Shown here: positions 1 through 64,000 of the stretch, in pieces | Position numbering within the stretch: position 1 is the first letter of the stretch | Layout of the letters: every line of letters starts with the position of its first letter | Origin: Ascidia mentula | Lineage: Eukaryota > Chordata > Ascidiacea > Phlebobranchia > Ascidiidae | Direction: 5' to 3' | NCBI GenBank assembly: GCA_947561715.1 | Contig: OX387204.1 | Coordinates: 6,639,001 to 6,703,000, forward strand | DNA: 64,000 nucleotides | Translations under genes and position numbers: made by a program | The notes under the pieces: generated by a model | The model's input: the letters and a program-made list of their open reading frames with translations, nothing else | Database searches by the model: none | What the model was told of the DNA's origin: nothing

Positions 1-732
1 GTGCATAGTATGTTCGTTGTGTTCACGTTTTGTGATTTAGATATGGTTTTGAAGAATGTAGGTCCGTTAAATCGTACATTAAGTTGTACACACGTTGTCT
101 ATTTTTGTTTGTGTATGAGCTAATTGAGGGCCACAAAATATATGGACTTGTCATGTTTAGGCAAGGAAACGTCAAAGTGAGCGTGCAAATGAAATATTAT
201 AGTTTCAGAATAAATTTGACTTGATACTGTTGTATTGTGCCTGTAATATTCGAATAAAGTTTTTGAAATGCTTGTAAATGACAAAAAAAGCATAATTTTG
301 TAGCATTGTAATTCGAGACTTGTGAGCAAATGTCACAACTGCGAAGTCTGCCTTTTGAGGTTTGCTGTATATGCTGTATGAGATTAATTATTTTCGAACG
401 AGATTCGTGTTTTGGTACGCAGCTTTGTCACGTGCAAAGCAAAATTTTTCAAGACCATAATTTGCTTCATTTCATCTTTTGCAAGCAGCCAACGACCTGC
501 ATGTTGTTTGTTAAGTAAGGCTACTTTCAATAACAATTTATACTGTTAAGATTTGCTCGAAACTGCGCGAATTTTGAAGTAATTTTTATTGTTTCATTGC
601 AGAAGAACACGTTGAGTATAACATAAAATATACAGCACAATTTTTTTTTCAAAATTGCAGAGTGCACATATGTCCCTTATTCGCTAGGTTTAAAAACATT
701 AAATAGTGAAAAGTTAAAAAATACTGAAAATT
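1..732. other. Noncoding leader of unit 1
   Basis: Upstream region of the first membrane gene. Short open frames on both strands here also occur in units 2 and 3, where the surrounding noncoding DNA is equally conserved, so I see no coding signal. No RNA gene was recognised. Confidence 0.6.
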
Positions 733-1403
733 ATGAATCGTATAACCAAAAAGGAACGAGCATTAGGTAAGGAATGTTGCGTTTCGTGCCGAAAACGAAT
801 TTAATGGTTCCTTTCCTTAACTACACAACATAAGGCACTGATGTGTGCAATTAAGAATTTATTTAATTTCTTTTTGATTGTTATAAGTTGGAATGTCAAC
901 ATCACCACTTAGTCAATGCCCATATGATACAAACAATTCTGCCTGATTTTTACCGTAATTTAGCCAATTTTTATGTTTCAGCAATATTTGTATTCGGTTC
1001 TGTTGGTGCAATCTATCTTGTCATTGGTGTCTTAAGTGCTACAAAAGGATACATATTTGGGACTGTGTATAGTATGCTTCTCGTCCTCACATTCCTTTTT
1101 GGTATGATATACTGTGATCTTCTATCCTGTAAAGATTGTATGGCGACAAAGGCTAAAAAGGCGTCTATCCAAAAGAGGAAAATAATGGGGAAGATATCAA
1201 TGCAACATGGAGTTCGCCCTCCAATCTTCACAATTTCCCACCAAAAAAGTTTGGTGTCGTCTAGTGAGACCAAACATCTAGATGTACGCTCCAAAATGCA
1301 TGCAAACAAACTTGAAATGTTTCTGGGTTTCTGGAAATATTTGCTACGTCATTTGCCTGGTTGTACTTACAAAAAAAACAAAAAACATCTTTTTGTAATA
1401 TAA
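733..1403 (+). CDS. Two-pass membrane protein, family member 1 (tail lost)
   Basis: Two exons: 733-766 (MNRITKKERAL plus one base) and 982-1403, joined by a GT-AG phase 1 intron; predicted 151 residues. The intron and frame match the copies at 6709 and 12905. Exon 2 opens with a hydrophobic hairpin (AIFVFGSVGAIYLVIGVLSA, then a second segment ending GMIYC), followed by a basic Lys/Arg stretch and a Ser/Thr-rich part containing PPIFTISHQKS. Unlike its sisters it does not end in a PPSY motif: a deletion of about 330 bp joins the tail (after HANK) to former 3' flank, giving about 30 unrelated residues. It is either a truncated gene or a young pseudogene. Function unknown; location in a membrane is inferred from hydrophobicity. 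Confidence 0.7.
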
Positions 1404-2725
1404 AATGTATATTACTGATTGATTGTACAGTCCTGAATACGCCCATGTCCCTTTGACTTTACTATCTCGAGAAGTATTTAATCAAGATGTAATGTGGAAA
1501 AACATATATGTTACAAATGGATACAACATGTTTTAATACATCATTGGCATTGTTAAGTTGATGTTGTTTGACTTTATATTGAAACAATAATATTTATGCA
1601 TTTCTTTGTTTATTTTGTATTTTATTTTACTTGTATTGCTGTGCCTGCATATATTGTAAAATCTGTAAAAATCAGCAAATGTATTTAACCTGCTGTACAA
1701 TAACAAGCATACTTGCAATAAAGCGGCTGTATGTAATAAGCAACCAAATAAATCTTCCCTAACTCTGCCCAAACCCATATAATGGATTTCATCGATACGA
1801 AAAGTGCAAGGGTTTAAAAAAAAACAATTTTAAAAAATTTAGAACTAAGAAAATACGCTACTTTGGCTTGTCCAAAGTACTATTGTCGTTTTTACAGTTG
1901 GCGTATCAACCGATAAGACGAAATGATCAAAATTATCTGTTGCATCGTTCAAACTGCGCTATCAAACTGTTTTCAATGTCGTAGACTGTTAATATACTCA
2001 TGCCTCGTCGATAAGTAACAAAATATCGCCCTTTCTTGTCCAGCCACGACATTTACTTAGAATATTTATCATTAGAAACGCTTATTTCACACGAAATGAA
2101 AAAATTGGAAATAATTATACCGACTTTGTGAGTAGTGACATTTAGAGACAGGTTCAATGAAAGCAGGAATAAGTAATCGGCTAAGGACACAACTTTTACG
2201 GCAAGGGCCAGCTTCGGTAAATCATTTTTACTTCATTAGAAACGGAAAATTCTGTCTGGCTTAAGCGTTAAATTTGACTTCAGTGGGGCATGGTTTTCGA
2301 TTATGTAACTCAATAATCGTGATGTGGATGAATCTTATTGATTGGGAATTTTATATGTGCAAAAAAGCAATAATATTTATGGAGAGCATCTACTATAGCG
2401 TGGAAGCAGCGTTGATGTGTATTGCCGTATGACGTCTATAAACACGTGGCTTTCAAAGCCTCATGGAATATTCATTTGTCACGTTCAGAAAGCATTTAAA
2501 GCGTAATACCAATTGCTAAAGATATACTTTTGTTTAAGACAATACAAAGGGCGAAAATGGCAAATAGTCATTACCAAATTCTAATTCAATGCTACTGATG
2601 GTTGCACTCGTACCGCTGCAACCAAAAGATTTGATATGCAATGACGTCAAACCATATCCCACTTAACATAAACAAAACTATTATCCATCATAATCTTAGC
2701 GTCTAACGGCCAATTTACAGAGAAG
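1404..2725. other. Spacer after member 1
   Basis: Noncoding. It matches 7650-8906 of unit 2 almost base for base, except that unit 2 lacks about 133 bp present here (about 1745-1877). I see no gene, tRNA or structured RNA. Confidence 0.6.
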
Positions 2726-3600
2726 ATGGAAATCCCATCGTCGACGCAGACCGCGCGGGACCTCTGCGTTTCCAACTGTTTCCGTTGCTACCACACAAGA
2801 AGATCTGCTTCATAAATTATCCGCAGAGATCGCAACAAAAGATGCATCTACGGCAATTATTGATTATCTTGATAAAGTTTCAGACGTATCCTCTCGTCGC
2901 GACAGCCCACAAGGAACCACTGCTTTGCAAACAACATCACCTCGCAGTTTGCCCGTAAACCAACAACGTTCGAGTCATTTCTGCATGCTTTCATCACAAC
3001 CAGTCTGAAAACAGCGTTCAAAAGAAAGGAGAAAATGAAGACTTTCACCACTTTCCCGCCTCGCAAATATCGAGTTTATCGGCCAAAGAAACACCAAAAC
3101 TGTTGCACACTTCCCTACCAACAACACAGAGGAAGTTTCAAGACCTGTTCGCTGTCAGTCTGAAAGGCAAGTAAGGCTTATACCTAAAGTGGCTATTCCA
3201 CAACAAATTACTATTTTTTTTTATTTTACATAACTAAAAACATCCCTATATCCACATGATGTTGCCCAACCTTCAGATGGCTACAGATCCCGACTATACG
3301 CACGCATGGTCAGCCATGCGGTAGTGCTTACATAACCCAGACTCCATTGTGCGCTGACACACACTTTTCTATGCGGTTTGAACAGAATCCAAAAATACCG
3401 AAGAAAAAAGGTCTGGTGCCATTTGCGTGGCAGAAGTTTAGTTTTATACCAAAACGTTCAGTATATTTCTCGATGTAATAGAGTGTGGAATTGTTTTTAC
3501 GTTGACATATTTTGCCCAAGCAAACATTTTCTCAAAGTGACTTTACTAAAAAAGATATGAGCGAAGAAATGAGTTGCAAAGTTATAGTGCATAATATTGA
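2726..3600 (+). pseudogene. Decayed multi-exon coding block, unit 1
   Basis: A start MEIPSSTQT at 2726 is followed by a 4-bp insertion (relative to unit 2) that shifts the frame. Further on another frame reads like protein (ISSLSAKETPKLLHTSLPTT, then FQDLFAVSLKG). The junction after that is GCAAGT where unit 2 has a proper GTAAGT donor, and the next stretch after an acceptor near 3270 reads DGYRSRLYARMVSHAVVL before a stop. A last stretch near 3360-3470 again looks coding (FIPKRSVYF). I do not recognise the family. It lies immediately upstream of the ligase pseudogene, but nothing shows they were one gene. Confidence 0.45.
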
Positions 3601-3796
3601 TAGATTTTCATATTCTGGCAACAAATAAATCTGAAACATACAATCGTTCGAAGTTTTGAGTAAACTGCGGATATTTTTCGTACAATCATTTAATATATTC
3701 AATTAAAACTAGAGTGCCATAAGCTACAATGAAATTGTTATGGATAATCTACTTGATCGCAGGAAGCTGTTTTGAAGAAAAATCTAGATTGTTACC

Positions 3797-5066
3797 ATGG
3801 TGTTAAAATGTGCATTGCCAGACATTGAATGTCCCCAAATACCCATTGGTCAGTTGGCACTGGAGAAAATGAAAAGCTTTGGAAACAAGATTGCTGTAGT
3901 GGATCCCTACAAGGATCAATCGTGGACTTTTACTCAACTCTACGAACAATTGATCGAGATGGCTCTTAAACTTCGCTCAATTGGCGTCAAAAAGAACGAC
4001 TTTGTTAAATTGGTTCTTGATTTTCATTCCAAATCATTTCCAATATTAGTTGGTCTTTCATTGTGTAAAGCTGTAGCCGTCTGTGGTAATGTGAATGACA
4101 AAGCAAAATCTGCCGCAAAGCAAATCATTCAAGTCGGGGCCAAGTTTTGCATCTGCGAAAGTTCGTAATTAAAACAGGAGCTTATGTTGGATGAAGATTT
4201 AAAATTAGTTGAGATTTTCTCTTTGCTCGAAGTGCAAAACCTTGTTGCAGAACGTGAAAAAAATGTGATGAAGGAAGTTTTGTCCACAGAAGGAATTGGT
4301 CTTTTTCAAGATACTCTGTGTATTACATTCACAAGCGGTTCAACAGGCGAACCCAGAGGAGTTGTAAATACCAATGCCAATTTCCTGGAAGGAATCACAT
4401 TATCATTGGAAAGCTTGCATTTCCAACATGGTGATTGCATGTTAACTTTGAGTATGCAGATAAACTCTGTTGGATATTTTAGTGCATTTAATCGCTGGCA
4501 TTAAGCACCTCGTCACCACGACTCTCTCACCTGATTTTTTTGGCCAATGTGTAACTAAATACTGTGTAACCGGAGCTGATATATGCGGGGTCGTCACAAT
4601 GCGCCGATTGGCCTACGAGTGTAATTTGGAAAGAAATTCAAGCTTGAAGTTCATAATGACGAATGGGTCACCGATACCAACGTATATCCTTCAAACAGCA
4701 AAGGAAAGGTTGAATGTGATAGTAACCCAGAATTACGGGCTTTCGGAATGTTGCTACATATCCTTCAGTGTTACAACACAAACACCTCTGGATAGCTCAG
4801 GATTGCTTTGTCCAAATGTTCAACTTAAAGTTATCGATGTTGAAAGTGGTGTCGAACTGGGTCCTGGAAAACATGGAGAACTCTGCGTCAAAAGTAAAAG
4901 TTACTTTAAAGGATACTTACACGACCAGAAAGCAACCAGTGCGGTTATGGATGAATGCGCTTGGCTTCGGAGCGGAGACGTGGGATATTATGATAAGGAT
5001 GGCTGCGTTTAGGTGATAGAACGACTCAAAAATTCCATCAAGACATTCGGCAGTATGTTCGTTTAA
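3797..5066 (+). pseudogene. Acyl-CoA ligase-like (4-coumarate-CoA ligase/luciferase family) pseudogene, copy 1
   Basis: Recognised by adenylate-forming enzyme motifs in order: P-loop TSGSTGEPRGV (near 4330), NYGLSECC (near 4730), GELCVKSKSYFKGYL with RSGDVGYYDKDGCV (near 4870-5010), and the hinge-like VIERLKNSIK just after. Known members activate carboxylic acids with ATP and transfer them to CoA; whether this copy ever did so is unknown. It is broken: an in-frame TAA at 4166 where unit 2 has a Gln codon, a frameshift near 4475, and TAG at 5010 where unit 2 has TAT. The C-terminal subdomain (about 100 residues) is missing in both units, which suggests truncation before duplication. The ATG at 3797 has a good context (ACCATGG). 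Confidence 0.85.
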
Positions 5067-6708
5067 TGTGATGGGCTGGTGTGCCTAAGTATGAGTGTTG
5101 TAATTACATAACTTTTTCAACAGTACGCAATTATTATGTTTCCATAATTGCTCACAAAATAAATTTAAACCATACGGAAGCATTTGTTTTCTTCTTCCTC
5201 ACGGTCTTTGGTACACACAATAAGCGTGCATGTTTCCGAACGAAAATTGTACTTTGCTGATGTATCCAATAAATAAAAAAATATCACAATTCTTCATTGT
5301 TTATGTAAACAACAAGGTATTTGATTAGATTATCTCATGTAGAAAATAAAATAGAATGTTTTTCAGTTTACAGGCCAATCAGGTGCAGGAACATGTTGTT
5401 TCCGAGCTTTGTACAATTTTTCCTTCTGTAATCTACGGAATTGTGCAGCGAATTCCCAAATACTTGTTTTACATGTAAACAAGTTCGCATTCAAGCCCAG
5501 TCCACTGCGGTTGTTTAAAATTTTCGGAATATTTCCACTTGAAGCGCACTTCTCACAACTTGGCCATGTCTCGTGATATATAATTGTTGGTCACGATCTG
5601 TCTGTGGTTGCCGTAAAGCGGAGTTGCAGAGGTTGCGTGCTGCTAACTGTAGGTTGCGGAATAATGTGCATAGTATGTTCGTTGTGTTTCACGTTTTGTG
5701 ATTTGGATTTGGTCCCGTAGAATGTAGGTCCGTAAAATCATACATTAGACCCGTAAGTTGTACACATGTTGTCTGTTTTTGTGTTGGTCTAAATGAGCTA
5801 ATTGAGGGCCACAAAATATCTGGACATGTCATGTTTAGGCAAGGAAACGTCAAAGCGAGCGTGCAAATGAAATTTTTGTAGTTTCAGAATAAATTTGACT
5901 TGATACGGTTGTATTGTGCCTGTAATATTCGAATAAAGTTTTTGAAATGCTCGTAAATGATAAAAAAAGCATAACTTTGTTGTATTGTAATTCGAGACTC
6001 GTGAGCAAATGTGACAACTGCGCTGTTTGCCTTGAGGTTTGCTGTATATGCTGTATGAGATTGATTATTTTCGAACGAGATTCGTGCTTTGGCACGCAGT
6101 TTTGTCACGTGCAAAGCAAAATTTTTCAAGACACATTTGCTTTATTCCATCTTTTGCAAGCAGCCAACAAACGACCTGCATGTTGTTTGTTAAGTAAGAC
6201 TATTTCCAATCACAGTTTATACTGCTAAGATTTGTTAGAAACTGCCCCAATTTTGCTGGCATTGTTTAATTGTTTCATTGCAAAAGCACACGATAAGTAT
6301 AACATAAAATATAAAGCATTATGAAGCATTTCTTGTAGGCCACATATATTTGTTAAAACGTACCAAATTCCTTCACTGCAAATCCTGAATATATTTAGCA
6401 TGTAAATCAGATTTTGCTAACGATCGCTTCGCTTTATTTTTTTCGTTTAGATTTTTGCGCAGTCCTCGGCCCGTTCATCCACGACGTTATGAAAACTATG
6501 GATAACACAAAACGTTTGGAAGCGACACATGCTAAAAAGTTTTGTGACAGTTAGACTATCTCCCTTTAGTGCAGAGATTCGCAACCTACAGCCTGCCAAG
6601 CAAAATCATCCGTCCCACAAGGTCTTGACAAATTGCAGAGTGCACATGTCTCTTATTCTCTAGGTTTAACAACATTAAATAGTAAAAAGATCAAGAATAC
6701 TGAAAATT
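5067..6708. other. Spacer spanning the unit 1/unit 2 junction
   Basis: Noncoding on inspection. The unit boundary is at 5666. The part from about 6310 to 6630 is present in units 2 and 3 but absent from unit 1. It contains a T-rich run ending in TTTAG (near 6450) before a short block conserved in both units, which looks like an exon remnant but gives no recognisable protein. Confidence 0.5.
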
Positions 6709-7444
6709 ATGAATCGTCAACCCTCAAAGGAATGCATGTTTTTAGGTGAGAGATATTGCGTTTTGTGCCCAAAACGAATTTAATTGTTCTTTGCTTTAAC
6801 TATACAATATATGGCACTGATGTGTGCAATTAAGAATTTATTTAATTTCTGATTATTATAAGTTGGAAAGTCAACATCAGCACTTTAGTCAATGCCAATA
6901 TGATACAAACAATTCTGCCTGATTTTTAACGTATGATCATAATTAAGCCAATTTTTGTATCACAGAGAATTGTCCAATGATATGTGTGGGCTGTTGTTGG
7001 TTCACGTTACCAGTAGCCTTTCTTGCCTTTGGTGTCTTCTATGCTACAAGAGGAGGTACAGTTGCGGCGCTGGTTTTAATATCTCTCGGCCTCACAGGCC
7101 TAATTGGTCTGACATACGCTCTTATTCTATCCTGTAAAGATCATATGGTGACATGGGCTGTAAAGGCATGTACCCACAGGCGGAAAATAATGGAGAAGAC
7201 CTCAATACAACAGAGAGTTAGCCCTCCAATCTTCACAATCTCCCACCAAAAAAGTTCGGTGCCGTCTAGTGAAACCAAACATCTGGAATTGCATGCAAAC
7301 AAATCCGGTTTCTTGACGCCAACAGACCCAGATTCCACAAAGTGTTCCACACCTTACCCGTCTTATTATCAACCAACATCATCTTCACAGCTAAGCTCTA
7401 CTCCTGCTCCCCCTTCCTACGAAGATGCAGTGAAATACTACTAA
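6709..7444 (+). CDS. Two-pass membrane protein with PPSY tail, family member 2
   Basis: Exons 6709-6745 (MNRQPSKECMFL plus one base) and 6966-7444, phase 1 GT-AG intron of 220 bp; 171 residues. Exon 2 begins ENCPMICVGCCWFTLPVA and holds two hydrophobic segments (about residues 17-37 and 45-65), then Cys/Lys/Arg residues, a Ser/Pro/Thr-rich tail and the end APPSYEDAVKYY. PPSY fits the PPxY class known to bind WW domains, so a link to Nedd4-type ubiquitin ligases is plausible but inferred. The tail is nearly identical to member 3 while the membrane hairpin differs strongly. AATAAA signals lie near 7617. I do not recognise a named family. Confidence 0.8.
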
Positions 7445-8906
7445 TAATTGAGATCACACTAATTAGTTGCTTTAAATGATTTATTAGTCTTGTTTGACAT
7501 TCACCAATAATACTACCATTTTTCCGCTACGGTGATATTTGTGTTTCAAAGAAATGTAACCTTATGGCAAAGAAACGTAAATCAAAACGTTATTTAGTGT
7601 AGATCATGTGTTTTGAAAATAAATAAATATTTGCTAGGTCATTTATCTGGTTGTTCTTGCAAAAAACATACATTTCCAATGTAAAAATGTATATTACTGA
7701 TTGGTTGCACAGTCCTGAAAGTTCATACACCTATGTCCCTTTGACAAAAGTATCTCGAGAAATTTTCAACCAAGATGTAACGTGGAAAAACATAGGCTAT
7801 ATGTTACAAATGGATACAACATGCTTTTAATACATCATTGGTATTGTTAAGTTGATGTTGTTTGACTTTACACTGAAACAATAATATTTATGCATTTCTT
7901 TGTTTATTTTGTATTTTATTTTACTTGTATTGCTGTGCCTGCATATATTGTAAAATCTGTAAAAATCAGCAAATGTATTTAACCTGCTGTACAATAACAA
8001 GCATACTTGCAATAAAGCGGCTGTATGTAATAAGCAACCAAAGTACTATTGTCGTTTTTACAGTTGGCGTATCAACCGATAAGACGAAATGATCAAAATT
8101 ATCTGTTGCATCGTTCAAACTGCGCTATCAAACTGTTTTCAATGTCGTAGACTGTTAATATACTCATGCCTCGTCGATAAGTAACAAAATATCGCCCTGT
8201 CTTGTCCAGCCACAACATTTACTTCGAATATTTATCATTAAAAACACTTATTTCACACGAAATGAAAAAATGGAAATAATTAGACCGACCTTGTTAGTTG
8301 TACCATTTAGAGACAGGTTCAATGAAAGCAGGAATAAGTAATCGGCTGGAATAAAAGGACACAACTTTTACGGCAAGGGCCAGCTTCGGTAAATAATTTT
8401 TACTTCATTAGAAACGGAAAATTCTGTCTGGCTTAAGCGTTAAATTTGACTTCAGTGGGGCATGATTTTCGATTATGTAACTCAATAATCGTGATGTGGA
8501 TGAATCTTATTGATTGGGAATTTTATCTGTGCAAAAAAGCAACAATATTTATGGAGAGCATCTACTACAGCGTGGAAGCAGCGTTGATGTGTATTGTCGT
8601 ATGACGTCTATAAACACGTGGCTTTCAAAGCCTCATGGAATATTCATTTGTCACGTTCAGAAAGCATTTAAAGCGTAATACCAATTGCTAAAGATATACT
8701 TTTGTTTGAGACAATACAAAGGGCGAAAATGGCAAATAGTCATTACCAAATTCTAATCCAATGCTACTGATGGTTGCACTCATAAAGCCCATACCGTTGC
8801 AACCAAAATATTTAATATGCAATGACGTCAAACCATATCCCACTTAAAATAAACAAAACTATTATCCATCATAATCTTAGGGTCTAACGGCCAATTTACA
8901 GAGAAG
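7445..8906. other. Spacer after member 2
   Basis: Noncoding, homologous to the end of unit 1's gene and to 1404-2725. At about 8040 a deletion relative to unit 1 is flanked in unit 1 by the repeated short sequence CCAAA. No gene seen. Confidence 0.6.
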
Positions 8907-9790
8907 ATGGAAATCCCATCGTCGACGCAGACCGGGACCTCTGCGTTTCCAACTGTTTCCGTTGCTACCACACAAGAAGATCTGCTTCATAAATTATCCG
9001 CAGAGATCGCAACAAAAGATGCATCTACGGCAATTAATGATTATCTTGATGAAGTTTCCTCTCGTCGCGACAGTCCACAAGGAACCACAGCTTTGCAAAC
9101 AACATCACCTCGCAGTTTGCCCGTAAACCAACAACGTTCGAGTCATTTTTTGCATGCTTTCATCACAACCAGTCTGAAAACAGCGTTCAAAAGAAAGGAG
9201 AAAATGAAGACCTTCACCACTTTCCCGCCTCGCAAATATCGAGTTTATCGGCCAAAGAAACACCAAAACTGTTGCACACTTTCCTACCAACAACACAGAG
9301 GAAGTTTTAAGACCTGTTTGCTGTCAGTCTGAAAGGTAAGTAAGGCTTATACCTCAAGTGGCTATTCCACAACAAGTTACTATTTTTTTTTATTTTACAT
9401 AACTAAAATCGTTCCCTATATCCACATGATGTTGCCCAACTTTCAGATGGCTACAGATCCCGATTATACGCACGCATGGTCAGCCATGCGGTAGTGCTAA
9501 TATAACCCAGGCTCCATTCTGCGCCGACTCAGGCTTTTCTATGCGGTTTGAACAGAATCCAAAAATACAGAAGAACAAAGGTCTGGTGCCATTTGCGTGG
9601 CAGAAGTTTAGTTTTATACCAAAACGTTCAGTATATTTCTCGATGTAATAGAGTGTGGAATTGTTTTTACGTTGACATATTTTGCCCAAGCAAACATTTT
9701 CTCAAAGTGACTTTACTAAAAAAGATATGAGCGAAGAAATGAGTTGCAGAGTTATAGTGCATAATATTGATAGATTTTCATATTCTGGCA
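8907..9790 (+). pseudogene. Decayed multi-exon coding block, unit 2
   Basis: Better preserved copy of the block at 2726. The frame from ATG 8907 reads MEIPSSTQTGTSAFPT and stays open for 141 codons, but about two thirds in (near 9150) the protein-like frame moves elsewhere (ISSLSAKETPKLLHTF lies in a different frame). A clean donor AAAG|GTAAGT follows near 9338, and an exon-like stretch after the acceptor near 9446 reads DGYRSRLYARMVSH before a stop. A further piece near 9545-9640 reads like protein. Family not recognised. Probably a dead gene duplicated with the unit. Confidence 0.45.
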
Positions 9791-9966
9791 ACAAATAAAT
9801 CTGAAACATACAATCGTTCGAAGTTTTGAGTAAACTGCAGATATGTTTCGTGCAATCATTTAATATATTCAATTAAAACTAGAGTGCCATAAGCTACAAT
9901 GAAATTGTTGTGGATAATCTACTTGATCGCAGGAAGCTGTTTTGAAGAAAAATCTAGATTGTTACC

Positions 9967-11249
9967 ATGGTGTGGTGTTAAAATGTGCATTGCCAGACAT
10001 GGAATGTCCCCAAATACCCACCGGTCAGTTGGCACTGGAGAAAATGAAAAGCTTTGGAAACAAGATTGCTGTAGTGGATCCCTACAAGGATCAATCGTGG
10101 ACTTTTACTCAACTCTACGAACAATCGATCGAGATGGCTCTTAAACTTCGCTCAATTGGCGTCAAAAAGAACGACTTTGTTAAATTGGTTCTTGATTTCA
10201 TTCCAAATCATTTCCAATATTAGTTGGTCTTTCATTGTGTAAAGCTGTAGCCGTCTGTGGTAATGTGAATGACAAAGCAAAATCTGCCGCAAAGCAAATC
10301 ATTCAAGTCGGGGCCAAGTTTTGCATCTGCGAAAGTTCGCAATTAAAACAGGAGCTTATGTTGGATGAAGATTTAAAATTAGTTGAGATTTTCTCTTTGC
10401 TCGAAGTGCAAAACCTTGTTGCAGAACGTGAAAAAAATGTGATGAAGGAAGTTTTGTCCACAGAAGGAATTGGTCTTTTTCAAGATACTCTGTGTATTAC
10501 ATTCACAAGCGGTTCAACAGGCGAACCCAGAGGAGTTGTAAATACCAATGCCAATTTCCTGGAATGGGATCACATTATCATTGGAAAGCTTGCATTTCCA
10601 ACATGGTGATTTCATGTTAACTTTGAGTATGCAGATAAACTCTGTTGGATATTTTAGCTTTTTTGTGCATTTAATCGCTGGCATTAAAGCATGTCGTCAC
10701 CACGACTCTCTCACCTGATTTTTTCGGTCAATGTGTAACTAAATGCTGCGTAACCGGAGCTGATATATGCGGGGTCGTCACAATGCGCCGAATGGCCTAC
10801 GAGTGTAATTTGGAAAGAAATTCAAGCTTGAAGTTCATAATGACGAATGGGTAACCGATACCAACGTATATCCTTCAAACAGCAAAGGAAAGGTTGAATG
10901 TGATAGTAACCCAGAAATACGGGCTTTCGGAATGTTGCTACATATCCTTCAGTGTTACAATACAAACACCTCTGGATAGCTCAGGATTGCTTTGTCCAAA
11001 TGTTCAACTTAAAGTTATCGATGTTGAAAGTGGTGTCGAACTGGGCCTGGAAAACATGGAGAACTCTGCGTCAAAAGTAAAAGTTGCTTTAAAGGATACT
11101 TACACGACCAGAAAGCAACCAGTGTGGTTATGAATGAATGCGATTGGCTTCGGACCGGAGACGTTGGTTATTATGATAAGGATGGCTGCGTTTATGTGAT
11201 AGAACGACTTAAAAATTCCATCAAGAGATTCGGCAGTATGTTCGTTTAA
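9967..11249 (+). pseudogene. Acyl-CoA ligase-like pseudogene, copy 2
   Basis: Same gene as at 3797, same motifs: TSGSTGEPRGV near 10510, YGLSECC near 10920, and the hinge VIERLKNSIKRFG near 11200. Its breaks differ from copy 1: a 5-bp duplication right after the ATG, loss of one T near 10195, an extra base near 10687, a stop at about 10852 where copy 1 has Ser, and shifts near 11045. It retains Gln where copy 1 has the first stop and Tyr where copy 1 has the last. The two copies therefore share the missing C-terminal subdomain but have otherwise decayed separately. Confidence 0.85.
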
Positions 11250-12904
11250 TGTGATAGGCTGGTGTGCCTAAGTATGAGTGTTGTGATTACAGAACTTTTT
11301 CAACAGTACGCAATTATTATGTTTCCATATTTGATCACAAAATAAATAACCTTACGGAGGCATTTGTTTTCTTCTTCCTCACGGTCTTTGGTACACACAA
11401 TAAGCGTGCATGTTTCCGAACGAAAATTGTATTTTGCTGATGTATCCAATAAATAAAAAAATATCACAATTCTTCATTGTTTATGTAAACACCAAGGTAT
11501 TTGATTAGATTATCTCATGTAGAATTAAAATAGAATGTTTTTCAGTTTACAGGCCAATCAGGTGCAGGAACATATTGTTTCCGAGATTTGTACAATTTTT
11601 CCTTCTGTAATCTACGGAATTGTGCAGCGAATTCCCAAATACTTGTTTTACATGTAAACAAGTTCGCATTCAAGCCCAGTCCACTGCGGTTGTTTAAAAT
11701 TTTCGGAATATTTCCACTTGAAGCGCACTTCTCACAACTTGGCCATGTCTCGTGATATATAATTGTTGGTCACGATCTGTCTGTGGTTGCCGTAAAGCGG
11801 AGTTGCAGAGGTTGCGTGCTGCTAACTGTAGGTTGCGGAATAATGTGCATAGTATGTTCGTTGTGTTTCACGTTTTGTGATTTGGATTTGGTCCCGTAGA
11901 ATGTAGGTCCGTAAAATCATACATTAGACCCGTAAGTTGTACACACGTTGTCTGTTTTTGTGTTGGTCTAAATGAGCTAATTGAGGGCCACAAAATATCT
12001 GGTCATGTCATGTTTAGGCAAGGAAACGTCAAAGCGAGCGTGCAAATGAAATTTTTGTAGTTTCAGAATAAATTTGACTTGATACGGTTGTATTGTGCCT
12101 GTAATATTCGAATAAAGTTTTTGAAATGCTTGTAAATGATAAAAAAAGCATAACTTTGTTGTATTGTAATTCGAGACTCGTGAGCAAATGTGACAACTGC
12201 GCTGTTTGCCTTGAGGTTTGCTGTATATGCTGTATGAGATTGATTATTTTCGAACGAGATTCGTGCTTTGGCACGCAGCTTTGTCACGTGCAAAGCAAAA
12301 TTTTTCAAGACACATTTGCTTTATTCCATCTTTTGCAAGCAGCCAACAAACGACCTGCATGTTGTTTGTTAAGTAAGACTACTTCCAATCACAGTTTATA
12401 CTGCTAAGATTTGTTCGAAACTGCCCGAATTTTGCTGGCATTGTTTAATTGTTTCATTGCAAAAGCACACGATAAGTATAATATAAAATATAAAGCATTA
12501 TGATGCATTTCTTGTAGGCCACATATATTTGTTAAAACATACCAAATTCCTTCACTGCAAATCCAGAATATATTTAGCAGCATGCAAATCAGACGTCGGA
12601 AACTATTTATGCAACGCGTTAACTTCTGTAGCTATTTTGCTAACGATCGCTTCGCTTTATTTTTTTCGTTTAGATTTTTGCGCTGTCCTCGGCCCGTTCA
12701 TCCACGACGTTATGAAAACTATGGATAACACAAAACGTTTGGAAGCGACACATGCTAAAAAGTTTTGTGACAGTTAGACTATCTTCAGTCTGCCAAGCAA
12801 AATCATCCGTCCCACAAGGTCTTGACAAATTGCAGAGTGCACATGTCTCTTATTCGCTAGGGTTAAAAACATTACATAGTGAAAAGATCAAAATACTGAA
12901 AATT
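11250..12904. other. Spacer spanning the unit 2/unit 3 junction
   Basis: Noncoding. The unit boundary is at 11845. Leader sequence is shared with units 1 and 2. No RNA gene or promoter motif I can defend. Confidence 0.6.
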
Positions 12905-14428
12905 ATGACTCGTGAAGACCAAAAGAGACGATCATCAGGTGAGAGATGTTGCGTTTTGTGCCAGAAACGAATTTAATTCCTCTTTGCTTTAACTATACAA
13001 CATAAGGCACTGATGTGTGCAATAATTTAGCCAATTTTTATGTCACAGGAATATGTGTATGCGGTTGTGGTGGTGCAATCTTTCTTGCCGTTGGTGTCTT
13101 CGCTGCTATCAGAGAATTTATATTTCCGTCTGTGTATTTTACATCTCTTGGCATCGCATACCTTATTGGTATGATATACTGTGCTATTCGATACTGTAAA
13201 GAACATATGGCGGCAAAGGCTAAAAAGGCGTCTATCGAAAGGCGGAAAATAATGGAGAAGACCTCAATACAACAGAGAGTTAGTCCTCCAATCTTCACAA
13301 TCTCCCACCAAAAAAGTTCGGTGCCGTCTAGTGAAACCAAACATCTGGAATTGCATGCAAACAAATCCGGTTTCTTGACGCCAACAGACCCAGATTCCAC
13401 AAAGTGTTCAACACCTTACCCGTCTTGTTATAAACCAGCATCATCTTCACAGCTAAGCTCTACTCCTGCTCCCCCTTCCTACGAAGATGCAGTGAAATAC
13501 TACTAATAATTGAGATCACACTAATTAGTTGCTTTAAATGCTTAAATAGTTTTGTTTGACATTCACTAATAATACTACCATTTTTCCGCTACGGTGATAT
13601 TTGTGTTTCAAAGAAATGTAACCTTATGGCAAAGAAACGTAAATCAAAACGTTATTTAGTGTAGATCATGTGTTTTGAAAATAAATAAATATTTGCTAGG
13701 TCATTTATCTGGTTGTTCTTGCAAAAAACATACATTTCCAATGTAAAAATGTATATTACTGATTGGTTGCACAGTCCTGAAAGTTCATACACCTATGTCC
13801 CTTTGACGAAAGTATCTCGAGAATTATTCAACCAAGATGTAATGTGGAAAAACATATATTTTACAAATGCATGCAGCATGCTTTTTATACATCATCGGTA
13901 TTGTTAAATTGATGTTGTTTGACTTTATACTGAAACAATAATAGTTTAATGCATTTCTTTGTTTGTTTAGTATTTTGTTTTCTTTGTAATGCTGTGCCTG
14001 TATATATTATAAAATCTGTGAAAATCAGCAAATGTCTTGCTGTGCAATAACTAACATACTCGCAATGAAGCGGCGATTTGTGTAGAATCAGCTTTTCAAT
14101 TAGCAGCTATTTATTTACTATACACCGGTTAATTGATACAAAGAATTAGTTTTGGTTTGGGTAGCACATATTTCTCAGATGATAATGGCAAATTTTACCT
14201 CAGTTAAGTTAAACAAACCGGTGTAGAGTACCAGATAACTTGCCATGATTGCAATACTGCATAAAAGAGGCAGCAGTATGTAATAAGGAACCAAGTTAAT
14301 CTGCCCCAACCATGTCTAATAATAACCTATATAATGGATTCCATCGATACGAAAGTGGAAGGGTATAAAAAAAACAATTTTGAAAAATTTAGAACTAAGA
14401 AAATACGCAACTTTGACTTGTCCGAAGT
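11845..14428. repeat. Tandem unit 3 (partial)
   Basis: Repeats the leader and membrane gene of units 1 and 2. Similarity stops near 14428, within the stretch matching about 1860-1875 of unit 1, so the decayed coding block and ligase pseudogene are absent. The next genes belong to diverged branches of the family. Confidence 0.85.
12905..13506 (+). CDS. Two-pass membrane protein with PPSY tail, family member 3
   Basis: Exons 12905-12938 (MTREDQKRRSS plus one base, donor G|GTGAGA) and 13049-13506; phase 1 intron of 110 bp; 163 residues. After GICVCGCGGAIFLAVGVFAA comes a short loop and a second hydrophobic stretch ending IGMIYC, then AIRYCKEHMAAKAKKASIERR (basic, probably cytosolic) and a Ser/Pro tail ending APPSYEDAVKYY. 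Both termini are predicted on the cytosolic side (inference). This is the best-preserved member of the 6-kb units: start, splice sites, both hydrophobic segments and PPxY are intact. AATAAATAAA lies near 13680. Function unknown; WW-domain binding is inferred from the motif. Confidence 0.85.
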
Positions 14429-14641
14429 CTTAAATATGTGAACCGAGTAGTGATTCAAATGTTAAATCGCAATGAGTGAGTTTTAGACTTATACAACTTC
14501 ACTTAAAGGTAAACGTTATATATATAAATATGAATTAAAATACAAATTCCTCGCAATGTTTGTAATCGTTATCAATACCGGTGTTAGACTTCGGTTTGTA
14601 TTCGTACTTACAGTGTGTAAGTAAACTAGTTTGTTCAGATT
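13507..14641. other. Spacer after member 3
   Basis: To about 14428 this is unit 3 flank, including about 200 bp near 14075-14280 not seen in units 1 and 2. The rest is AT-rich DNA upstream of the next family gene. No gene seen. Confidence 0.5.
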
Positions 14642-15261
14642 ATTACAGATGTGGAAACCCAACCCTTAGGAAACAGTCAGTAACATGCACACAGACAAGG
14701 TAAATTAGAATAAGGCAACTCAATACAATTCTGACTTCTTTCTGTAATATGTTTTTACCAGAGTATTCCTGCGGGACCGCGGGATGTCTACTTTTTGATC
14801 TGTTGCTTTGGTTTTCTGCAATCATTGTGCTAATCGCGGGAGTTTCACTGGTGGCCGGGATAGTTTTTTCGTTCTTAAACTTTGTAGCCTTGTTGACGAA
14901 TTTATTTAATTGGGGTGAACAAGAATGTGGATGTTACAGGGCAAGGAGGGACAGACGGGGAAGGGCTAACGCGAATCCTAATATTACTGTAACTCAAAAC
15001 AACCAGGCGGAGGAAAAAAATGTTCCAGTGCCGAGAAATGCTCAACTGAGCATCGTGTTTTCGGTTCGAAAATGCAAGAGCGTCCGATTGGATCGTTATG
15101 AGAAACAAATTTTCCAACCAAGCGAATCATCACTAACCTCGCGAAGTTTTTTGTTGCTTTCTTGGAATAACGTTTTAAACTATTGTCAGGTGTTGTTTTC
15201 CAAACTACTTCCTTTTTATTTTGGAGAATGTGGGTACTTGTGCTTATTATATTTGTGCTGA
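14642..15261 (+). pseudogene. Two-pass membrane family member 4, probably decaying
   Basis: Exon 2 at 14762-15261 starts after an AG acceptor in phase 1 and reads YSCGTAGCLLFDLLLWFSAI, clearly paralogous to member 5 (VSCGTIGCLLFCLSLWFPAI), with a second hydrophobic stretch and then a Cys/Arg-rich segment. The matching first exon can be seen at 14642-14675 as ITDVETQPLGN (member 5: MTDVEMQSTEGP), but its first codon is ATT, not ATG, with a stop further upstream, and its donor would be the weak GTCAGT. The tail has no PPxY and differs from all paralogues. Either a dead gene or one using an unseen first exon. Confidence 0.5.
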
Positions 15262-16289
15262 CTGTAAAACTACGGACCTTTTTGTCTACACGAGCATCAT
15301 CTTCAGCAATTATTCACCCAATTACACCATATGTTTTTTGGCCAAATAACCTACAGTGCTAAAGGCTGAAACCCATTTCAAGATATGTGCAAAAAAGGTC
15401 ATATTGATTGAGAGCTGCAGACAAGGTGTACACGCACTGTTTCGACCTGTGAGGTCTCATCAGTGCAGTTGCAGTGGATTGTCTCTGTTCTTTGGTACTC
15501 AGTATAGGGTACCCAACGGATCGACGTTGACCGAAAGGTACCACAAAGTGGAAATCAGTTTGCCCGCTAGTATATCTTCCTGAAATATGTGAGTGCATGT
15601 GTAGCACCCGTATTTTTTAATGTGAACGATCCTCCAACATTATCAGAAAAACAAACATTTTAATAAAATATGAGCGAAGTATCCTACACTTATAAATAAA
15701 ATGTCTTTAAATGTTGTACAAAACGTGCACAAATGTATTAGCAGGCCCCTGCGCAAGGATGGCACGCAAAATCGTGAAGCGTTCCTCATTTAAAAAAAAA
15801 GACAAAACGTGACCTTACAAGAATAAAGGAAATACAGAAATTTCACGTTTCGAAGACTTTGCAATGTCAGGTTTTGAAACCATCAACAATGAACTCTGAG
15901 ATCAAAAGCATAAAAGCAGCTTTAATTTCAGGAAAACATCAGTCCAGCAACATGAAGCAAAAAGTTTTTTTGTAGAATATTATTTTGAAAACAAATTTCA
16001 ATAGTCACAGGCTATTACATCAAGGAAAAAGTAATTACAACACATACTTTTAGTCACAAAATAACGTTGCTTGTTTGCAGCTTACTAACTATTTTTTGCC
16101 TTATATTAGTGTCGAGTTATGATAACAGATAATGTTTTGATTGCAAATGGATCTTGCAAAAAGAGGACATAAAGTTACAGTTTTAAATGTTTTTTCGCAA
16201 AATTATCAAAATTACAGTTGTTGCATTAAGTTACTTTTATATCATGTTTGCAGTTTGTAGCAATATTGTTAATCAACTTGCATTAGACC
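15262..16289. other. Spacer with hammerhead-bearing repeat
   Basis: Noncoding apart from the ribozyme motif annotated separately at 15415-15468 (minus strand). The flank of that motif (about 15380-15600) is probably a dispersed repeat copy. The remainder is AT-rich and featureless to me. Confidence 0.6.
15415..15468 (-). ncRNA. Hammerhead ribozyme motif (well-formed)
   Basis: Read on the minus strand, the 54 nt have every conserved hammerhead part in order: stem I strand CTGCA, core CTGATGA (complement of 15457-15463), stem II GACCT-CAC-AGGTC, core GAA, stem III ACA/TGT extended by GTG/CAC around a small loop, cleavage triplet GTC (complement of 15420-15422), then TGCAG closing stem I with five pairs. 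The predicted cut lies between 15420 and 15419. Known biology: such motifs self-cleave and in animals are mostly carried by retrotransposon-related repeats (Penelope-like elements, retrozymes). Activity here is inferred from sequence only. Confidence 0.8.
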
Positions 16290-16760
16290 ATGACAGATGT
16301 TGAAATGCAATCTACTGAGGGACCAGGTAAGTTCGTGCAAGGCACTAAACCATTTTTTAAGTTTTTGACTCAGTGCTCATCAAAAACAAAATGTACGTTT
16401 GAACCAGTTGTCTCCTGTGGAACAATTGGATGTCTACTTTTCTGCTTGTCGTTGTGGTTTCCCGCCATCATCGTGCTGCTGGCTCACGTGTCACGAACCG
16501 TAGGAGTATTTTTGCTTGTATTGGGTTTTGTTGCGGCGCTAACTGGTGTACGGAATTGGTGGGGAGATATAAAATACAAGGCCAACAGAGAGAGAAGGTT
16601 GGATACCGCATCACATTCGGTAACAACAACAAGGTGTGTTTTTCAAAGTCCATGCACTACGTTTAAGACAAACTCCGATGCTCCACCCGCATATGAAGAT
16701 GTTGTCGGTTGGAAAATGTATCCACTTCCCTATGAGGGCTGTGAATCGTTAATGTTGTGA
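16290..16760 (+). CDS. Two-pass membrane protein with PPAY motif, family member 5
   Basis: Exon 1 16290-16326 (MTDVEMQSTEGP plus one base, donor G|GTAAGT) and exon 2 16408-16760; 129 residues. Phase 1 splice as in the family. Hydrophobic segments: GCLLFCLSLWFPAIIVLLAH and VGVFLLVLGFVAALTGV; then a Trp-rich turn (NWWGD), basic residues and a tail with DAPPAYEDVVGW. Unlike the paralogues, PPxY is about 25 residues from the end rather than close to it. The intron is 81 bp, a multiple of three with no stop, so intron retention would insert 27 residues before the first hydrophobic segment; the acceptor has a weak pyrimidine tract. Function unknown. Confidence 0.8.
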   Translation: MTDVEMQSTEGPGKFVQGTKPFFKFLTQCSSKTKCTFEPVVSCGTIGCLLFCLSLWFPAIIVLLAHVSRTVGVFLLVLGFVAALTGVRNWWGDIKYKANRERRLDTASHSVTTTRCVFQSPCTTFKTNSDAPPAYEDVVGWKMYPLPYEGCESLML

Positions 16761-18391
16761 TGAAAGCAATGATATTTAAAAGTTTCTCAAAATTTGCCCC
16801 GGTGTTTGCAGGATGATGTAACTGAACTCTCTGTTATTTTTACCTGTTAACGCGTGATTGATTTTGTTGTAGTTTGCGTATCTCCCACAATTAAATCAGT
16901 AACTTACTATTCCCCAAGGCGGGAATTTGTTTAGGGAGGACATTTGTTACGTCACACAACCGGATCATTACGCTGGTCAAAAATTACGCCAACAAAACGT
17001 GACTTTCGATTCCGTGAAACTCGTGCATCGCCAGCGGCGTCAGACTTCATACATCGCATAGTTTGGGGAATTCCTATGACTCAGACACGCGGAAAAATAC
17101 AGATTCGTATTTGAAAAAGTTTTGCCCCAAAACCGCTGTTAAAGTGTTGTAAACATTGTCACACAGAGCAAATTTTACACATACATACTTTTTGTACTTT
17201 GCGAAAAGACGTTATTTGATCAACACTTATTAATTTGCTCCATGCAACTTAATAAAATGAAAATACAAGATACACAATACAATTAAAAGGCATTATTTAA
17301 ATAAGCTGCTTACCAGGTTGTGGATATACGCTGCGTTTACTTCGCACTTTTCAGTACAACAACTGTGCCTGTTGACGAAACGCGAGTAAGCGCACGTTTC
17401 TCATAACTCATTTACGCCGTCGAGTCACGTGATGTCACGAGCAAACAACTACGTCATACACAGAGACGCTTTAACCAAGCCCGCGCCACGCGGTGTTGTT
17501 TTCGTCTGAACAGGCTTCGGTCCAGCTAGGATGAACGCTTGTTTACAAGATACAAGATACAAGCAACTGTTTGCACAGTTATCAGTGCGGATACTTTTTA
17601 ATATAGAGTTATAGCAGTAAGTCCTTTAGTTGTCAGCACATGGTATAGTTTAGAATGAAAGTCTATTAAAATCGTCAACCAATTATAAAGTTAGTCTTTG
17701 GTTGGGTAAAAGTCCGACACTGTACTGCGTATAAAATAAAACAGCAAGTTGTATAACCTTGCAGTGTATAGCTTAACATTACAATTCTTGTTAAGTGCGA
17801 TGATAAGCTTGTATATATACAGGAAACGTGATGTTCTTACAACAACTTAACCTAAGCGATGTCGAAAAGAATTGCCATTTATCAGATAACGTTGTTAACT
17901 GTGGACATAGAGCGGAAACGGTCGAATCCTGGTATGCGTCACTTGCGGTTGTGACGCGTTTTATGAGAGTTTGACGAAATCTCTTCCAGTAAATTCCAGC
18001 GTGTTGTTTTGATAATGGCTGAAAACATTTTTGACATTAGTTTTCGGGGTTGCGAAGGCGAAGTTTGTGAGCAAGGCATGAGCTGACAAGATCTTTTTTG
18101 GAAAGTGTGGGTTGAAATGGCCTGATACCACTTTCAATTAGATTGAAGTTTATGTTTGATGACTTGTTGACGCGAAGGGAACACTCAGATATTAACGATG
18201 GTGTTAATTTCATGGTAATTTAGACAAACATATGTTGTATTATAAAGTTTATACATATAAAGTCTTTAATCAACACTAGAACAAAATGAAAACAAAACAA
18301 TAAAGCAAATGTTTTTGGATTCAATTTTAGAGTTAGGGTAATTACAGAAAGCATAAACGCTTATAAATATTTGATAACCGATTGCACGCCA
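16761..18391. other. Long intergenic region
   Basis: No gene seen. About 16920-17520 is less AT-rich, with several ACGT-type sites (for example CACGTGATGTCACG near 17427), and could be regulatory. A stretch near 17540-17600 (ACAAGATACAAG, CTGTTTGCAC) resembles one near 22850, so a weak dispersed repeat is possible. Confidence 0.4.
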
Positions 18392-18887
18392 ATGCCTGCC
18401 AGCACACACCAAGAACAAACATCAAACCTTAGGATAAGAAGTAAGTTTTACTCTTTTAAAAAATCGCTTCGGAGGCCAAGTGCATTTTTTTATTACAGTA
18501 ACGGATTGGGCAACTAACTATGGCGAGCGCTTTATCATACTTGGCGCGTTCATAATCTTTCCAGGGGTCGTTTGCCTTATCGGCGGCATCTCGAAGCCTG
18601 CAGGGATTACTCTCCTTAGCTTGAGCGCCGTGTCGGGAATTATAGGTTTCACCTCATGCTGCATTAACCGTTTCTCGAAGGATGAGGACTCAAACCAAAT
18701 AACAGACCACGCGGAACAAGGGCAAAGGCAACAGGCTACAGAAAATAACGCAGAAGAGGGTGCGTCCGGACCAACTTGTGGACCACCTTGTTATTCTCAG
18801 GTTGAAAATGAAAAGGAGAAACCGAAGCTACCTTCGTATGAAGATGCCACAAACAATTATAAGACCACAAAGTCAGAGAGTTTTTGA
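18392..18887 (+). CDS. Two-pass membrane protein with LPSY tail, family member 6
   Basis: Exon 1 18392-18440 (MPASTHQEQTSNLRIR plus one base; donor A|GTAAGT), exon 2 18499-18887; intron 58 bp, phase 1; 145 residues. Exon 2 begins ITDWATNYGERF and continues with two hydrophobic stretches (IILGAFIIFPGVVCLIGG and ITLLSLSAVSGIIGF) ending TSCCINRF, then an acidic, Gln-rich tail (about residues 75-115) and KLPSYEDATNN. LPxY is an accepted variant of the PPxY ligand for WW domains. TTATAAATA at 18360-18368 sits only about 25 bp before the ATG, so it may or may not be a TATA box. Function unknown. Confidence 0.8.
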
Positions 18888-19258
18888 AGTTTGCAATTGG
18901 CTGTTTTGCCTTTTTTCCATCACTGTAGTTAAGCCATCGGAAATTGCTGGAACCGTTTAATATTATTTATGCTGTTGCCTATTTACATTTTTTGTGTTGT
19001 TGCATTTGTTGTTTTTGGAATATAGCCTACTGCCTTGCCGACGTAAAATTTTACAATCTACATTACCTTGTTTGTACAGTGCATTACCTCGTTTGTACAG
19101 TGAAGGGCGTTCTGTGTACAGCTGCTGTAGTACTCAGTGCAAGCATTTTATTTACGTCGTTTGTAATAGTTACAGCATCCAATAATGATTTTTTTTTTCG
19201 ATTCACAGATTTAAAACATTTAGAGTAATTTGATTTGTAACTGCACCAAAACCTTAAC
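18888..19258. other. Short spacer
   Basis: Contains a small direct duplication near 19062-19100 (TTGTACAGTGCATTACCTCG type). No gene seen. Confidence 0.5.
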
Positions 19259-19774
19259 ATGAATCGGGATTTTCCCGCTCCTCAAGTCACAGGTATATAG
19301 AGAATTACCGATAACGCCAAAAAGCCACTGTTTAAAAAATAACGTTTATTTTTATTTTCAGTTAACCGTACGTGGGTGTGCTGGGCCTGTTTCTTTCTGT
19401 TCTTTGGTGTATTCCTGTTTTTTCCCGCCATAATCCTGCTGGTGCTCAAGGTCTCCGAAACCGCCTCGATCGTACTTTTCAGTATCGGTGGCGCCTTCGT
19501 TGCCGGAAGCTTGATCTCGTATTGGTGTTGCGTGCTCGAGGTGGAAGAAAAAGCGGAAAGGGCAGCAGACCCGCCCGCTACCATCCTACACCTCCCGACA
19601 GATCACCAGTTCCAGTGCGTGGTCGAGCCAGGCGAAACGAAACAACGAGGGGTGAAAATGCAAACCCTTGTTCATCCCAAAATGATGGTGACATACAGTG
19701 AAGACGACAAGCTGCGCCCGGACTACAGGATCGAGATGGAGGGAGCGCAAAGCACTGAAATCCGACCCAGCTGA
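19259..19774 (+). CDS. Two-pass membrane protein, family member 7 (no PPxY)
   Basis: Exon 1 19259-19292 (MNRDFPAPQVT plus one base; donor G|GTATAT) and exon 2 19362-19774; intron 69 bp, phase 1; 148 residues. Exon 2 reads VNRTWVCWACFFLFFGVFLF then FPAIILLVLKVS and a second hydrophobic stretch (IVLFSIGGAFVAGSLISYW) ending in CC, which matches the family layout. The tail (about 80 residues) is acidic and basic by turns, ends GAQSTEIRPS and lacks a PPxY. The coding part is more GC-rich than its neighbours. The missing motif could mean a different partner or loss of function. Confidence 0.75.
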
Positions 19775-20200
19775 TGTTGCTAATTGCTATTGCGGTCGAA
19801 GGGTCCCTGAAGGACTTTGTAGTACTGAATCAATGTCTATGAGAAATATTTTATTTAAATTTATTTTTATTTTTATATACGTGCTATTCATTTACCTTTT
19901 GTGAGTAAACGCTGCAACGTGACGTCATATTCTGCTTTTATGTTTTACCTTTCATATATTGTTCACTTCTCTGTATGCCAATTTTTCGCATAAATATTGC
20001 TGCTTCTGTCATCCTGGTTTCTTTGTCATCAAACACAAGTTCAATAATTTTTTTACTGAAATTCTATTGTTTTTCAGGTTGTTGCTGTAAGTAAATCTAG
20101 GTCTAGTTATTTTTGATAACATAAAGTGTTAAATTACCTGTCCGGAAAGTCCACTTCGAAGAACTTTGTAAATTACCAATACCTTGCGGTTATCAGGACG
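19775..20200. other. Spacer between members 7 and 8
   Basis: Noncoding. A CAAACAC/TGACGTCA-type site is seen at 19920 (GTGACGTCATA). No gene seen. Confidence 0.4.
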
Positions 20201-20818
20201 ATGCAATCTTCCACAAACACCCGAACCTATTACCGACACCAAAAACCGCATGGTAAGTATGATACAGTCCTAGATTTCTCAAAAAATAAGTAAAGCCGCT
20301 AATTCGCCTTTATACTTTGTGTTGCAGAAGTTGGTCCACGTGCATGCCTGCTTTTGGTAGGCTTTTTCTTCTGTATTCCCGGCATAGTTTTATTGGCTAG
20401 TAACCTTTCCAACACCGCTGGCATAGTGCTCCTTTGCGTGGCGGGCACATTTCTACTTTTAAGCTTTATCTTATATGGCATCAACTGCCAGAAGCAGAAG
20501 CAGACTCAAATGCCCAATACGGGTGTAGTTACTGTGGCAACAACAAGTGTCCAACAGCAACAACAGCAACCTTATATTGTCCAACAAAGTCGAACCAACC
20601 AGCAGCAAACAAACGTCCACCCCACTACTACGGTATTTCAGGCTTACGGCCTTCCTCAAGTGTCTTTGTCGTACAACCAACAGGGAGTGATGACTGCGAA
20701 TATGGGACAAATGCCACAGTGTAATGTGCAGCCTAATGACCCAACGCAAGTACCGACACCTGCCCCACCATCGTACGAGGACGTAGCCCAAAACGATAAG
20801 GGTTTTGGGGAAGTTTAG
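20201..20818 (+). CDS. Two-pass membrane protein, Gln-rich, PPSY tail, family member 8
   Basis: Exon 1 20201-20252 (MQSSTNTRTYYRHQKPH plus one base; donor G|GTAAGT), exon 2 20328-20818; intron 75 bp, phase 1; 180 residues. Exon 2 starts EVGPRACLLLVGFFF, with hydrophobic stretches CLLLVGFFFCIPGIVLLAS and AGIVLLCVAGTFLLLSFILY, then a Cys/Gln-rich turn and a long Gln/Asn/Pro/Thr-rich tail with a run of six Gln at about residues 85-90. The end is PAPPSYEDVAQNDKGFGEV, so PPSY lies about 14 residues from the terminus. Disorder of the tail is inferred from composition. Confidence 0.8.
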
Positions 20819-21715
20819 GAATGCAAGGAAACACATTGATCACTGTGGAGTTGGTGCTGTGTATCACAAATATTGCCCCCTTCCATGCACAATGTATACC
20901 GTGCCTTGTTTTTCGTCATGTACAAAAAATTGCACCATTGCGATCTTTGAACTATACGTACTATATTGCTGTGCAACATTTTCTGAGAGTGCTTTTTTAT
21001 GTAGTTTCATTAAAACCCAACTTTGCAGTGCATTATGTTTATATTTTACATACTTATGTTGAATGCAATATATATTTTTTGCTTCTTTTCCCTTTCAGTA
21101 CTGCAAAGTGTGTGTAATGAGTATTAAAGTGCTGCGCCCCTTAATATGCATGCAGATCGTGATGAGTGCAATACATTCGTAATTTATATCATAACTGTGT
21201 ACACGAAAATCATGTGGGTGCACAAAGGCTTACGAAACACATATCTTTATTGCTTTTTATTTATTAAATAATTAAAAATTGTGGTTTAAGATCTTTTTAA
21301 AGCAATTTGCTGTAATGTCATGTCACTTGCACTGGCCTTTATATCTAAAACATTGTATTGTTATAACATGCCGCTGTTCCATGTTATTTTCCACGTTGCA
21401 AAGGCAGTCACAGTTACTGATTAACTTTATTGAGCAACATAATTGTATTCACTTTTGTCTGTAGAAAGTAACATTCTTTTTCGTTCTACCGAGTTTCCTT
21501 CTTTCAAAAGCGAACATCATAACAGAGCACAAGGGGGTAGTTTCTGGAACAACTATACACCCGGTGGTCTCTGAAACCCACAAAAACCTTAGTATTACCA
21601 TATAAGACACTTAAGCCAACTGTACATCTGTCTATTCAATAACCATCCTTTTTCTTGTGTATATTTCAATGTAGGTGCTAGACAAAAATAAAGTTGTTTC
21701 TGTTTTCTGATACAA
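20819..21715. other. Spacer between members 8 and 9
   Basis: Noncoding, AT-rich. The palindrome's left arm begins just beyond it, inside exon 1 of the next gene. No RNA gene seen. Confidence 0.5.
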
Positions 21716-22402
21716 ATGCCACAGCCTCAACAATTGGAATTACAAGAAAATGTTCCGCAAAAAAAAAGTAAATACGTCCAAATGTTTTTTTTGTATTTTT
21801 GTATCGGCACTATTGCTGTATTTCACAAAAAACCATGAGAAGTATTTCATTACATTGCATAACGCTGCTGTTGCTGTTGTATTTCAGACGAAACCTGTAA
21901 ACTGTGTTGCGGAGCCGGATTCTTGGGATTTGGCGTTGTTGTCATGTTGGCCGCCGTAATTCCCATAGCCACCGGCGATTCATACATTGCCGGTGTCGCT
22001 ATGGGCTTGGGAGGGATAATTGCCATCATCATAGGCTGTTGTACGTTATCCCGTAGCGATCCCAAGCGAAAACACACACCACTGAATGAACAGCGTCAGC
22101 ATGTGGATGAAGATTTTATGGTTGAGCAGCAACAACCTTTTGTGGTTCAACACGGCACCGTCGTCACCATCCCAGCAAATCTACTTCCGTCCTCAAGCAT
22201 AAGTTACACTCCACAGGGTGAGCCAATGCAACCCAATATCTACCTTCAAGCAGTCGTGTGCCCTACAGCGCCACCATCGACACAAGCGCAGTGGTTTCAA
22301 GGAGCGCAGAGTCACCCACCGATTAATCCCAACTATAAGCCTGTTATGCAAACAAATCTCGATGAAGCTCCACCTTCATATAATGAAGCAATTGCTAGTT
22401 AA
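21716..22402 (+). CDS. Two-pass membrane protein with PPSY tail, family member 9 (left arm)
   Basis: Exon 1 21716-21767 (MPQPQQLELQENVPQKK plus one base), exon 2 21888-22402; intron 120 bp, phase 1; 188 residues. Exon 2 starts NETCKLCCGAGFLGFGVVVM and has two hydrophobic stretches separated by PIATGDSYI, ending GCCTL, then a basic turn (SRSDPKRKH) and a long polar tail with EQQQPFVVQ, a repeated-looking block SISYTPQG, and the end EAPPSYNEAIAS. The NETCKLCC Cys cluster before the first hydrophobic segment is shared with member 10. AATAAA lies near 22582. Its inverted partner (46961-47475) has lost exon 1, so this is the only complete copy. Confidence 0.85.
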
Positions 22403-23443
22403 GGCTTGACGTATTGCGCTGCTGAATCGAAAAAGGTGTAGCCAAAATGTCACACACAGCATATCTTGTTTGCTTTTTTTAACCTATTCGTGGTGAAATG
22501 TTTTTTTTTTATTTTAGGTACTAAATCTTTCATTTTAACATTTTTGCCTCACTGCTGCGTTTAATGGTGCCACTCACATATTAATAAAAAAATCTTAAAT
22601 ACAATTTGCTTTTGTTAGTATTATCTGGTAGCAGAATGAATATTTCCAATGGAAAAAATGCTTGCTGCTTGACAGACGTAACTAAAGATCGGGTAATACC
22701 CTGGATCATATCTAATACTGTTGACAACCGAGCAACAGGTTCCGAGAATCCTAGTTGTTCCCCATAGCGACGAACAGTTTATTTGGCTTTGGTTCAGTTA
22801 GAATGTGCACTAGTTGGCGAGAGAGGTACGGCTGATACTTTGTAGCGTAACAAGATACAACCCATTGTTTGCAATGTTTTCAGTGAGCAGACAATGGAAT
22901 ATCGCAGCTTTGTTTGGAATATGATGTTCAGGTCATTTTGAAGCCTTTTGGTTGTGCCGCTAAATCAATATCTCGCTATACAAAAATGATAGTCCAGTAG
23001 GTAAAAAACGATATGATGCGCATGTAGTGCAGGATTAAGATGGATAGGACATAAAGTATTTGGGACCATCCCAGCTAATGTTAGCCATTTGAAAATATTG
23101 CACTGTCCTAAAAACATGTTTATTTCTGTTCAAGCTATCGCAAAACGGAGTCACAGATTTGAATAACTTTTGGGAGTCTTTCAAAAAAAAACTCTTTCCA
23201 TGACAAGTTAGTTAGTTGTACTATATCCTATTTTACAAGGAAATGTAACACTAGAATGCGTCTGGTCAGGGTCTCTTAAACCCCTCCTGCATGCCGCCTG
23301 GTGATATAGTCCACTCGCACATCTGCCTATTACTCTAACCTTTCAATGGTTCCTAGATTTCAGTGTAGTTGTTAGATGTAAGAAAACTTTCTGTTGTTTG
23401 CAATAACAAATACCACTGCGTCAGAAACAAGAATTGCAAGAAA
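22403..23443. other. Spacer between members 9 and 10
   Basis: Noncoding; mirrored at about 45980-46960. No gene seen. Confidence 0.5.
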
Positions 23444-24105
23444 ATGAGTCTCAAAAACGGTAAATTTGTAGTACTTTTTGAAAGTACTATTTTAATGTTA
23501 TGTAATTTGACCCTTTTATATTAAAACTGTCAATCACAGACCTTTTTCTGCTTTGGCCAAATTGAACGAAATGCATAAACGTCACGTTTATAAGTCCACT
23601 GTATCGAACGAGGATTTTCGCATATCTCATGGCACAATAACTTTTTTCAGAAGTTGCTTTTTTTTCAGAAGAAACTTGTAAACGTTGCTGCGGAGCCGGT
23701 TTATTGATATATGGTATCGTTGTCGTTATGGGCGCTGTAGTATTCATAGCCATAGGCTTTTCATACATTCTCGCTTTCTGTATGATCTTGGGAGGAACAA
23801 TTTCCATCATCTCAGGCGTCTGTACTTTACGCTCACCTGCGGTTGCCCAACTTCAGCAACAACACGACAACGTCGCACAACTCCCAACAAATGTACACCC
23901 GACAACAACTATATGTTACACACCACATGGTCAGGCAATGCATCCTACTATCTACGTTCAAGGGGCCATAGCGCCACCATTGACAGAAGCGAGGTGGTTT
24001 CAAAGCGCAGAGTGTCTCCCACTTAACAATCCCAACTATGAGACTGTTTTCCAAACAAACCAAGAAGAAGCGCCACCATCATATAATGAAGTGATGGCAA
24101 GTTGA
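23444..24105 (+). CDS. Two-pass membrane protein with PPSY tail, family member 10 (left arm)
   Basis: Exon 1 23444-23459 codes only MSLKN plus one base (donor G|GTAAAT); exon 2 23669-24105; phase 1 intron of 209 bp; 150 residues. Exon 2 reads EETCKRCCGAGLLIYGIVVV with two hydrophobic stretches and ISGVCTL, then a Gln/His-rich tail (LQQQHDN), TICYTPHG, and the end EEAPPSYNEVMAS. The DNA corresponding to member 9's start has ATA here (near 23409), and the present start is an ATG in another frame that still meets the intron in phase 1, so the N-terminus has been replaced. Two tandem acceptors (TTTTCAG at 23644 and 23662) precede exon 2; only the second keeps the family phase and boundary. Confidence 0.75.
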
Positions 24106-26691
24106 GTTGCTACTTTCTGTGGTGCGACGACCATGGTAAAGGTGAAGTCGAATTTGTCCATAACTATATTACTCTTCTGCTTGTACTTCGAAATTGTTAA
24201 GTTCCTATTTTTATCTATCTGGTGCTTTGTTAGTTTCTGAACTAACACAAAAGTTCAACACATTGCGCCTTTTTTTTCTGCCGAAGCCATGTACTAAGTC
24301 GATCAATTCCCTTTAGTTGGTTTAATAAAAACAAAAACTGTTTGTTTGTTTTTGTGTCCGCTTGGTGGCCATGATGTAATTGTTTTTATTGGTAAAACGC
24401 CCGACCCATATACCAAGAAGAAAATCTGATCGGTATTCGTGGCCAGGATATACTTGGTTCAAATCTCGGCGTGGTTAAAAAAAAGTGACGGATCCGTTTA
24501 AGTTTGGTCTTACATCAATACGTACATCTGAGGAAAAAAGGGTAACGCGGTTTCTATCAGTTTAACGGTGAAATGCACGCCAAGCTCAACTTCTTGCTCT
24601 GCATGTACTGTGACTGAGCGTGACTTGCGCAAAGCTTGTGAACTCCAACACACAGCGCCCCCTTTCACTGCAGTTAAATGTTCAAAAGAGTTAGGAATAC
24701 ACAACAGCCAAAAGGCAAACTGTTAGACAACAACTATATAATTTGTTGCGCGAAGCAAAATGAGTTCATAGTTTTAAGAATTCAACAGCAATGACAACTT
24801 CGGCTGGCCAACTCCAATACTTTCCATTCGTAACACAAACGGGCACCAACTAAAAAAATAACGTGCCGAGGTCATTAAATGCTGAGAATGGCCGTTCAAA
24901 TGATATTATCCTACAACCACAGCGACATGCGCTTTATAACAGCCGTAGTGGTCAGTCAAAGCAATTTTACATTTTGACGTACTTCTTAAGGCGCGAGACC
25001 AGTTTTTCTGCAAAATGCACCTGAATATTGGTAATGTTTTTAACTAAGTTGTCATAACTACTCAGCACCTAAACTTTTATCAGCAATTGCCGACGCATCT
25101 GTGGCAAAATTGACGGTCATGCCTCACTGATTACTTTTAACATGAGAAAGGGTGAAGTCCACCACAACTTATCCTCAATCGCTCCCTTTTGGATCCGCTC
25201 CCGATTTGTAGTATCACTTACTGGTGAATTGCTAAGAAATATCCAAAGTTTTTTATCATGTGAACCACGTCAAGATATTTGTTATGCCCAATATTCGTGG
25301 TAAATTTCACAATTTAATGAATGGCCTTGTCTAATTTTGTATAAACTAGCTACGAGTATAAACAGCAGTAAACTTGAAATTTCTTAAACTGAGCCAGATA
25401 TGAATGTCCATGAGAAAGCAAATCACGAAAACAAAAAGAAATCCAAACACCAAAACCACTGTAAACAGACGAGTGACGCGTGACCTGGCCGAACAACATT
25501 TCGCTCCTACGTCACTTCGTCGCATGCCTTCTTCACTAGACAAATATTTCCGCACGTTCGCCAAACATCCATTTGTATCAGACTTTCTTCCAGTTAAAAC
25601 TCAGCTACAAGAGACGCTTTAGGTGCTGGGGGGATTGTATTTAATTTGTAGTGGACTAGAAAACTTTTTAGCATATAGTCGCACCAAGCTATACAGTGAT
25701 GTGACCTCATATAGGTCGAATAGTGGCCATATGTATGCTGTTCTGAGAATTGTGGGAAATATATATTAGCAGCATGACAGGTTGAGAGTTTTTAATTGCT
25801 GGAGAAAGTAAATTTAACTCATAAAGTGGAGCAGCACATTTTTGTCTTGGAAACCAAATGGTTTCGCTGTAACTACACTGCCTGTTACAATACTGGTTTA
25901 TGCAAAACTTACCAAGTGAGCGTATGGGTTATACTTTAATTTCATAGTTGCATTTTGTATTGTGAATTTTTAGTGTCCTAAATTTTCAGGAACTTGGGGC
26001 TTTTATATACTTTGAATTTGGTGTCACGTATGTCACGGGCAACGGCTTACATTGAGGAAATTTTTTCCAAAAAAACCGTAACAAGTCGTAGATTCCGAGT
26101 GCGTTAGGAGAAAATTACGAAAAAGTACATTCTAACGAACGTGACGCGCAAATGTTGTTTTGAATCTATGACGTAACGAACAAACAGTGGTGTGAATCAC
26201 ACGAGGTCTGTTCGGTGCGCGAGGTTTCGTCTGGCGTAAACGTCGTTAAAACCTGCGGGGTGGTTTTGAAAAAAAAATCTTCTCTGTTGGCCTGTTTGTT
26301 TAAGTAAATATATATTTAATCTCCATTGCATGATTTTGGATATCACATTGTGTTACATTGGCAACCTGTTTAAAATTATTTTACAATTGTATGCATAAGT
26401 TAAACTACGTAAGATAATGCTCAATGCCGTGTGTTTGGTTTCAATTAAATTACGATAGGTCTGAAATGATGCAATTATCTAGAAAACATACAAAGCATTG
26501 TACCGCAAGCATTAACATCACTAAATTCGAAGGAAAAGCGTAGGCCCACGTTTTTTGTAACAACGGAATTAACAAACAATTCACATGGCTTCAATCAAGT
26601 TACTAGCATTGACTCTTCTTGTACTTCACTTTATTTAGATATTATTATTTGTAAGTAACCTTTCATTAAAATATAAAAGGTTTGGCAAGCT
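24106..26691. other. Spacer with degenerate hammerhead-type repeat
   Basis: No gene seen. About 25480-25745 is a dispersed repeat also found near 43730-44000, 48550-48815 and 55990-56255 (shared stretch CAGCTACAAGAGACGCTTT). At about 25695-25740 lies a hammerhead-like sequence (GTGATGT, GACCTCATATAGGTC, GAA) in which core bases are changed. About 26040-26270 is less AT-rich with TGACGTAA-type sites and may be regulatory. Mirrored in the right arm. Confidence 0.5.
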
Positions 26692-27289
26692 ATGTCACCC
26701 GCCTATGGTCAAAGCGCGGGTTACAATAACACAACACAAAAGAAAAGTAAGTCGACAGTTTCTAACTTTTTGACCGTTTTGAACGCATTTCATTATTTTT
26801 TTAGGGGACAACTGTGCATTCTACAGCGGGATCTCGCTTATGATACTGGGCTTTCTGTGCATTTTTGGAGCAGTGTATCCCATTGCCAGCGGAGAATCTT
26901 TTGTCATGGGAATTGCTCTCGGTTCTGGGGGATTCCTCATGGTTTGTGGAGGTTTCTTCGCGTTTCTACGCAGTCAGCCGCGAAAACCACGTACTCGATC
27001 GCCAGATACTCAATCAGCAGCAAACCCTGTATCTCAACAACAACCTTTCGTCGTCCAGCGAGGCAACGTTATTACTCTGCCTACACATGTCCACCCAGCA
27101 ACTACTATAAGTTACGAAGGCCAAGAAATGCAGTCGTTCAATATGGATGACGATTGTGCGCCACCGAGCGCACCAATTGACGCTGTACATACAGACATTG
27201 AAAGGCAACCTCCCATCAATCCTATCTATCAGTCTCCTTCAAGCTACGAGTCACATCCACCTTCATATAAGGAGGTTATTGAAAGCTGA
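26692..27289 (+). CDS. Two-pass membrane protein with PPSY tail, family member 11 (left arm)
   Basis: Exon 1 26692-26746 (MSPAYGQSAGYNNTTQKK plus one base; donor A|GTAAGT), exon 2 26805-27289; intron 58 bp, phase 1; 179 residues. Exon 2: RDNCAFYSGISLMILGFLCI and a second hydrophobic stretch (SFVMGIALGSGGFLMVCGGFF), a basic turn (RSQPRKPRTRS), QQQPFVVQRG as in member 9, TTISYEGQ, two further Pro-rich sites (PINPIYQ, SSYESH) and the end HPPSYKEVIES; the partner copy has PPSYEEVIES. TATAAAAGG at about 26672 is too close to the ATG to be its TATA box unless transcription starts elsewhere. Mirror copy at 42171-42768. Confidence 0.85.
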
Positions 27290-28726
27290 TTCGAAATATG
27301 CACGTGCCGACGTATTGTGTTACTCTGCTCTGTAGACTTTTTTGTGCTTTTTGATTCAATTTTTTTTCTACCAATTGCCATGCACACGTCTGCTTAAGCA
27401 TGAACTTTTTTAGGATTTCGTAATCCTACAAAAGCTTGGTCAACAGCATTTTTCAGAAAGTGACCTGCTAATTTTTCAAGTTTAGGCATGTGCCTTGACA
27501 TTGTATGAGAAGTCACAAAACAAAAACAATTATTGCCATAATGGGAAGTTGTGACCTCGCACACAACATAAAAAGCACTTGTACTTGTGTGTTGTTTAAT
27601 AAAAGGTTACTGCTGTAGTGAAAATACTTTGCTGTTTACTGCTAAATTGTTGCACACTACAATTACTTCTGGTCAACTATTAATCCTAGTTAACACTAGC
27701 TTTGGTAGCGATGATATCTTTATTCAAACCACAAAAATCAACCAAACATATATTCCCACTCAAAGTTATTGCTAAGAAATTATATTATGTCAGTAAAGAT
27801 TTGCATTGTATTGCTTGGGCGTGACAACCACCGGTGTGGTTAGTTTTAGGTTTTGCGGTGTAGATTCCCAAACCCAATTTCGTTAATTCTTTCACGTTAT
27901 GTTTTCTATGTTTGGCACAACTCTCGTTATTATGTGACAAAGGCTGCGCAGTAGACGTGCGCGTGCAGACCGCATGGTTATGTTTTTCATTGCTAGTTGA
28001 AGTAAATCTCCATCGAAGATTGAAGTAAATCTCCAAGAATTGTGCCTCATCAGATAAGATAGGCTAAATCTAAAACAAGATAAGGTGGATGTAGCATCAT
28101 TTCAGACCTTACTCTTTTTCAGTGGTTTACAAAAAAAGTGACAATCCACAGCAACTATAGTATAGCCTACCAGTTCCTCACTTGTTTCAAATGATTTGTT
28201 AATTGTGGCCCGGTAACATGTAGGCTGTATGTGCTTAAAGTTTTGCATTAAAATGTAGTTTTTGCACATATTCCGGTACGATATGTTTTAATTTACATAG
28301 TAATGCTATGCAATGAATTCCAAGTGTTACCTTACTTAATACCGGTTGTCTGAACTAAGTCTTGCAAAAGAGAAATTGTAAGAAAATCAATAAAATGTAA
28401 TCGCCGGTTTATACAACACACCTTTTATTCACAAATCTTTGAATGCAAATTAAACTTACTTACTTAGACAAAAGCAGACAAGTCAAAATGAAGGCAGAAT
28501 TTGCATTGCTTTCATACGCAATAATGAATGCTTTATGACGATTCCCTTGATCTCAGCTTGGCAGACGTAACAATATAAGCGTCACAATCGTTTCCTTGTA
28601 ACTAATGCTAAACAAAGGGCAAATTTGGGCTGTTTTGAAAATGGAATTTTTGAGAGTGTGGTCAGTTGTACAGAGAGGACGTATATTTATTGCGGAGAGT
28701 TGTGAGAGAATTGTTTTCAGAAAACC
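27290..28726. other. 5' flank of the repeat-exon gene (left arm)
   Basis: Noncoding. Present four times in the window (also about 40740-42170, 51390-53238, 58835-60680). Compared with the last two, about 480 bp holding the spliced-leader-like sequence and a small peptide gene are missing near 27990-28020. A T-rich acceptor-like TTGTTTTCAG ends 6 bp before the ATG at 28727 and could be a trans-splice acceptor in an organism with a spliced leader. Confidence 0.55.
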
Positions 28727-31700
28727 ATGGGAAACTGTTTTGGATGCAGAAACCGTGCAGAGGTAAGACATTGGCTTGTAACTAGAGAGTGTTTATCTGT
28801 TATTTAACCTCGGATTTTATCACATTTAAATTTGTTTTAAAAATGTATGTTGTGGTTTCACATTAAGCTGCTAGGTTTTAACAAACCAAATGGTTTACTT
28901 TTGTATTGGTTTTCATCAGCAGGTGGATGATCGAGATACAAAGGCTATTGAAGTGGACGTCCATAGTGTCACCGATAATGTATGTTGTGGTTCACATTAA
29001 GCTGCTAGGTTTTAACAAACCAAATGGTTTACTTTTGTATTGGTTTTTATCAGCAGGTGGATGATCGAGATACAAAGGCTATTGAAGTGGACGTTCATAG
29101 TGTCACCGATAATGTATGTTGTGGTTCACATTAAGCTGCTAGGTTTTAACAAACCAAATGGTTTACTTTTGTATTGGTTTTCATCAGCAGGTGGATGATC
29201 GAGATACAAAGGCTATTGAAGTGGACGTCCATAGTGTCACCGATAATGTATGTTGTGGTTCACATTAAGCTGCTAGGTTTTAACAAACCAAATGGTTTAC
29301 TTTGGTATTGGTTTTTATTAGCAGATAGATGATCGAAATACAAAGGCTGTTGAAGTGGACGTTCATAGTGTCACCGATAATGTATGTTGTGGTTCACATT
29401 AAGCTGCTAGGTTTTAACAAACCAAATGGTTTACTTTTGTATTGGTTTTTATCAGCAGGTGGTTGATCGAGATACAAAGGCTATTGAAGTGGACGTTCAT
29501 AGTGTCACCGATAATGTATGTTGTGGTTCACATTAAGCTGCTAGGTTTTAACAAACCAAATGGTTTACTTTTGTGTTGGTTTTTATCAGCAGGTGGTTGA
29601 TCGAGATACAAAGGCTATAGAAGTGGACGTTCATAGTGTCACCGATAATGTATGTTGTGGTTCACATTAAGCTGCTAGGTTTTAACAAACCAAATGGTTT
29701 ACTTTTGTATTGGTTTTTATTAGCAGATGGTTGATCGAGATACAAAGGCTATTGAGGTGGACGTTCATAGTGTCACCGATAATGTATGTTGTGGTTCACA
29801 TTAAGCTGCTAGGTTTTAACAAACCAAATGGTTTACTTTTGTATTGTTTTTATTAGCAGATGGTTGATCGAGATACAAAGGCTATTGAGGTGGACGTTCA
29901 TAGTGTCACCGATAATGTATGTTGTGGTTCACATTAAGCTGCTAGGTTTTAACAAACCAAATGGTTTACTTTTGTATTGGTTTTTATTAGCAGATGGTTG
30001 ATCGAGATACAAAGGCTATTGAGGTGGACGTTCATAGTGTCACCGAAAATGTATGTTGTGGTTCACATTAAGCTGCTAGGTTTTAACAAACCAAATGGTT
30101 TACTTTTGTATTGGTTTTTATCAGCAGGTGGTTGATCGAGATACAAAGGCTATTGAGGTGGACGTTCATAGTGTCACCGATAATGTATGTTGTGGTTCAC
30201 ATTAAGCTGCTAGGTTTTAACAAACCAAATGGTTTACTTTTGTATTGGTTTTTATTAGCAGATGGTTGATCGAGATACAAAGGCTATTGAGGTGGACGTT
30301 CATAGTGTCACCGATAATGTATGTTGTGGTTCACATTAAGCTGCTAGGTTTTAACAAACCAAATGGTTTACTTTTGTATTGGTTTTTATCAGCAGATGGT
30401 TGATCGAGATACAAAGGCTATTGAGGTGGACGTTCATAGTGTCACCGAAAATGTATGTTGTGGTTCACATTAAGCTGCTAGGTTTTAACAAACCAAATGG
30501 TTTACTTTTGTATTGGTTTTTATCAGCAGATGGTTGATCGAGATACAAAGGCTATTGAGGTGGACGTTCATAGTGTCACCGAAAATGTATGTTGTGGTTC
30601 ACATTAAGCTGCTAGGTTTTAACAAACCAAATGGTTTACTTTTGTATTGGTTTTTATCAGCAGGTGGTTGATCGAGATACAAAGGCTATTGAAGTGGACG
30701 TTCATAGTGTCACCGATAATGTATGTTGTGGTTCACATTAAGCTGCTAGGTTTTAACAAACCAACTGGTTTACTTTTGTATTGGTTTTTATCAGCAGGTG
30801 GATGATCGAGATACAAAGGCTATTGAAGTGGACGTTCATAGTGTCACCGATAATGTATGTTGTGGTTCACATTAAGCTGCTAGGTTTTAACAAACCAAAT
30901 GGTTTACTTTTGTATTGGTTTTTATCAGCAGATGGTTGATCGAGATACAAAGGCTATTGAAGTGGACGTTCATAGTGTCACCGATAATGTATGTTGTGGT
31001 TCACATTAAGCTGCTAGGTTTTAACAAACCAAATGGTTTACTTTTGTATTGGTTTTTATCAGCAGGTGGTTGATCGAGATATAAAGACTGTTGAGGTGGA
31101 CGTTCATAGTGTCACCGATAATGTATGTTGTGGTTCACATTAAGCTGCTAGGTTTTAACAAACCAAATGGTTTACTTTTGTATTGGTTTTTTTTAGCAGG
31201 TAGATGATCGAGATACAAAGGCTATTGAAGTGGACGTTCATAGTGTCACCGATAATGTATGTTGTGGTTCACATTAAGCTGCTAGGTTTTAACAAACCAA
31301 CTGGTTTACTTTTGTATTGGTTTTTATCAGCAGGTAGATGATCGAGACACAAAGGCTATTGAAGTGGACGTTCATAGTGTCACCGATAATGTATGTTGTG
31401 GTTCACATTAAGCTGCTAGGTTTTAACAAACCAAATGGTTTACTTTTGTATTGGTTTTTATCAGCAGATGGTTGATCGAGAAACAAAGGCTATTGAAGTG
31501 GACGTTCATAGTGTCACCGATAATGTATGTTGTGGTTCACATTAAGCTGCTAGGTTTTAACAAACCAAATGGTTTACTTTTGTATTGGTTTTTATCAGCA
31601 GGTGGTTGAACGAGATATAAAGACTGTTGAGGTGGACGTTCATAGTGTCACCGATAATGTATGTTGTGGTTCACATTAAGCTGCTAGGTTTTAACAAACC

Positions 31701-34700
31701 AAATGGTTTACTTTTGTATTGGTTTTTTTAAGCAGGTAGATGATCGAGATACAAAGGCTATTGAAGTGGACGTTCATAGTGTCACCGATAATGTATATTG
31801 TGGTTCACATTAAGCTGCTAGGTTTTAACAAACCAAATGGTTTACTTTTGTATTGGTTTTTATTAGCAGATAGATGATCGAGATAAAAAGATTGCTGAAG
31901 TGGACGTTGATAGTGTCACCGAAAATGTATGTTGTGGTTCACATTAAGCTGCTAGGTTTTAACAAACCAAATGGTTTACTTTTGTATTGGTTTTTATCAG
32001 CAGGTGGATGATCAAGATATAAAGATTGCTGAAGTGGACGTTCATAGTGTCACCGAAAATGTATGCTGTGGTTCACATTAAGCTGCTAGGTTTTTGACAA
32101 ACCAAATGGTTTACTTTTGTATTGGTTTTTATCAGCAGGTGGATGATCGAGATATAAAGATTGCTGAAGTGGACGTTCATAGTGTCACCGAAAATGTATG
32201 TTGTGGTTCACATTAAGCTGCTAGGTTTTAACAAACTAAATGGTTTACTTTGGTATTGGTTTTTATCAGCAGGTGGATGATCGAGATATAAAGATTCTTG
32301 AAGAGGACTTTCATAGTGTCACCGAAAATGTATGTTGTGGTTCACATTAAGCTGCTGGGTTTTAACAAACCAAATGGTTGACTTTTGTATTGGTTTTTAT
32401 CAGCAGGTGGATGATCGAGATATAAAGATTCTTGAAGAGGACTTTCATAGTGTCACCGAAAATGTATGTTGTGGTTCACATTAAGCTGCTAGGTTTTAAC
32501 AAACCAAATGGTTGACTTTTGTATTGGTTTTTATCAGCAGGTGGATGATCGAGATATAAAGATTCTTGAAGAGGACTTTCATAGTGTCACCGAAAATGTA
32601 TGTTGTGGTTCACATTAAGCTGCTAGGTTTTAACAAACCAAATGGTTGACTTTTGTATTGGTTTTTATCAGCAGGTGGATGATCGAGATATAAAGATTGT
32701 TGAAATGGACGTTCATAGTGTCACCGAAAATGTATGTTGTGGTTCACATTAAGCTGCTGGGTTTTAACAAACCAAATGGTTGACTTTTGTATTGGTTTTT
32801 ATCAGCAGGTGGATGATCGAGATATAAAGATTGTTGAAATGGACGTTCATGGTGTCACCGAAAATGTATGTTGTGGTTCACATTAAGCTGCTGGGTTTTA
32901 ACAAACCAAATGTTTGACTTTTGTATTGGTTTTTATCAGCAGGTGGATGATCGAGATATAAAGATTCTTGAAGAGGACTTTCATAGTGTCACCGAAAATG
33001 TATGTTGTGGTTCACATTAAGCTGCTAGGTTTTAACAAACCAAATGGTTGACTTTTGTATTGGTTTTTATCAGCAGGTGGATGATCGAGATATAAAGATT
33101 CTTGAAGTGGACTTTCATAGTGTCACCGAAAATGTATGTTGTGGTTCACATTAAGCTGCTAGGTTTTAACAAACCAAATGGTTTACTTTTGTATTGGTTT
33201 TTATCAGCAGGTGGATGATCGAGATATAAAGATTCTTGAAGTGGACGTTCATAGTGTCACCGAAAATGTATGTTGTGGTTCACATTAAGCTGCTAGGTTT
33301 TAACAACACAAATGGTTTGCATTTGTATTGTTTTTTATTAGCAGATGGTTGATCGAGATATAAAGGCTATTGAAGTGGACGTTCATAGTGTCACCGAAAA
33401 TGTATGTTGTGGTTCACATTAAGCTGCTAGGTTTTAACAAACCAAATGGTTTACTTTTGTATTGGTTTTTATCAGCAGGTGGATGATCGAGATATAAAGA
33501 TTGTTGAGGTGGACGTTGATAGTGTCACCGAAAATGTATGTTGTGGTTCACATTAAGCTGCTAGGTTTTAACAAACCAAATGGTTTACTTTTGTATTGGT
33601 TTTTATCAGCAGGTGGATGATCGAGATACAAAGGCTATTGAAGTGGACGTTCATAGTGTCACCGAAAATGTATGTTGTGGTTCACATTAAGCTGCTAGGT
33701 TTTAACAAACCAAATGGTTTACTTTTGTATTGGTTTTTTTAGCAGATGGTTGATCGAGATACAAAGGCTATTGAAGTGGACGTTCATAGTGTCACCGAAA
33801 ATGTATGTTGTGGTTCACATTAAGCTGCTAGGTTTTAACAAACCAAATGGTTTACTTTTGTATTGGTTTTTATCAGCAGGTGGATGATCGAGATACAAAG
33901 GCTATTGAAGTGGACGTTCATAGTGTCACCGAAAATGTATGTTGTGGTTCACATTAAGCTGCTAGGTTTTAACAAACCAAATGGTTTACTTTTGTATTGG
34001 TTTTATTAGCAGATGGTTGATCGAGATATAAAGGCTATTGAAGTGGACGTTGATAGTGTCACTGAAAATGTATGTTGTGGTTCACATTAAGCTGCTAGGT
34101 TTTAACAAACCAAATGGTTTACTTTTGTATTGGTTTTTATTAGCAGATGGTTGATCGAGATATAAAGATTGTTGAGGTGGACGTTGATAGTGTCACTGAA
34201 AATGTATGTTGTGGTTCACATTAAGCTGCTAGGTTTTAACAAACCAAATGGTTTACTTTTGTATTGGTTTTTATCAGCAGGTGGATGATCGAGATACAAA
34301 GGCTATTGAAGTGGACGTTCATAGTGTCACCGATAATGTATGTTGTGGTTCACATTAAGCTGCTAGGTTTTAACAAACCAAATGGTTTACTTTTGTATTG
34401 GTTTTTATCAGCAGGTGGATGATCGAGATACAAAGGCTATTGAAGTGGACGTTCATAGTGTCACCGATAATGTATGTTGTGGTTCACATTAAGCTGCTAG
34501 GTTTTAACAAACCAAATGTTTTAATTTTGTGTTGGTTTTTATCAGCAGGTGGTTGATCGAGAGATAAAAGCTGCCGGCGACCAAACAAACGACGAGCTGG
34601 AGATGGTTTTGACAACCAAGGTAATATAGAAAGCCATTACCAAATCTCTCCGACATAAACATTCTTTTTCATAAAATTCTACTTTTGCAGATTGACACTG

Positions 34701-34980
34701 GGCTACAGCAAGAGAAGATGGCGCCCTCCACTGTTGTGGACCTTTTGTTTTCAGAGAACATTGGCGCCCTCTTCGAAACTCTTGATGAAGTTTTCGACCG
34801 AGTAAGTTTGATTATCTACATGTCGTATGACAAATATGTTATGGAAACGTAAACTAATTACAGAACATGGTCGGGAAATTACGTTTCCATAACATATTTG
34901 TCATACGACATGTAGATAATCAAACTTACTCGGTCGAAAACTTCATCAAGAGTTTCGAAGAGGGCGCCAATGTTCTCTGA
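28727..34980 (+). CDS. Repeat-exon gene A: lipidated N-terminus plus 42 19-residue repeats (3' end lost)
   Basis: Exon 1 28727-28762 codes MGNCFGCRNRAE: Gly2 with Cys4 and Cys7 is a classic context for myristoylation plus palmitoylation. Then 42 exons of 57 nt (first at 28923, last at 34415), each preceded by CAGCAG or TAGCAG and followed by GTATGT, each coding one 19-residue unit (consensus VDDRDTKAIEVDVHSVTDN; variant IKI..TEN). Then 34549-34620 (24 residues, VVDREIKAAGDQTNDELE start) and 34691-34801 (37 residues, ends LFETLDEVFDR). All exons are phase 0 at both ends and none contains a stop. The final exon starts at 34864 (NMVGK) but runs into the palindrome spacer and then antisense sequence, giving about 33 foreign residues and a stop at 34978. 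Family not recognised; membrane-inner-face location is inferred from the N-terminus. Confidence 0.75.
28923..34471 (+). repeat. 134-bp tandem array, 42 repeat exons (gene A)
   Basis: Period 134 bp: 57-bp exon plus 77-bp intron; three units are 133 and one 135. Introns are almost invariant and carry the dyad AAACCAAATGGTTT. Exon variants cluster: DTKAIE..TDN dominates units 1-22, DIKI..TEN units 23-33, mixed after that, which points to local block expansion. Substitutions leave frame and splice sites intact in every unit. Confidence 0.95.
34853..34878. other. Palindrome centre (26-bp spacer)
   Basis: The left arm ends ATGGAAACGTAA and the right arm begins TTACGTTTCCAT. The 26 bp between them belong to gene A: the end of its last intron (ACTAATTACAG) and the first 15 bases of its last exon (NMVGK). 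The same junction in intact copies (54410 and 62118) continues into the real last exon. Confidence 0.95.
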
Positions 34981-37900
34981 AAACAAAAGGTCCACAACAG
35001 TGGAGGGCGCCATCTTCTCTTGCTGTAGCCCAGTGTCAATCTGCAAAAGTAGAATTTTGTGAAAAAGAATGTTTATATCGGAGAGATTTGGTAATGGCTT
35101 TCTATATTACCTTGGTTGTCAAAACCATCTCCAGCTCGTCGTTTGTTTGGTCGCCGGCAGCTTTTATCTCTTGATCAACCATCTGCTAATAAAAACCAAC
35201 ACAAAAGTAAACCATTTGGTTTGTTAAAACCTAGCAGCTTAATGTGAACCACAACATACATTTTCGGTGACACTATGAACGTCCACTTCAAGAATCTTTA
35301 TATCTCGATCATCCACCTGCTGATAAAAACCAATACAAAAGTAAACCATTTGGTTTGTTAAAACCTAGCAGCTTAATGTGAACCACAACATACATTTTCG
35401 GTGACACTATGAAAGTCCACTTCAAGAATCTTTATATCTCGATCATCCACCTGCTGATAAAAACCAATACAAAAGTCAACCATTTGGTTTGTTAAAACCT
35501 AGCAGCTTAATGTGAACCACAACATACATTTTCGGTGACACTATGAAAGTCCACTTCAAGAATCTTTATATCTCGATCATCCACCTGCTGATAAAAACCA
35601 ATACAAAAGTCAACCATTTGGTGTGTTAAAACCTAGCAGCTTAATGTGAACCACAACATACATTTTCGGTGACACTATGAACGTCCACTTCAGCAATCTT
35701 TATATCTCGATCATCCACCTGCTGATAAAAACCAATACAAAAGTAAACCATTTGGTTTGTTAAAACCTAGCAGCTTAATGTGAACCACAACATACATTTT
35801 CGGTGACACTATGAACGTCCACTTCAGCAATCTTTATATCTCGATCATCCACCTGCTAATAAAAACCAACACAAAAGCAAACCATTTGGTTTGTTAAAAC
35901 CTAGCAGCTTAATGTGAACCACAACATACATTTTCGGTGACACTATGAACGTCCACTTCAGCAATCTTTATATCTCGATCATCCACCTGCTGATAAAAAC
36001 CAACACAAAAGTAAACCATTTGGTTTGTTAAAACCTAGCAGCTTAATGTGAACCACAACATACATTTTCGGTGACACTATGAACGTCCACTTCAACAGCC
36101 TTTGTATCTCGATCATCCACCTGCTGATAAAAACCAATACAAAAGTAAACCATTTGGTTTGTTAAAACCTAGCAGCTTAATGTGAACCACAACATACATT
36201 ATCGGTGACACTATGAACGTCCACTTCAACAATCTTTATATCTCGATCATCCACCTGCTGATAAAAACCAATACAAAAGTAAACCATTTGGTTTGTTAAA
36301 ACCTAGCAGCTTAATGTGAACCACAACATACATTATCGGTGACACTATGAACGTCCACTTCAACAATCTTTATATCTCGATCATCCACCTGCTGATAAAA
36401 ACCAACACAAAAGTAAACCATTTGGTTTGTTAAAACCTAGCAGCTTAATGTGAACCACAACATACATTTTCGGTGACACTATGAACGTCCACTTCAGCAA
36501 TCTTTATATCTCGATCATCCACCTGCTGATAAAAACCAACACAAAAGTAAACCATTTGGTTTGTTAAAACCTAGCAGCTTAATGTGAACCACAACATACA
36601 TTTTCGGTGACACTATGAACGTCCACTTCAGCAATCTTTATATCTCGATCATCCACCTGCTGATAAAAACCAATACAAAAGTAAACCATTTGGTTTGTTA
36701 AAACCTAGCAGCTTAATGTGAACCACAACATACATTTTCGGTGACACTATGAACGTCCACTTCAGCAATCTTTATATCTCGATCATCCACCTGCTGATAA
36801 AAACCAACACAAAAGTAAACCATTTGGTTTGTTAAAACCTAGCAGCTTAATGTGAACCACAACATACATTTTCGGTGACACTATGAACGTCCACTTCAAC
36901 AGCCTTTGTATCTCGATCATCCACCTGCTGATAAAAACCAATACAAAAGTAAACCATTTGGTTTGTTAAAACCTAGCAGCTTAATGTGAACCACAACATA
37001 CATTATCGGTGACACTATGAACGTCCACTTCAACAATCTTTATATCTCGATCATCCACCTGCTGATAAAAACCAATACAAAAGTAAACCATTTGGTTTGT
37101 TAAAACCTAGCAGCTTAATGTGAACCACAACATACATTATCGGTGACACTATGAACGTCCACTTCAACAATCTTTATATCTCGATCATCCACCTGCTGAT
37201 AAAAACCAATACAAAAGTAAACCATTTGGTTTGTTAAAACCTAGCAGCTTAATGTGAACCACAACATACATTATCGGTGACACTATGAACGTCCACTTCA
37301 ACAATCTTTATATCTCGATCATCCACCTGCTGATAAAAACCAATACAAAAGTAAACCATTTGGTTTGTTAAAACCTAGCAGCTTAATGTGAACCACAACA
37401 TACATTATCGGTGACACTATGAACGTCCACTTCAGCAATCTTTATATCTCGATCATCCACCTGCTGATAAAAACCAATACAAAAGTAAACCATTTGGTTT
37501 GTTAAAACCTAGCAGCTTAATGTGAACCACAACATACATTATCGGTGACACAATGAACGTCCACTTCAATAGCCTTTGTATCTCGATCAACCATCTGCTA
37601 AAAAAAAACAATACAAAAGTAAACCATTTGGTTTGTTAAAACCTAGCAGCTTAATGTGAACCACAACATACATTTTCGGTGACACTATCAACGTCCACCT
37701 CAACAATCTTTATATCTCGATCAACCATCTGCTAATAAAAACCAATACAAAAGTAAACCATTTGGTTTGTTAAAACCTAGCAGCTTAATGTGAACCACAA
37801 CATACATTTTCGGTGACACTATGAACGTCCACTTCAAGAATCTTTATATCTCGATCATCCACCTGCTGATAAAAACCAATACAAAAGTCAACCATTTGGT

Positions 37901-40738
37901 GTGTTAAAACCTAGCAGCTTAATGTGAACCACAACATACATTTTCGGTGACACTATGAACGTCCACTTCAGCAATCTTTATATCTCGATCATCCACCTGC
38001 TAATAAAAACCAACACAAAAGTAAACCATTTGGTTTGTTAAAACCTAGCAGCTTAATGTGAACCACAACATACATTTTCGGTGACACTATGAACGTCCAC
38101 TTCAGCAATCTTTATATCTCGATCATCCACCTGCTGATAAAAACCAACACAAAAGTAAACCATTTGGTTTGTTAAAACCTAGCAGCTTAATGTGAACCAC
38201 AACATACATTATCGGTGACACTATGAACGTCCACTTCAATAGCCTTTGTATCTCGATCAACCATCTGCTAAAAAAAACCAATACAAAAGTAAACCATTTG
38301 GTTTGTTAAAACCTAGCAGCTTAATGTGAACCACAACATACATTTTCGGTGACACTATCAACGTCCACCTCAACAATCTTTATATCTCGATCAACCATCT
38401 GCTAATAAAAACCAATACAAAAGTAAACCATTTGGTTTGTTAAAACCTAGCAGCTTAATGTGAACCACAACATACATTTTCGGTGACACTATGAACGTCC
38501 ACTTCAACAGCCTTTGTATCTCGATCATCCACCTGCTGATAAAAACCAATACAAAAGTAAACCATTTGGTTTGTTAAAACCTAGCAGCTTAATGTGAACC
38601 ACAACATACATTATCGGTGACACTATGAACGTCCACTTCAACAATCTTTATATCTCGATCATCCACCTGCTGATAAAAACCAATACAAAAGTAAACCATT
38701 TGGTTTGTTAAAACCTAGCAGCTTAATGTGAACCACAACATACATTATCGGTGACACTATGAACGTCCACTTCAACAATCTTTATATCTCGATCATCCAC
38801 CTGTTGATAAAAACCAATACAAAAGTAAACCATTTGGTTTGTTAAAACCTAGCAGCTTAATGTGAACCACAACATACATTATCGGTGACACTATGAACGT
38901 CCACTTCAACAATCTTTATATCTCGATCATCCACCTGTTGATAAAAACCAATACAAAAGTAAACCATTTGGTTTGTTAAAACCTAGCAGCTTAATGTGAA
39001 CCACAACATACATTATCGGTGACACTATCAACGTCCACCTCAACAATCTTTATATCTCGATCAACCATCTGCTAATAAAAACCAATACAAAAGTAAACCA
39101 TTTGGTTTGTTAAAACCTAGCAGCTTAATGTGAACCACAACATACATTATCGGTGACACTATGAACGTCCACTTCAACAATCTTTATATCTCGATCATCC
39201 ACCTGCTGATAAAAACCAATACAAAAGTAAACCATTTGGTTTGTTAAAACCTAGCAGCTTAATGTGAACCACAACATACATTTTCGGTGACACTATCAAC
39301 GTCCACCTCAACAATCTTTATATCTCGATCAACCATCTGCTAATAAAAACCAATACAAAAGTAAACCATTTGGTTTGTTAAAACCTAGCAGCTTAATGTG
39401 AACCACAACATACATTTTCGGTGACACTATGAACGTCCACTTCAACAGCCTTTGTATCTCGATCATCCACCTGCTGATAAAAACCAAAACAAAAGTAAAC
39501 CATTTGGTTTGTTAAAACCTAGCAGCTTAATGTGAACCACAACATACATTATCGGTGACACTATGAACGTCCACTTCAACAATCTTTATATCTCGATCAT
39601 CCACCTGCTGATAAAAACCAATACAAAAGTAAACCATTTGGTTTGTTAAAACCTAGCAGCTTAATGTGAACCACAACATACATTATCGGTGACACTATGA
39701 ACGTCCACTTCAACAATCTTTATATCTCGATCATCCACCTGCTGATAAAAACCAATACAAAAGTAAACCATTTGGTTTGTTAAAACCTAGCAGCTTAATG
39801 TGAACCACAACATACATTATCGGTGACACTATGAACGTCCACTTCAACAATCTTTATATCTCGATCATCCACCTGCTGATAAAAACCAATACAAAAGTAA
39901 ACCATTTGGTTTGTTAAAACCTAGCAGCTTAATGTGAACCACAACATACATTATCGGTGACACTATGAACGTCCACTTCAGCAATCTTTATATCTCGATC
40001 ATCCACCTGCTGATAAAAACCAATACAAAAGTAAACCATTTGGTTTGTTAAAACCTAGCAGCTTAATGTGAACCACAACATACATTATCGGTGACACTAT
40101 GAACGTCCGCTTCAATAGCCTTTGTATCTCGATCAACCATCTGCTAAAAAAAACCAATACAAAAGTAAACCATTTGGTTTGTTAAAACCTAGCAGCTTAA
40201 TGTGAACCACAACATACATTATCGGTGACACTATGGACGTCCACTTCAATAGCCTTTGTATCTCGATCATCCACCTGCTGATGAAAACCAATACAAAAGT
40301 AAACCATTTGGTTTGTTAAAACCTAGCAGCTTAATGTGAACCACAACATACATTATCGGTGACACTATGAACGTCCACTTCAATAGCCTTTGTATCTCGA
40401 TCATCCACCTGCTGATAAAAACCAATACAAAAGTAAACCATTTGGTTTGTTAAAACCTAGCAGCTTAATGTGAACCACAACATACATTATCGGTGACACT
40501 ATGGACGTCCACTTCAATAGCCTTTGTATCTCGATCATCCACCTGCTGATGAAAACCAATACAAAAGTAAACCATTTGGTTTGTTAAAACCTAGCAGCTT
40601 AATGTGAAACCACAACATACATTTTTAAAACAAATTTAAATGTGATAAAATCCGAGGTTAAATAACAGATAAACACTCTCTAGTTACAAGCCAATGTCTT
40701 ACCTCTGCACGGTTTCTGCATCCAAAACAGTTTCCCAT
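34879..40738 (-). CDS. Repeat-exon gene B: 40 repeats, minus strand (last exon absent)
   Basis: Mirror partner of gene A. Exon 1 40738-40703 (MGNCFGCRNRAE), 40 repeat exons between 40542 and 35260, then 35182-35111 (starts MVDQEIKAAGDQTNDELE) and 35040-34930 (same 37 residues). The last intron's acceptor and the final exon are missing because the palindrome turns here. If the last donor were not used, translation would add 16 residues and stop exactly at the arm edge (34881-34879). Genes A and B are convergent and their 3' parts are complementary. Same family and same inferred lipid anchor as A; it cannot make the normal C-terminus. Confidence 0.75.
35260..40542 (-). repeat. 134-bp tandem array, 40 repeat exons (gene B)
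   Basis: Unit boundaries fall at exact 134-bp steps: (40486-35260)/134 = 39 intervals. The order of exon variants differs from gene A (for example a run of IKIVEVDVHSVTDN units near 38590-38990 and 39550-39900), so the two arrays have been reshuffled since the inversion or were not copied whole. Confidence 0.95.
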
Positions 40739-42170
40739 GGTTTTCTGAAAACAATTCTCTCACAACTCTCCGCAATAAATATACGTCCTCTCTGTACAAC
40801 TGACCACACTCTCAAAAATTCCATTTTCAAAACAGCCCAAATTTGCCCTTTGTTTAGCATTAGTTACAAGGAAACGATTGTGACGCTTATATTGTTACGT
40901 CTGCCAAGCTGAGATCAAGGGAATCGTCATAAAGCATTCATTATTGCGTATGAAAGCAATGCAAATTCTGCCTTCATTTTGACTTGTCTGCTTTTGTCTA
41001 AGTAAGTAAGTTTAATTTGCATTCAAAGATTTGTGAATAAAAGGTGTGTTGTATAAACCGGCGATTACATTTTGTTGATTTTCTTACAATTTCTCTTTTG
41101 CAAGACTTAGTTCAGACAACCGGTATTAAGTAAGGTAACACTTGGAATTCATTGCATAGCATTACTATGTAAATTAAAACATATCGTACCGGAATATGTG
41201 CAAAAACTACATTGCAAAACTTTAAGCAGATACAGCCTACATGTTACCGGGCCACAATTAACAAATCATTTGAAACAAGTGAGGAACTGGTAGGCTATAC
41301 TATAGTTGCTGTGGATTGTCACTTTTTTTGTAAACCACTGAAAAAGAGTAAGGTCTGAAATGATGCTACATCCACCTTATCTTGTTTTAGATTTAGCCTA
41401 TCTTATCTGATGAGGCACAATTCTTGGAGATTTACTTCAATCTTCGATGGAGATTTACTTCAACTAGCAATGAAAAACATAACCATGCGGTCTGCACGCG
41501 CACGTCTACTGCGCAGCCTTTGTCACATAATAACGAGAGTTGTGCCAAACATAGAAAACATAACGTGAAAGAATTAACGAAATTGGGTTTGGGAATCTAC
41601 ACCGCAAAACCTAAAACTAACCACACCGGTGGTTGTCACGCCCAAGCAATACAATGCAAATCTTTACTGACATAATATAATTTCTTAGCAATAACTTTGA
41701 GTGGGAATATATGTTTGGTTGATTTTTGTGGTTTGAATAAAGATATCATCGCTACCAAAGCTAGTGTTAACTAGGATTAATAGTTGACCAGAAGTAATTG
41801 TAGTGTGCAACAATTTAGCAGTAAACAGCAAAGTATTTTCACTACAGCAGTAACCTTTTATTAAACAACACACAAGTACAAGTGCTTTTTATGTTGTGTG
41901 CGAGGTCACAACTTCCCATTATGGCAATAATTGTTTTTGTTTTGTGACTTCTCATACAATGTCAAGGCACATGCCTAAACTTGAAAATTAGCAGGTCACT
42001 TTCTGAAAAATGCTGTTGACCAAGCTTTTGTTGGATTACGAAATCCTAAAAAAGTTCATGCTTAAGGAGACGTGTGCATGGCAATTGGTAGAAAAAAAAT
42101 TGAATCAAAAAGCACAAAAAAAGTCTGCAGAGCAGAGTAACACAATACGTCGGCACGTGCATATTTCGAA
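40739..42170. other. 5' flank of gene B (right arm)
   Basis: Inverted copy of 27290-28726. Noncoding; same missing block as the left arm. Confidence 0.55.
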
Positions 42171-42768
42171 TCAGCTTTCAATAACCTCCTCATATGAAGG
42201 TGGATGTGACTCGTAGCTTGAAGGAGACTGATAGATAGGATTGATGGGAGGTTGCCTTTCAATGTCTGTATGTACAGCGTCAATTGGTGCGCTCGGTGGC
42301 GCACAATCGTCATCCATATTGAACGACTGCATTTCTTGGCCTTCGTAACTTATAGTAGTTGCTGGGTGGACATGAGTAGGCAGAGTAATAACGTTGCCTC
42401 GCTGGACGACGAAAGGTTGTTGTTGAGATACAGGGTTTGCTGCTGATTGAGTATCTGGCGATCGAGTACGTGGTTTTCGCGGCTGACTGCGTAGAAACGC
42501 GAAGAAACCTCCACAAACCATGAGGAATCCCCCAGAACCGAGAGCAATTCCCATGACAAAAGATTCTCCGCTGGCAATGGGATACACTGCTCCAAAAATG
42601 CACAGAAAGCCCAGTATCATAAGCGAGATCCCGCTGTAGAATGCACAGTTGTCCCCTAAAAAAATAATGAAATGCGTTTAAAACGGTCAAAAAGTTAGAA
42701 ACTATCGACTTACTTTTCTTTTGTGTTGTGTTATTGTAACCCGCGCTTTGACCATAGGCGGGTGACAT
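42171..42768 (-). CDS. Family member 11, inverted copy
   Basis: Exon 1 42768-42714 and exon 2 42655-42171, the same lengths as the left copy (55 and 485 nt), phase 1; 179 residues. The predicted protein differs from the left copy at a single residue that I see (PPSYEEVIES instead of PPSYKEVIES). Splice sites, both hydrophobic stretches and PPSY are intact, so this is a second probably working copy unless the palindrome is an assembly product. Confidence 0.8.
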
Positions 42769-45321
42769 AGTTTGCTAAACCTTTTGTATTTTAATTAAAG
42801 GTTACTTAGAAAAAATAATGTCTGAATAAAGTGAAGTACAAGAAGAGTCAATGCTAGTAACTTGATTGAAGCCATGTGAATTGTTTGTTAATTCCGTTGT
42901 TACAAAAAACGTAGGCCTACGCTTTTCCTTCGAATTTAGTAATGTTAATGCTTGCGGTACAATGCTTTGTATGTTTTCTAGATAATTGCATCATTTCAGA
43001 CCTATCGTAATTTAATTGAAACCAAACACACGGCAATATGCATTATCTTATGTAGTTTAACTTACGCATACAATTGTAAAACATTATTTTAAACAGGTTG
43101 CCAATGTAACACAATGTGATATCCAAAATCATGTGAAGGAGATTAAACAGGAATTTACTACGTAAACAAACAGGCCAACAGAGACGATTTTTTTTTCAAA
43201 ACCACCCCAGGTTTTAACGACGTTTACGCCTCACGAAACCTCGCGTACCGACCAGACCTCGTGTGATTCACGCCACTGTTTGTTCGTTGCGTCATAGATT
43301 CAAAACAACACTTGCGCGTCACGTTTGTTAGAATGTAATTTTTCGTAACTTTCTCCTAACGCACTCGGAATCTACGACTTGTTACGGTTTTTTTGGAAAA
43401 AAATTCCTCAATGTAAGCCGTTGCCCGTGACATACGTGACACCAAATTCAAAATATATAAAAGCCCTAAGTTCCTGGAAATTTAGGACACTAAAACATTC
43501 ACAATACAAAATGCAACTATGAAATTAAAGTATAACCCATACGCTCACTTGGTAAGTTTTGCATAAACCAGTATTGTAACAGGCTGTGTAGTTACTGCGA
43601 AACCATTTGGTTTCCAGGGCGGAAATATGCTGCTACCCGTCATGGGTTCAATTTACATTCTACAGCAATTAAAACCAACTCTCAACCTGTCATGCTGCTA
43701 ATATATATTTACCGCAATTCTGAGAACTGCCTACATATGGCCACTATTCGACCTATATGAGGTCTCATCACTGTATAGCTTGGTGCGACTATATGCTAAA
43801 AAGTTTGCTAGTCCACTATAAATTAAATACAATCCCCCCGCACCTAAAGCGTCTCTTGTAGCTAGGTTTTCTGAGTCTTACCTGGAAGAAAGTCTGATAC
43901 AAATGGATGTTTGGCGAACGTGCGGAAATATTTGTCTAGTGAAGAAGGTATGCGACGAAGTGACGTAAGAGCGAAATGTTGTTCGGCCAGGTCACGTCAC
44001 TCGTCTGTTTACAGGGGTTTTCGTGATTTGCTTTCTCTTGGACATTCATGTCTCGTTTATTTTAAGAAATTTCAGGTTTACTGGTGTTTATTCTCGTAAC
44101 CAGTTCATACAAAATTAGACAAGGTCATTCAATAAATTGTGATATTTACCACAACAAATATCTTGACGTGGTTCACATGTTAAAAAACTTTGGATATTTC
44201 TTAGCAATTCACCAGTAAGTGATACTACAAATCGGGAGCGGATCCAAAAGCGAGCGATTGAGGATAAGTTTTGGTGGACTTCACCCTTTCTCATGTTGAA
44301 GAAAATCAGTGAGGCATGACCGTCAATTTTGCCACAGATGCGTCGGCAATTGCTGATAAAAGTTTAGGTGCTGAGTAGTTATGAAAACTTAGTTAAAAAC
44401 ATTACCAATATTCAGGTGCATTTTGCAGAAAAACTGGTCTCGCGCCTTAAGAAGTACGTTAATGTAAAATTGCTTTGACTAACCACTACGGCTGTTTTAA
44501 AGCGCATGTCGCTGTGGTTGTAGGATAACATCATTTGAACGCCCATTCTCAGCATTTAATGACCTCGGCACGTTATTTTTTTAGTTGGTGCCCGTTTGTG
44601 TTACGAATGGAAAGTATTGGAGTTGGCCAGCCGAAGTTGTCATTGCTGTTGAATTCTTAAAACTATGAACTCATTTTGCTTCGCGCAACAAATTATATAG
44701 TTGTTGTCTAACAGTTTGCCTTTTGGCTGTTGTGTATTCCTAACTCTTTTGAACATTTAACTGCAGTAAAGGGGGCGCTGTGTGTTGGAGTTCACAAGCT
44801 TTGCGCAAGTCACGCTCAGTCACAGTACATGCAGAGCAAGAAGTTGAGCTTGGCGTGCATTTCACCGTTAAACTGATAGAAACCGCGTTACCCTTTTTTC
44901 CTCAGATGTACGTATTGATGTAAGACCAAACTTAAACGGATCCGTTACTTTTTTTAACCACGCCGAGATTTGAACCAAGTATATCCTGGGCACGAATACC
45001 GATCAGATTTTTTTCTTGGTATATGGGTCGGGCGTTTTACCGATAAAAACAATTACATCATGGCCACCAAGCGGACACAAAAACAAACAAACAAACAGTT
45101 TTTGTTTTTATTAAACCAACTAAAGGGAATTGATCGACTTAGTACATGGCTTCGGCAGAAAAAAAAGGCGCAATGTGTTGAACTTTTGTGTTAGTTCAGA
45201 AACTAACAAAGCACCAGATAGATAAAAATAGGAACTTAACAATTTCGAAGTACAAGCAGAAAAGTAGTATAGTTATGGACAAATCCATTACCATGGTCGT
45301 CGCACCACAGAAAGTAGCAAC
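42769..45321. other. Spacer, right arm, with degenerate hammerhead-type repeat
   Basis: Inverted copy of 24106-26691 with more differences than nearer the centre. The hammerhead-like stretch is at about 43728-43775 (minus strand: GTGATGA, GACCTCATATAGGTC, GAA); the first core base is G rather than C. No gene seen. Confidence 0.5.
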
Positions 45322-45979
45322 TCAACTTGCCATCACTTCATTATATGATGGTGGCGCTTCTTCTTGGTTTGTTTGGAAAACAGTCTCATAGTTGGGATTG
45401 TTAAGTGGGAGACACTCTGCGCTTTGAAACCACCTCGCTTCTGTCAATGGTGGCGCTATGGCCCCTTGAACGTAGATAGTAGGATGCATTGCCTGACCAT
45501 GTGGTGTGTAACATATAGTTGTTGTCGGGTGTACATTTGTTGGGAGTTGTGCGACGTTGTCGTGTTGTTGCTGAAGTTGGGCAACCGCAGGTGAGCGTAA
45601 AGTACAGACGCCTGAGATGATGGAAATTGTTCCTCCCAAGACCATCCAGACAGCAAGAATGTATGAAAAGCCTATGGCTATGAATACTACAGCGCCCATA
45701 ACGACAACGATACCATATATCAATAAACTGGCTCCGCTGCAACGTTTACAAGTTTCTTCTGAAAAAAAAAGCAACGACAAGTTATTGTGCCATGAGATAT
45801 TCGAAAATCCTCGTTCGATACAGTGGACTTATAAACGTGACGTTTATGCATTTCGTTCAATTTGGCCAAAAGCAGAAAAAGGTCTGTGATTGACAGTTTC
45901 AATATAAAAGGGTCAAATTACATAACATTAAAATAGTACTTTCAAAAAGTACTACAAATTTACCGTTTTTGAGACTCAT
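45322..45979 (-). CDS. Family member 10, inverted copy
   Basis: Exon 1 45979-45964 (MSLKN plus one base), exon 2 45758-45322 (437 nt, same as left); phase 1; 150 residues. About five differences from the left copy, all in or near the membrane hairpin (CKRCSGASLLIYG here, CKRCCGAGLLIYG left; AVWMVLGG here, AFCMILGG left); the cytosolic tail and PPSYNEVMAS are identical. That contrast (variable hairpin, fixed tail) repeats between members 2 and 3. Confidence 0.75.
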
Positions 45980-46960
45980 TTTCTTGCAATTCTTGTTGCT
46001 GACGCAGTGGTATTTGTTATTGCAAACAACAGAAAGTTTTCTTACATCTAACAACTAAACTGGAATCTTGGAAGCATTGAAAGATTATTGTAATCGACAG
46101 ATGTGCGAGTGGACTATATGACCAGGCGGCATGCAGGAGGGGTTTAAGAGACCCTATTTCGAAAGGCTAACGAAAGTTCATCCAAATCTGTGACTGCGTT
46201 TGCAATAGCTTGAACAGAAAAAACATGTTTTTAGGACAGTGCAGTATTTTCCATGCAAATTTCTACCATCAGCTGGGATGTTCCCAAATACTTTGTGTCT
46301 TATCCATCTTAATCCTGCACTCCATGCACATCGTATCGTTTTTTACCTACTACACTATCATTTTTGTATGGCGAGATATTGATTTAGCGGCACAACCAAA
46401 AGGCTTCAAAATGACCTGAGCACCATATTCCAAACAAAGTTGCGATATTCCATTGTCTGCGCACTGAAAACATTGCAAACAATGGGTTGTATCTTGTTAC
46501 GCTACAAAGTATCAGCCATACCTCTCTCGCCAACTAGTGCACATTTTAACTGAACCGAAGCCAAATAAACTGTTCTTGGCTGCGAGGCACAAATAGGATT
46601 CTCCGACTAAAAACCTATGGCGGAACTTGTTGCTCGGTTGTCAACAGTATTAGATAAGATTCAAGGCATTACTCGATCTTTAGTACGTCTGTCAAGCAGC
46701 ATGCATTTTTTCAATTGGCAATATTCATTCTGCTACCAGATAATACTAACAAAAGCAAATTGTATTTAAGATTTTTTTATTGATATGTGAGTGGCACCAT
46801 TAAACGCAGCGGTGAGGCAAAAATGTTAAAATGAAAGATTTAGTACCAAAAATAAAAAAAAAAATTTCACCACGAAAAGGTTAAAAAAAGCAAACAAGAT
46901 ATGCTGTGTGTGACATTTTGGCTACACCTTTTTCGCTACAGCAGCGCAATACGTCAAGCC
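45980..46960. other. Spacer between members 10 and 9, right arm
   Basis: Inverted copy of 22403-23443, noticeably more diverged. No gene seen. Confidence 0.5.
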
Positions 46961-47475
46961 TTAACTAGCAATTGCTTCGTTATATGAAGGTGGAGCTTCT
47001 TCGAGATTTTTTTGCAAAACAGGCTTATAGTTGGGATTGATCGGTGGGTGACTCTGCGCTCCTTGAAACCTCTGCGCCTGTGTCGATGGTGGCGCTGTAG
47101 GGCACACGACTGCTTGAAGGTAGATATTGTGTTGCATTAGCTGACCCTGTGGAGTGTAACTTGTGCTTGAGGACGGAAGTAGATTTGCTGGGATGGTGAC
47201 GACGGTGCCTTGTTGAATCACAAAAGGCTGTTGCTGCTCAACCATAAAATCTTCATCCACATGCTGACGCTGTTCATTCAGTGGTGTGTGTTTTCGCTTT
47301 GGATCGCTACGGAATAACGTACAACAGCCTATGATGATGGCAATTAATCCTCCCAAGCCCATAGCGACACCGGCAATGTAAGAATCGCCCGTGGCTATGG
47401 GAATTATGGCGCCCATAATGGCAACAATGCCAAATACCAAAAATCCGGCTCCGCAACACAGTTTACAGGTTTCGT
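46961..47475 (-). pseudogene. Family member 9, inverted copy lacking its start exon
   Basis: Exon 2 (47475-46961, 515 nt) is open and ends EEAPPSYNEAIAS, but the palindrome boundary at 47623 cuts exon 1. The 3' part of exon 1 (down to the donor near 47593) is still present without the ATG. The only nearby ATG meets the intron in the wrong phase. About 19 of 159 aligned residues differ from the left copy, more than for the other two pairs. Unless a new first exon is used, this is a gene fragment. Confidence 0.65.
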
Positions 47476-47641
47476 CTGAAAAACAACAACAACAGCAGGG
47501 TTAGGTAATTTACTGAAATACTTCCCATGGTTTATTATGAAATACAGCAATATGACCAGTGCCGATACAAAAAAAACATTTGGACGTATTTACTTTTTTT
47601 TTGCGGAACATTTTCTTGTAATTGCTATAACATTAGTGTGA

Positions 47642-48273
47642 CAACCCGAAAAGATACAAGTAAACCTAACACACGTACTACTTCTTGTTGGCTTGTCTTA
47701 CAACCAGCAGCAGATGTCGAAAACGAAATTAAAATGTTGCGTTTACATCTAAAAATATCGTGCGCATTTGTATGAGAAAAGACATTCCAGGCTTCTTATT
47801 TCAGATATGGTAAAAGGCTTCATAACTCCAATGCTAACAACCAATATTTCAACCTGCTATAACATTAGTGTGAAACAAAAATTTCCTCGGATATTTGTAC
47901 GGCCAAAAAATCAATATGAGCAGTCACTTTCAATGGGGTTATTCCCCTCATAAAAGAGGACATTGGTCCTAATCACAACATGAAAGGAATAGATCATGCA
48001 TGTATGTTCACAAAAATTATTTCGTGATTGGGTCCCAATAATTTACAGTCCAAGATAAGCACGTAGATATGTAGATATCGATTTTGAAAGCAACCATTTA
48101 AAATATGCATTGAGTGCCACAACAATTGAAAAAACATTTGATGCTTGCATGCATTCTCAACTAAAGAGCATGCCAGACTAGAACGAGCAACCGCAGTGTG
48201 ATAGGTGTAATTGAGTACATCACTGTTTCGACACAAATAAAAAGTATCACACATGCATGTTTATTTTTTGCAG
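47642..48273. other. Start of unit A, noncoding
   Basis: No gene seen. Short frames here also occur at 55083-55714 in unit B within uniformly conserved DNA. Confidence 0.5.
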
Positions 48274-48539
48274 AGTCGATTTTCGTTTACTGGTTTCGGC
48301 GCATAGTTTTTTTCTTCGGACACATATTACTACTGGAAGAGTTTTACTGGTGTTTGTGCTTTTTCTTAAACTGTGACAGAATGTGTGGACTTTGCAGAAT
48401 TCAACGACAACTCCGGCGAGGTATCTGCAACCGGGGTTATCCAACGCCAGCACTTTACATTCGTAACACAAACAGCGACCCAATCTGCGGCCCATTGCAT
48501 GTGGTTTCCATCTGCCCCGTATTCGTACGAAAGTGCTAA
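48274..48539 (+). pseudogene. Possible relic of a two-pass family exon (unit A)
   Basis: After a good acceptor (TTTTTTGCAG) a phase 1 frame reads ESIFVYWFRRIVFFFGHILL, then Cys-rich residues and a stop at 48537. Position, phase and an initial hydrophobic stretch recall the family, but the tail frame is not family-like, while a different frame over the same bases ends with FPSAPYSYESAK, which resembles the tails. I take it as a frame-damaged member; it could also be chance. No first exon seen. Confidence 0.3.
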
Positions 48540-48549
48540 ATGGTCAAAT

Positions 48550-48817
48550 CACAAAACTTTTCGCTATTACGTCACATTGTCGTATACCTCCTTCGCATTA
48601 GACAAATATTTCAGCACGTTGGCCAAACATCTATTAGTATCAGACTTTCTTTCACGTAAGACTCAGATAGCTCAGCTACAAGAGACGCTTTCGGTGCTGT
48701 GGTGGATTGTATTTAATTTTATGTGATCTAGCATACTTTTCAGCTCATGACTACGTTTTTCATTGAGACCTGCAGACAGGTGTGCTCACTGTTTCGACCT
48801 GCAAGTCTCATCAGTAC
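48550..48817. repeat. Dispersed repeat with hammerhead end (unit A)
   Basis: Shares the stretch TTAGACAAATATTTC..CAGCTACAAGAGACGCTTT with 25540-25620 and (reverse) 43858-43935, and partly with 51283 and 58727. Its right end is the hammerhead motif on the minus strand. Likely a small non-autonomous retroelement; no coding capacity that I trust. Confidence 0.6.
48770..48814 (-). ncRNA. Hammerhead ribozyme motif, stem I incomplete (unit A)
   Basis: Minus strand: CTGATGA (complement of 48808-48814), stem II GACT/GGTC with a wobble pair, GAA, stem III ACA/TGT plus GTG/CAC with one bulge, cleavage triplet GTC (48777-48775), then TGCAG. The upstream strand of stem I is not complementary beyond about three pairs because the repeat is joined to a gene fragment right at this point. 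Core intact; cleavage may be weak. Confidence 0.65.
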
Positions 48818-49025
48818 GCTGCCTACTCATGTCCACCTCGCAACTACTATAAGTTACGAAGGCCAAGAAATGCAGTCGTTCAATATGGATGAAGATTGTG
48901 GGCCACCTAGCGCACCAATTGACGCCACAGACATTCAAAGGCCACCTCCTATCAATCCTATCTATCAGTCTCCTTCAAGCTACGAGTCACATCCACCTTC
49001 ATGTGAGGAGGTTATTGCAAGCTGA
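48818..49025 (+). pseudogene. 3' fragment of family member 11 (unit A)
   Basis: From LPTHVHLATTISYEGQ onward this matches the tail of member 11, through PINPIYQSPSSYESH and its 3' flank, but the start, intron, membrane hairpin and half the tail are missing. The final motif is PPSCEEVIAS: Tyr of PPxY has become Cys. An open frame runs into it from the hammerhead repeat, which I regard as fortuitous. Confidence 0.8.
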
Positions 49026-49380
49026 TTCGAAATATGTACGCGCCGACGTGTTGCGTTGCACAGCTCTGTGGACTTTTTTGTGCTTGTTTTATACACCGCC
49101 ATTAACAGAATGTATTGATTTCAGAGAACGCGGAGTCGAACACCTGTTAATTTGAACTACACTCAAGATGTTTATACAAACCACAAAAAAGCCTCATCTG
49201 TATATAACGTGGCGATAATAATGCGATTGTGACATGCTGGTGTGGCGCAACGAAAAGGGGATTAAAGTAAATACTTTTATTTGCAAATTTTACCTGTGCT
49301 CATTATTTAGCACTTATATTTAAGTGATGTAAAAATATCTTAGTTTTTGTATGTGACTACCATGATTGTTTGGTTTTCAG
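49026..49380. other. Spacer before the unit A two-pass exon
   Basis: About the first 70 bp match the 3' flank of member 11. I searched this stretch for a first exon ending in phase 1 and found none. Confidence 0.5.
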
Positions 49381-49694
49381 TGGTCAGGTGTACATACGTT
49401 GTTCGCGGCATACTTGGCCTTCTTTTCATTCGCGGAATCGGTTTACTGCTAATGGCGAATATATCTACTTTTGGTAAAGTTGTGGTGGTTTTGGTTGCCC
49501 TGCTTTGTGTTGGGTGCTATGTTGCGTATTGCACCAAGCACCCAGAATGTGATGATTTTTCTTCCCAATCGGCGACCAACTATGGGCAACAACAGCATTC
49601 TTACCAGCATGGAATGGACCATGAATGTGAAAGTCTGACATCGGAGTCATTCGGATACGAAAGCGACGACGACAACGATTATATAGGTTGTTAA
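49381..49694 (+). CDS. Two-pass membrane family exon, member 12 (unit A; first exon not found)
   Basis: After GGTTTTCAG the phase 1 frame reads VVRCTYVVRGILGLLFIRGI with a second hydrophobic stretch (KVVVVLVALLCVGCYVAYC), then a polar, acidic tail (TKHPECDDFSSQ to ESDDDNDYIGC). No PPxY. Acceptor, phase and hairpin fit the family, but no matching first exon is visible; an upstream in-frame ATG (49362) is ATA in the other copy, so it is not a conserved start. About 103 codons. AATAAA lies near 49736. Either the first exon is distant or the gene is dead; the frame is open in both copies. Confidence 0.55.
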
Positions 49695-50421
49695 AAAATA
49701 GCTGTGCATCTTGCGGGACAAAAGGCTATGGTTTTAAATAAACTTTTTGTACAACTAATATTAGCATACTCTACCGACAATAGTTGCACGATGACGTCGA
49801 GGTGTTTTTGGTCAGTCCGCGGGATAAAATTAATACACAATCGTTGCTAAAATATAAGATTTTATGAGGAAATTTTGATTTAAAGTCACTTCACAGTCAT
49901 GTTATGAACTAATAGTTTGTCCTACTGTGAAGTATTCTCGTCTTGGTGACCTATGCCGTGTAATGTATTGCTTTGCTTACTGACGACTTGCTAAATTTCT
50001 CAAACTTTCACAAGTAAAATAAATTTGTCCCGCTTCCCTCGCATGTGTAACATACGTCACAGAAACCAGTGCTTGAATTGCGTAATGTTTTGCGCGCAGC
50101 TTTGCACATGTAATGCATAATCCCATAATGTGACCCAAATGATTTAGCCATCGAATATTCTCGAGTAAAGTGATTTATTTAACATCCTGTTTGCCACATA
50201 AAATGTTCTCCTATGCTTATGTCACATCACACCTATGTTCTTTGTTATATTACTTCAAGCGCCTAAAGATATCACGTGACATTGTTGACCAATCAGCTCT
50301 CAGTATGGAGAGCTTTAAAGCCCAGTGTATACCTGTAAATTCATCTGATTCTATTTAATTCCATTATATTTGCTGCCATTCTATTTGCTGGCATCCTATC
50401 AACGTTGTATTGAAAGTTGTA
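49695..50421. other. Spacer with possible promoter
   Basis: Contains CCAAT at 50289-50293 and TTTAAA at 50314-50319, about 130 and 100 bp before the ATG at 50422. Also a short tandem-like repeat of CATTCTATTTGCTG near 50360-50395. Otherwise featureless. Confidence 0.35.
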
Positions 50422-50721
50422 ATGTACCGTTGTAATGAAGAAGATAACAGAAATGAATACAATTATTCGGGAAGAGATCTTGGTTCTGGGTGCTTTATAG
50501 AACGGGGCAGAAGCAGGTTTAACCATCAAAGAGACTCAATAACCGCTCAGGCCATCGAGACACTGTTAAATATCTCTGAGACCGTTAGAGTAATTTACAC
50601 ATGTCCGACTGAGCGTACCTTTTCAGGGGAGGTGTCAAAGATTACAAAAAATATTGTCGGGTGTAAGCATATCGTGGAAATTGGGACGGTGTGTAATGTA
50701 AAGAGGTGTTGGCCAGCTTGA
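50422..50721 (+). CDS. Hypothetical 99-residue protein (unit A)
   Basis: Open frame MYRCNEEDNRNEYNYSGRDL to VCNVKRCWPA, without a signal peptide or hydrophobic stretch. Unit B has the same length with a few replacements (C to R, V to L, G to E, K to G). The enclosing DNA is so similar that conservation of the frame proves little; a CCAAT box and TTTAAA upstream are the only further support. I recognise no domain. Confidence 0.35.
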   Translation: MYRCNEEDNRNEYNYSGRDLGSGCFIERGRSRFNHQRDSITAQAIETLLNISETVRVIYTCPTERTFSGEVSKITKNIVGCKHIVEIGTVCNVKRCWPA

Positions 50722-52088
50722 TAAAAATACGTTTGCGGTAAAAACAAATACATTTTATCCACACCTCTTTCACCACTTCAAAAACTCACAGTGAACCAGT
50801 TACCAATGCAGAAATACAAATTTGCTTTCGTTTTATGCTTTGTGGACAAATTATCCATTTTCTAGGAAGTAAAACAATCCTCGGGGCTACTACGTTTCGA
50901 ATATGTCTCAAGAATATACAACACATTTGCATAACCAAACACGAATATCTCAATTCTTGTTGTTGGCAGTGATTTTGTGGTACGCGTACCCGGGCGCTAT
51001 AATCATGTAAGATATCGAATCTTAGAAAAAATGAATAAGTATTACTACAACTTAGCATAATATTTCAGAATATAGGATGTGTTCGTTTTAAGCCAACAAA
51101 AACGAGTTTCGCCATAATAAAATAGGAAAGAATATGTGACGAACTTCTTAAGTCAAGCGCACGTTTTCCGACTTTGCTTACACTTTTAATCAAAAAAGTG
51201 TGCGTCACTCGTCTTTAGATTGTGAGAGAATGCTAATGTTTTAAATTTGGTATTAACTTAGTGTTTATTTTGGCGAAGCCACTCAGATAGCTCAGCTACA
51301 AGAGACGGTTTCGATGTTGTGGTGTGGTCTAGCGAACTTTTAGTTTAGTTTATGACTACGTTTTTTTATTGAAACCTGCAGAAAGGGTCTTTTTTGTTCT
51401 TGTTTTGATTCAATTTTTTTTCTACCAATTGCCATACACACGTCTCCTTTAGCGTGAACTTTTTTAGGATTTTGTAACCCTACAAAAGCTTGGTCAACAG
51501 CATTTTTCAGAAAGTGACCTGCTCATTTTTCAAGTTTAGGCATGTGCCTTGACATTGTATGAGAAGTCACAAAACAAAAACAATTATTGCCATAATGGGA
51601 AGTTGTGACCTCACACACAACATAAAAAGTACTTGTACTTGTGTGTTGTTTAATAAAAGGTTACTGCTGTAGTGAAAATACTTTGCGGTTTACTGCTAAA
51701 TTGTTGCACACTACAATTACTTCTGGTCAAATAATAATCCTAGTTGACACTAGCTTTGGTAGCGATGATATCTTTATTCAAACCACAAAAATCAACTAAA
51801 TATATATTCCCACTCAAAGTTACTGCTAAGAAATTACATTATGTCAGTAAAGATTTGCATTGTATTGCTTGGGCGTGACAACCACCGGTGTGGTTAGTTT
51901 TAGGTTTTGCGGTGTAGATTCCCAAACCCAATTTTGTTGATTCTTTCACGTTATGTTTTCTATGTTTGACACAACTCTCGTTATTATGTGACAAAGGCTG
52001 CGCAGTAGACGTGCGCGTGCAGACCGCATGGTTATGTTTTTCATTGCTAGTTGTGTTGCCAGTTATTGTGGTACATATAATAATACTG
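50722..52088. other. Spacer, unit A
   Basis: 50722-51282 is unique to the tandem units; a 90-codon minus-strand frame here has no supporting signal. 51283-51390 is a partial copy of the dispersed repeat (CAGCTACAAGAGACGG). From about 51390 it matches 27340 onward of the palindrome arm. Confidence 0.5.
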
Positions 52089-52134
52089 ATTCTATTTGAA
52101 TAAGGTTTTAGTTGCAAAACGCGAAATAGTTTGT
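52089..52134 (+). ncRNA. Spliced-leader RNA-like sequence (unit A)
   Basis: 52089-52104 is ATTCTATTTGAATAAG, identical to the 16-nt Ciona spliced leader as I remember it. It is followed by GT (GTTTTAGTTGCAAAAC), which can form a 5-bp hairpin GTTTT/AAAAC, and then AAATAGTTTGT, a weak Sm-site-like stretch; taking 46 nt, the length I recall for the Ciona SL RNA, ends at 52134. It could be a dispersed SL RNA gene, a pseudogene, or leader sequence captured from a trans-spliced RNA. It lies about 40 bp upstream of the peptide gene's ATG. Confidence 0.55.
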
Positions 52135-52174
52135 TGACTGCTTTGCAACAATTGAAAAGTTTACTGGATTACTA

Positions 52175-52403
52175 ATGCAACTGAAAGATGTGTTGTCACT
52201 ACTGATAATTTACGGAATAAGATCGGTCGCAAAACAGTTCGGTAAGTGCGATTGAATTTGCCATAGTGTGAATTTGTCTATATATTTAATGTACAATTGT
52301 GTTTCTTTAACTAGAAACCGTTCCATTTCTGGCGCGTTGTTGTGCCGGTCATTCCTGTATCGAATACAAGTGTCTGTTGTGTTTCGCGGGCTCGGCTACC
52401 TAG
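52175..52403 (+). CDS. Small secreted Cys-rich peptide (unit A)
   Basis: Exon 1 52175-52241 codes MQLKDVLSLLIIYGIRSVAK plus QF and one base (a signal-peptide-like stretch); donor G|GTAAGT; 73-bp intron; acceptor TTTAACTAG; exon 2 52315-52403 codes ETVPFLARCCAGHSC, then IEYKCLLCFAGSAT and stop; 51 residues. Five Cys in about 15 residues (CC-x4-C-x4-C-x2-C). The phase 1 intron separating signal region from mature part is typical of secreted peptides. Function unknown; I do not recognise the Cys pattern. Absent from both palindrome arms, where this block is missing. Confidence 0.6.
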
Positions 52404-53238
52404 AACATTGGATGGGACGCGTTTGGGCTAAAGGCCAAAAACTGCTGTGTAGCGTGTAGCGCTGCCGATCCGCAGAAAAGGCACGTTACATGCGGTATAC
52501 CATGTGTTGATGCCATAACACATTGGCCAACGGGATTGAAGTAAATCTGCAAGAATTGTGCCTCATCAGATAAGATAGGCTAAATCTAAAACAAGACAAT
52601 GTGGATGTAGCATCATTTCAGACCTTACTCTTTTTTAGTGGTTTACAAAAATGTGACAATCCACAGCAACTACCAGTTCCTTACTTGTTTCAAATGATTT
52701 GTTAATTGTGGCCCTGTAACATGCAGGCATGTAGGCTGTATGTGCTTAAAGTTTTGCATTAAAATGTAGTTTTTGCACATATTCCGGTACGATATGTTTT
52801 GATTTACATAGCAATGCTATGCAATGAATTCCAAGTGTTACCTTTACTTAATACCGGTTGTCTGAACTAAATCTTGCAAAAGACAAATTGTTGGAAAATT
52901 AATAAAATGTAATCGCCGGTTTATACAACACACCTTTTATTCACAAATCTTTGAATGCAAATTAAACTTACTTACTTAGACAAAAGCAGACAAGTCAAAA
53001 TGAAGGCAGAATTTGCATTGCTTTCATACGCAATAATGAATGCTTTATGACGATTCCCTTGATCTCAGCTTGGCAGACGTAACAATATAAGCGTCACAAT
53101 CGTTTCCTTGTAACTAATGCTAAACAAAGGGCAAATTTGGGCTGTTTTGAAAATGGAATTTTTGAGAGTGTGGTCAGTTGTACAGAGAGGACGTATATTT
53201 ATTGCGGAGAGTTGTGAGAGAATTGTTTTCAGAAAACC
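52404..53238. other. 5' flank of gene C
   Basis: Noncoding; from about 52535 it matches 28022-28726. The acceptor-like TTGTTTTCAG 6 bp before the ATG is conserved. Confidence 0.5.
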
Positions 53239-54542
53239 ATGGGAAACTGTTTTGGTTGCAGAAACCGTGCAGAGGTAAGACATTGGCTTGTAACTAGAGA
53301 GTGTTTATCTGTTATTTAACCTCGGATTTTATCACATTTAAATTTGTTTTAAAAATGTATGTTGTGGTTTCACATAGAGCTGCTAGGTTTTAACAAACCA
53401 AATGTTTTACTTTGGTATTGGTTTTTATTAGCAGATAGATGATCGAGATACAAAGGCTGTTGAAGTGGACGTTCATAGTGTCACCGATAATGTATGTTGT
53501 GGTTCACATTAAGCTGCTAGGTTTTAACAAACCAAATGGTTTACTTTTGTATTTTTTTTTTTTATTAGCAGATGGTTGATCGAGATACAAAGGCTATTGA
53601 AGTGGACGTTCATGGTGTCACCGATAATGTATGTTGTGGTTCACATTAAGCTGCTAGGTTTTAACAAACCAAATGGTTTACTTTTGTATTGGTTTTTATC
53701 AGCAGGTGGATGATCGAGATATAAAGATTGCTGAAGTGGACGTTCATAGTGTCACCGAAAATGTATGTTGTGGTTCACATTAAGCTGCTAGGTTTTAACA
53801 AACCAAATGGTTTACTTTTGTGTTGGTTTTTATCAGCAGGTGGATGATCGAGATATAAAGATTGCTGAAGTGGACGTTCATAGTGTCACCGAAAATGTAT
53901 GTTGTGGTTCACATTAAGCTGCTAGGTTTTAACAAACCAAATGGTTTACTTTTGTATTGGTTTTTATCAGCAGGTGGATGATCGAGATATAAAGATTCTT
54001 GAAGTGGACGTTCATAGTGTCACCGAAAATGTATGTTGTGGTTCACATTAAGCTGCTAGGTTTTAACAAACCAAATGGTTTACTTTTGTGTTGGTTTTTA
54101 TTAGCAGATGGTTGATCGAGAGATAAAAGCTGCCGGCGACCAAACAAACGACGAGCTGGAGATGGTTTTGACAACCAAGGTAATATGGAAAGCCATTACC
54201 AAATCTCTCCGATATAAACATTCTTTTTCATAAAATTCTACTTTTGCAGATTGACACTGGGCTACAGCAAGAGAAGATGGCGCCCTCCACTGTTGTGGAC
54301 CTTTTGTTTTCAGAGAACATTGGCGCCCTTTTCGAAACTCTTGATGAAGTTTTCGACCGAGTAAGTTTGATTATCTACATGTCGTATGACAAATATGTTA
54401 TGGAAACGTAAACTAATTACAGAACATGGTCGGGAAATCCATGATCGGGTTGTATGGAGGCAACAGCAAAGGAATGATAATTGATCTTGACGATCAACTG
54501 CTCAACGAGTTGGACAACCTCCCTGTAGCCCAGAGAGTCTAA
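53239..54542 (+). CDS. Repeat-exon gene C: complete, 5 repeats
   Basis: Exons: 53239-53274 (MGNCFGCRNRAE); five 57-nt repeat exons starting 53435, 53572, 53706, 53840, 53974; 54108-54179 (MVDREIKAAGDQTNDELE start, 24 residues); 54250-54360 (37 residues, MAPSTVVDLLFSENIGALFE core); 54423-54542 (NMVGKSMIGLYGG to LDNLPVAQRV, stop TAA). All junctions are GT-AG and phase 0; 207 residues. Lipid-anchored N-terminus inferred from Gly2/Cys4/Cys7. The repeats are acidic and polar, without hydrophobic segments; the C-terminal part is acidic with Leu at helix-like spacing. AATAAA at 54610-54615. No family recognised. This copy defines the normal 3' end that genes A and B lack. Confidence 0.85.
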
Positions 54543-55087
54543 CTTTATACACATGCCGTGCCCCTATCTTTATATATTTATTGCTGTACTTTCATGATAT
54601 TATTTTTGTAATAAACTATATTTTGCATGCAATAATACTGGTTTGAGGTTGAATTTGGGAGAATCTGCAATCAGTTAACATCGAACTGAATTTGTCTGTG
54701 TCCATATATATATTCTGCCCTAATTCTCAAGCTTAGTTGTAAAGTCTGGTATCTTCACGGTGAATACAAATTAAATAAGGCGGATTTAAAATAGAAATAA
54801 TTTCATATAAAATTAAAATAAATCCAAGTTGTTGCCACAAAAGAATCTTGTACTTGAAGCAATGTGCATTGCATAAAGTAAGGATTCGCACAGATGGGTC
54901 TGCAACAGCCCAAATACAGTAACTGTAACTGATGGCGCTTGTTGCAAAATTAAGACTCTTTTGTAAAATATTTGTATGATTGCTTGGTTGACATTAACAT
55001 ATAAATACCGAATGTTTTGATTAACATTATCTTCGTTCACAAATACTAACCGAAAAGAATTTATTTATGGAAAACCTGAGTTAAATT
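54543..55087. other. 3' flank of gene C
   Basis: Polyadenylation signal AATAAA near 54610, then AT-rich spacer to the unit boundary. Its duplicate is 62250-62795. Confidence 0.6.
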
Positions 55088-55714
55088 CGAAAAGATACAA
55101 GTAAACCTAACACACGTACTACTTCTTGTTGGCTTGTCTTACAACCAGCAGCAGATGTCGAAAACGAAATTAAAATGTTGCGTTTACATCTAAAAATATC
55201 GTGCGCATTTGTATGAGAAAAGACATTCCAGGCTTCTTATTTCAGATATGGTAAAAGGCTTCATAACTCCAATGCTAACAACCAATATTTCAACCTGCTA
55301 TAACATTAGTGTGAAACAAAAATTTCCTCGGATATTTGTACGGCCAAAAAATCAATATGAGCAGTCACTTTCAATGGGGTTATTCCCCTCATAAAAGAGG
55401 ACATTGGTCCTAATCACAACATGAAAGGAATAGATCATGCATGTATGTTCACAAAAAATATTTCGTGATTGGGTCCCAATAATTTACAGTCCAAGATAAG
55501 CACGTAGATATGTAGATATCGATTTTGAAAGCAACCATTTAAAATATGCATTGAGTGCCACAACAATTGAAAAAACATTTGATGCTTGCATGCATTCTCA
55601 ACTAAAGAGCATGCCAGACTAGAACAAGCAACCGCAGTGTGATAGGTGTAATTGAGTACATCACTGTTTCGACACAAATAAAAAGTATCACACATGCATG
55701 TTTATTTTTTGCAG

Positions 55715-55980
55715 AGTCGATTTTCGGTTACTGGTTTCGGCGCATAGTTTTTTTCTTCGGACACATATTACTACTGGAAGAGTTTTACTGGTGTTTGTGC
55801 TTTTTCTTAAACTGTGACAGAATGTGTGGACTTTGCAGAATTCAACGACAACTCCGGCGAGGTATCTGCAACCGGGGTTATCCAACGCCAGCACTTTACA
55901 TTCGTAACACAAACAGCGACCCAATCTGCGGCCCATTGCATGTGGTTTCCATCTGCCCCGTATTCGTACGAAAGTGCTAA
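55715..55980 (+). pseudogene. Possible relic of a two-pass family exon (unit B)
   Basis: Duplicate of 48274-48539 with few changes (V to G early in the frame). Same doubts apply. Confidence 0.3.
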
Positions 55981-56210
55981 ATGGTCAAATCACAAAACTT
56001 TTCGCTATTACGTCACATTGTCGTATACCTCCTTCGCATTAGACAAATATTTCAGCACGTTGGCCAAACATCTATTAGTATCAGACTTTCTTTCACGTAA
56101 GACTCAGATAGCTCAGCTACAAGAGACGCTTTCGGTGCTGTGGTGGATTGTATTCAATTTTTTGTGATCTAGCATACTTTTCAGCTCATGACTACGTTTT
56201 TCATTGAGAC

Positions 56211-56255
56211 CTGCAGACAGGTGTGCTCACTGTTTCGACCTGCAAGTCTCATCAG
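56211..56255 (-). ncRNA. Hammerhead ribozyme motif, stem I incomplete (unit B)
   Basis: Same sequence as 48770-48814: CTGATGA is the complement of 56249-56255 and the cleavage triplet that of 56216-56218. The core is unchanged between the two units. The enclosing dispersed repeat runs from about 55991. Confidence 0.65.
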
Positions 56256-56258
56256 TAC

Positions 56259-56466
56259 GCTGCCTACTCATGTCCACCTCGCAACTACTATAAGTTACGA
56301 AGGCCAAGAAATGCAGTTGTTCAATAGGGATGAAGATTGTGGGCCACCTAGCGCACCAATTGACGCCACAGACATTCAAAGGCAACCTCCTATCAATCCT
56401 ATCTATCAGACTCCTTCAAGCTACGAGTCACATCCACCTTCATGTGAGGAGGTTATTGCAAGCTGA
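56259..56466 (+). pseudogene. 3' fragment of family member 11 (unit B)
   Basis: Duplicate of 48818-49025, with PPSC in place of PPSY, so the Tyr loss predates the tandem duplication. A few further replacements (SFNMDED to LFNRDED). Confidence 0.8.
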
Positions 56467-56821
56467 TTCGAAATATGTACGCGCCGACGTGTTGCGTTGC
56501 ACAGCTCTGTGGACTTTTTTGTGCTTGTTTTATACACCGCCATTAACAGAATGTATTGATTTCAGAGAACGCGGAGTCGAACACCTGTTAATTTGAACTA
56601 CACTCAAGATGTTTATACAAATCACAAAAAAGCCTCATCTGTATATAACGTGGCGATAATAATGCGATTGTGACATGCTGGTGTGGCGCAACGAAATGGG
56701 GATTAAAGTAAATACTTTTATTTGCAAATTTTACCTGTGCTCATTATTTAGCACTTATATTTAAGTGATGTAAAAATATCTTAGTTTTTGTATGTGACTA
56801 TCATAATTGTTTGGTTTTCAG

Positions 56822-57135
56822 TGGTCAGGTGTACATACGTTGTTCGCGGCATACTTGGCCTTCTTTTCATTCGCGGAATCGGTTTACTGCTAATGGCGAA
56901 TAAATCTACTTTTGGTAAAGTTGCGGTGGTTTTGGTTGCCCTGCTTTGTGTTGGGTGCTATGTTGCGTATTGCACCAAGCACCCAGAATGTGATGATTTT
57001 TCTTCCCAATCGGCGACCAACTATGGGCAACAACAGCATTCTTACCAGCATGGAATGGACCATGAATGTGAACGTCTGACATCGGAGTCATTCGGATACG
57101 AAAGCGACGACGACAACGATTATATAGGTTGTTAA
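56822..57135 (+). CDS. Two-pass membrane family exon, member 12 (unit B; first exon not found)
   Basis: Duplicate of 49381-49694, frame open, three or four replacements (NIST to NKST, VVVV to VAVV, CESL to CERL). The upstream in-frame ATG of unit A is ATA here. Same uncertainty over the first exon. Confidence 0.5.
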
Positions 57136-57862
57136 AAAATAGCTGTGCATCTTGCGGGACAAAAGGCTATGGTTTTAAATAAACTTTTTGTACAACTAAT
57201 ATTAGCATACTCTACCGACAATAGTTGCACGATGACGTCGAGGTGTTTTTGGTCAGTCCGCGGGATAAAATGAATACACAATCGTAGCTAAAATATAAGA
57301 TTTTATGAGGAAATTTTGATTTAAAGTCACTTCACAGTCATGTTATGAACTAATAGTTTGTCCTACTGTGAAGTATTCTCGTCTTGGTGACCTATGCCGT
57401 GTAATGTATTGCTTTGCTAACTGACGACTTGCTAAATTTCTCAAACTTTCACAAGTAAAATAAATTTGTCCCGCTTTCCTCGCTTGTGTAACATACGTCA
57501 CAGAAACCAGTGCTTGAATTGCGTAATGTTTTGCGCGCAGCTTTGCACATGTAATGCATAATCCCATAATGTGACCCAAATGATTTAGCCATCGAATATT
57601 CTCGAGTAAAGTGATTTATTTAACATCCTGTTTGCCACATAAAATGTTCTCCTATGCTTATGTCACATCACACCTATGTTCTTTGTTATATTACTTCAAG
57701 CGCCTAAAGATATCACGTGACATTATTGACCAATCAGTTCTCAGTATGGAGAGCTTTAAAGCCCAGTGTATACCTGTAAATTCATCTGATTCTATTTAAT
57801 TCCATTCTATTTGCTGCCATTCTATTTGCTGGCATCCTATCAACGTTGTATTGAAAGTTGTA
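57136..57862. other. Spacer, unit B
   Basis: Duplicate of 49695-50421, with the same CCAAT and TTTAAA. Here the CATTCTATTTGCTG repeat is clearer, with two perfect 15-bp copies near 57804-57833. Confidence 0.35.
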
Positions 57863-58162
57863 ATGTACCGTCGTAATGAAGAAGATAACAGAAATGAATA
57901 CAATTATTCGGGAAGAGATCTTGGTTCTGGGTGCTTTATAGAACGGGGCAGAAGCAGGTTTAACCATCAAAGAGACTCAATAACCGCTCAGGCCATCGAG
58001 ACACTGTTAAATATCTCTGAGACCCTTAGAGTAATTTACACATGTCCGACTGAGCGTACCTTTTCAGAGGAGGTGTCAAAGATTACAAAAAATATTGTCG
58101 GGTGTAAGCATATTGTGGAAATTGGGACGGTGTGTAATGTAGGGAGGTGTTGGCCAGCTTGA
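57863..58162 (+). CDS. Hypothetical 99-residue protein (unit B)
   Basis: Duplicate of 50422-50721, open over the same length with four replacements. No domain recognised; coding status unproven. Confidence 0.35.
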   Translation: MYRRNEEDNRNEYNYSGRDLGSGCFIERGRSRFNHQRDSITAQAIETLLNISETLRVIYTCPTERTFSEEVSKITKNIVGCKHIVEIGTVCNVGRCWPA

Positions 58163-59526
58163 TAAAAATACGTTTGCGGTAAAAAAAAATACATTTTATC
58201 CACACCTCTTTCACCACTTCAAAAACTCACAGTGAACCAGTTACCAATGCAGAAATACAAATTTGCTTTCGTTTTATGCTTTGTGGACAAATTATCCATT
58301 TTCTAGGAAGTAAAACAATCCTCGGGGCTACTACGTTTCGAATATGTCTCAAGAATATACAACACATTTGCATAACCAAACACGAATATCTCAATTCTTG
58401 TTGTTGGCAGTGATTTTGTGGTACGCGTACCCGGGCGCTATAATCATGTAAGATATCGAATCTTAGAAAAAATGAATAAGTATTACTACAACTTAGCATA
58501 ATATTTCAGAATATAGGATGTGTTCGTTTTAAGCCAACAAAAACGTGTTTCGCCATAATAAAATAGGAAAGAATATGTGACGAACTTCTTAAGTCAAGCG
58601 CACGTTTTCCGACTTTGCTTACACTTTTAATCAAAAAAGTGTGCGTCACGCGTCTTTAGATTGTGAGAGAATGCTAATGTTTTAAATTTCGTATTAACTT
58701 AGTGTTTATTATAGTCGAAGTCACTCAGATAGCTCAGCTACAAGAGACGGTTTCGATGTTGGGGTGTGGTCTAGCGAACTTTTTAGTTTATGACTACGTT
58801 TTTTTATTGAAACCTGCAGAAAGGGTCTTTTTTGTACTTGTTTTGATTCAATTTTTTTTCTACCAATTGCCATACACACGTCTCCTTTAGCGTGAACTTT
58901 TTTAGGATTTTGTAACCCTACAAAAGCTTGGTCAACAGCATTTTTCAGAAAGTGACCTGCTCATTTTTCAAGTTTAGGCATGTGCCTTGACATTGTATGA
59001 GAAGTCACAAAACAAAAACAATTATTGCCATAATGGGAAGTTGTGACCTCACACACAACATAAAAAGTACTTGTACTTGTGTGTTGTTTAATAAAAGGTT
59101 ACTGCTGTAGTGAAAATACTTTGCGGTTTACTGCTAAATTGTTGCACACTACAATTACTTCTGGTCAAATAATAATCCTAGTTGACACTAGCTTTGGTAG
59201 CGATGATATCTTTATTCAAACCACAAAAATCAACTAAATATATATTCCCACTCAAAGTTACTGCTAAGAAATTACATTATGTCAGTAAAGATTTGCATTG
59301 TATTGCTTGGGCGTGACAACCACCGGTGTGGTTAGTTTTAGGTTTTGCGGTGTAGATTCCCAAACCCAATTTTGTTGATTCTTTCACGTTATGTTTTCTA
59401 TGTTTGGCACAACTCTCGTTATTATGTGACAAAGGCTGCGCAGTAGACGTGCGCGTGCAGACCGCATGGTTATGTTTTTCATTGCTAGTTGTGTTGCCAG
59501 TTATTGTGGTACATATAATAATACTG
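58163..59526. other. Spacer, unit B
   Basis: Duplicate of 50722-52088, including a partial dispersed-repeat copy near 58727. No gene supported. Confidence 0.5.
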
Positions 59527-59572
59527 ATTCTATTTGAATAAGGTTTTAGTTGCAAAACGCGAAATAGTTTGT
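59527..59572 (+). ncRNA. Spliced-leader RNA-like sequence (unit B)
   Basis: Exact duplicate of 52089-52134, including the 16-nt leader at 59527-59542 and the GTTTT/AAAAC hairpin. Same interpretation and doubts. Confidence 0.55.
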
Positions 59573-59612
59573 TGACTGCTTTGCAACAATTGAAAAGTTT
59601 ACTGGATTACTA

Positions 59613-59841
59613 ATGCAACTGAAAGATGTGTTGTCACTACTGATAATTTACGGAATAAGATCGGTCGCAAAACAGTTCGGTAAGTGCGATTGAATTTGCC
59701 ATAGTGTGAATTTGTCTATATATTTAATGTACAATTGTGTTTCTTTAACTAGAAACCGTTCCATTTCTGGCGCGTTGTTGTGCCGGTCATTCCTGTATCG
59801 AATACAAGTGTCTGTTGTGTTTCGCGGGCTCGGCTACCTAG
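59613..59841 (+). CDS. Small secreted Cys-rich peptide (unit B)
   Basis: Exons 59613-59679 and 59753-59841, same lengths, phase 1 intron, splice sites and predicted 51-residue product as the unit A copy. I see no replacement in the coding part. Confidence 0.6.
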
Positions 59842-60680
59842 AACATTGGATGGGACGCGTTTGGGCTAAAGGCCAAAAACTGCTGTGTAGCGTGTAGCGC
59901 TGCCGATCCGCAGAAAAGGCACGTTACATGCGGTATACCATGTGTTGATGCCATAACACATTGGCCAACGGGATTGAAGTAAATCTGCAAGAATTGTGCC
60001 TCATCAGATAAGATAGGCTAAATCTAAAACAAGATATTGTGGATGTAGCATCATTTCAGACCTTACTCTTTTTTAGTGGTTTACAAAAATGTGACAATCC
60101 ACAGCAACTACCAGTTCCTTACTTGTTTCAAATGATTTGTTAATTGTGGCCCTGTAACATGTAGGCATGTAGGCTGTATGTGCTTAAAGTTTTGCATTAA
60201 AATGTAGTTTTTGCACATATTCCGGTACGATATGTTTTGATTTACATAGTAATGCTATGCAATGAATTCCAAGTGTTACCTTTACTTAATACCGGTTGTC
60301 TGAACTAAGTCATGCAAAAGACAAATTGTTAGAAAATTAATAGAATGTAATCGCCGGTTTATACAACACACCTTTTATTCACAAATCTTTGAATGCAAAT
60401 TAAACTTACTTACTTACTTAGACAAAAGCAGACAAGTCAAAATGAAGGCAGAAATTGCATTGCTTTCATACGCAATAATGAATGCTTTATGACGATTCCC
60501 TTGATCTCAGCTTGGCAGACGTAACAATATAAGCGTCACAATCGTTTCCTTGTAACTAATGCTAAACAAAGGGCAAATTTGGGCTGTTTTGAAAATGGAA
60601 TTTTTGAGAGTGTGGTCAGTTGTACAGAGAGGACGTATATTTATTGCGGAGAGTTGTGAGAGAATTGTTTTCAGAAAACC
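59842..60680. other. 5' flank of gene D
   Basis: Duplicate of 52404-53238. A (TTAC) tract near 60406-60418 is one repeat longer than in the other copies. Confidence 0.5.
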
Positions 60681-62249
60681 ATGGGAAACTGTTTTGGATG
60701 CAGAAACCGTGCAGAGGTAAGACATTGGCTTGTAACTAGAGAGTGTTTATCTGTTATTTAACCTCGGATTTTATCACATTTAAATTTGTTTTAAAAATGT
60801 ATGTTGTGGTTTCACATAGAGCTGCTAGGTTTTAACAAACCAAATGGTTTACTTTTGTATTGGTTTTTATCAGCAGGTGGATGATCGAGATACAAAGGCT
60901 ATTGAAGTGGACGTTCATAGTGTCACCGATAATGTATGTTGTGGTTCACATTAAGCTGCTAGGTTTTAACAAACCAAATGGTTTACTTTTGTATTGGTTT
61001 TTATCAGCAGGTGGATGATCGAGATACAAAGGCTATTGAAGTGGACGTTCATAGTGTCACCGATAATGTATGTTGTGGTTCACATTACGCTTCTAGGTTT
61101 TAACAAACCAAATGGTTTACTTTTGTATTGGTTTTTATCAGCAGGTGGATGATCGAGATACAAAGGCTATTGAAGTGGACGTTCATAGTGTCACCGATAA
61201 TGTAGGTTGTGGTTCACATTAAGCTGCTAGGTTTTAACATACCAAATGGTTTACTTTTGTATTGGTTTTTATCAGCAGGTGGATGATCGAGATACAAAGG
61301 CTATTGAAGTGGACGTTCATAGTGTCACCGATAATGTATGTTGTGGTTCACATTAAGCTGCTAGGTTTTAACAAACCAAATGGTTTACTTTTGTATTGGT
61401 TTTTATCAGCAGGTGGATGATCGAGATACAAAGGCTATTGAAGTGGACTTTCATAGTGTCACCGATAATGTATGTTGTGGTTCACATTAAGCTGCTAGGT
61501 TTTAACATACCAAATGGTTTACTTTTGTATTGGTTTTTATCAGCAGGTGGATTATCGAGATATCAAGACTGTTGAAGTGGACGTTCATAGTGTCACCGAT
61601 AATGTATGTTGTGGTTCACATTAAGCTGCTAGGTTTTAACATACCAAATGGTTTACTTTTGTATTGGTTTTTATCAGCAGGTGGATTATCGAGATATCAA
61701 GACTGTTGAAGTGGACGTTCATAGTGTCACCAATAATGTATGTTGTGGTTCACATTAAGCTGCTAGGTTTTAACAAACCAAATGTTTTAATTTTGTGTTG
61801 GTTTTTATCAGCAGGTGGATGATCGAGAGATAAAAGCTGCCGGCGACCAAACAAACGACGAGCTGGAGATGGTTTTGACAACCAAGGTAATACAGAAAGC
61901 CATTACCAAACTTCTCCGATATAAACATTCTTTTTCCTAAAATTCTACTTTTGCAGATTGACACTGGGCTACAGCAAGAGAAGATGGCGCCCTCCACTGT
62001 TGTGGACATTTTGCTTTCAGAGAACATTGGCGCCCTCTTCGAAACTCTTGATGATGTTTTCGACCGAGTAAGTTTGATTATCTACATGTCGTATGACAAA
62101 TATGTTATGGAAACGTAAACTAATTACAGAACATGGTCGGGAACTCAATGATCGGGTTGTATGGAGGCAACAGCAAAGGAATGATAATTGATCTTGACGA
62201 TCAACTGCTCAACGAGTTGGACAACCTCCCTGTAGCCCAGAGAGTCTAA
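60681..62249 (+). CDS. Repeat-exon gene D: complete, 7 repeats
   Basis: Exons: 60681-60716 (MGNCFGCRNRAE); seven 57-nt repeats starting 60877, 61011, 61145, 61279, 61413, 61547, 61681; 61815-61886 (24 residues, VDDREIKAAGDQTNDELE start); 61957-62067 (37 residues); 62130-62249 (NMVGNSMIGLYGG to VAQRV, stop). All phase 0; 245 residues. Differs from gene C by repeat number and by replacements in the C-terminal exons (DLLFSEN to DILLSEN, DEVFDR to DDVFDR, GKSM to GNSM). Repeat units 6 and 7 share VDYRDIKTVEVDVHSVT, a local duplication. One donor is GTAGGT instead of GTATGT. AATAAA near 62327. Confidence 0.85.
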
Positions 62250-63220
62250 CTTTATACACATGCCGTGCCCTATCTTTATATATTTATTGCAGTACTTTCA
62301 TGATATTATTTTTGTAATAAACTATATTTTGCATGCAATAATACTGGTTTGAGGTTGAATTTGGGAGAATCTGCAATCAGTCAACTCCGAACTGAATTTG
62401 TCTGTGGCCATATATATATTCTGCCCTAACTCTCAAATTTAGTTGTAAAGTCTAGTATCTTCACGGTGAATACAAATTAAATAAGGCGGATTTAAAATAA
62501 AAATAATTTCATATAAAATTAAAATAAATCCAAAATTTTGCCACAAAAGAATCTTGTACTTGAAACAATGTGCATTGCATGACGAAAGGATTCGCACAGG
62601 TGGGCCTGCAACAGCCCAAATACAGTAACTGTAACTGATGGCGCTTGTTGCAAAATTAAGACTCTTACAAAAATATTTGTATGATTGCTTGGTTGGTTGA
62701 CATTAACATATAAATACCGAATGTTTTGACTAACTTTATCTTCGGTCACAAAGCCTAACCGAAAATAATTTATTTATGGAAAACCTGAGATAATTCGAAA
62801 ACATACAAGTAAACCTAACACACGTACTACTTCTTGTTGGCTTGTCTTACAACCAGCAGCAGATGTCGAAAACGAAACTAAAATGTTGCCTTTACCTCTA
62901 AAAATACCTTTCGCATTCGTATGAGAAAAGACATTCCAGGCTTCCAATTTCAGATATGGTAAAAGGCTTCATAACTCCAATGCTATGACAACATATTGAT
63001 CATATTGTGCAACAATTTGTTTATTTTATACGTGGTATCTCAAACAATCCGTTTGTCCAAGCTGTCGTACAAATTATTATAGTCCACAGTCCTTGCAGGC
63101 AGTGTATTTGGTACAGATCACTGACTTCCTAGGATCGACAACACCGTTAGGATTTTTTATCTGATTTGAGAATAAAAGCTAGTCAAGTTGACTTTAGCGG
63201 TTTGACGCAACATTTGAGCA
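62250..63220. other. 3' flank of gene D and promoter region of member 13
   Basis: To 62984: duplicated flank and third-unit stub. From 62985: unique sequence. GAATAAAAGC at about 63170 is a TATA-like sequence about 50 bp before the next ATG. Confidence 0.5.
62796..62984. repeat. Stub of a third tandem unit
   Basis: About 190 bp similar to the start of units A and B, ending after CTCCAATGCT; unique sequence follows. Confidence 0.85.
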
Positions 63221-63618
63221 ATGGCGAGAAGTAAGTGGATCTCTTTATTTCTACCATATTGTTGACACTTGGTGATTGTTATTTGTTTGCAGGGCAGTTT
63301 TTTGCGACGTGCCTGTTGCTGACTGGTGTTGTAGGGCTTGGTTTAGCCTTATTTTCTTTCTTGACATATAAATCGTTAAAACCCTTAATCGGAGCGGGCG
63401 GTGGGATTATAAGCATTTGTCTGGCATTCCGTGTTGTTTCGGCAAAGCAAAAACAGAAGCCAATTTCAACGATTGTTGAGAATTGCCCTCATCAAAGTCC
63501 TATATTAACCAATGTTAACTGTGACGTTTCTGGGAATCAAACACAATCCAATGCCTCGCCTTTGCAGTCTCTATTAGTTGTGGAAGAAAATAAGGAGGAG
63601 GCCGGCCAACAGTCCTAG
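63221..63618 (+). CDS. Two-pass membrane protein, family member 13 (no PPxY)
   Basis: Exon 1 63221-63230 codes only MAR plus one base (donor A|GTAAGT), exon 2 63293-63618; intron 62 bp, phase 1; 111 residues. Exon 2: RQFFATCLLLTGVVGLGLAL with FSFLTYKSLK, a Gly-rich second hydrophobic stretch (LIGAGGGIISICLAF), a basic turn (SAKQKQK) and a polar tail ending EENKEEAGQQS. It fits the family by intron phase, tiny first exon and hairpin, but has no PPxY. Confidence 0.75.
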
Positions 63619-64000
63619 GCCAAATAGGTATACCAACTGTATTTTCGTGTGGCTTACGATACAAACATTTAACCAGTGATTCTGAAATTCATGCAATGTC
63701 GGGCGAAATGCACCAATCAACAGACTTAATTAAAGACAAAAAAATAAGGTCAAAATAATTGTGATGTTTCCCTGCTTGTAGTGTAATATAAATTTCTGAA
63801 AACAATCGTCGTTAGGAAAAAACAAATGAAAAGTCTGCACTACAGGAATTGCACAATGTTGTAATTTGACAAAATGCGGAATTTTGCGTATGAGGGTTTG
63901 TTATTTTCGCGACTACATTACATTTGATTGTCATGTTGCACGATTTGCTCCAGTGTGCGGTTGCTTATGTTGATGTTTTTCCTAATCATGCAGCAAACAA
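63619..64000. other. Right end of window
   Basis: 3' flank of member 13; AT-rich, no gene or motif seen. Confidence 0.5.

Follow-up and report, generated by a model that had tools for sequence, protein, structure and literature searches.

Arrays of up to 42 putative hybrid exons in genes of a presumed tunicate family

Schistosome micro-exon genes are described as having many small symmetrical exons that form most of the coding region, and their products as carrying a signal peptide (PMC4350168). In the spider silk gene Argiope MaSp2, the introns are reported to be 97.6% identical on average within the gene, and unequal crossing over has been proposed as the homogeniser (PMC9779670). For teleost piccolo b, the published account gives a zinc-finger exon in 8-16 copies, in frame 0 at both ends, with single gains and losses that are likely due to unequal crossovers (PMC3484663).

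The locus reported here lies in a window of 64,000 nucleotides, by which we mean the whole stretch of DNA that was analysed. The preliminary description had seen a single array of 57-nt exons. That array exists, in what we call gene 1, but it is one of four in the window (TRF): gene 1 (plus strand) has 42 repeat exons, gene 2 (minus strand) has 40, gene 3 (plus strand) has 5, and gene 4 (plus strand) has 7. Exon 1 lies upstream of the array, and exon 5-type and exon 6-type exons lie downstream of it, in 4/4 of these genes. We consider it probable that they belong to a tunicate family of seven-exon genes in which a hybrid of exons 5 and 4 has been multiplied, and that they would encode an acidic, lipid-anchored repeat protein. 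The features, in window coordinates, are the following.

28727..28762, plus strand: exon 1 of gene 1 (MGNCFGCRNRAE), placed by sequence likeness
28923..34471, plus strand: repeat array of gene 1, 42 exons (57 nt each) separated by introns of 76-78 nt, from TRF and unit parsing
34549..34620, plus strand: exon 5-type of gene 1 (VVDREIKAAGDQTNDELEMVLTTK)
34691..34801, plus strand: exon 6-type of gene 1 (IDTGLQQEK...VFDR)
34853..34878, no strand: palindrome centre, a 26-base spacer within the last intron and exon of gene 1, from the sequence, borders set by eye
34864..34980, plus strand: chimeric last exon of gene 1, 15 nt of the true exon 7 followed by gene 2 antisense to a stop
34930..35040, minus strand: exon 6-type of gene 2, with no exon 7 found beyond it
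35111..35182, minus strand: exon 5-type of gene 2 (MVDQEIKAAGD...)
35260..40542, minus strand: repeat array of gene 2, 40 exons of 57 nt
40703..40738, minus strand: exon 1 of gene 2
53239..53274, plus strand: exon 1 of gene 3
53435..54030, plus strand: repeat array of gene 3, 5 exons of 57 nt
54108..54179, plus strand: exon 5-type of gene 3
54250..54360, plus strand: exon 6-type of gene 3
54423..54542, plus strand: exon 7 of gene 3, with stop (NMVGKSMIGLYGG...VAQRV)
60681..60716, plus strand: exon 1 of gene 4
60877..61737, plus strand: repeat array of gene 4, 7 exons of 57 nt
61815..61886, plus strand: exon 5-type of gene 4
61957..62067, plus strand: exon 6-type of gene 4
62130..62249, plus strand: exon 7 of gene 4, with stop

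The exons claimed for the gene 1 array were confirmed: all 42 are 57 nt long and in phase 0, with AG before and GT after 42/42 and in-frame stops in 0/42. The claimed spacing of 134 bp holds for 37 of the 41 steps, the others being 133 bp (three) and 135 bp (one). The array scores 9986 in TRF, and the gene 1 model, 46 exons in total, gives 871 open codons through to exon 6 when spliced in silico; the longest sense frame of the unspliced stretch is 62 codons. The 42 intact frames belong to mutual copies and so are not independent events; taken alone, they are weak evidence. Pooled statistics were drawn from five arrays, the four of the window and one on another contig (C71), with 104 exons and 99 inter-repeat introns. 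Stops occur in 0/104 of these exons, which comprise 41 distinct sequences; with units spaced 133-137 apart, no exon can have been missed or shifted. The inter-repeat introns, 32 of them distinct, are 77 nt long in 94/99 cases and otherwise 76, 78 or 80 nt; if retained, every one of the 99 would bring in an in-frame stop. As the exons are read here, that any subset of them keeps the frame follows from arithmetic. On these signals, all repeats would be transcribed and spliced. If the 42-exon gene is indeed transcribed, it would put chordate splicing to an extreme test, with 46 exons and inter-repeat introns of 76-78 nt.

A likeness to schistosome micro-exon genes, drawn in the preliminary description, holds for exon symmetry but not for the N-terminus or the phylum. 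As in those genes, most of the coding region lies in small symmetrical exons, here 42 (and 40, 5 and 7) of them. The exons of micro-exon genes reach about 36 nt, and those of the arrays are longer at 57 nt. In a Kyte-Doolittle scan (11 residues, first 40), the best mean hydropathy was 0.34-1.09 in the 5 of 14 genes scanned, compared with 2.81 for a transmembrane protein of the window used as a control, and a hydrophobic signal-like N-terminus is absent in these five. In further contrast, the host is no platyhelminth, and the exons are near-identical copies of one 57-nt unit. Membership among the micro-exon genes is rejected for want of a signal-like N-terminus and for the wrong phylum, so on these two features.

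The host is taken to be a tunicate from its copies of the spliced leader plus GT. The sequence ATTCTATTTGAATAAGGT, the first 16 bases of which are the Ciona intestinalis spliced leader (PMC7986045), occurs 1,830 times in the genome as an exact match, and its reversed control occurs 0 times. An exact copy of the leader plus GT lies at 59527-59544 of the window, between genes 3 and 4. Rows of the spliced leader also stand on C1:15239664-15315846, with a period of about 719-720 bp; the unit described for C. intestinalis is 264 bp (PMC7986045). The voltage-sensing phosphatase gave no pointer to a species: a 62-residue frame scored 75 bits against TPTE2 and a similar 73 bits against voltage-sensor phosphatases of the PDB.

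Like the spider silk genes as described (flagelliform, Argiope MaSp2), the array genes have a unit of exon plus intron, near-identical introns and short unique ends. The coding repeats of spider silk are described as highly homogenised, whereas here the exons vary 4.4 times more than the introns, and the unit is 57 + 77 nt, with a birth from two ancestral exons that can be read from relatives. The likeness is one of architecture only, and a sequence relation is not expected. Piccolo b is a different protein from that of the array genes, and there an exon that already existed (702-1350 bp in zebrafish) is reported to have been multiplied as a whole, whereas here a new, apparently hybrid exon is present in 5-42 copies. 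Shared with spidroin and piccolo b are a unit of exon and intron with internal splice sites, seen as sequence signals, and homogenised introns, with a pairwise diversity of 0.0195 (94 introns of 77 nt; the five of other lengths were left out). By analogy, the array genes work as do spider silk genes and teleost piccolo b, with homogenised arrays of exons and introns.

Relatives of the array genes were sought by a genome search with exons 5-7, which located them at C72:7.30-7.32 Mb, C72:8.25-8.27 Mb and C2:14.98 Mb. A second genome search, from the distant side and with a donor-site pattern, gave no further gene; its weak match on C71 had an E of 0.008 and one stop. Ten array-less relatives with exon 1, three near and seven distant, are present in the same genome, along with two broken family remnants at C72 7.30 Mb. 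Nine of the ten have seven coding exons, in which every exon is a multiple of three and every intron is GT..AG. The tenth, far5 (L032:7494-7262, minus strand), has two copies of exon 3, each a multiple of three in length, and its exon 4 is shortened; it is a second internal exon duplication within the family. Since array-less genes stand on both the near and the distant branches, the array is the derived state, and an ancestral array is ruled out by the ten genes, near and distant, that lack one at three places.

Constraint was assessed in eight pairs among nine array-less genes (far5 was left out) and in six pairs that matched genes 3 and 4 with three of those nine. Near and distant copies differ by a dN of 0.43-0.46 and a dS of 1.27-1.60 (three pairs; dS near saturation), distant copies and the C2 copy by a dN of about 0.07 and a dS of 0.29-0.34 (two pairs), and genes 3 and 4 from near1 and near3, over exons 1, 5, 6 and 7 only, by a dN of 0.09-0.12 and a dS of 0.15-0.26 (four pairs). 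For gene 3 against far1, dS was not computable. The youngest pairs show little constraint (near1/near2, dN 0.031 and dS 0.044; far1/far2, dN 0.041 and dS 0.062). Judged from dN/dS between near and distant copies, there is protein constraint in the family. When these copies are aligned with cheap gaps, 0.58-0.82 of intron columns and 0.52-0.72 of exon columns are alike; introns are no less alike than exons, which leaves dN/dS and frame to carry the coding case. That the protein is unlike any known family, as had been claimed, agrees with a Pfam scan of the gene 3 protein, near3 and far1, in which no family rose above the cut-off, and a PDB sequence search with far1 gave a best match of only E 0.19. 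Searches of open-access papers turned up no such tunicate gene; most subscription papers were outside their reach.

Comparison with near3 points to the source of the repeated exon. The first 25 nt of the 57-nt exon have their best match in near3 at the first base of exon 5 (20/25), where the best of 100 shuffled near3 loci reached 16. The last 32 nt have their best match ending at the end of exon 4, with 29/32 and one 18-nt gap (best of 100 shuffles, 21). By sequence comparison, then, the exon for the 19-residue repeat opens with some 25 nt from the start of ancestral exon 5 and closes with the final 32 nt of exon 4, 18 nt having been deleted. The inter-unit intron resembles intron 4 of near3, both being 77 nt long, and ancestral intron 4 flanks the hybrid exon on both sides. 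Intron 1 of the array genes starts like ancestral intron 1, continues with the last bases of exon 4 and then becomes intron 4, so exons 2 and 3 were lost with that deletion. The ancestor of the family would have had seven short phase-0 coding exons. A tandem duplication with breaks in exon 5 and exon 4 would have created the 57-nt hybrid exon together with a whole intron 4; exons 2 and 3 have dropped out, and exon 1 is linked to the repeats by the fused intron 1/intron 4 that is visible in the sequence. Each unit has its own acceptor and donor and a phase-0 exon divisible by three, so units are exchangeable without loss of frame. Unequal exchange could then add or remove whole 134-bp units with the frame unbroken, as array sizes and neighbour likeness suggest. 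One genome would show the state before an exon array was born and the state after it, in ten array-less relatives, four array genes and a displaced block, which makes the start and expansion of short repeated exons directly testable.

The introns had been held to be as uniform as the exons, and this is not the case: pairwise diversity is 0.0195 among the 94 introns of 77 nt and 0.0854 among the 104 exons. Gene 1 alone gives 0.0218 for introns and 0.0942 for exons. The 4.4-fold greater variation of the repeat exons comes mainly through residue changes. Sites with a minor share of at least 8% number 12/57 in the exons and 3/77 in the introns of gene 1, and 10/57 and 2/77 in those of gene 2. Variants common at 8% or more make up 10 of the 23 residue-changing ones and 4 of the 34 silent and intron ones (Fisher p = 0.011; 0.020 with a cut-off of 5% and 0.004 with 10%), and several common variants cluster at the hybrid junction, codons 6-9. 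Rank tests on all variant frequencies were not significant (p = 0.36, residue-changing against silent and intron variants together). Variant density per site in the arrays is 0.51 for residue-changing and 0.65 for silent variants; with the former about as dense as the latter, there is no evidence of purifying selection on the repeats themselves. Diversifying selection on repeat residues is possible from this pattern.

Unequal exchange had been offered as a reason for uniformity, and signs of local exchange appear in the order of the units. In a test on edit distances between units with 2000 order permutations, neighbouring units were more alike than shuffled ones (0/2000 permutations as extreme in gene 1, 9/2000 in gene 2). 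One four-unit block occurs twice in gene 2, and the close paralogues have unit counts of 5, 7, 40 and 42. The neighbour likeness and the duplicated block are consistent with unequal exchange; other copying mechanisms are compatible with them as well.

The window contains a large inverted duplication at 21738-47623, centred at ~34,865, and a direct duplication of 6.5 kb, 98.4% identical, that holds the 5' parts of genes 3 and 4. Genes 1 and 2 are joined tail to tail by a palindrome, which removes the true last exon. In gene 1, exon 6 is followed by its intron, 15 nt of exon 7 and the inverted copy from ~34,879. The end first proposed for the gene, 34980, is a stop in a chimeric tail: past those 15 nt the reading continues antisense in the inverted copy. 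A full exon 7 for genes 1 and 2 was not found in the window, where it is present only for genes 3 and 4. Genes 1 and 2 are without their true last exon, which leaves the genes with 5 and 7 repeats as the complete ones, with predicted proteins of 207 aa (gene 3) and 245 aa (gene 4). The two longest arrays thus sit in genes from which a normal protein may not be made.

We give a real chance, though one short of even, to an alternative in which genes 1 and 2 are non-functional and only genes 3 and 4 work, whether the cause is a real inverted duplication or a haplotype assembly product. In its assembly version, the palindrome, and perhaps also the duplication of genes 3 and 4, would come from two merged haplotypes. 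An exon 7 that belongs to genes 3 and 4 only favours this alternative, as does a palindrome centre that is a 26-base spacer inside the last intron and exon of gene 1. Between the palindrome arms there are 9 differences in 2,140 aligned bases next to the arrays and 23 in 395 in the outermost 400-column window; divergences of this size, like that between the 6.5-kb copies at genes 3 and 4, fall within the range of tunicate heterozygosity and speak for an assembly product. However, the window contains no N, the junction is resolved to base level, and the two arrays differ in the number (42, 40) and order of their units, which excludes a simple fold-back of one molecule. All 82 exons of genes 1 and 2 are open, which counts against loss of function, though few independent mutations make that argument weak. 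Gene 1 has 35 distinct intron-exon units and gene 2 has 21, with only 4 common to both; set against the 9 differences in 2,140 flanking bases, this means that the arrays turned over faster than their near flanks, or that the flanks were converted. Read-through transcripts of genes 1 and 2 could make a very long double strand.

As for the product, MGNCF[G/A] stands at the start of 14/14 genes in which exon 1 was found, by likeness to exon 1 templates. The rule for N-myristoylation and palmitoylation lies behind the reading of MGNCF as a lipid anchor, and on this motif the protein would be lipid-anchored in the cytosol. The predicted array protein is acidic, with a calculated pI of about 4.2. 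The repeats might form a variable-length spacer or a multivalent segment ahead of the conserved C-terminal region; this is the weakest step of our account, and from the sequence we propose it with considerable doubt.

We find it unlikely that the array exists for regulated exon choice, with many length isoforms made by skipping, as has been proposed for schistosome micro-exon genes. The idea draws on repeat exons that are all 57 nt long and in phase 0, so that any subset is frame-safe, and on CAGCAG or TAGCAG, a tandem acceptor, just before 101/104 of them, which could add one extra glutamine per exon. Skipping, however, would alter mostly length, and with repeat exons and introns so similar there is no obvious feature by which one could be chosen over another. 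The exons of array-less relatives are also multiples of three; phase-0 symmetry was inherited from array-less ancestors and is no sign of selection for skipping.

Units also occur away from the genes. A genome search with the unit gave at least 10 copies on C71, with partial matches near C72:7.31-7.32 Mb, both as lower bounds. The C71 insert (L012:1-1352, minus strand, with the adjoining end of L011) is 1,352 bp long, that is, ten units and 12 bases, of which one or two are perhaps from the target, and both of its ends fall at the same place of the unit. It interrupts a copy of an integrase-like gene, a stretch with 22 genome matches, the C71 copy included. An intact relative of the target, a 393-residue frame in L048 with an integrase core (PF24764, Pfam, E 1.3e-15), is 73% alike to it over the matched residues of the 50 searched, and by comparison about a dozen target residues seem lost at the insert. 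Family exons were looked for in 15 kb around the block and none was found. The displaced block implies that the units are as movable as other tandem DNA. That the array is a satellite with no coding role, lying between gene pieces by chance, is suggested by this block, but it is hardly credible and we reject it: the unit is two exons and an intron of a family with protein constraint between distant copies, 94/94 window exons keep frame, AG and GT, and family exons flank the array in 4/4 genes.

A further-reaching idea is that the frame-safe hybrid unit spreads within genes and leaves them as a block, with residue variation among repeats kept or favoured and the introns remaining uniform. We consider this improbable. 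If it is true, the product would be a lipid-anchored protein that changes length fast and varies between individuals.

The window has other features outside the array genes. Short proteins encoded by single ORFs, with hydrophobic stretches and PPSY/PPAY motifs at the C-terminus, cluster at 6947-27289 and 42171-47500; in a Pfam scan of four of these proteins and two neighbouring ORFs without the motif, none matched at the cut-off. A direct duplication of 4.6 kb, 96.5% identical, lies at 1872-6411 and 8038-12593, and its first copy includes a fragment of an AMP-binding enzyme.
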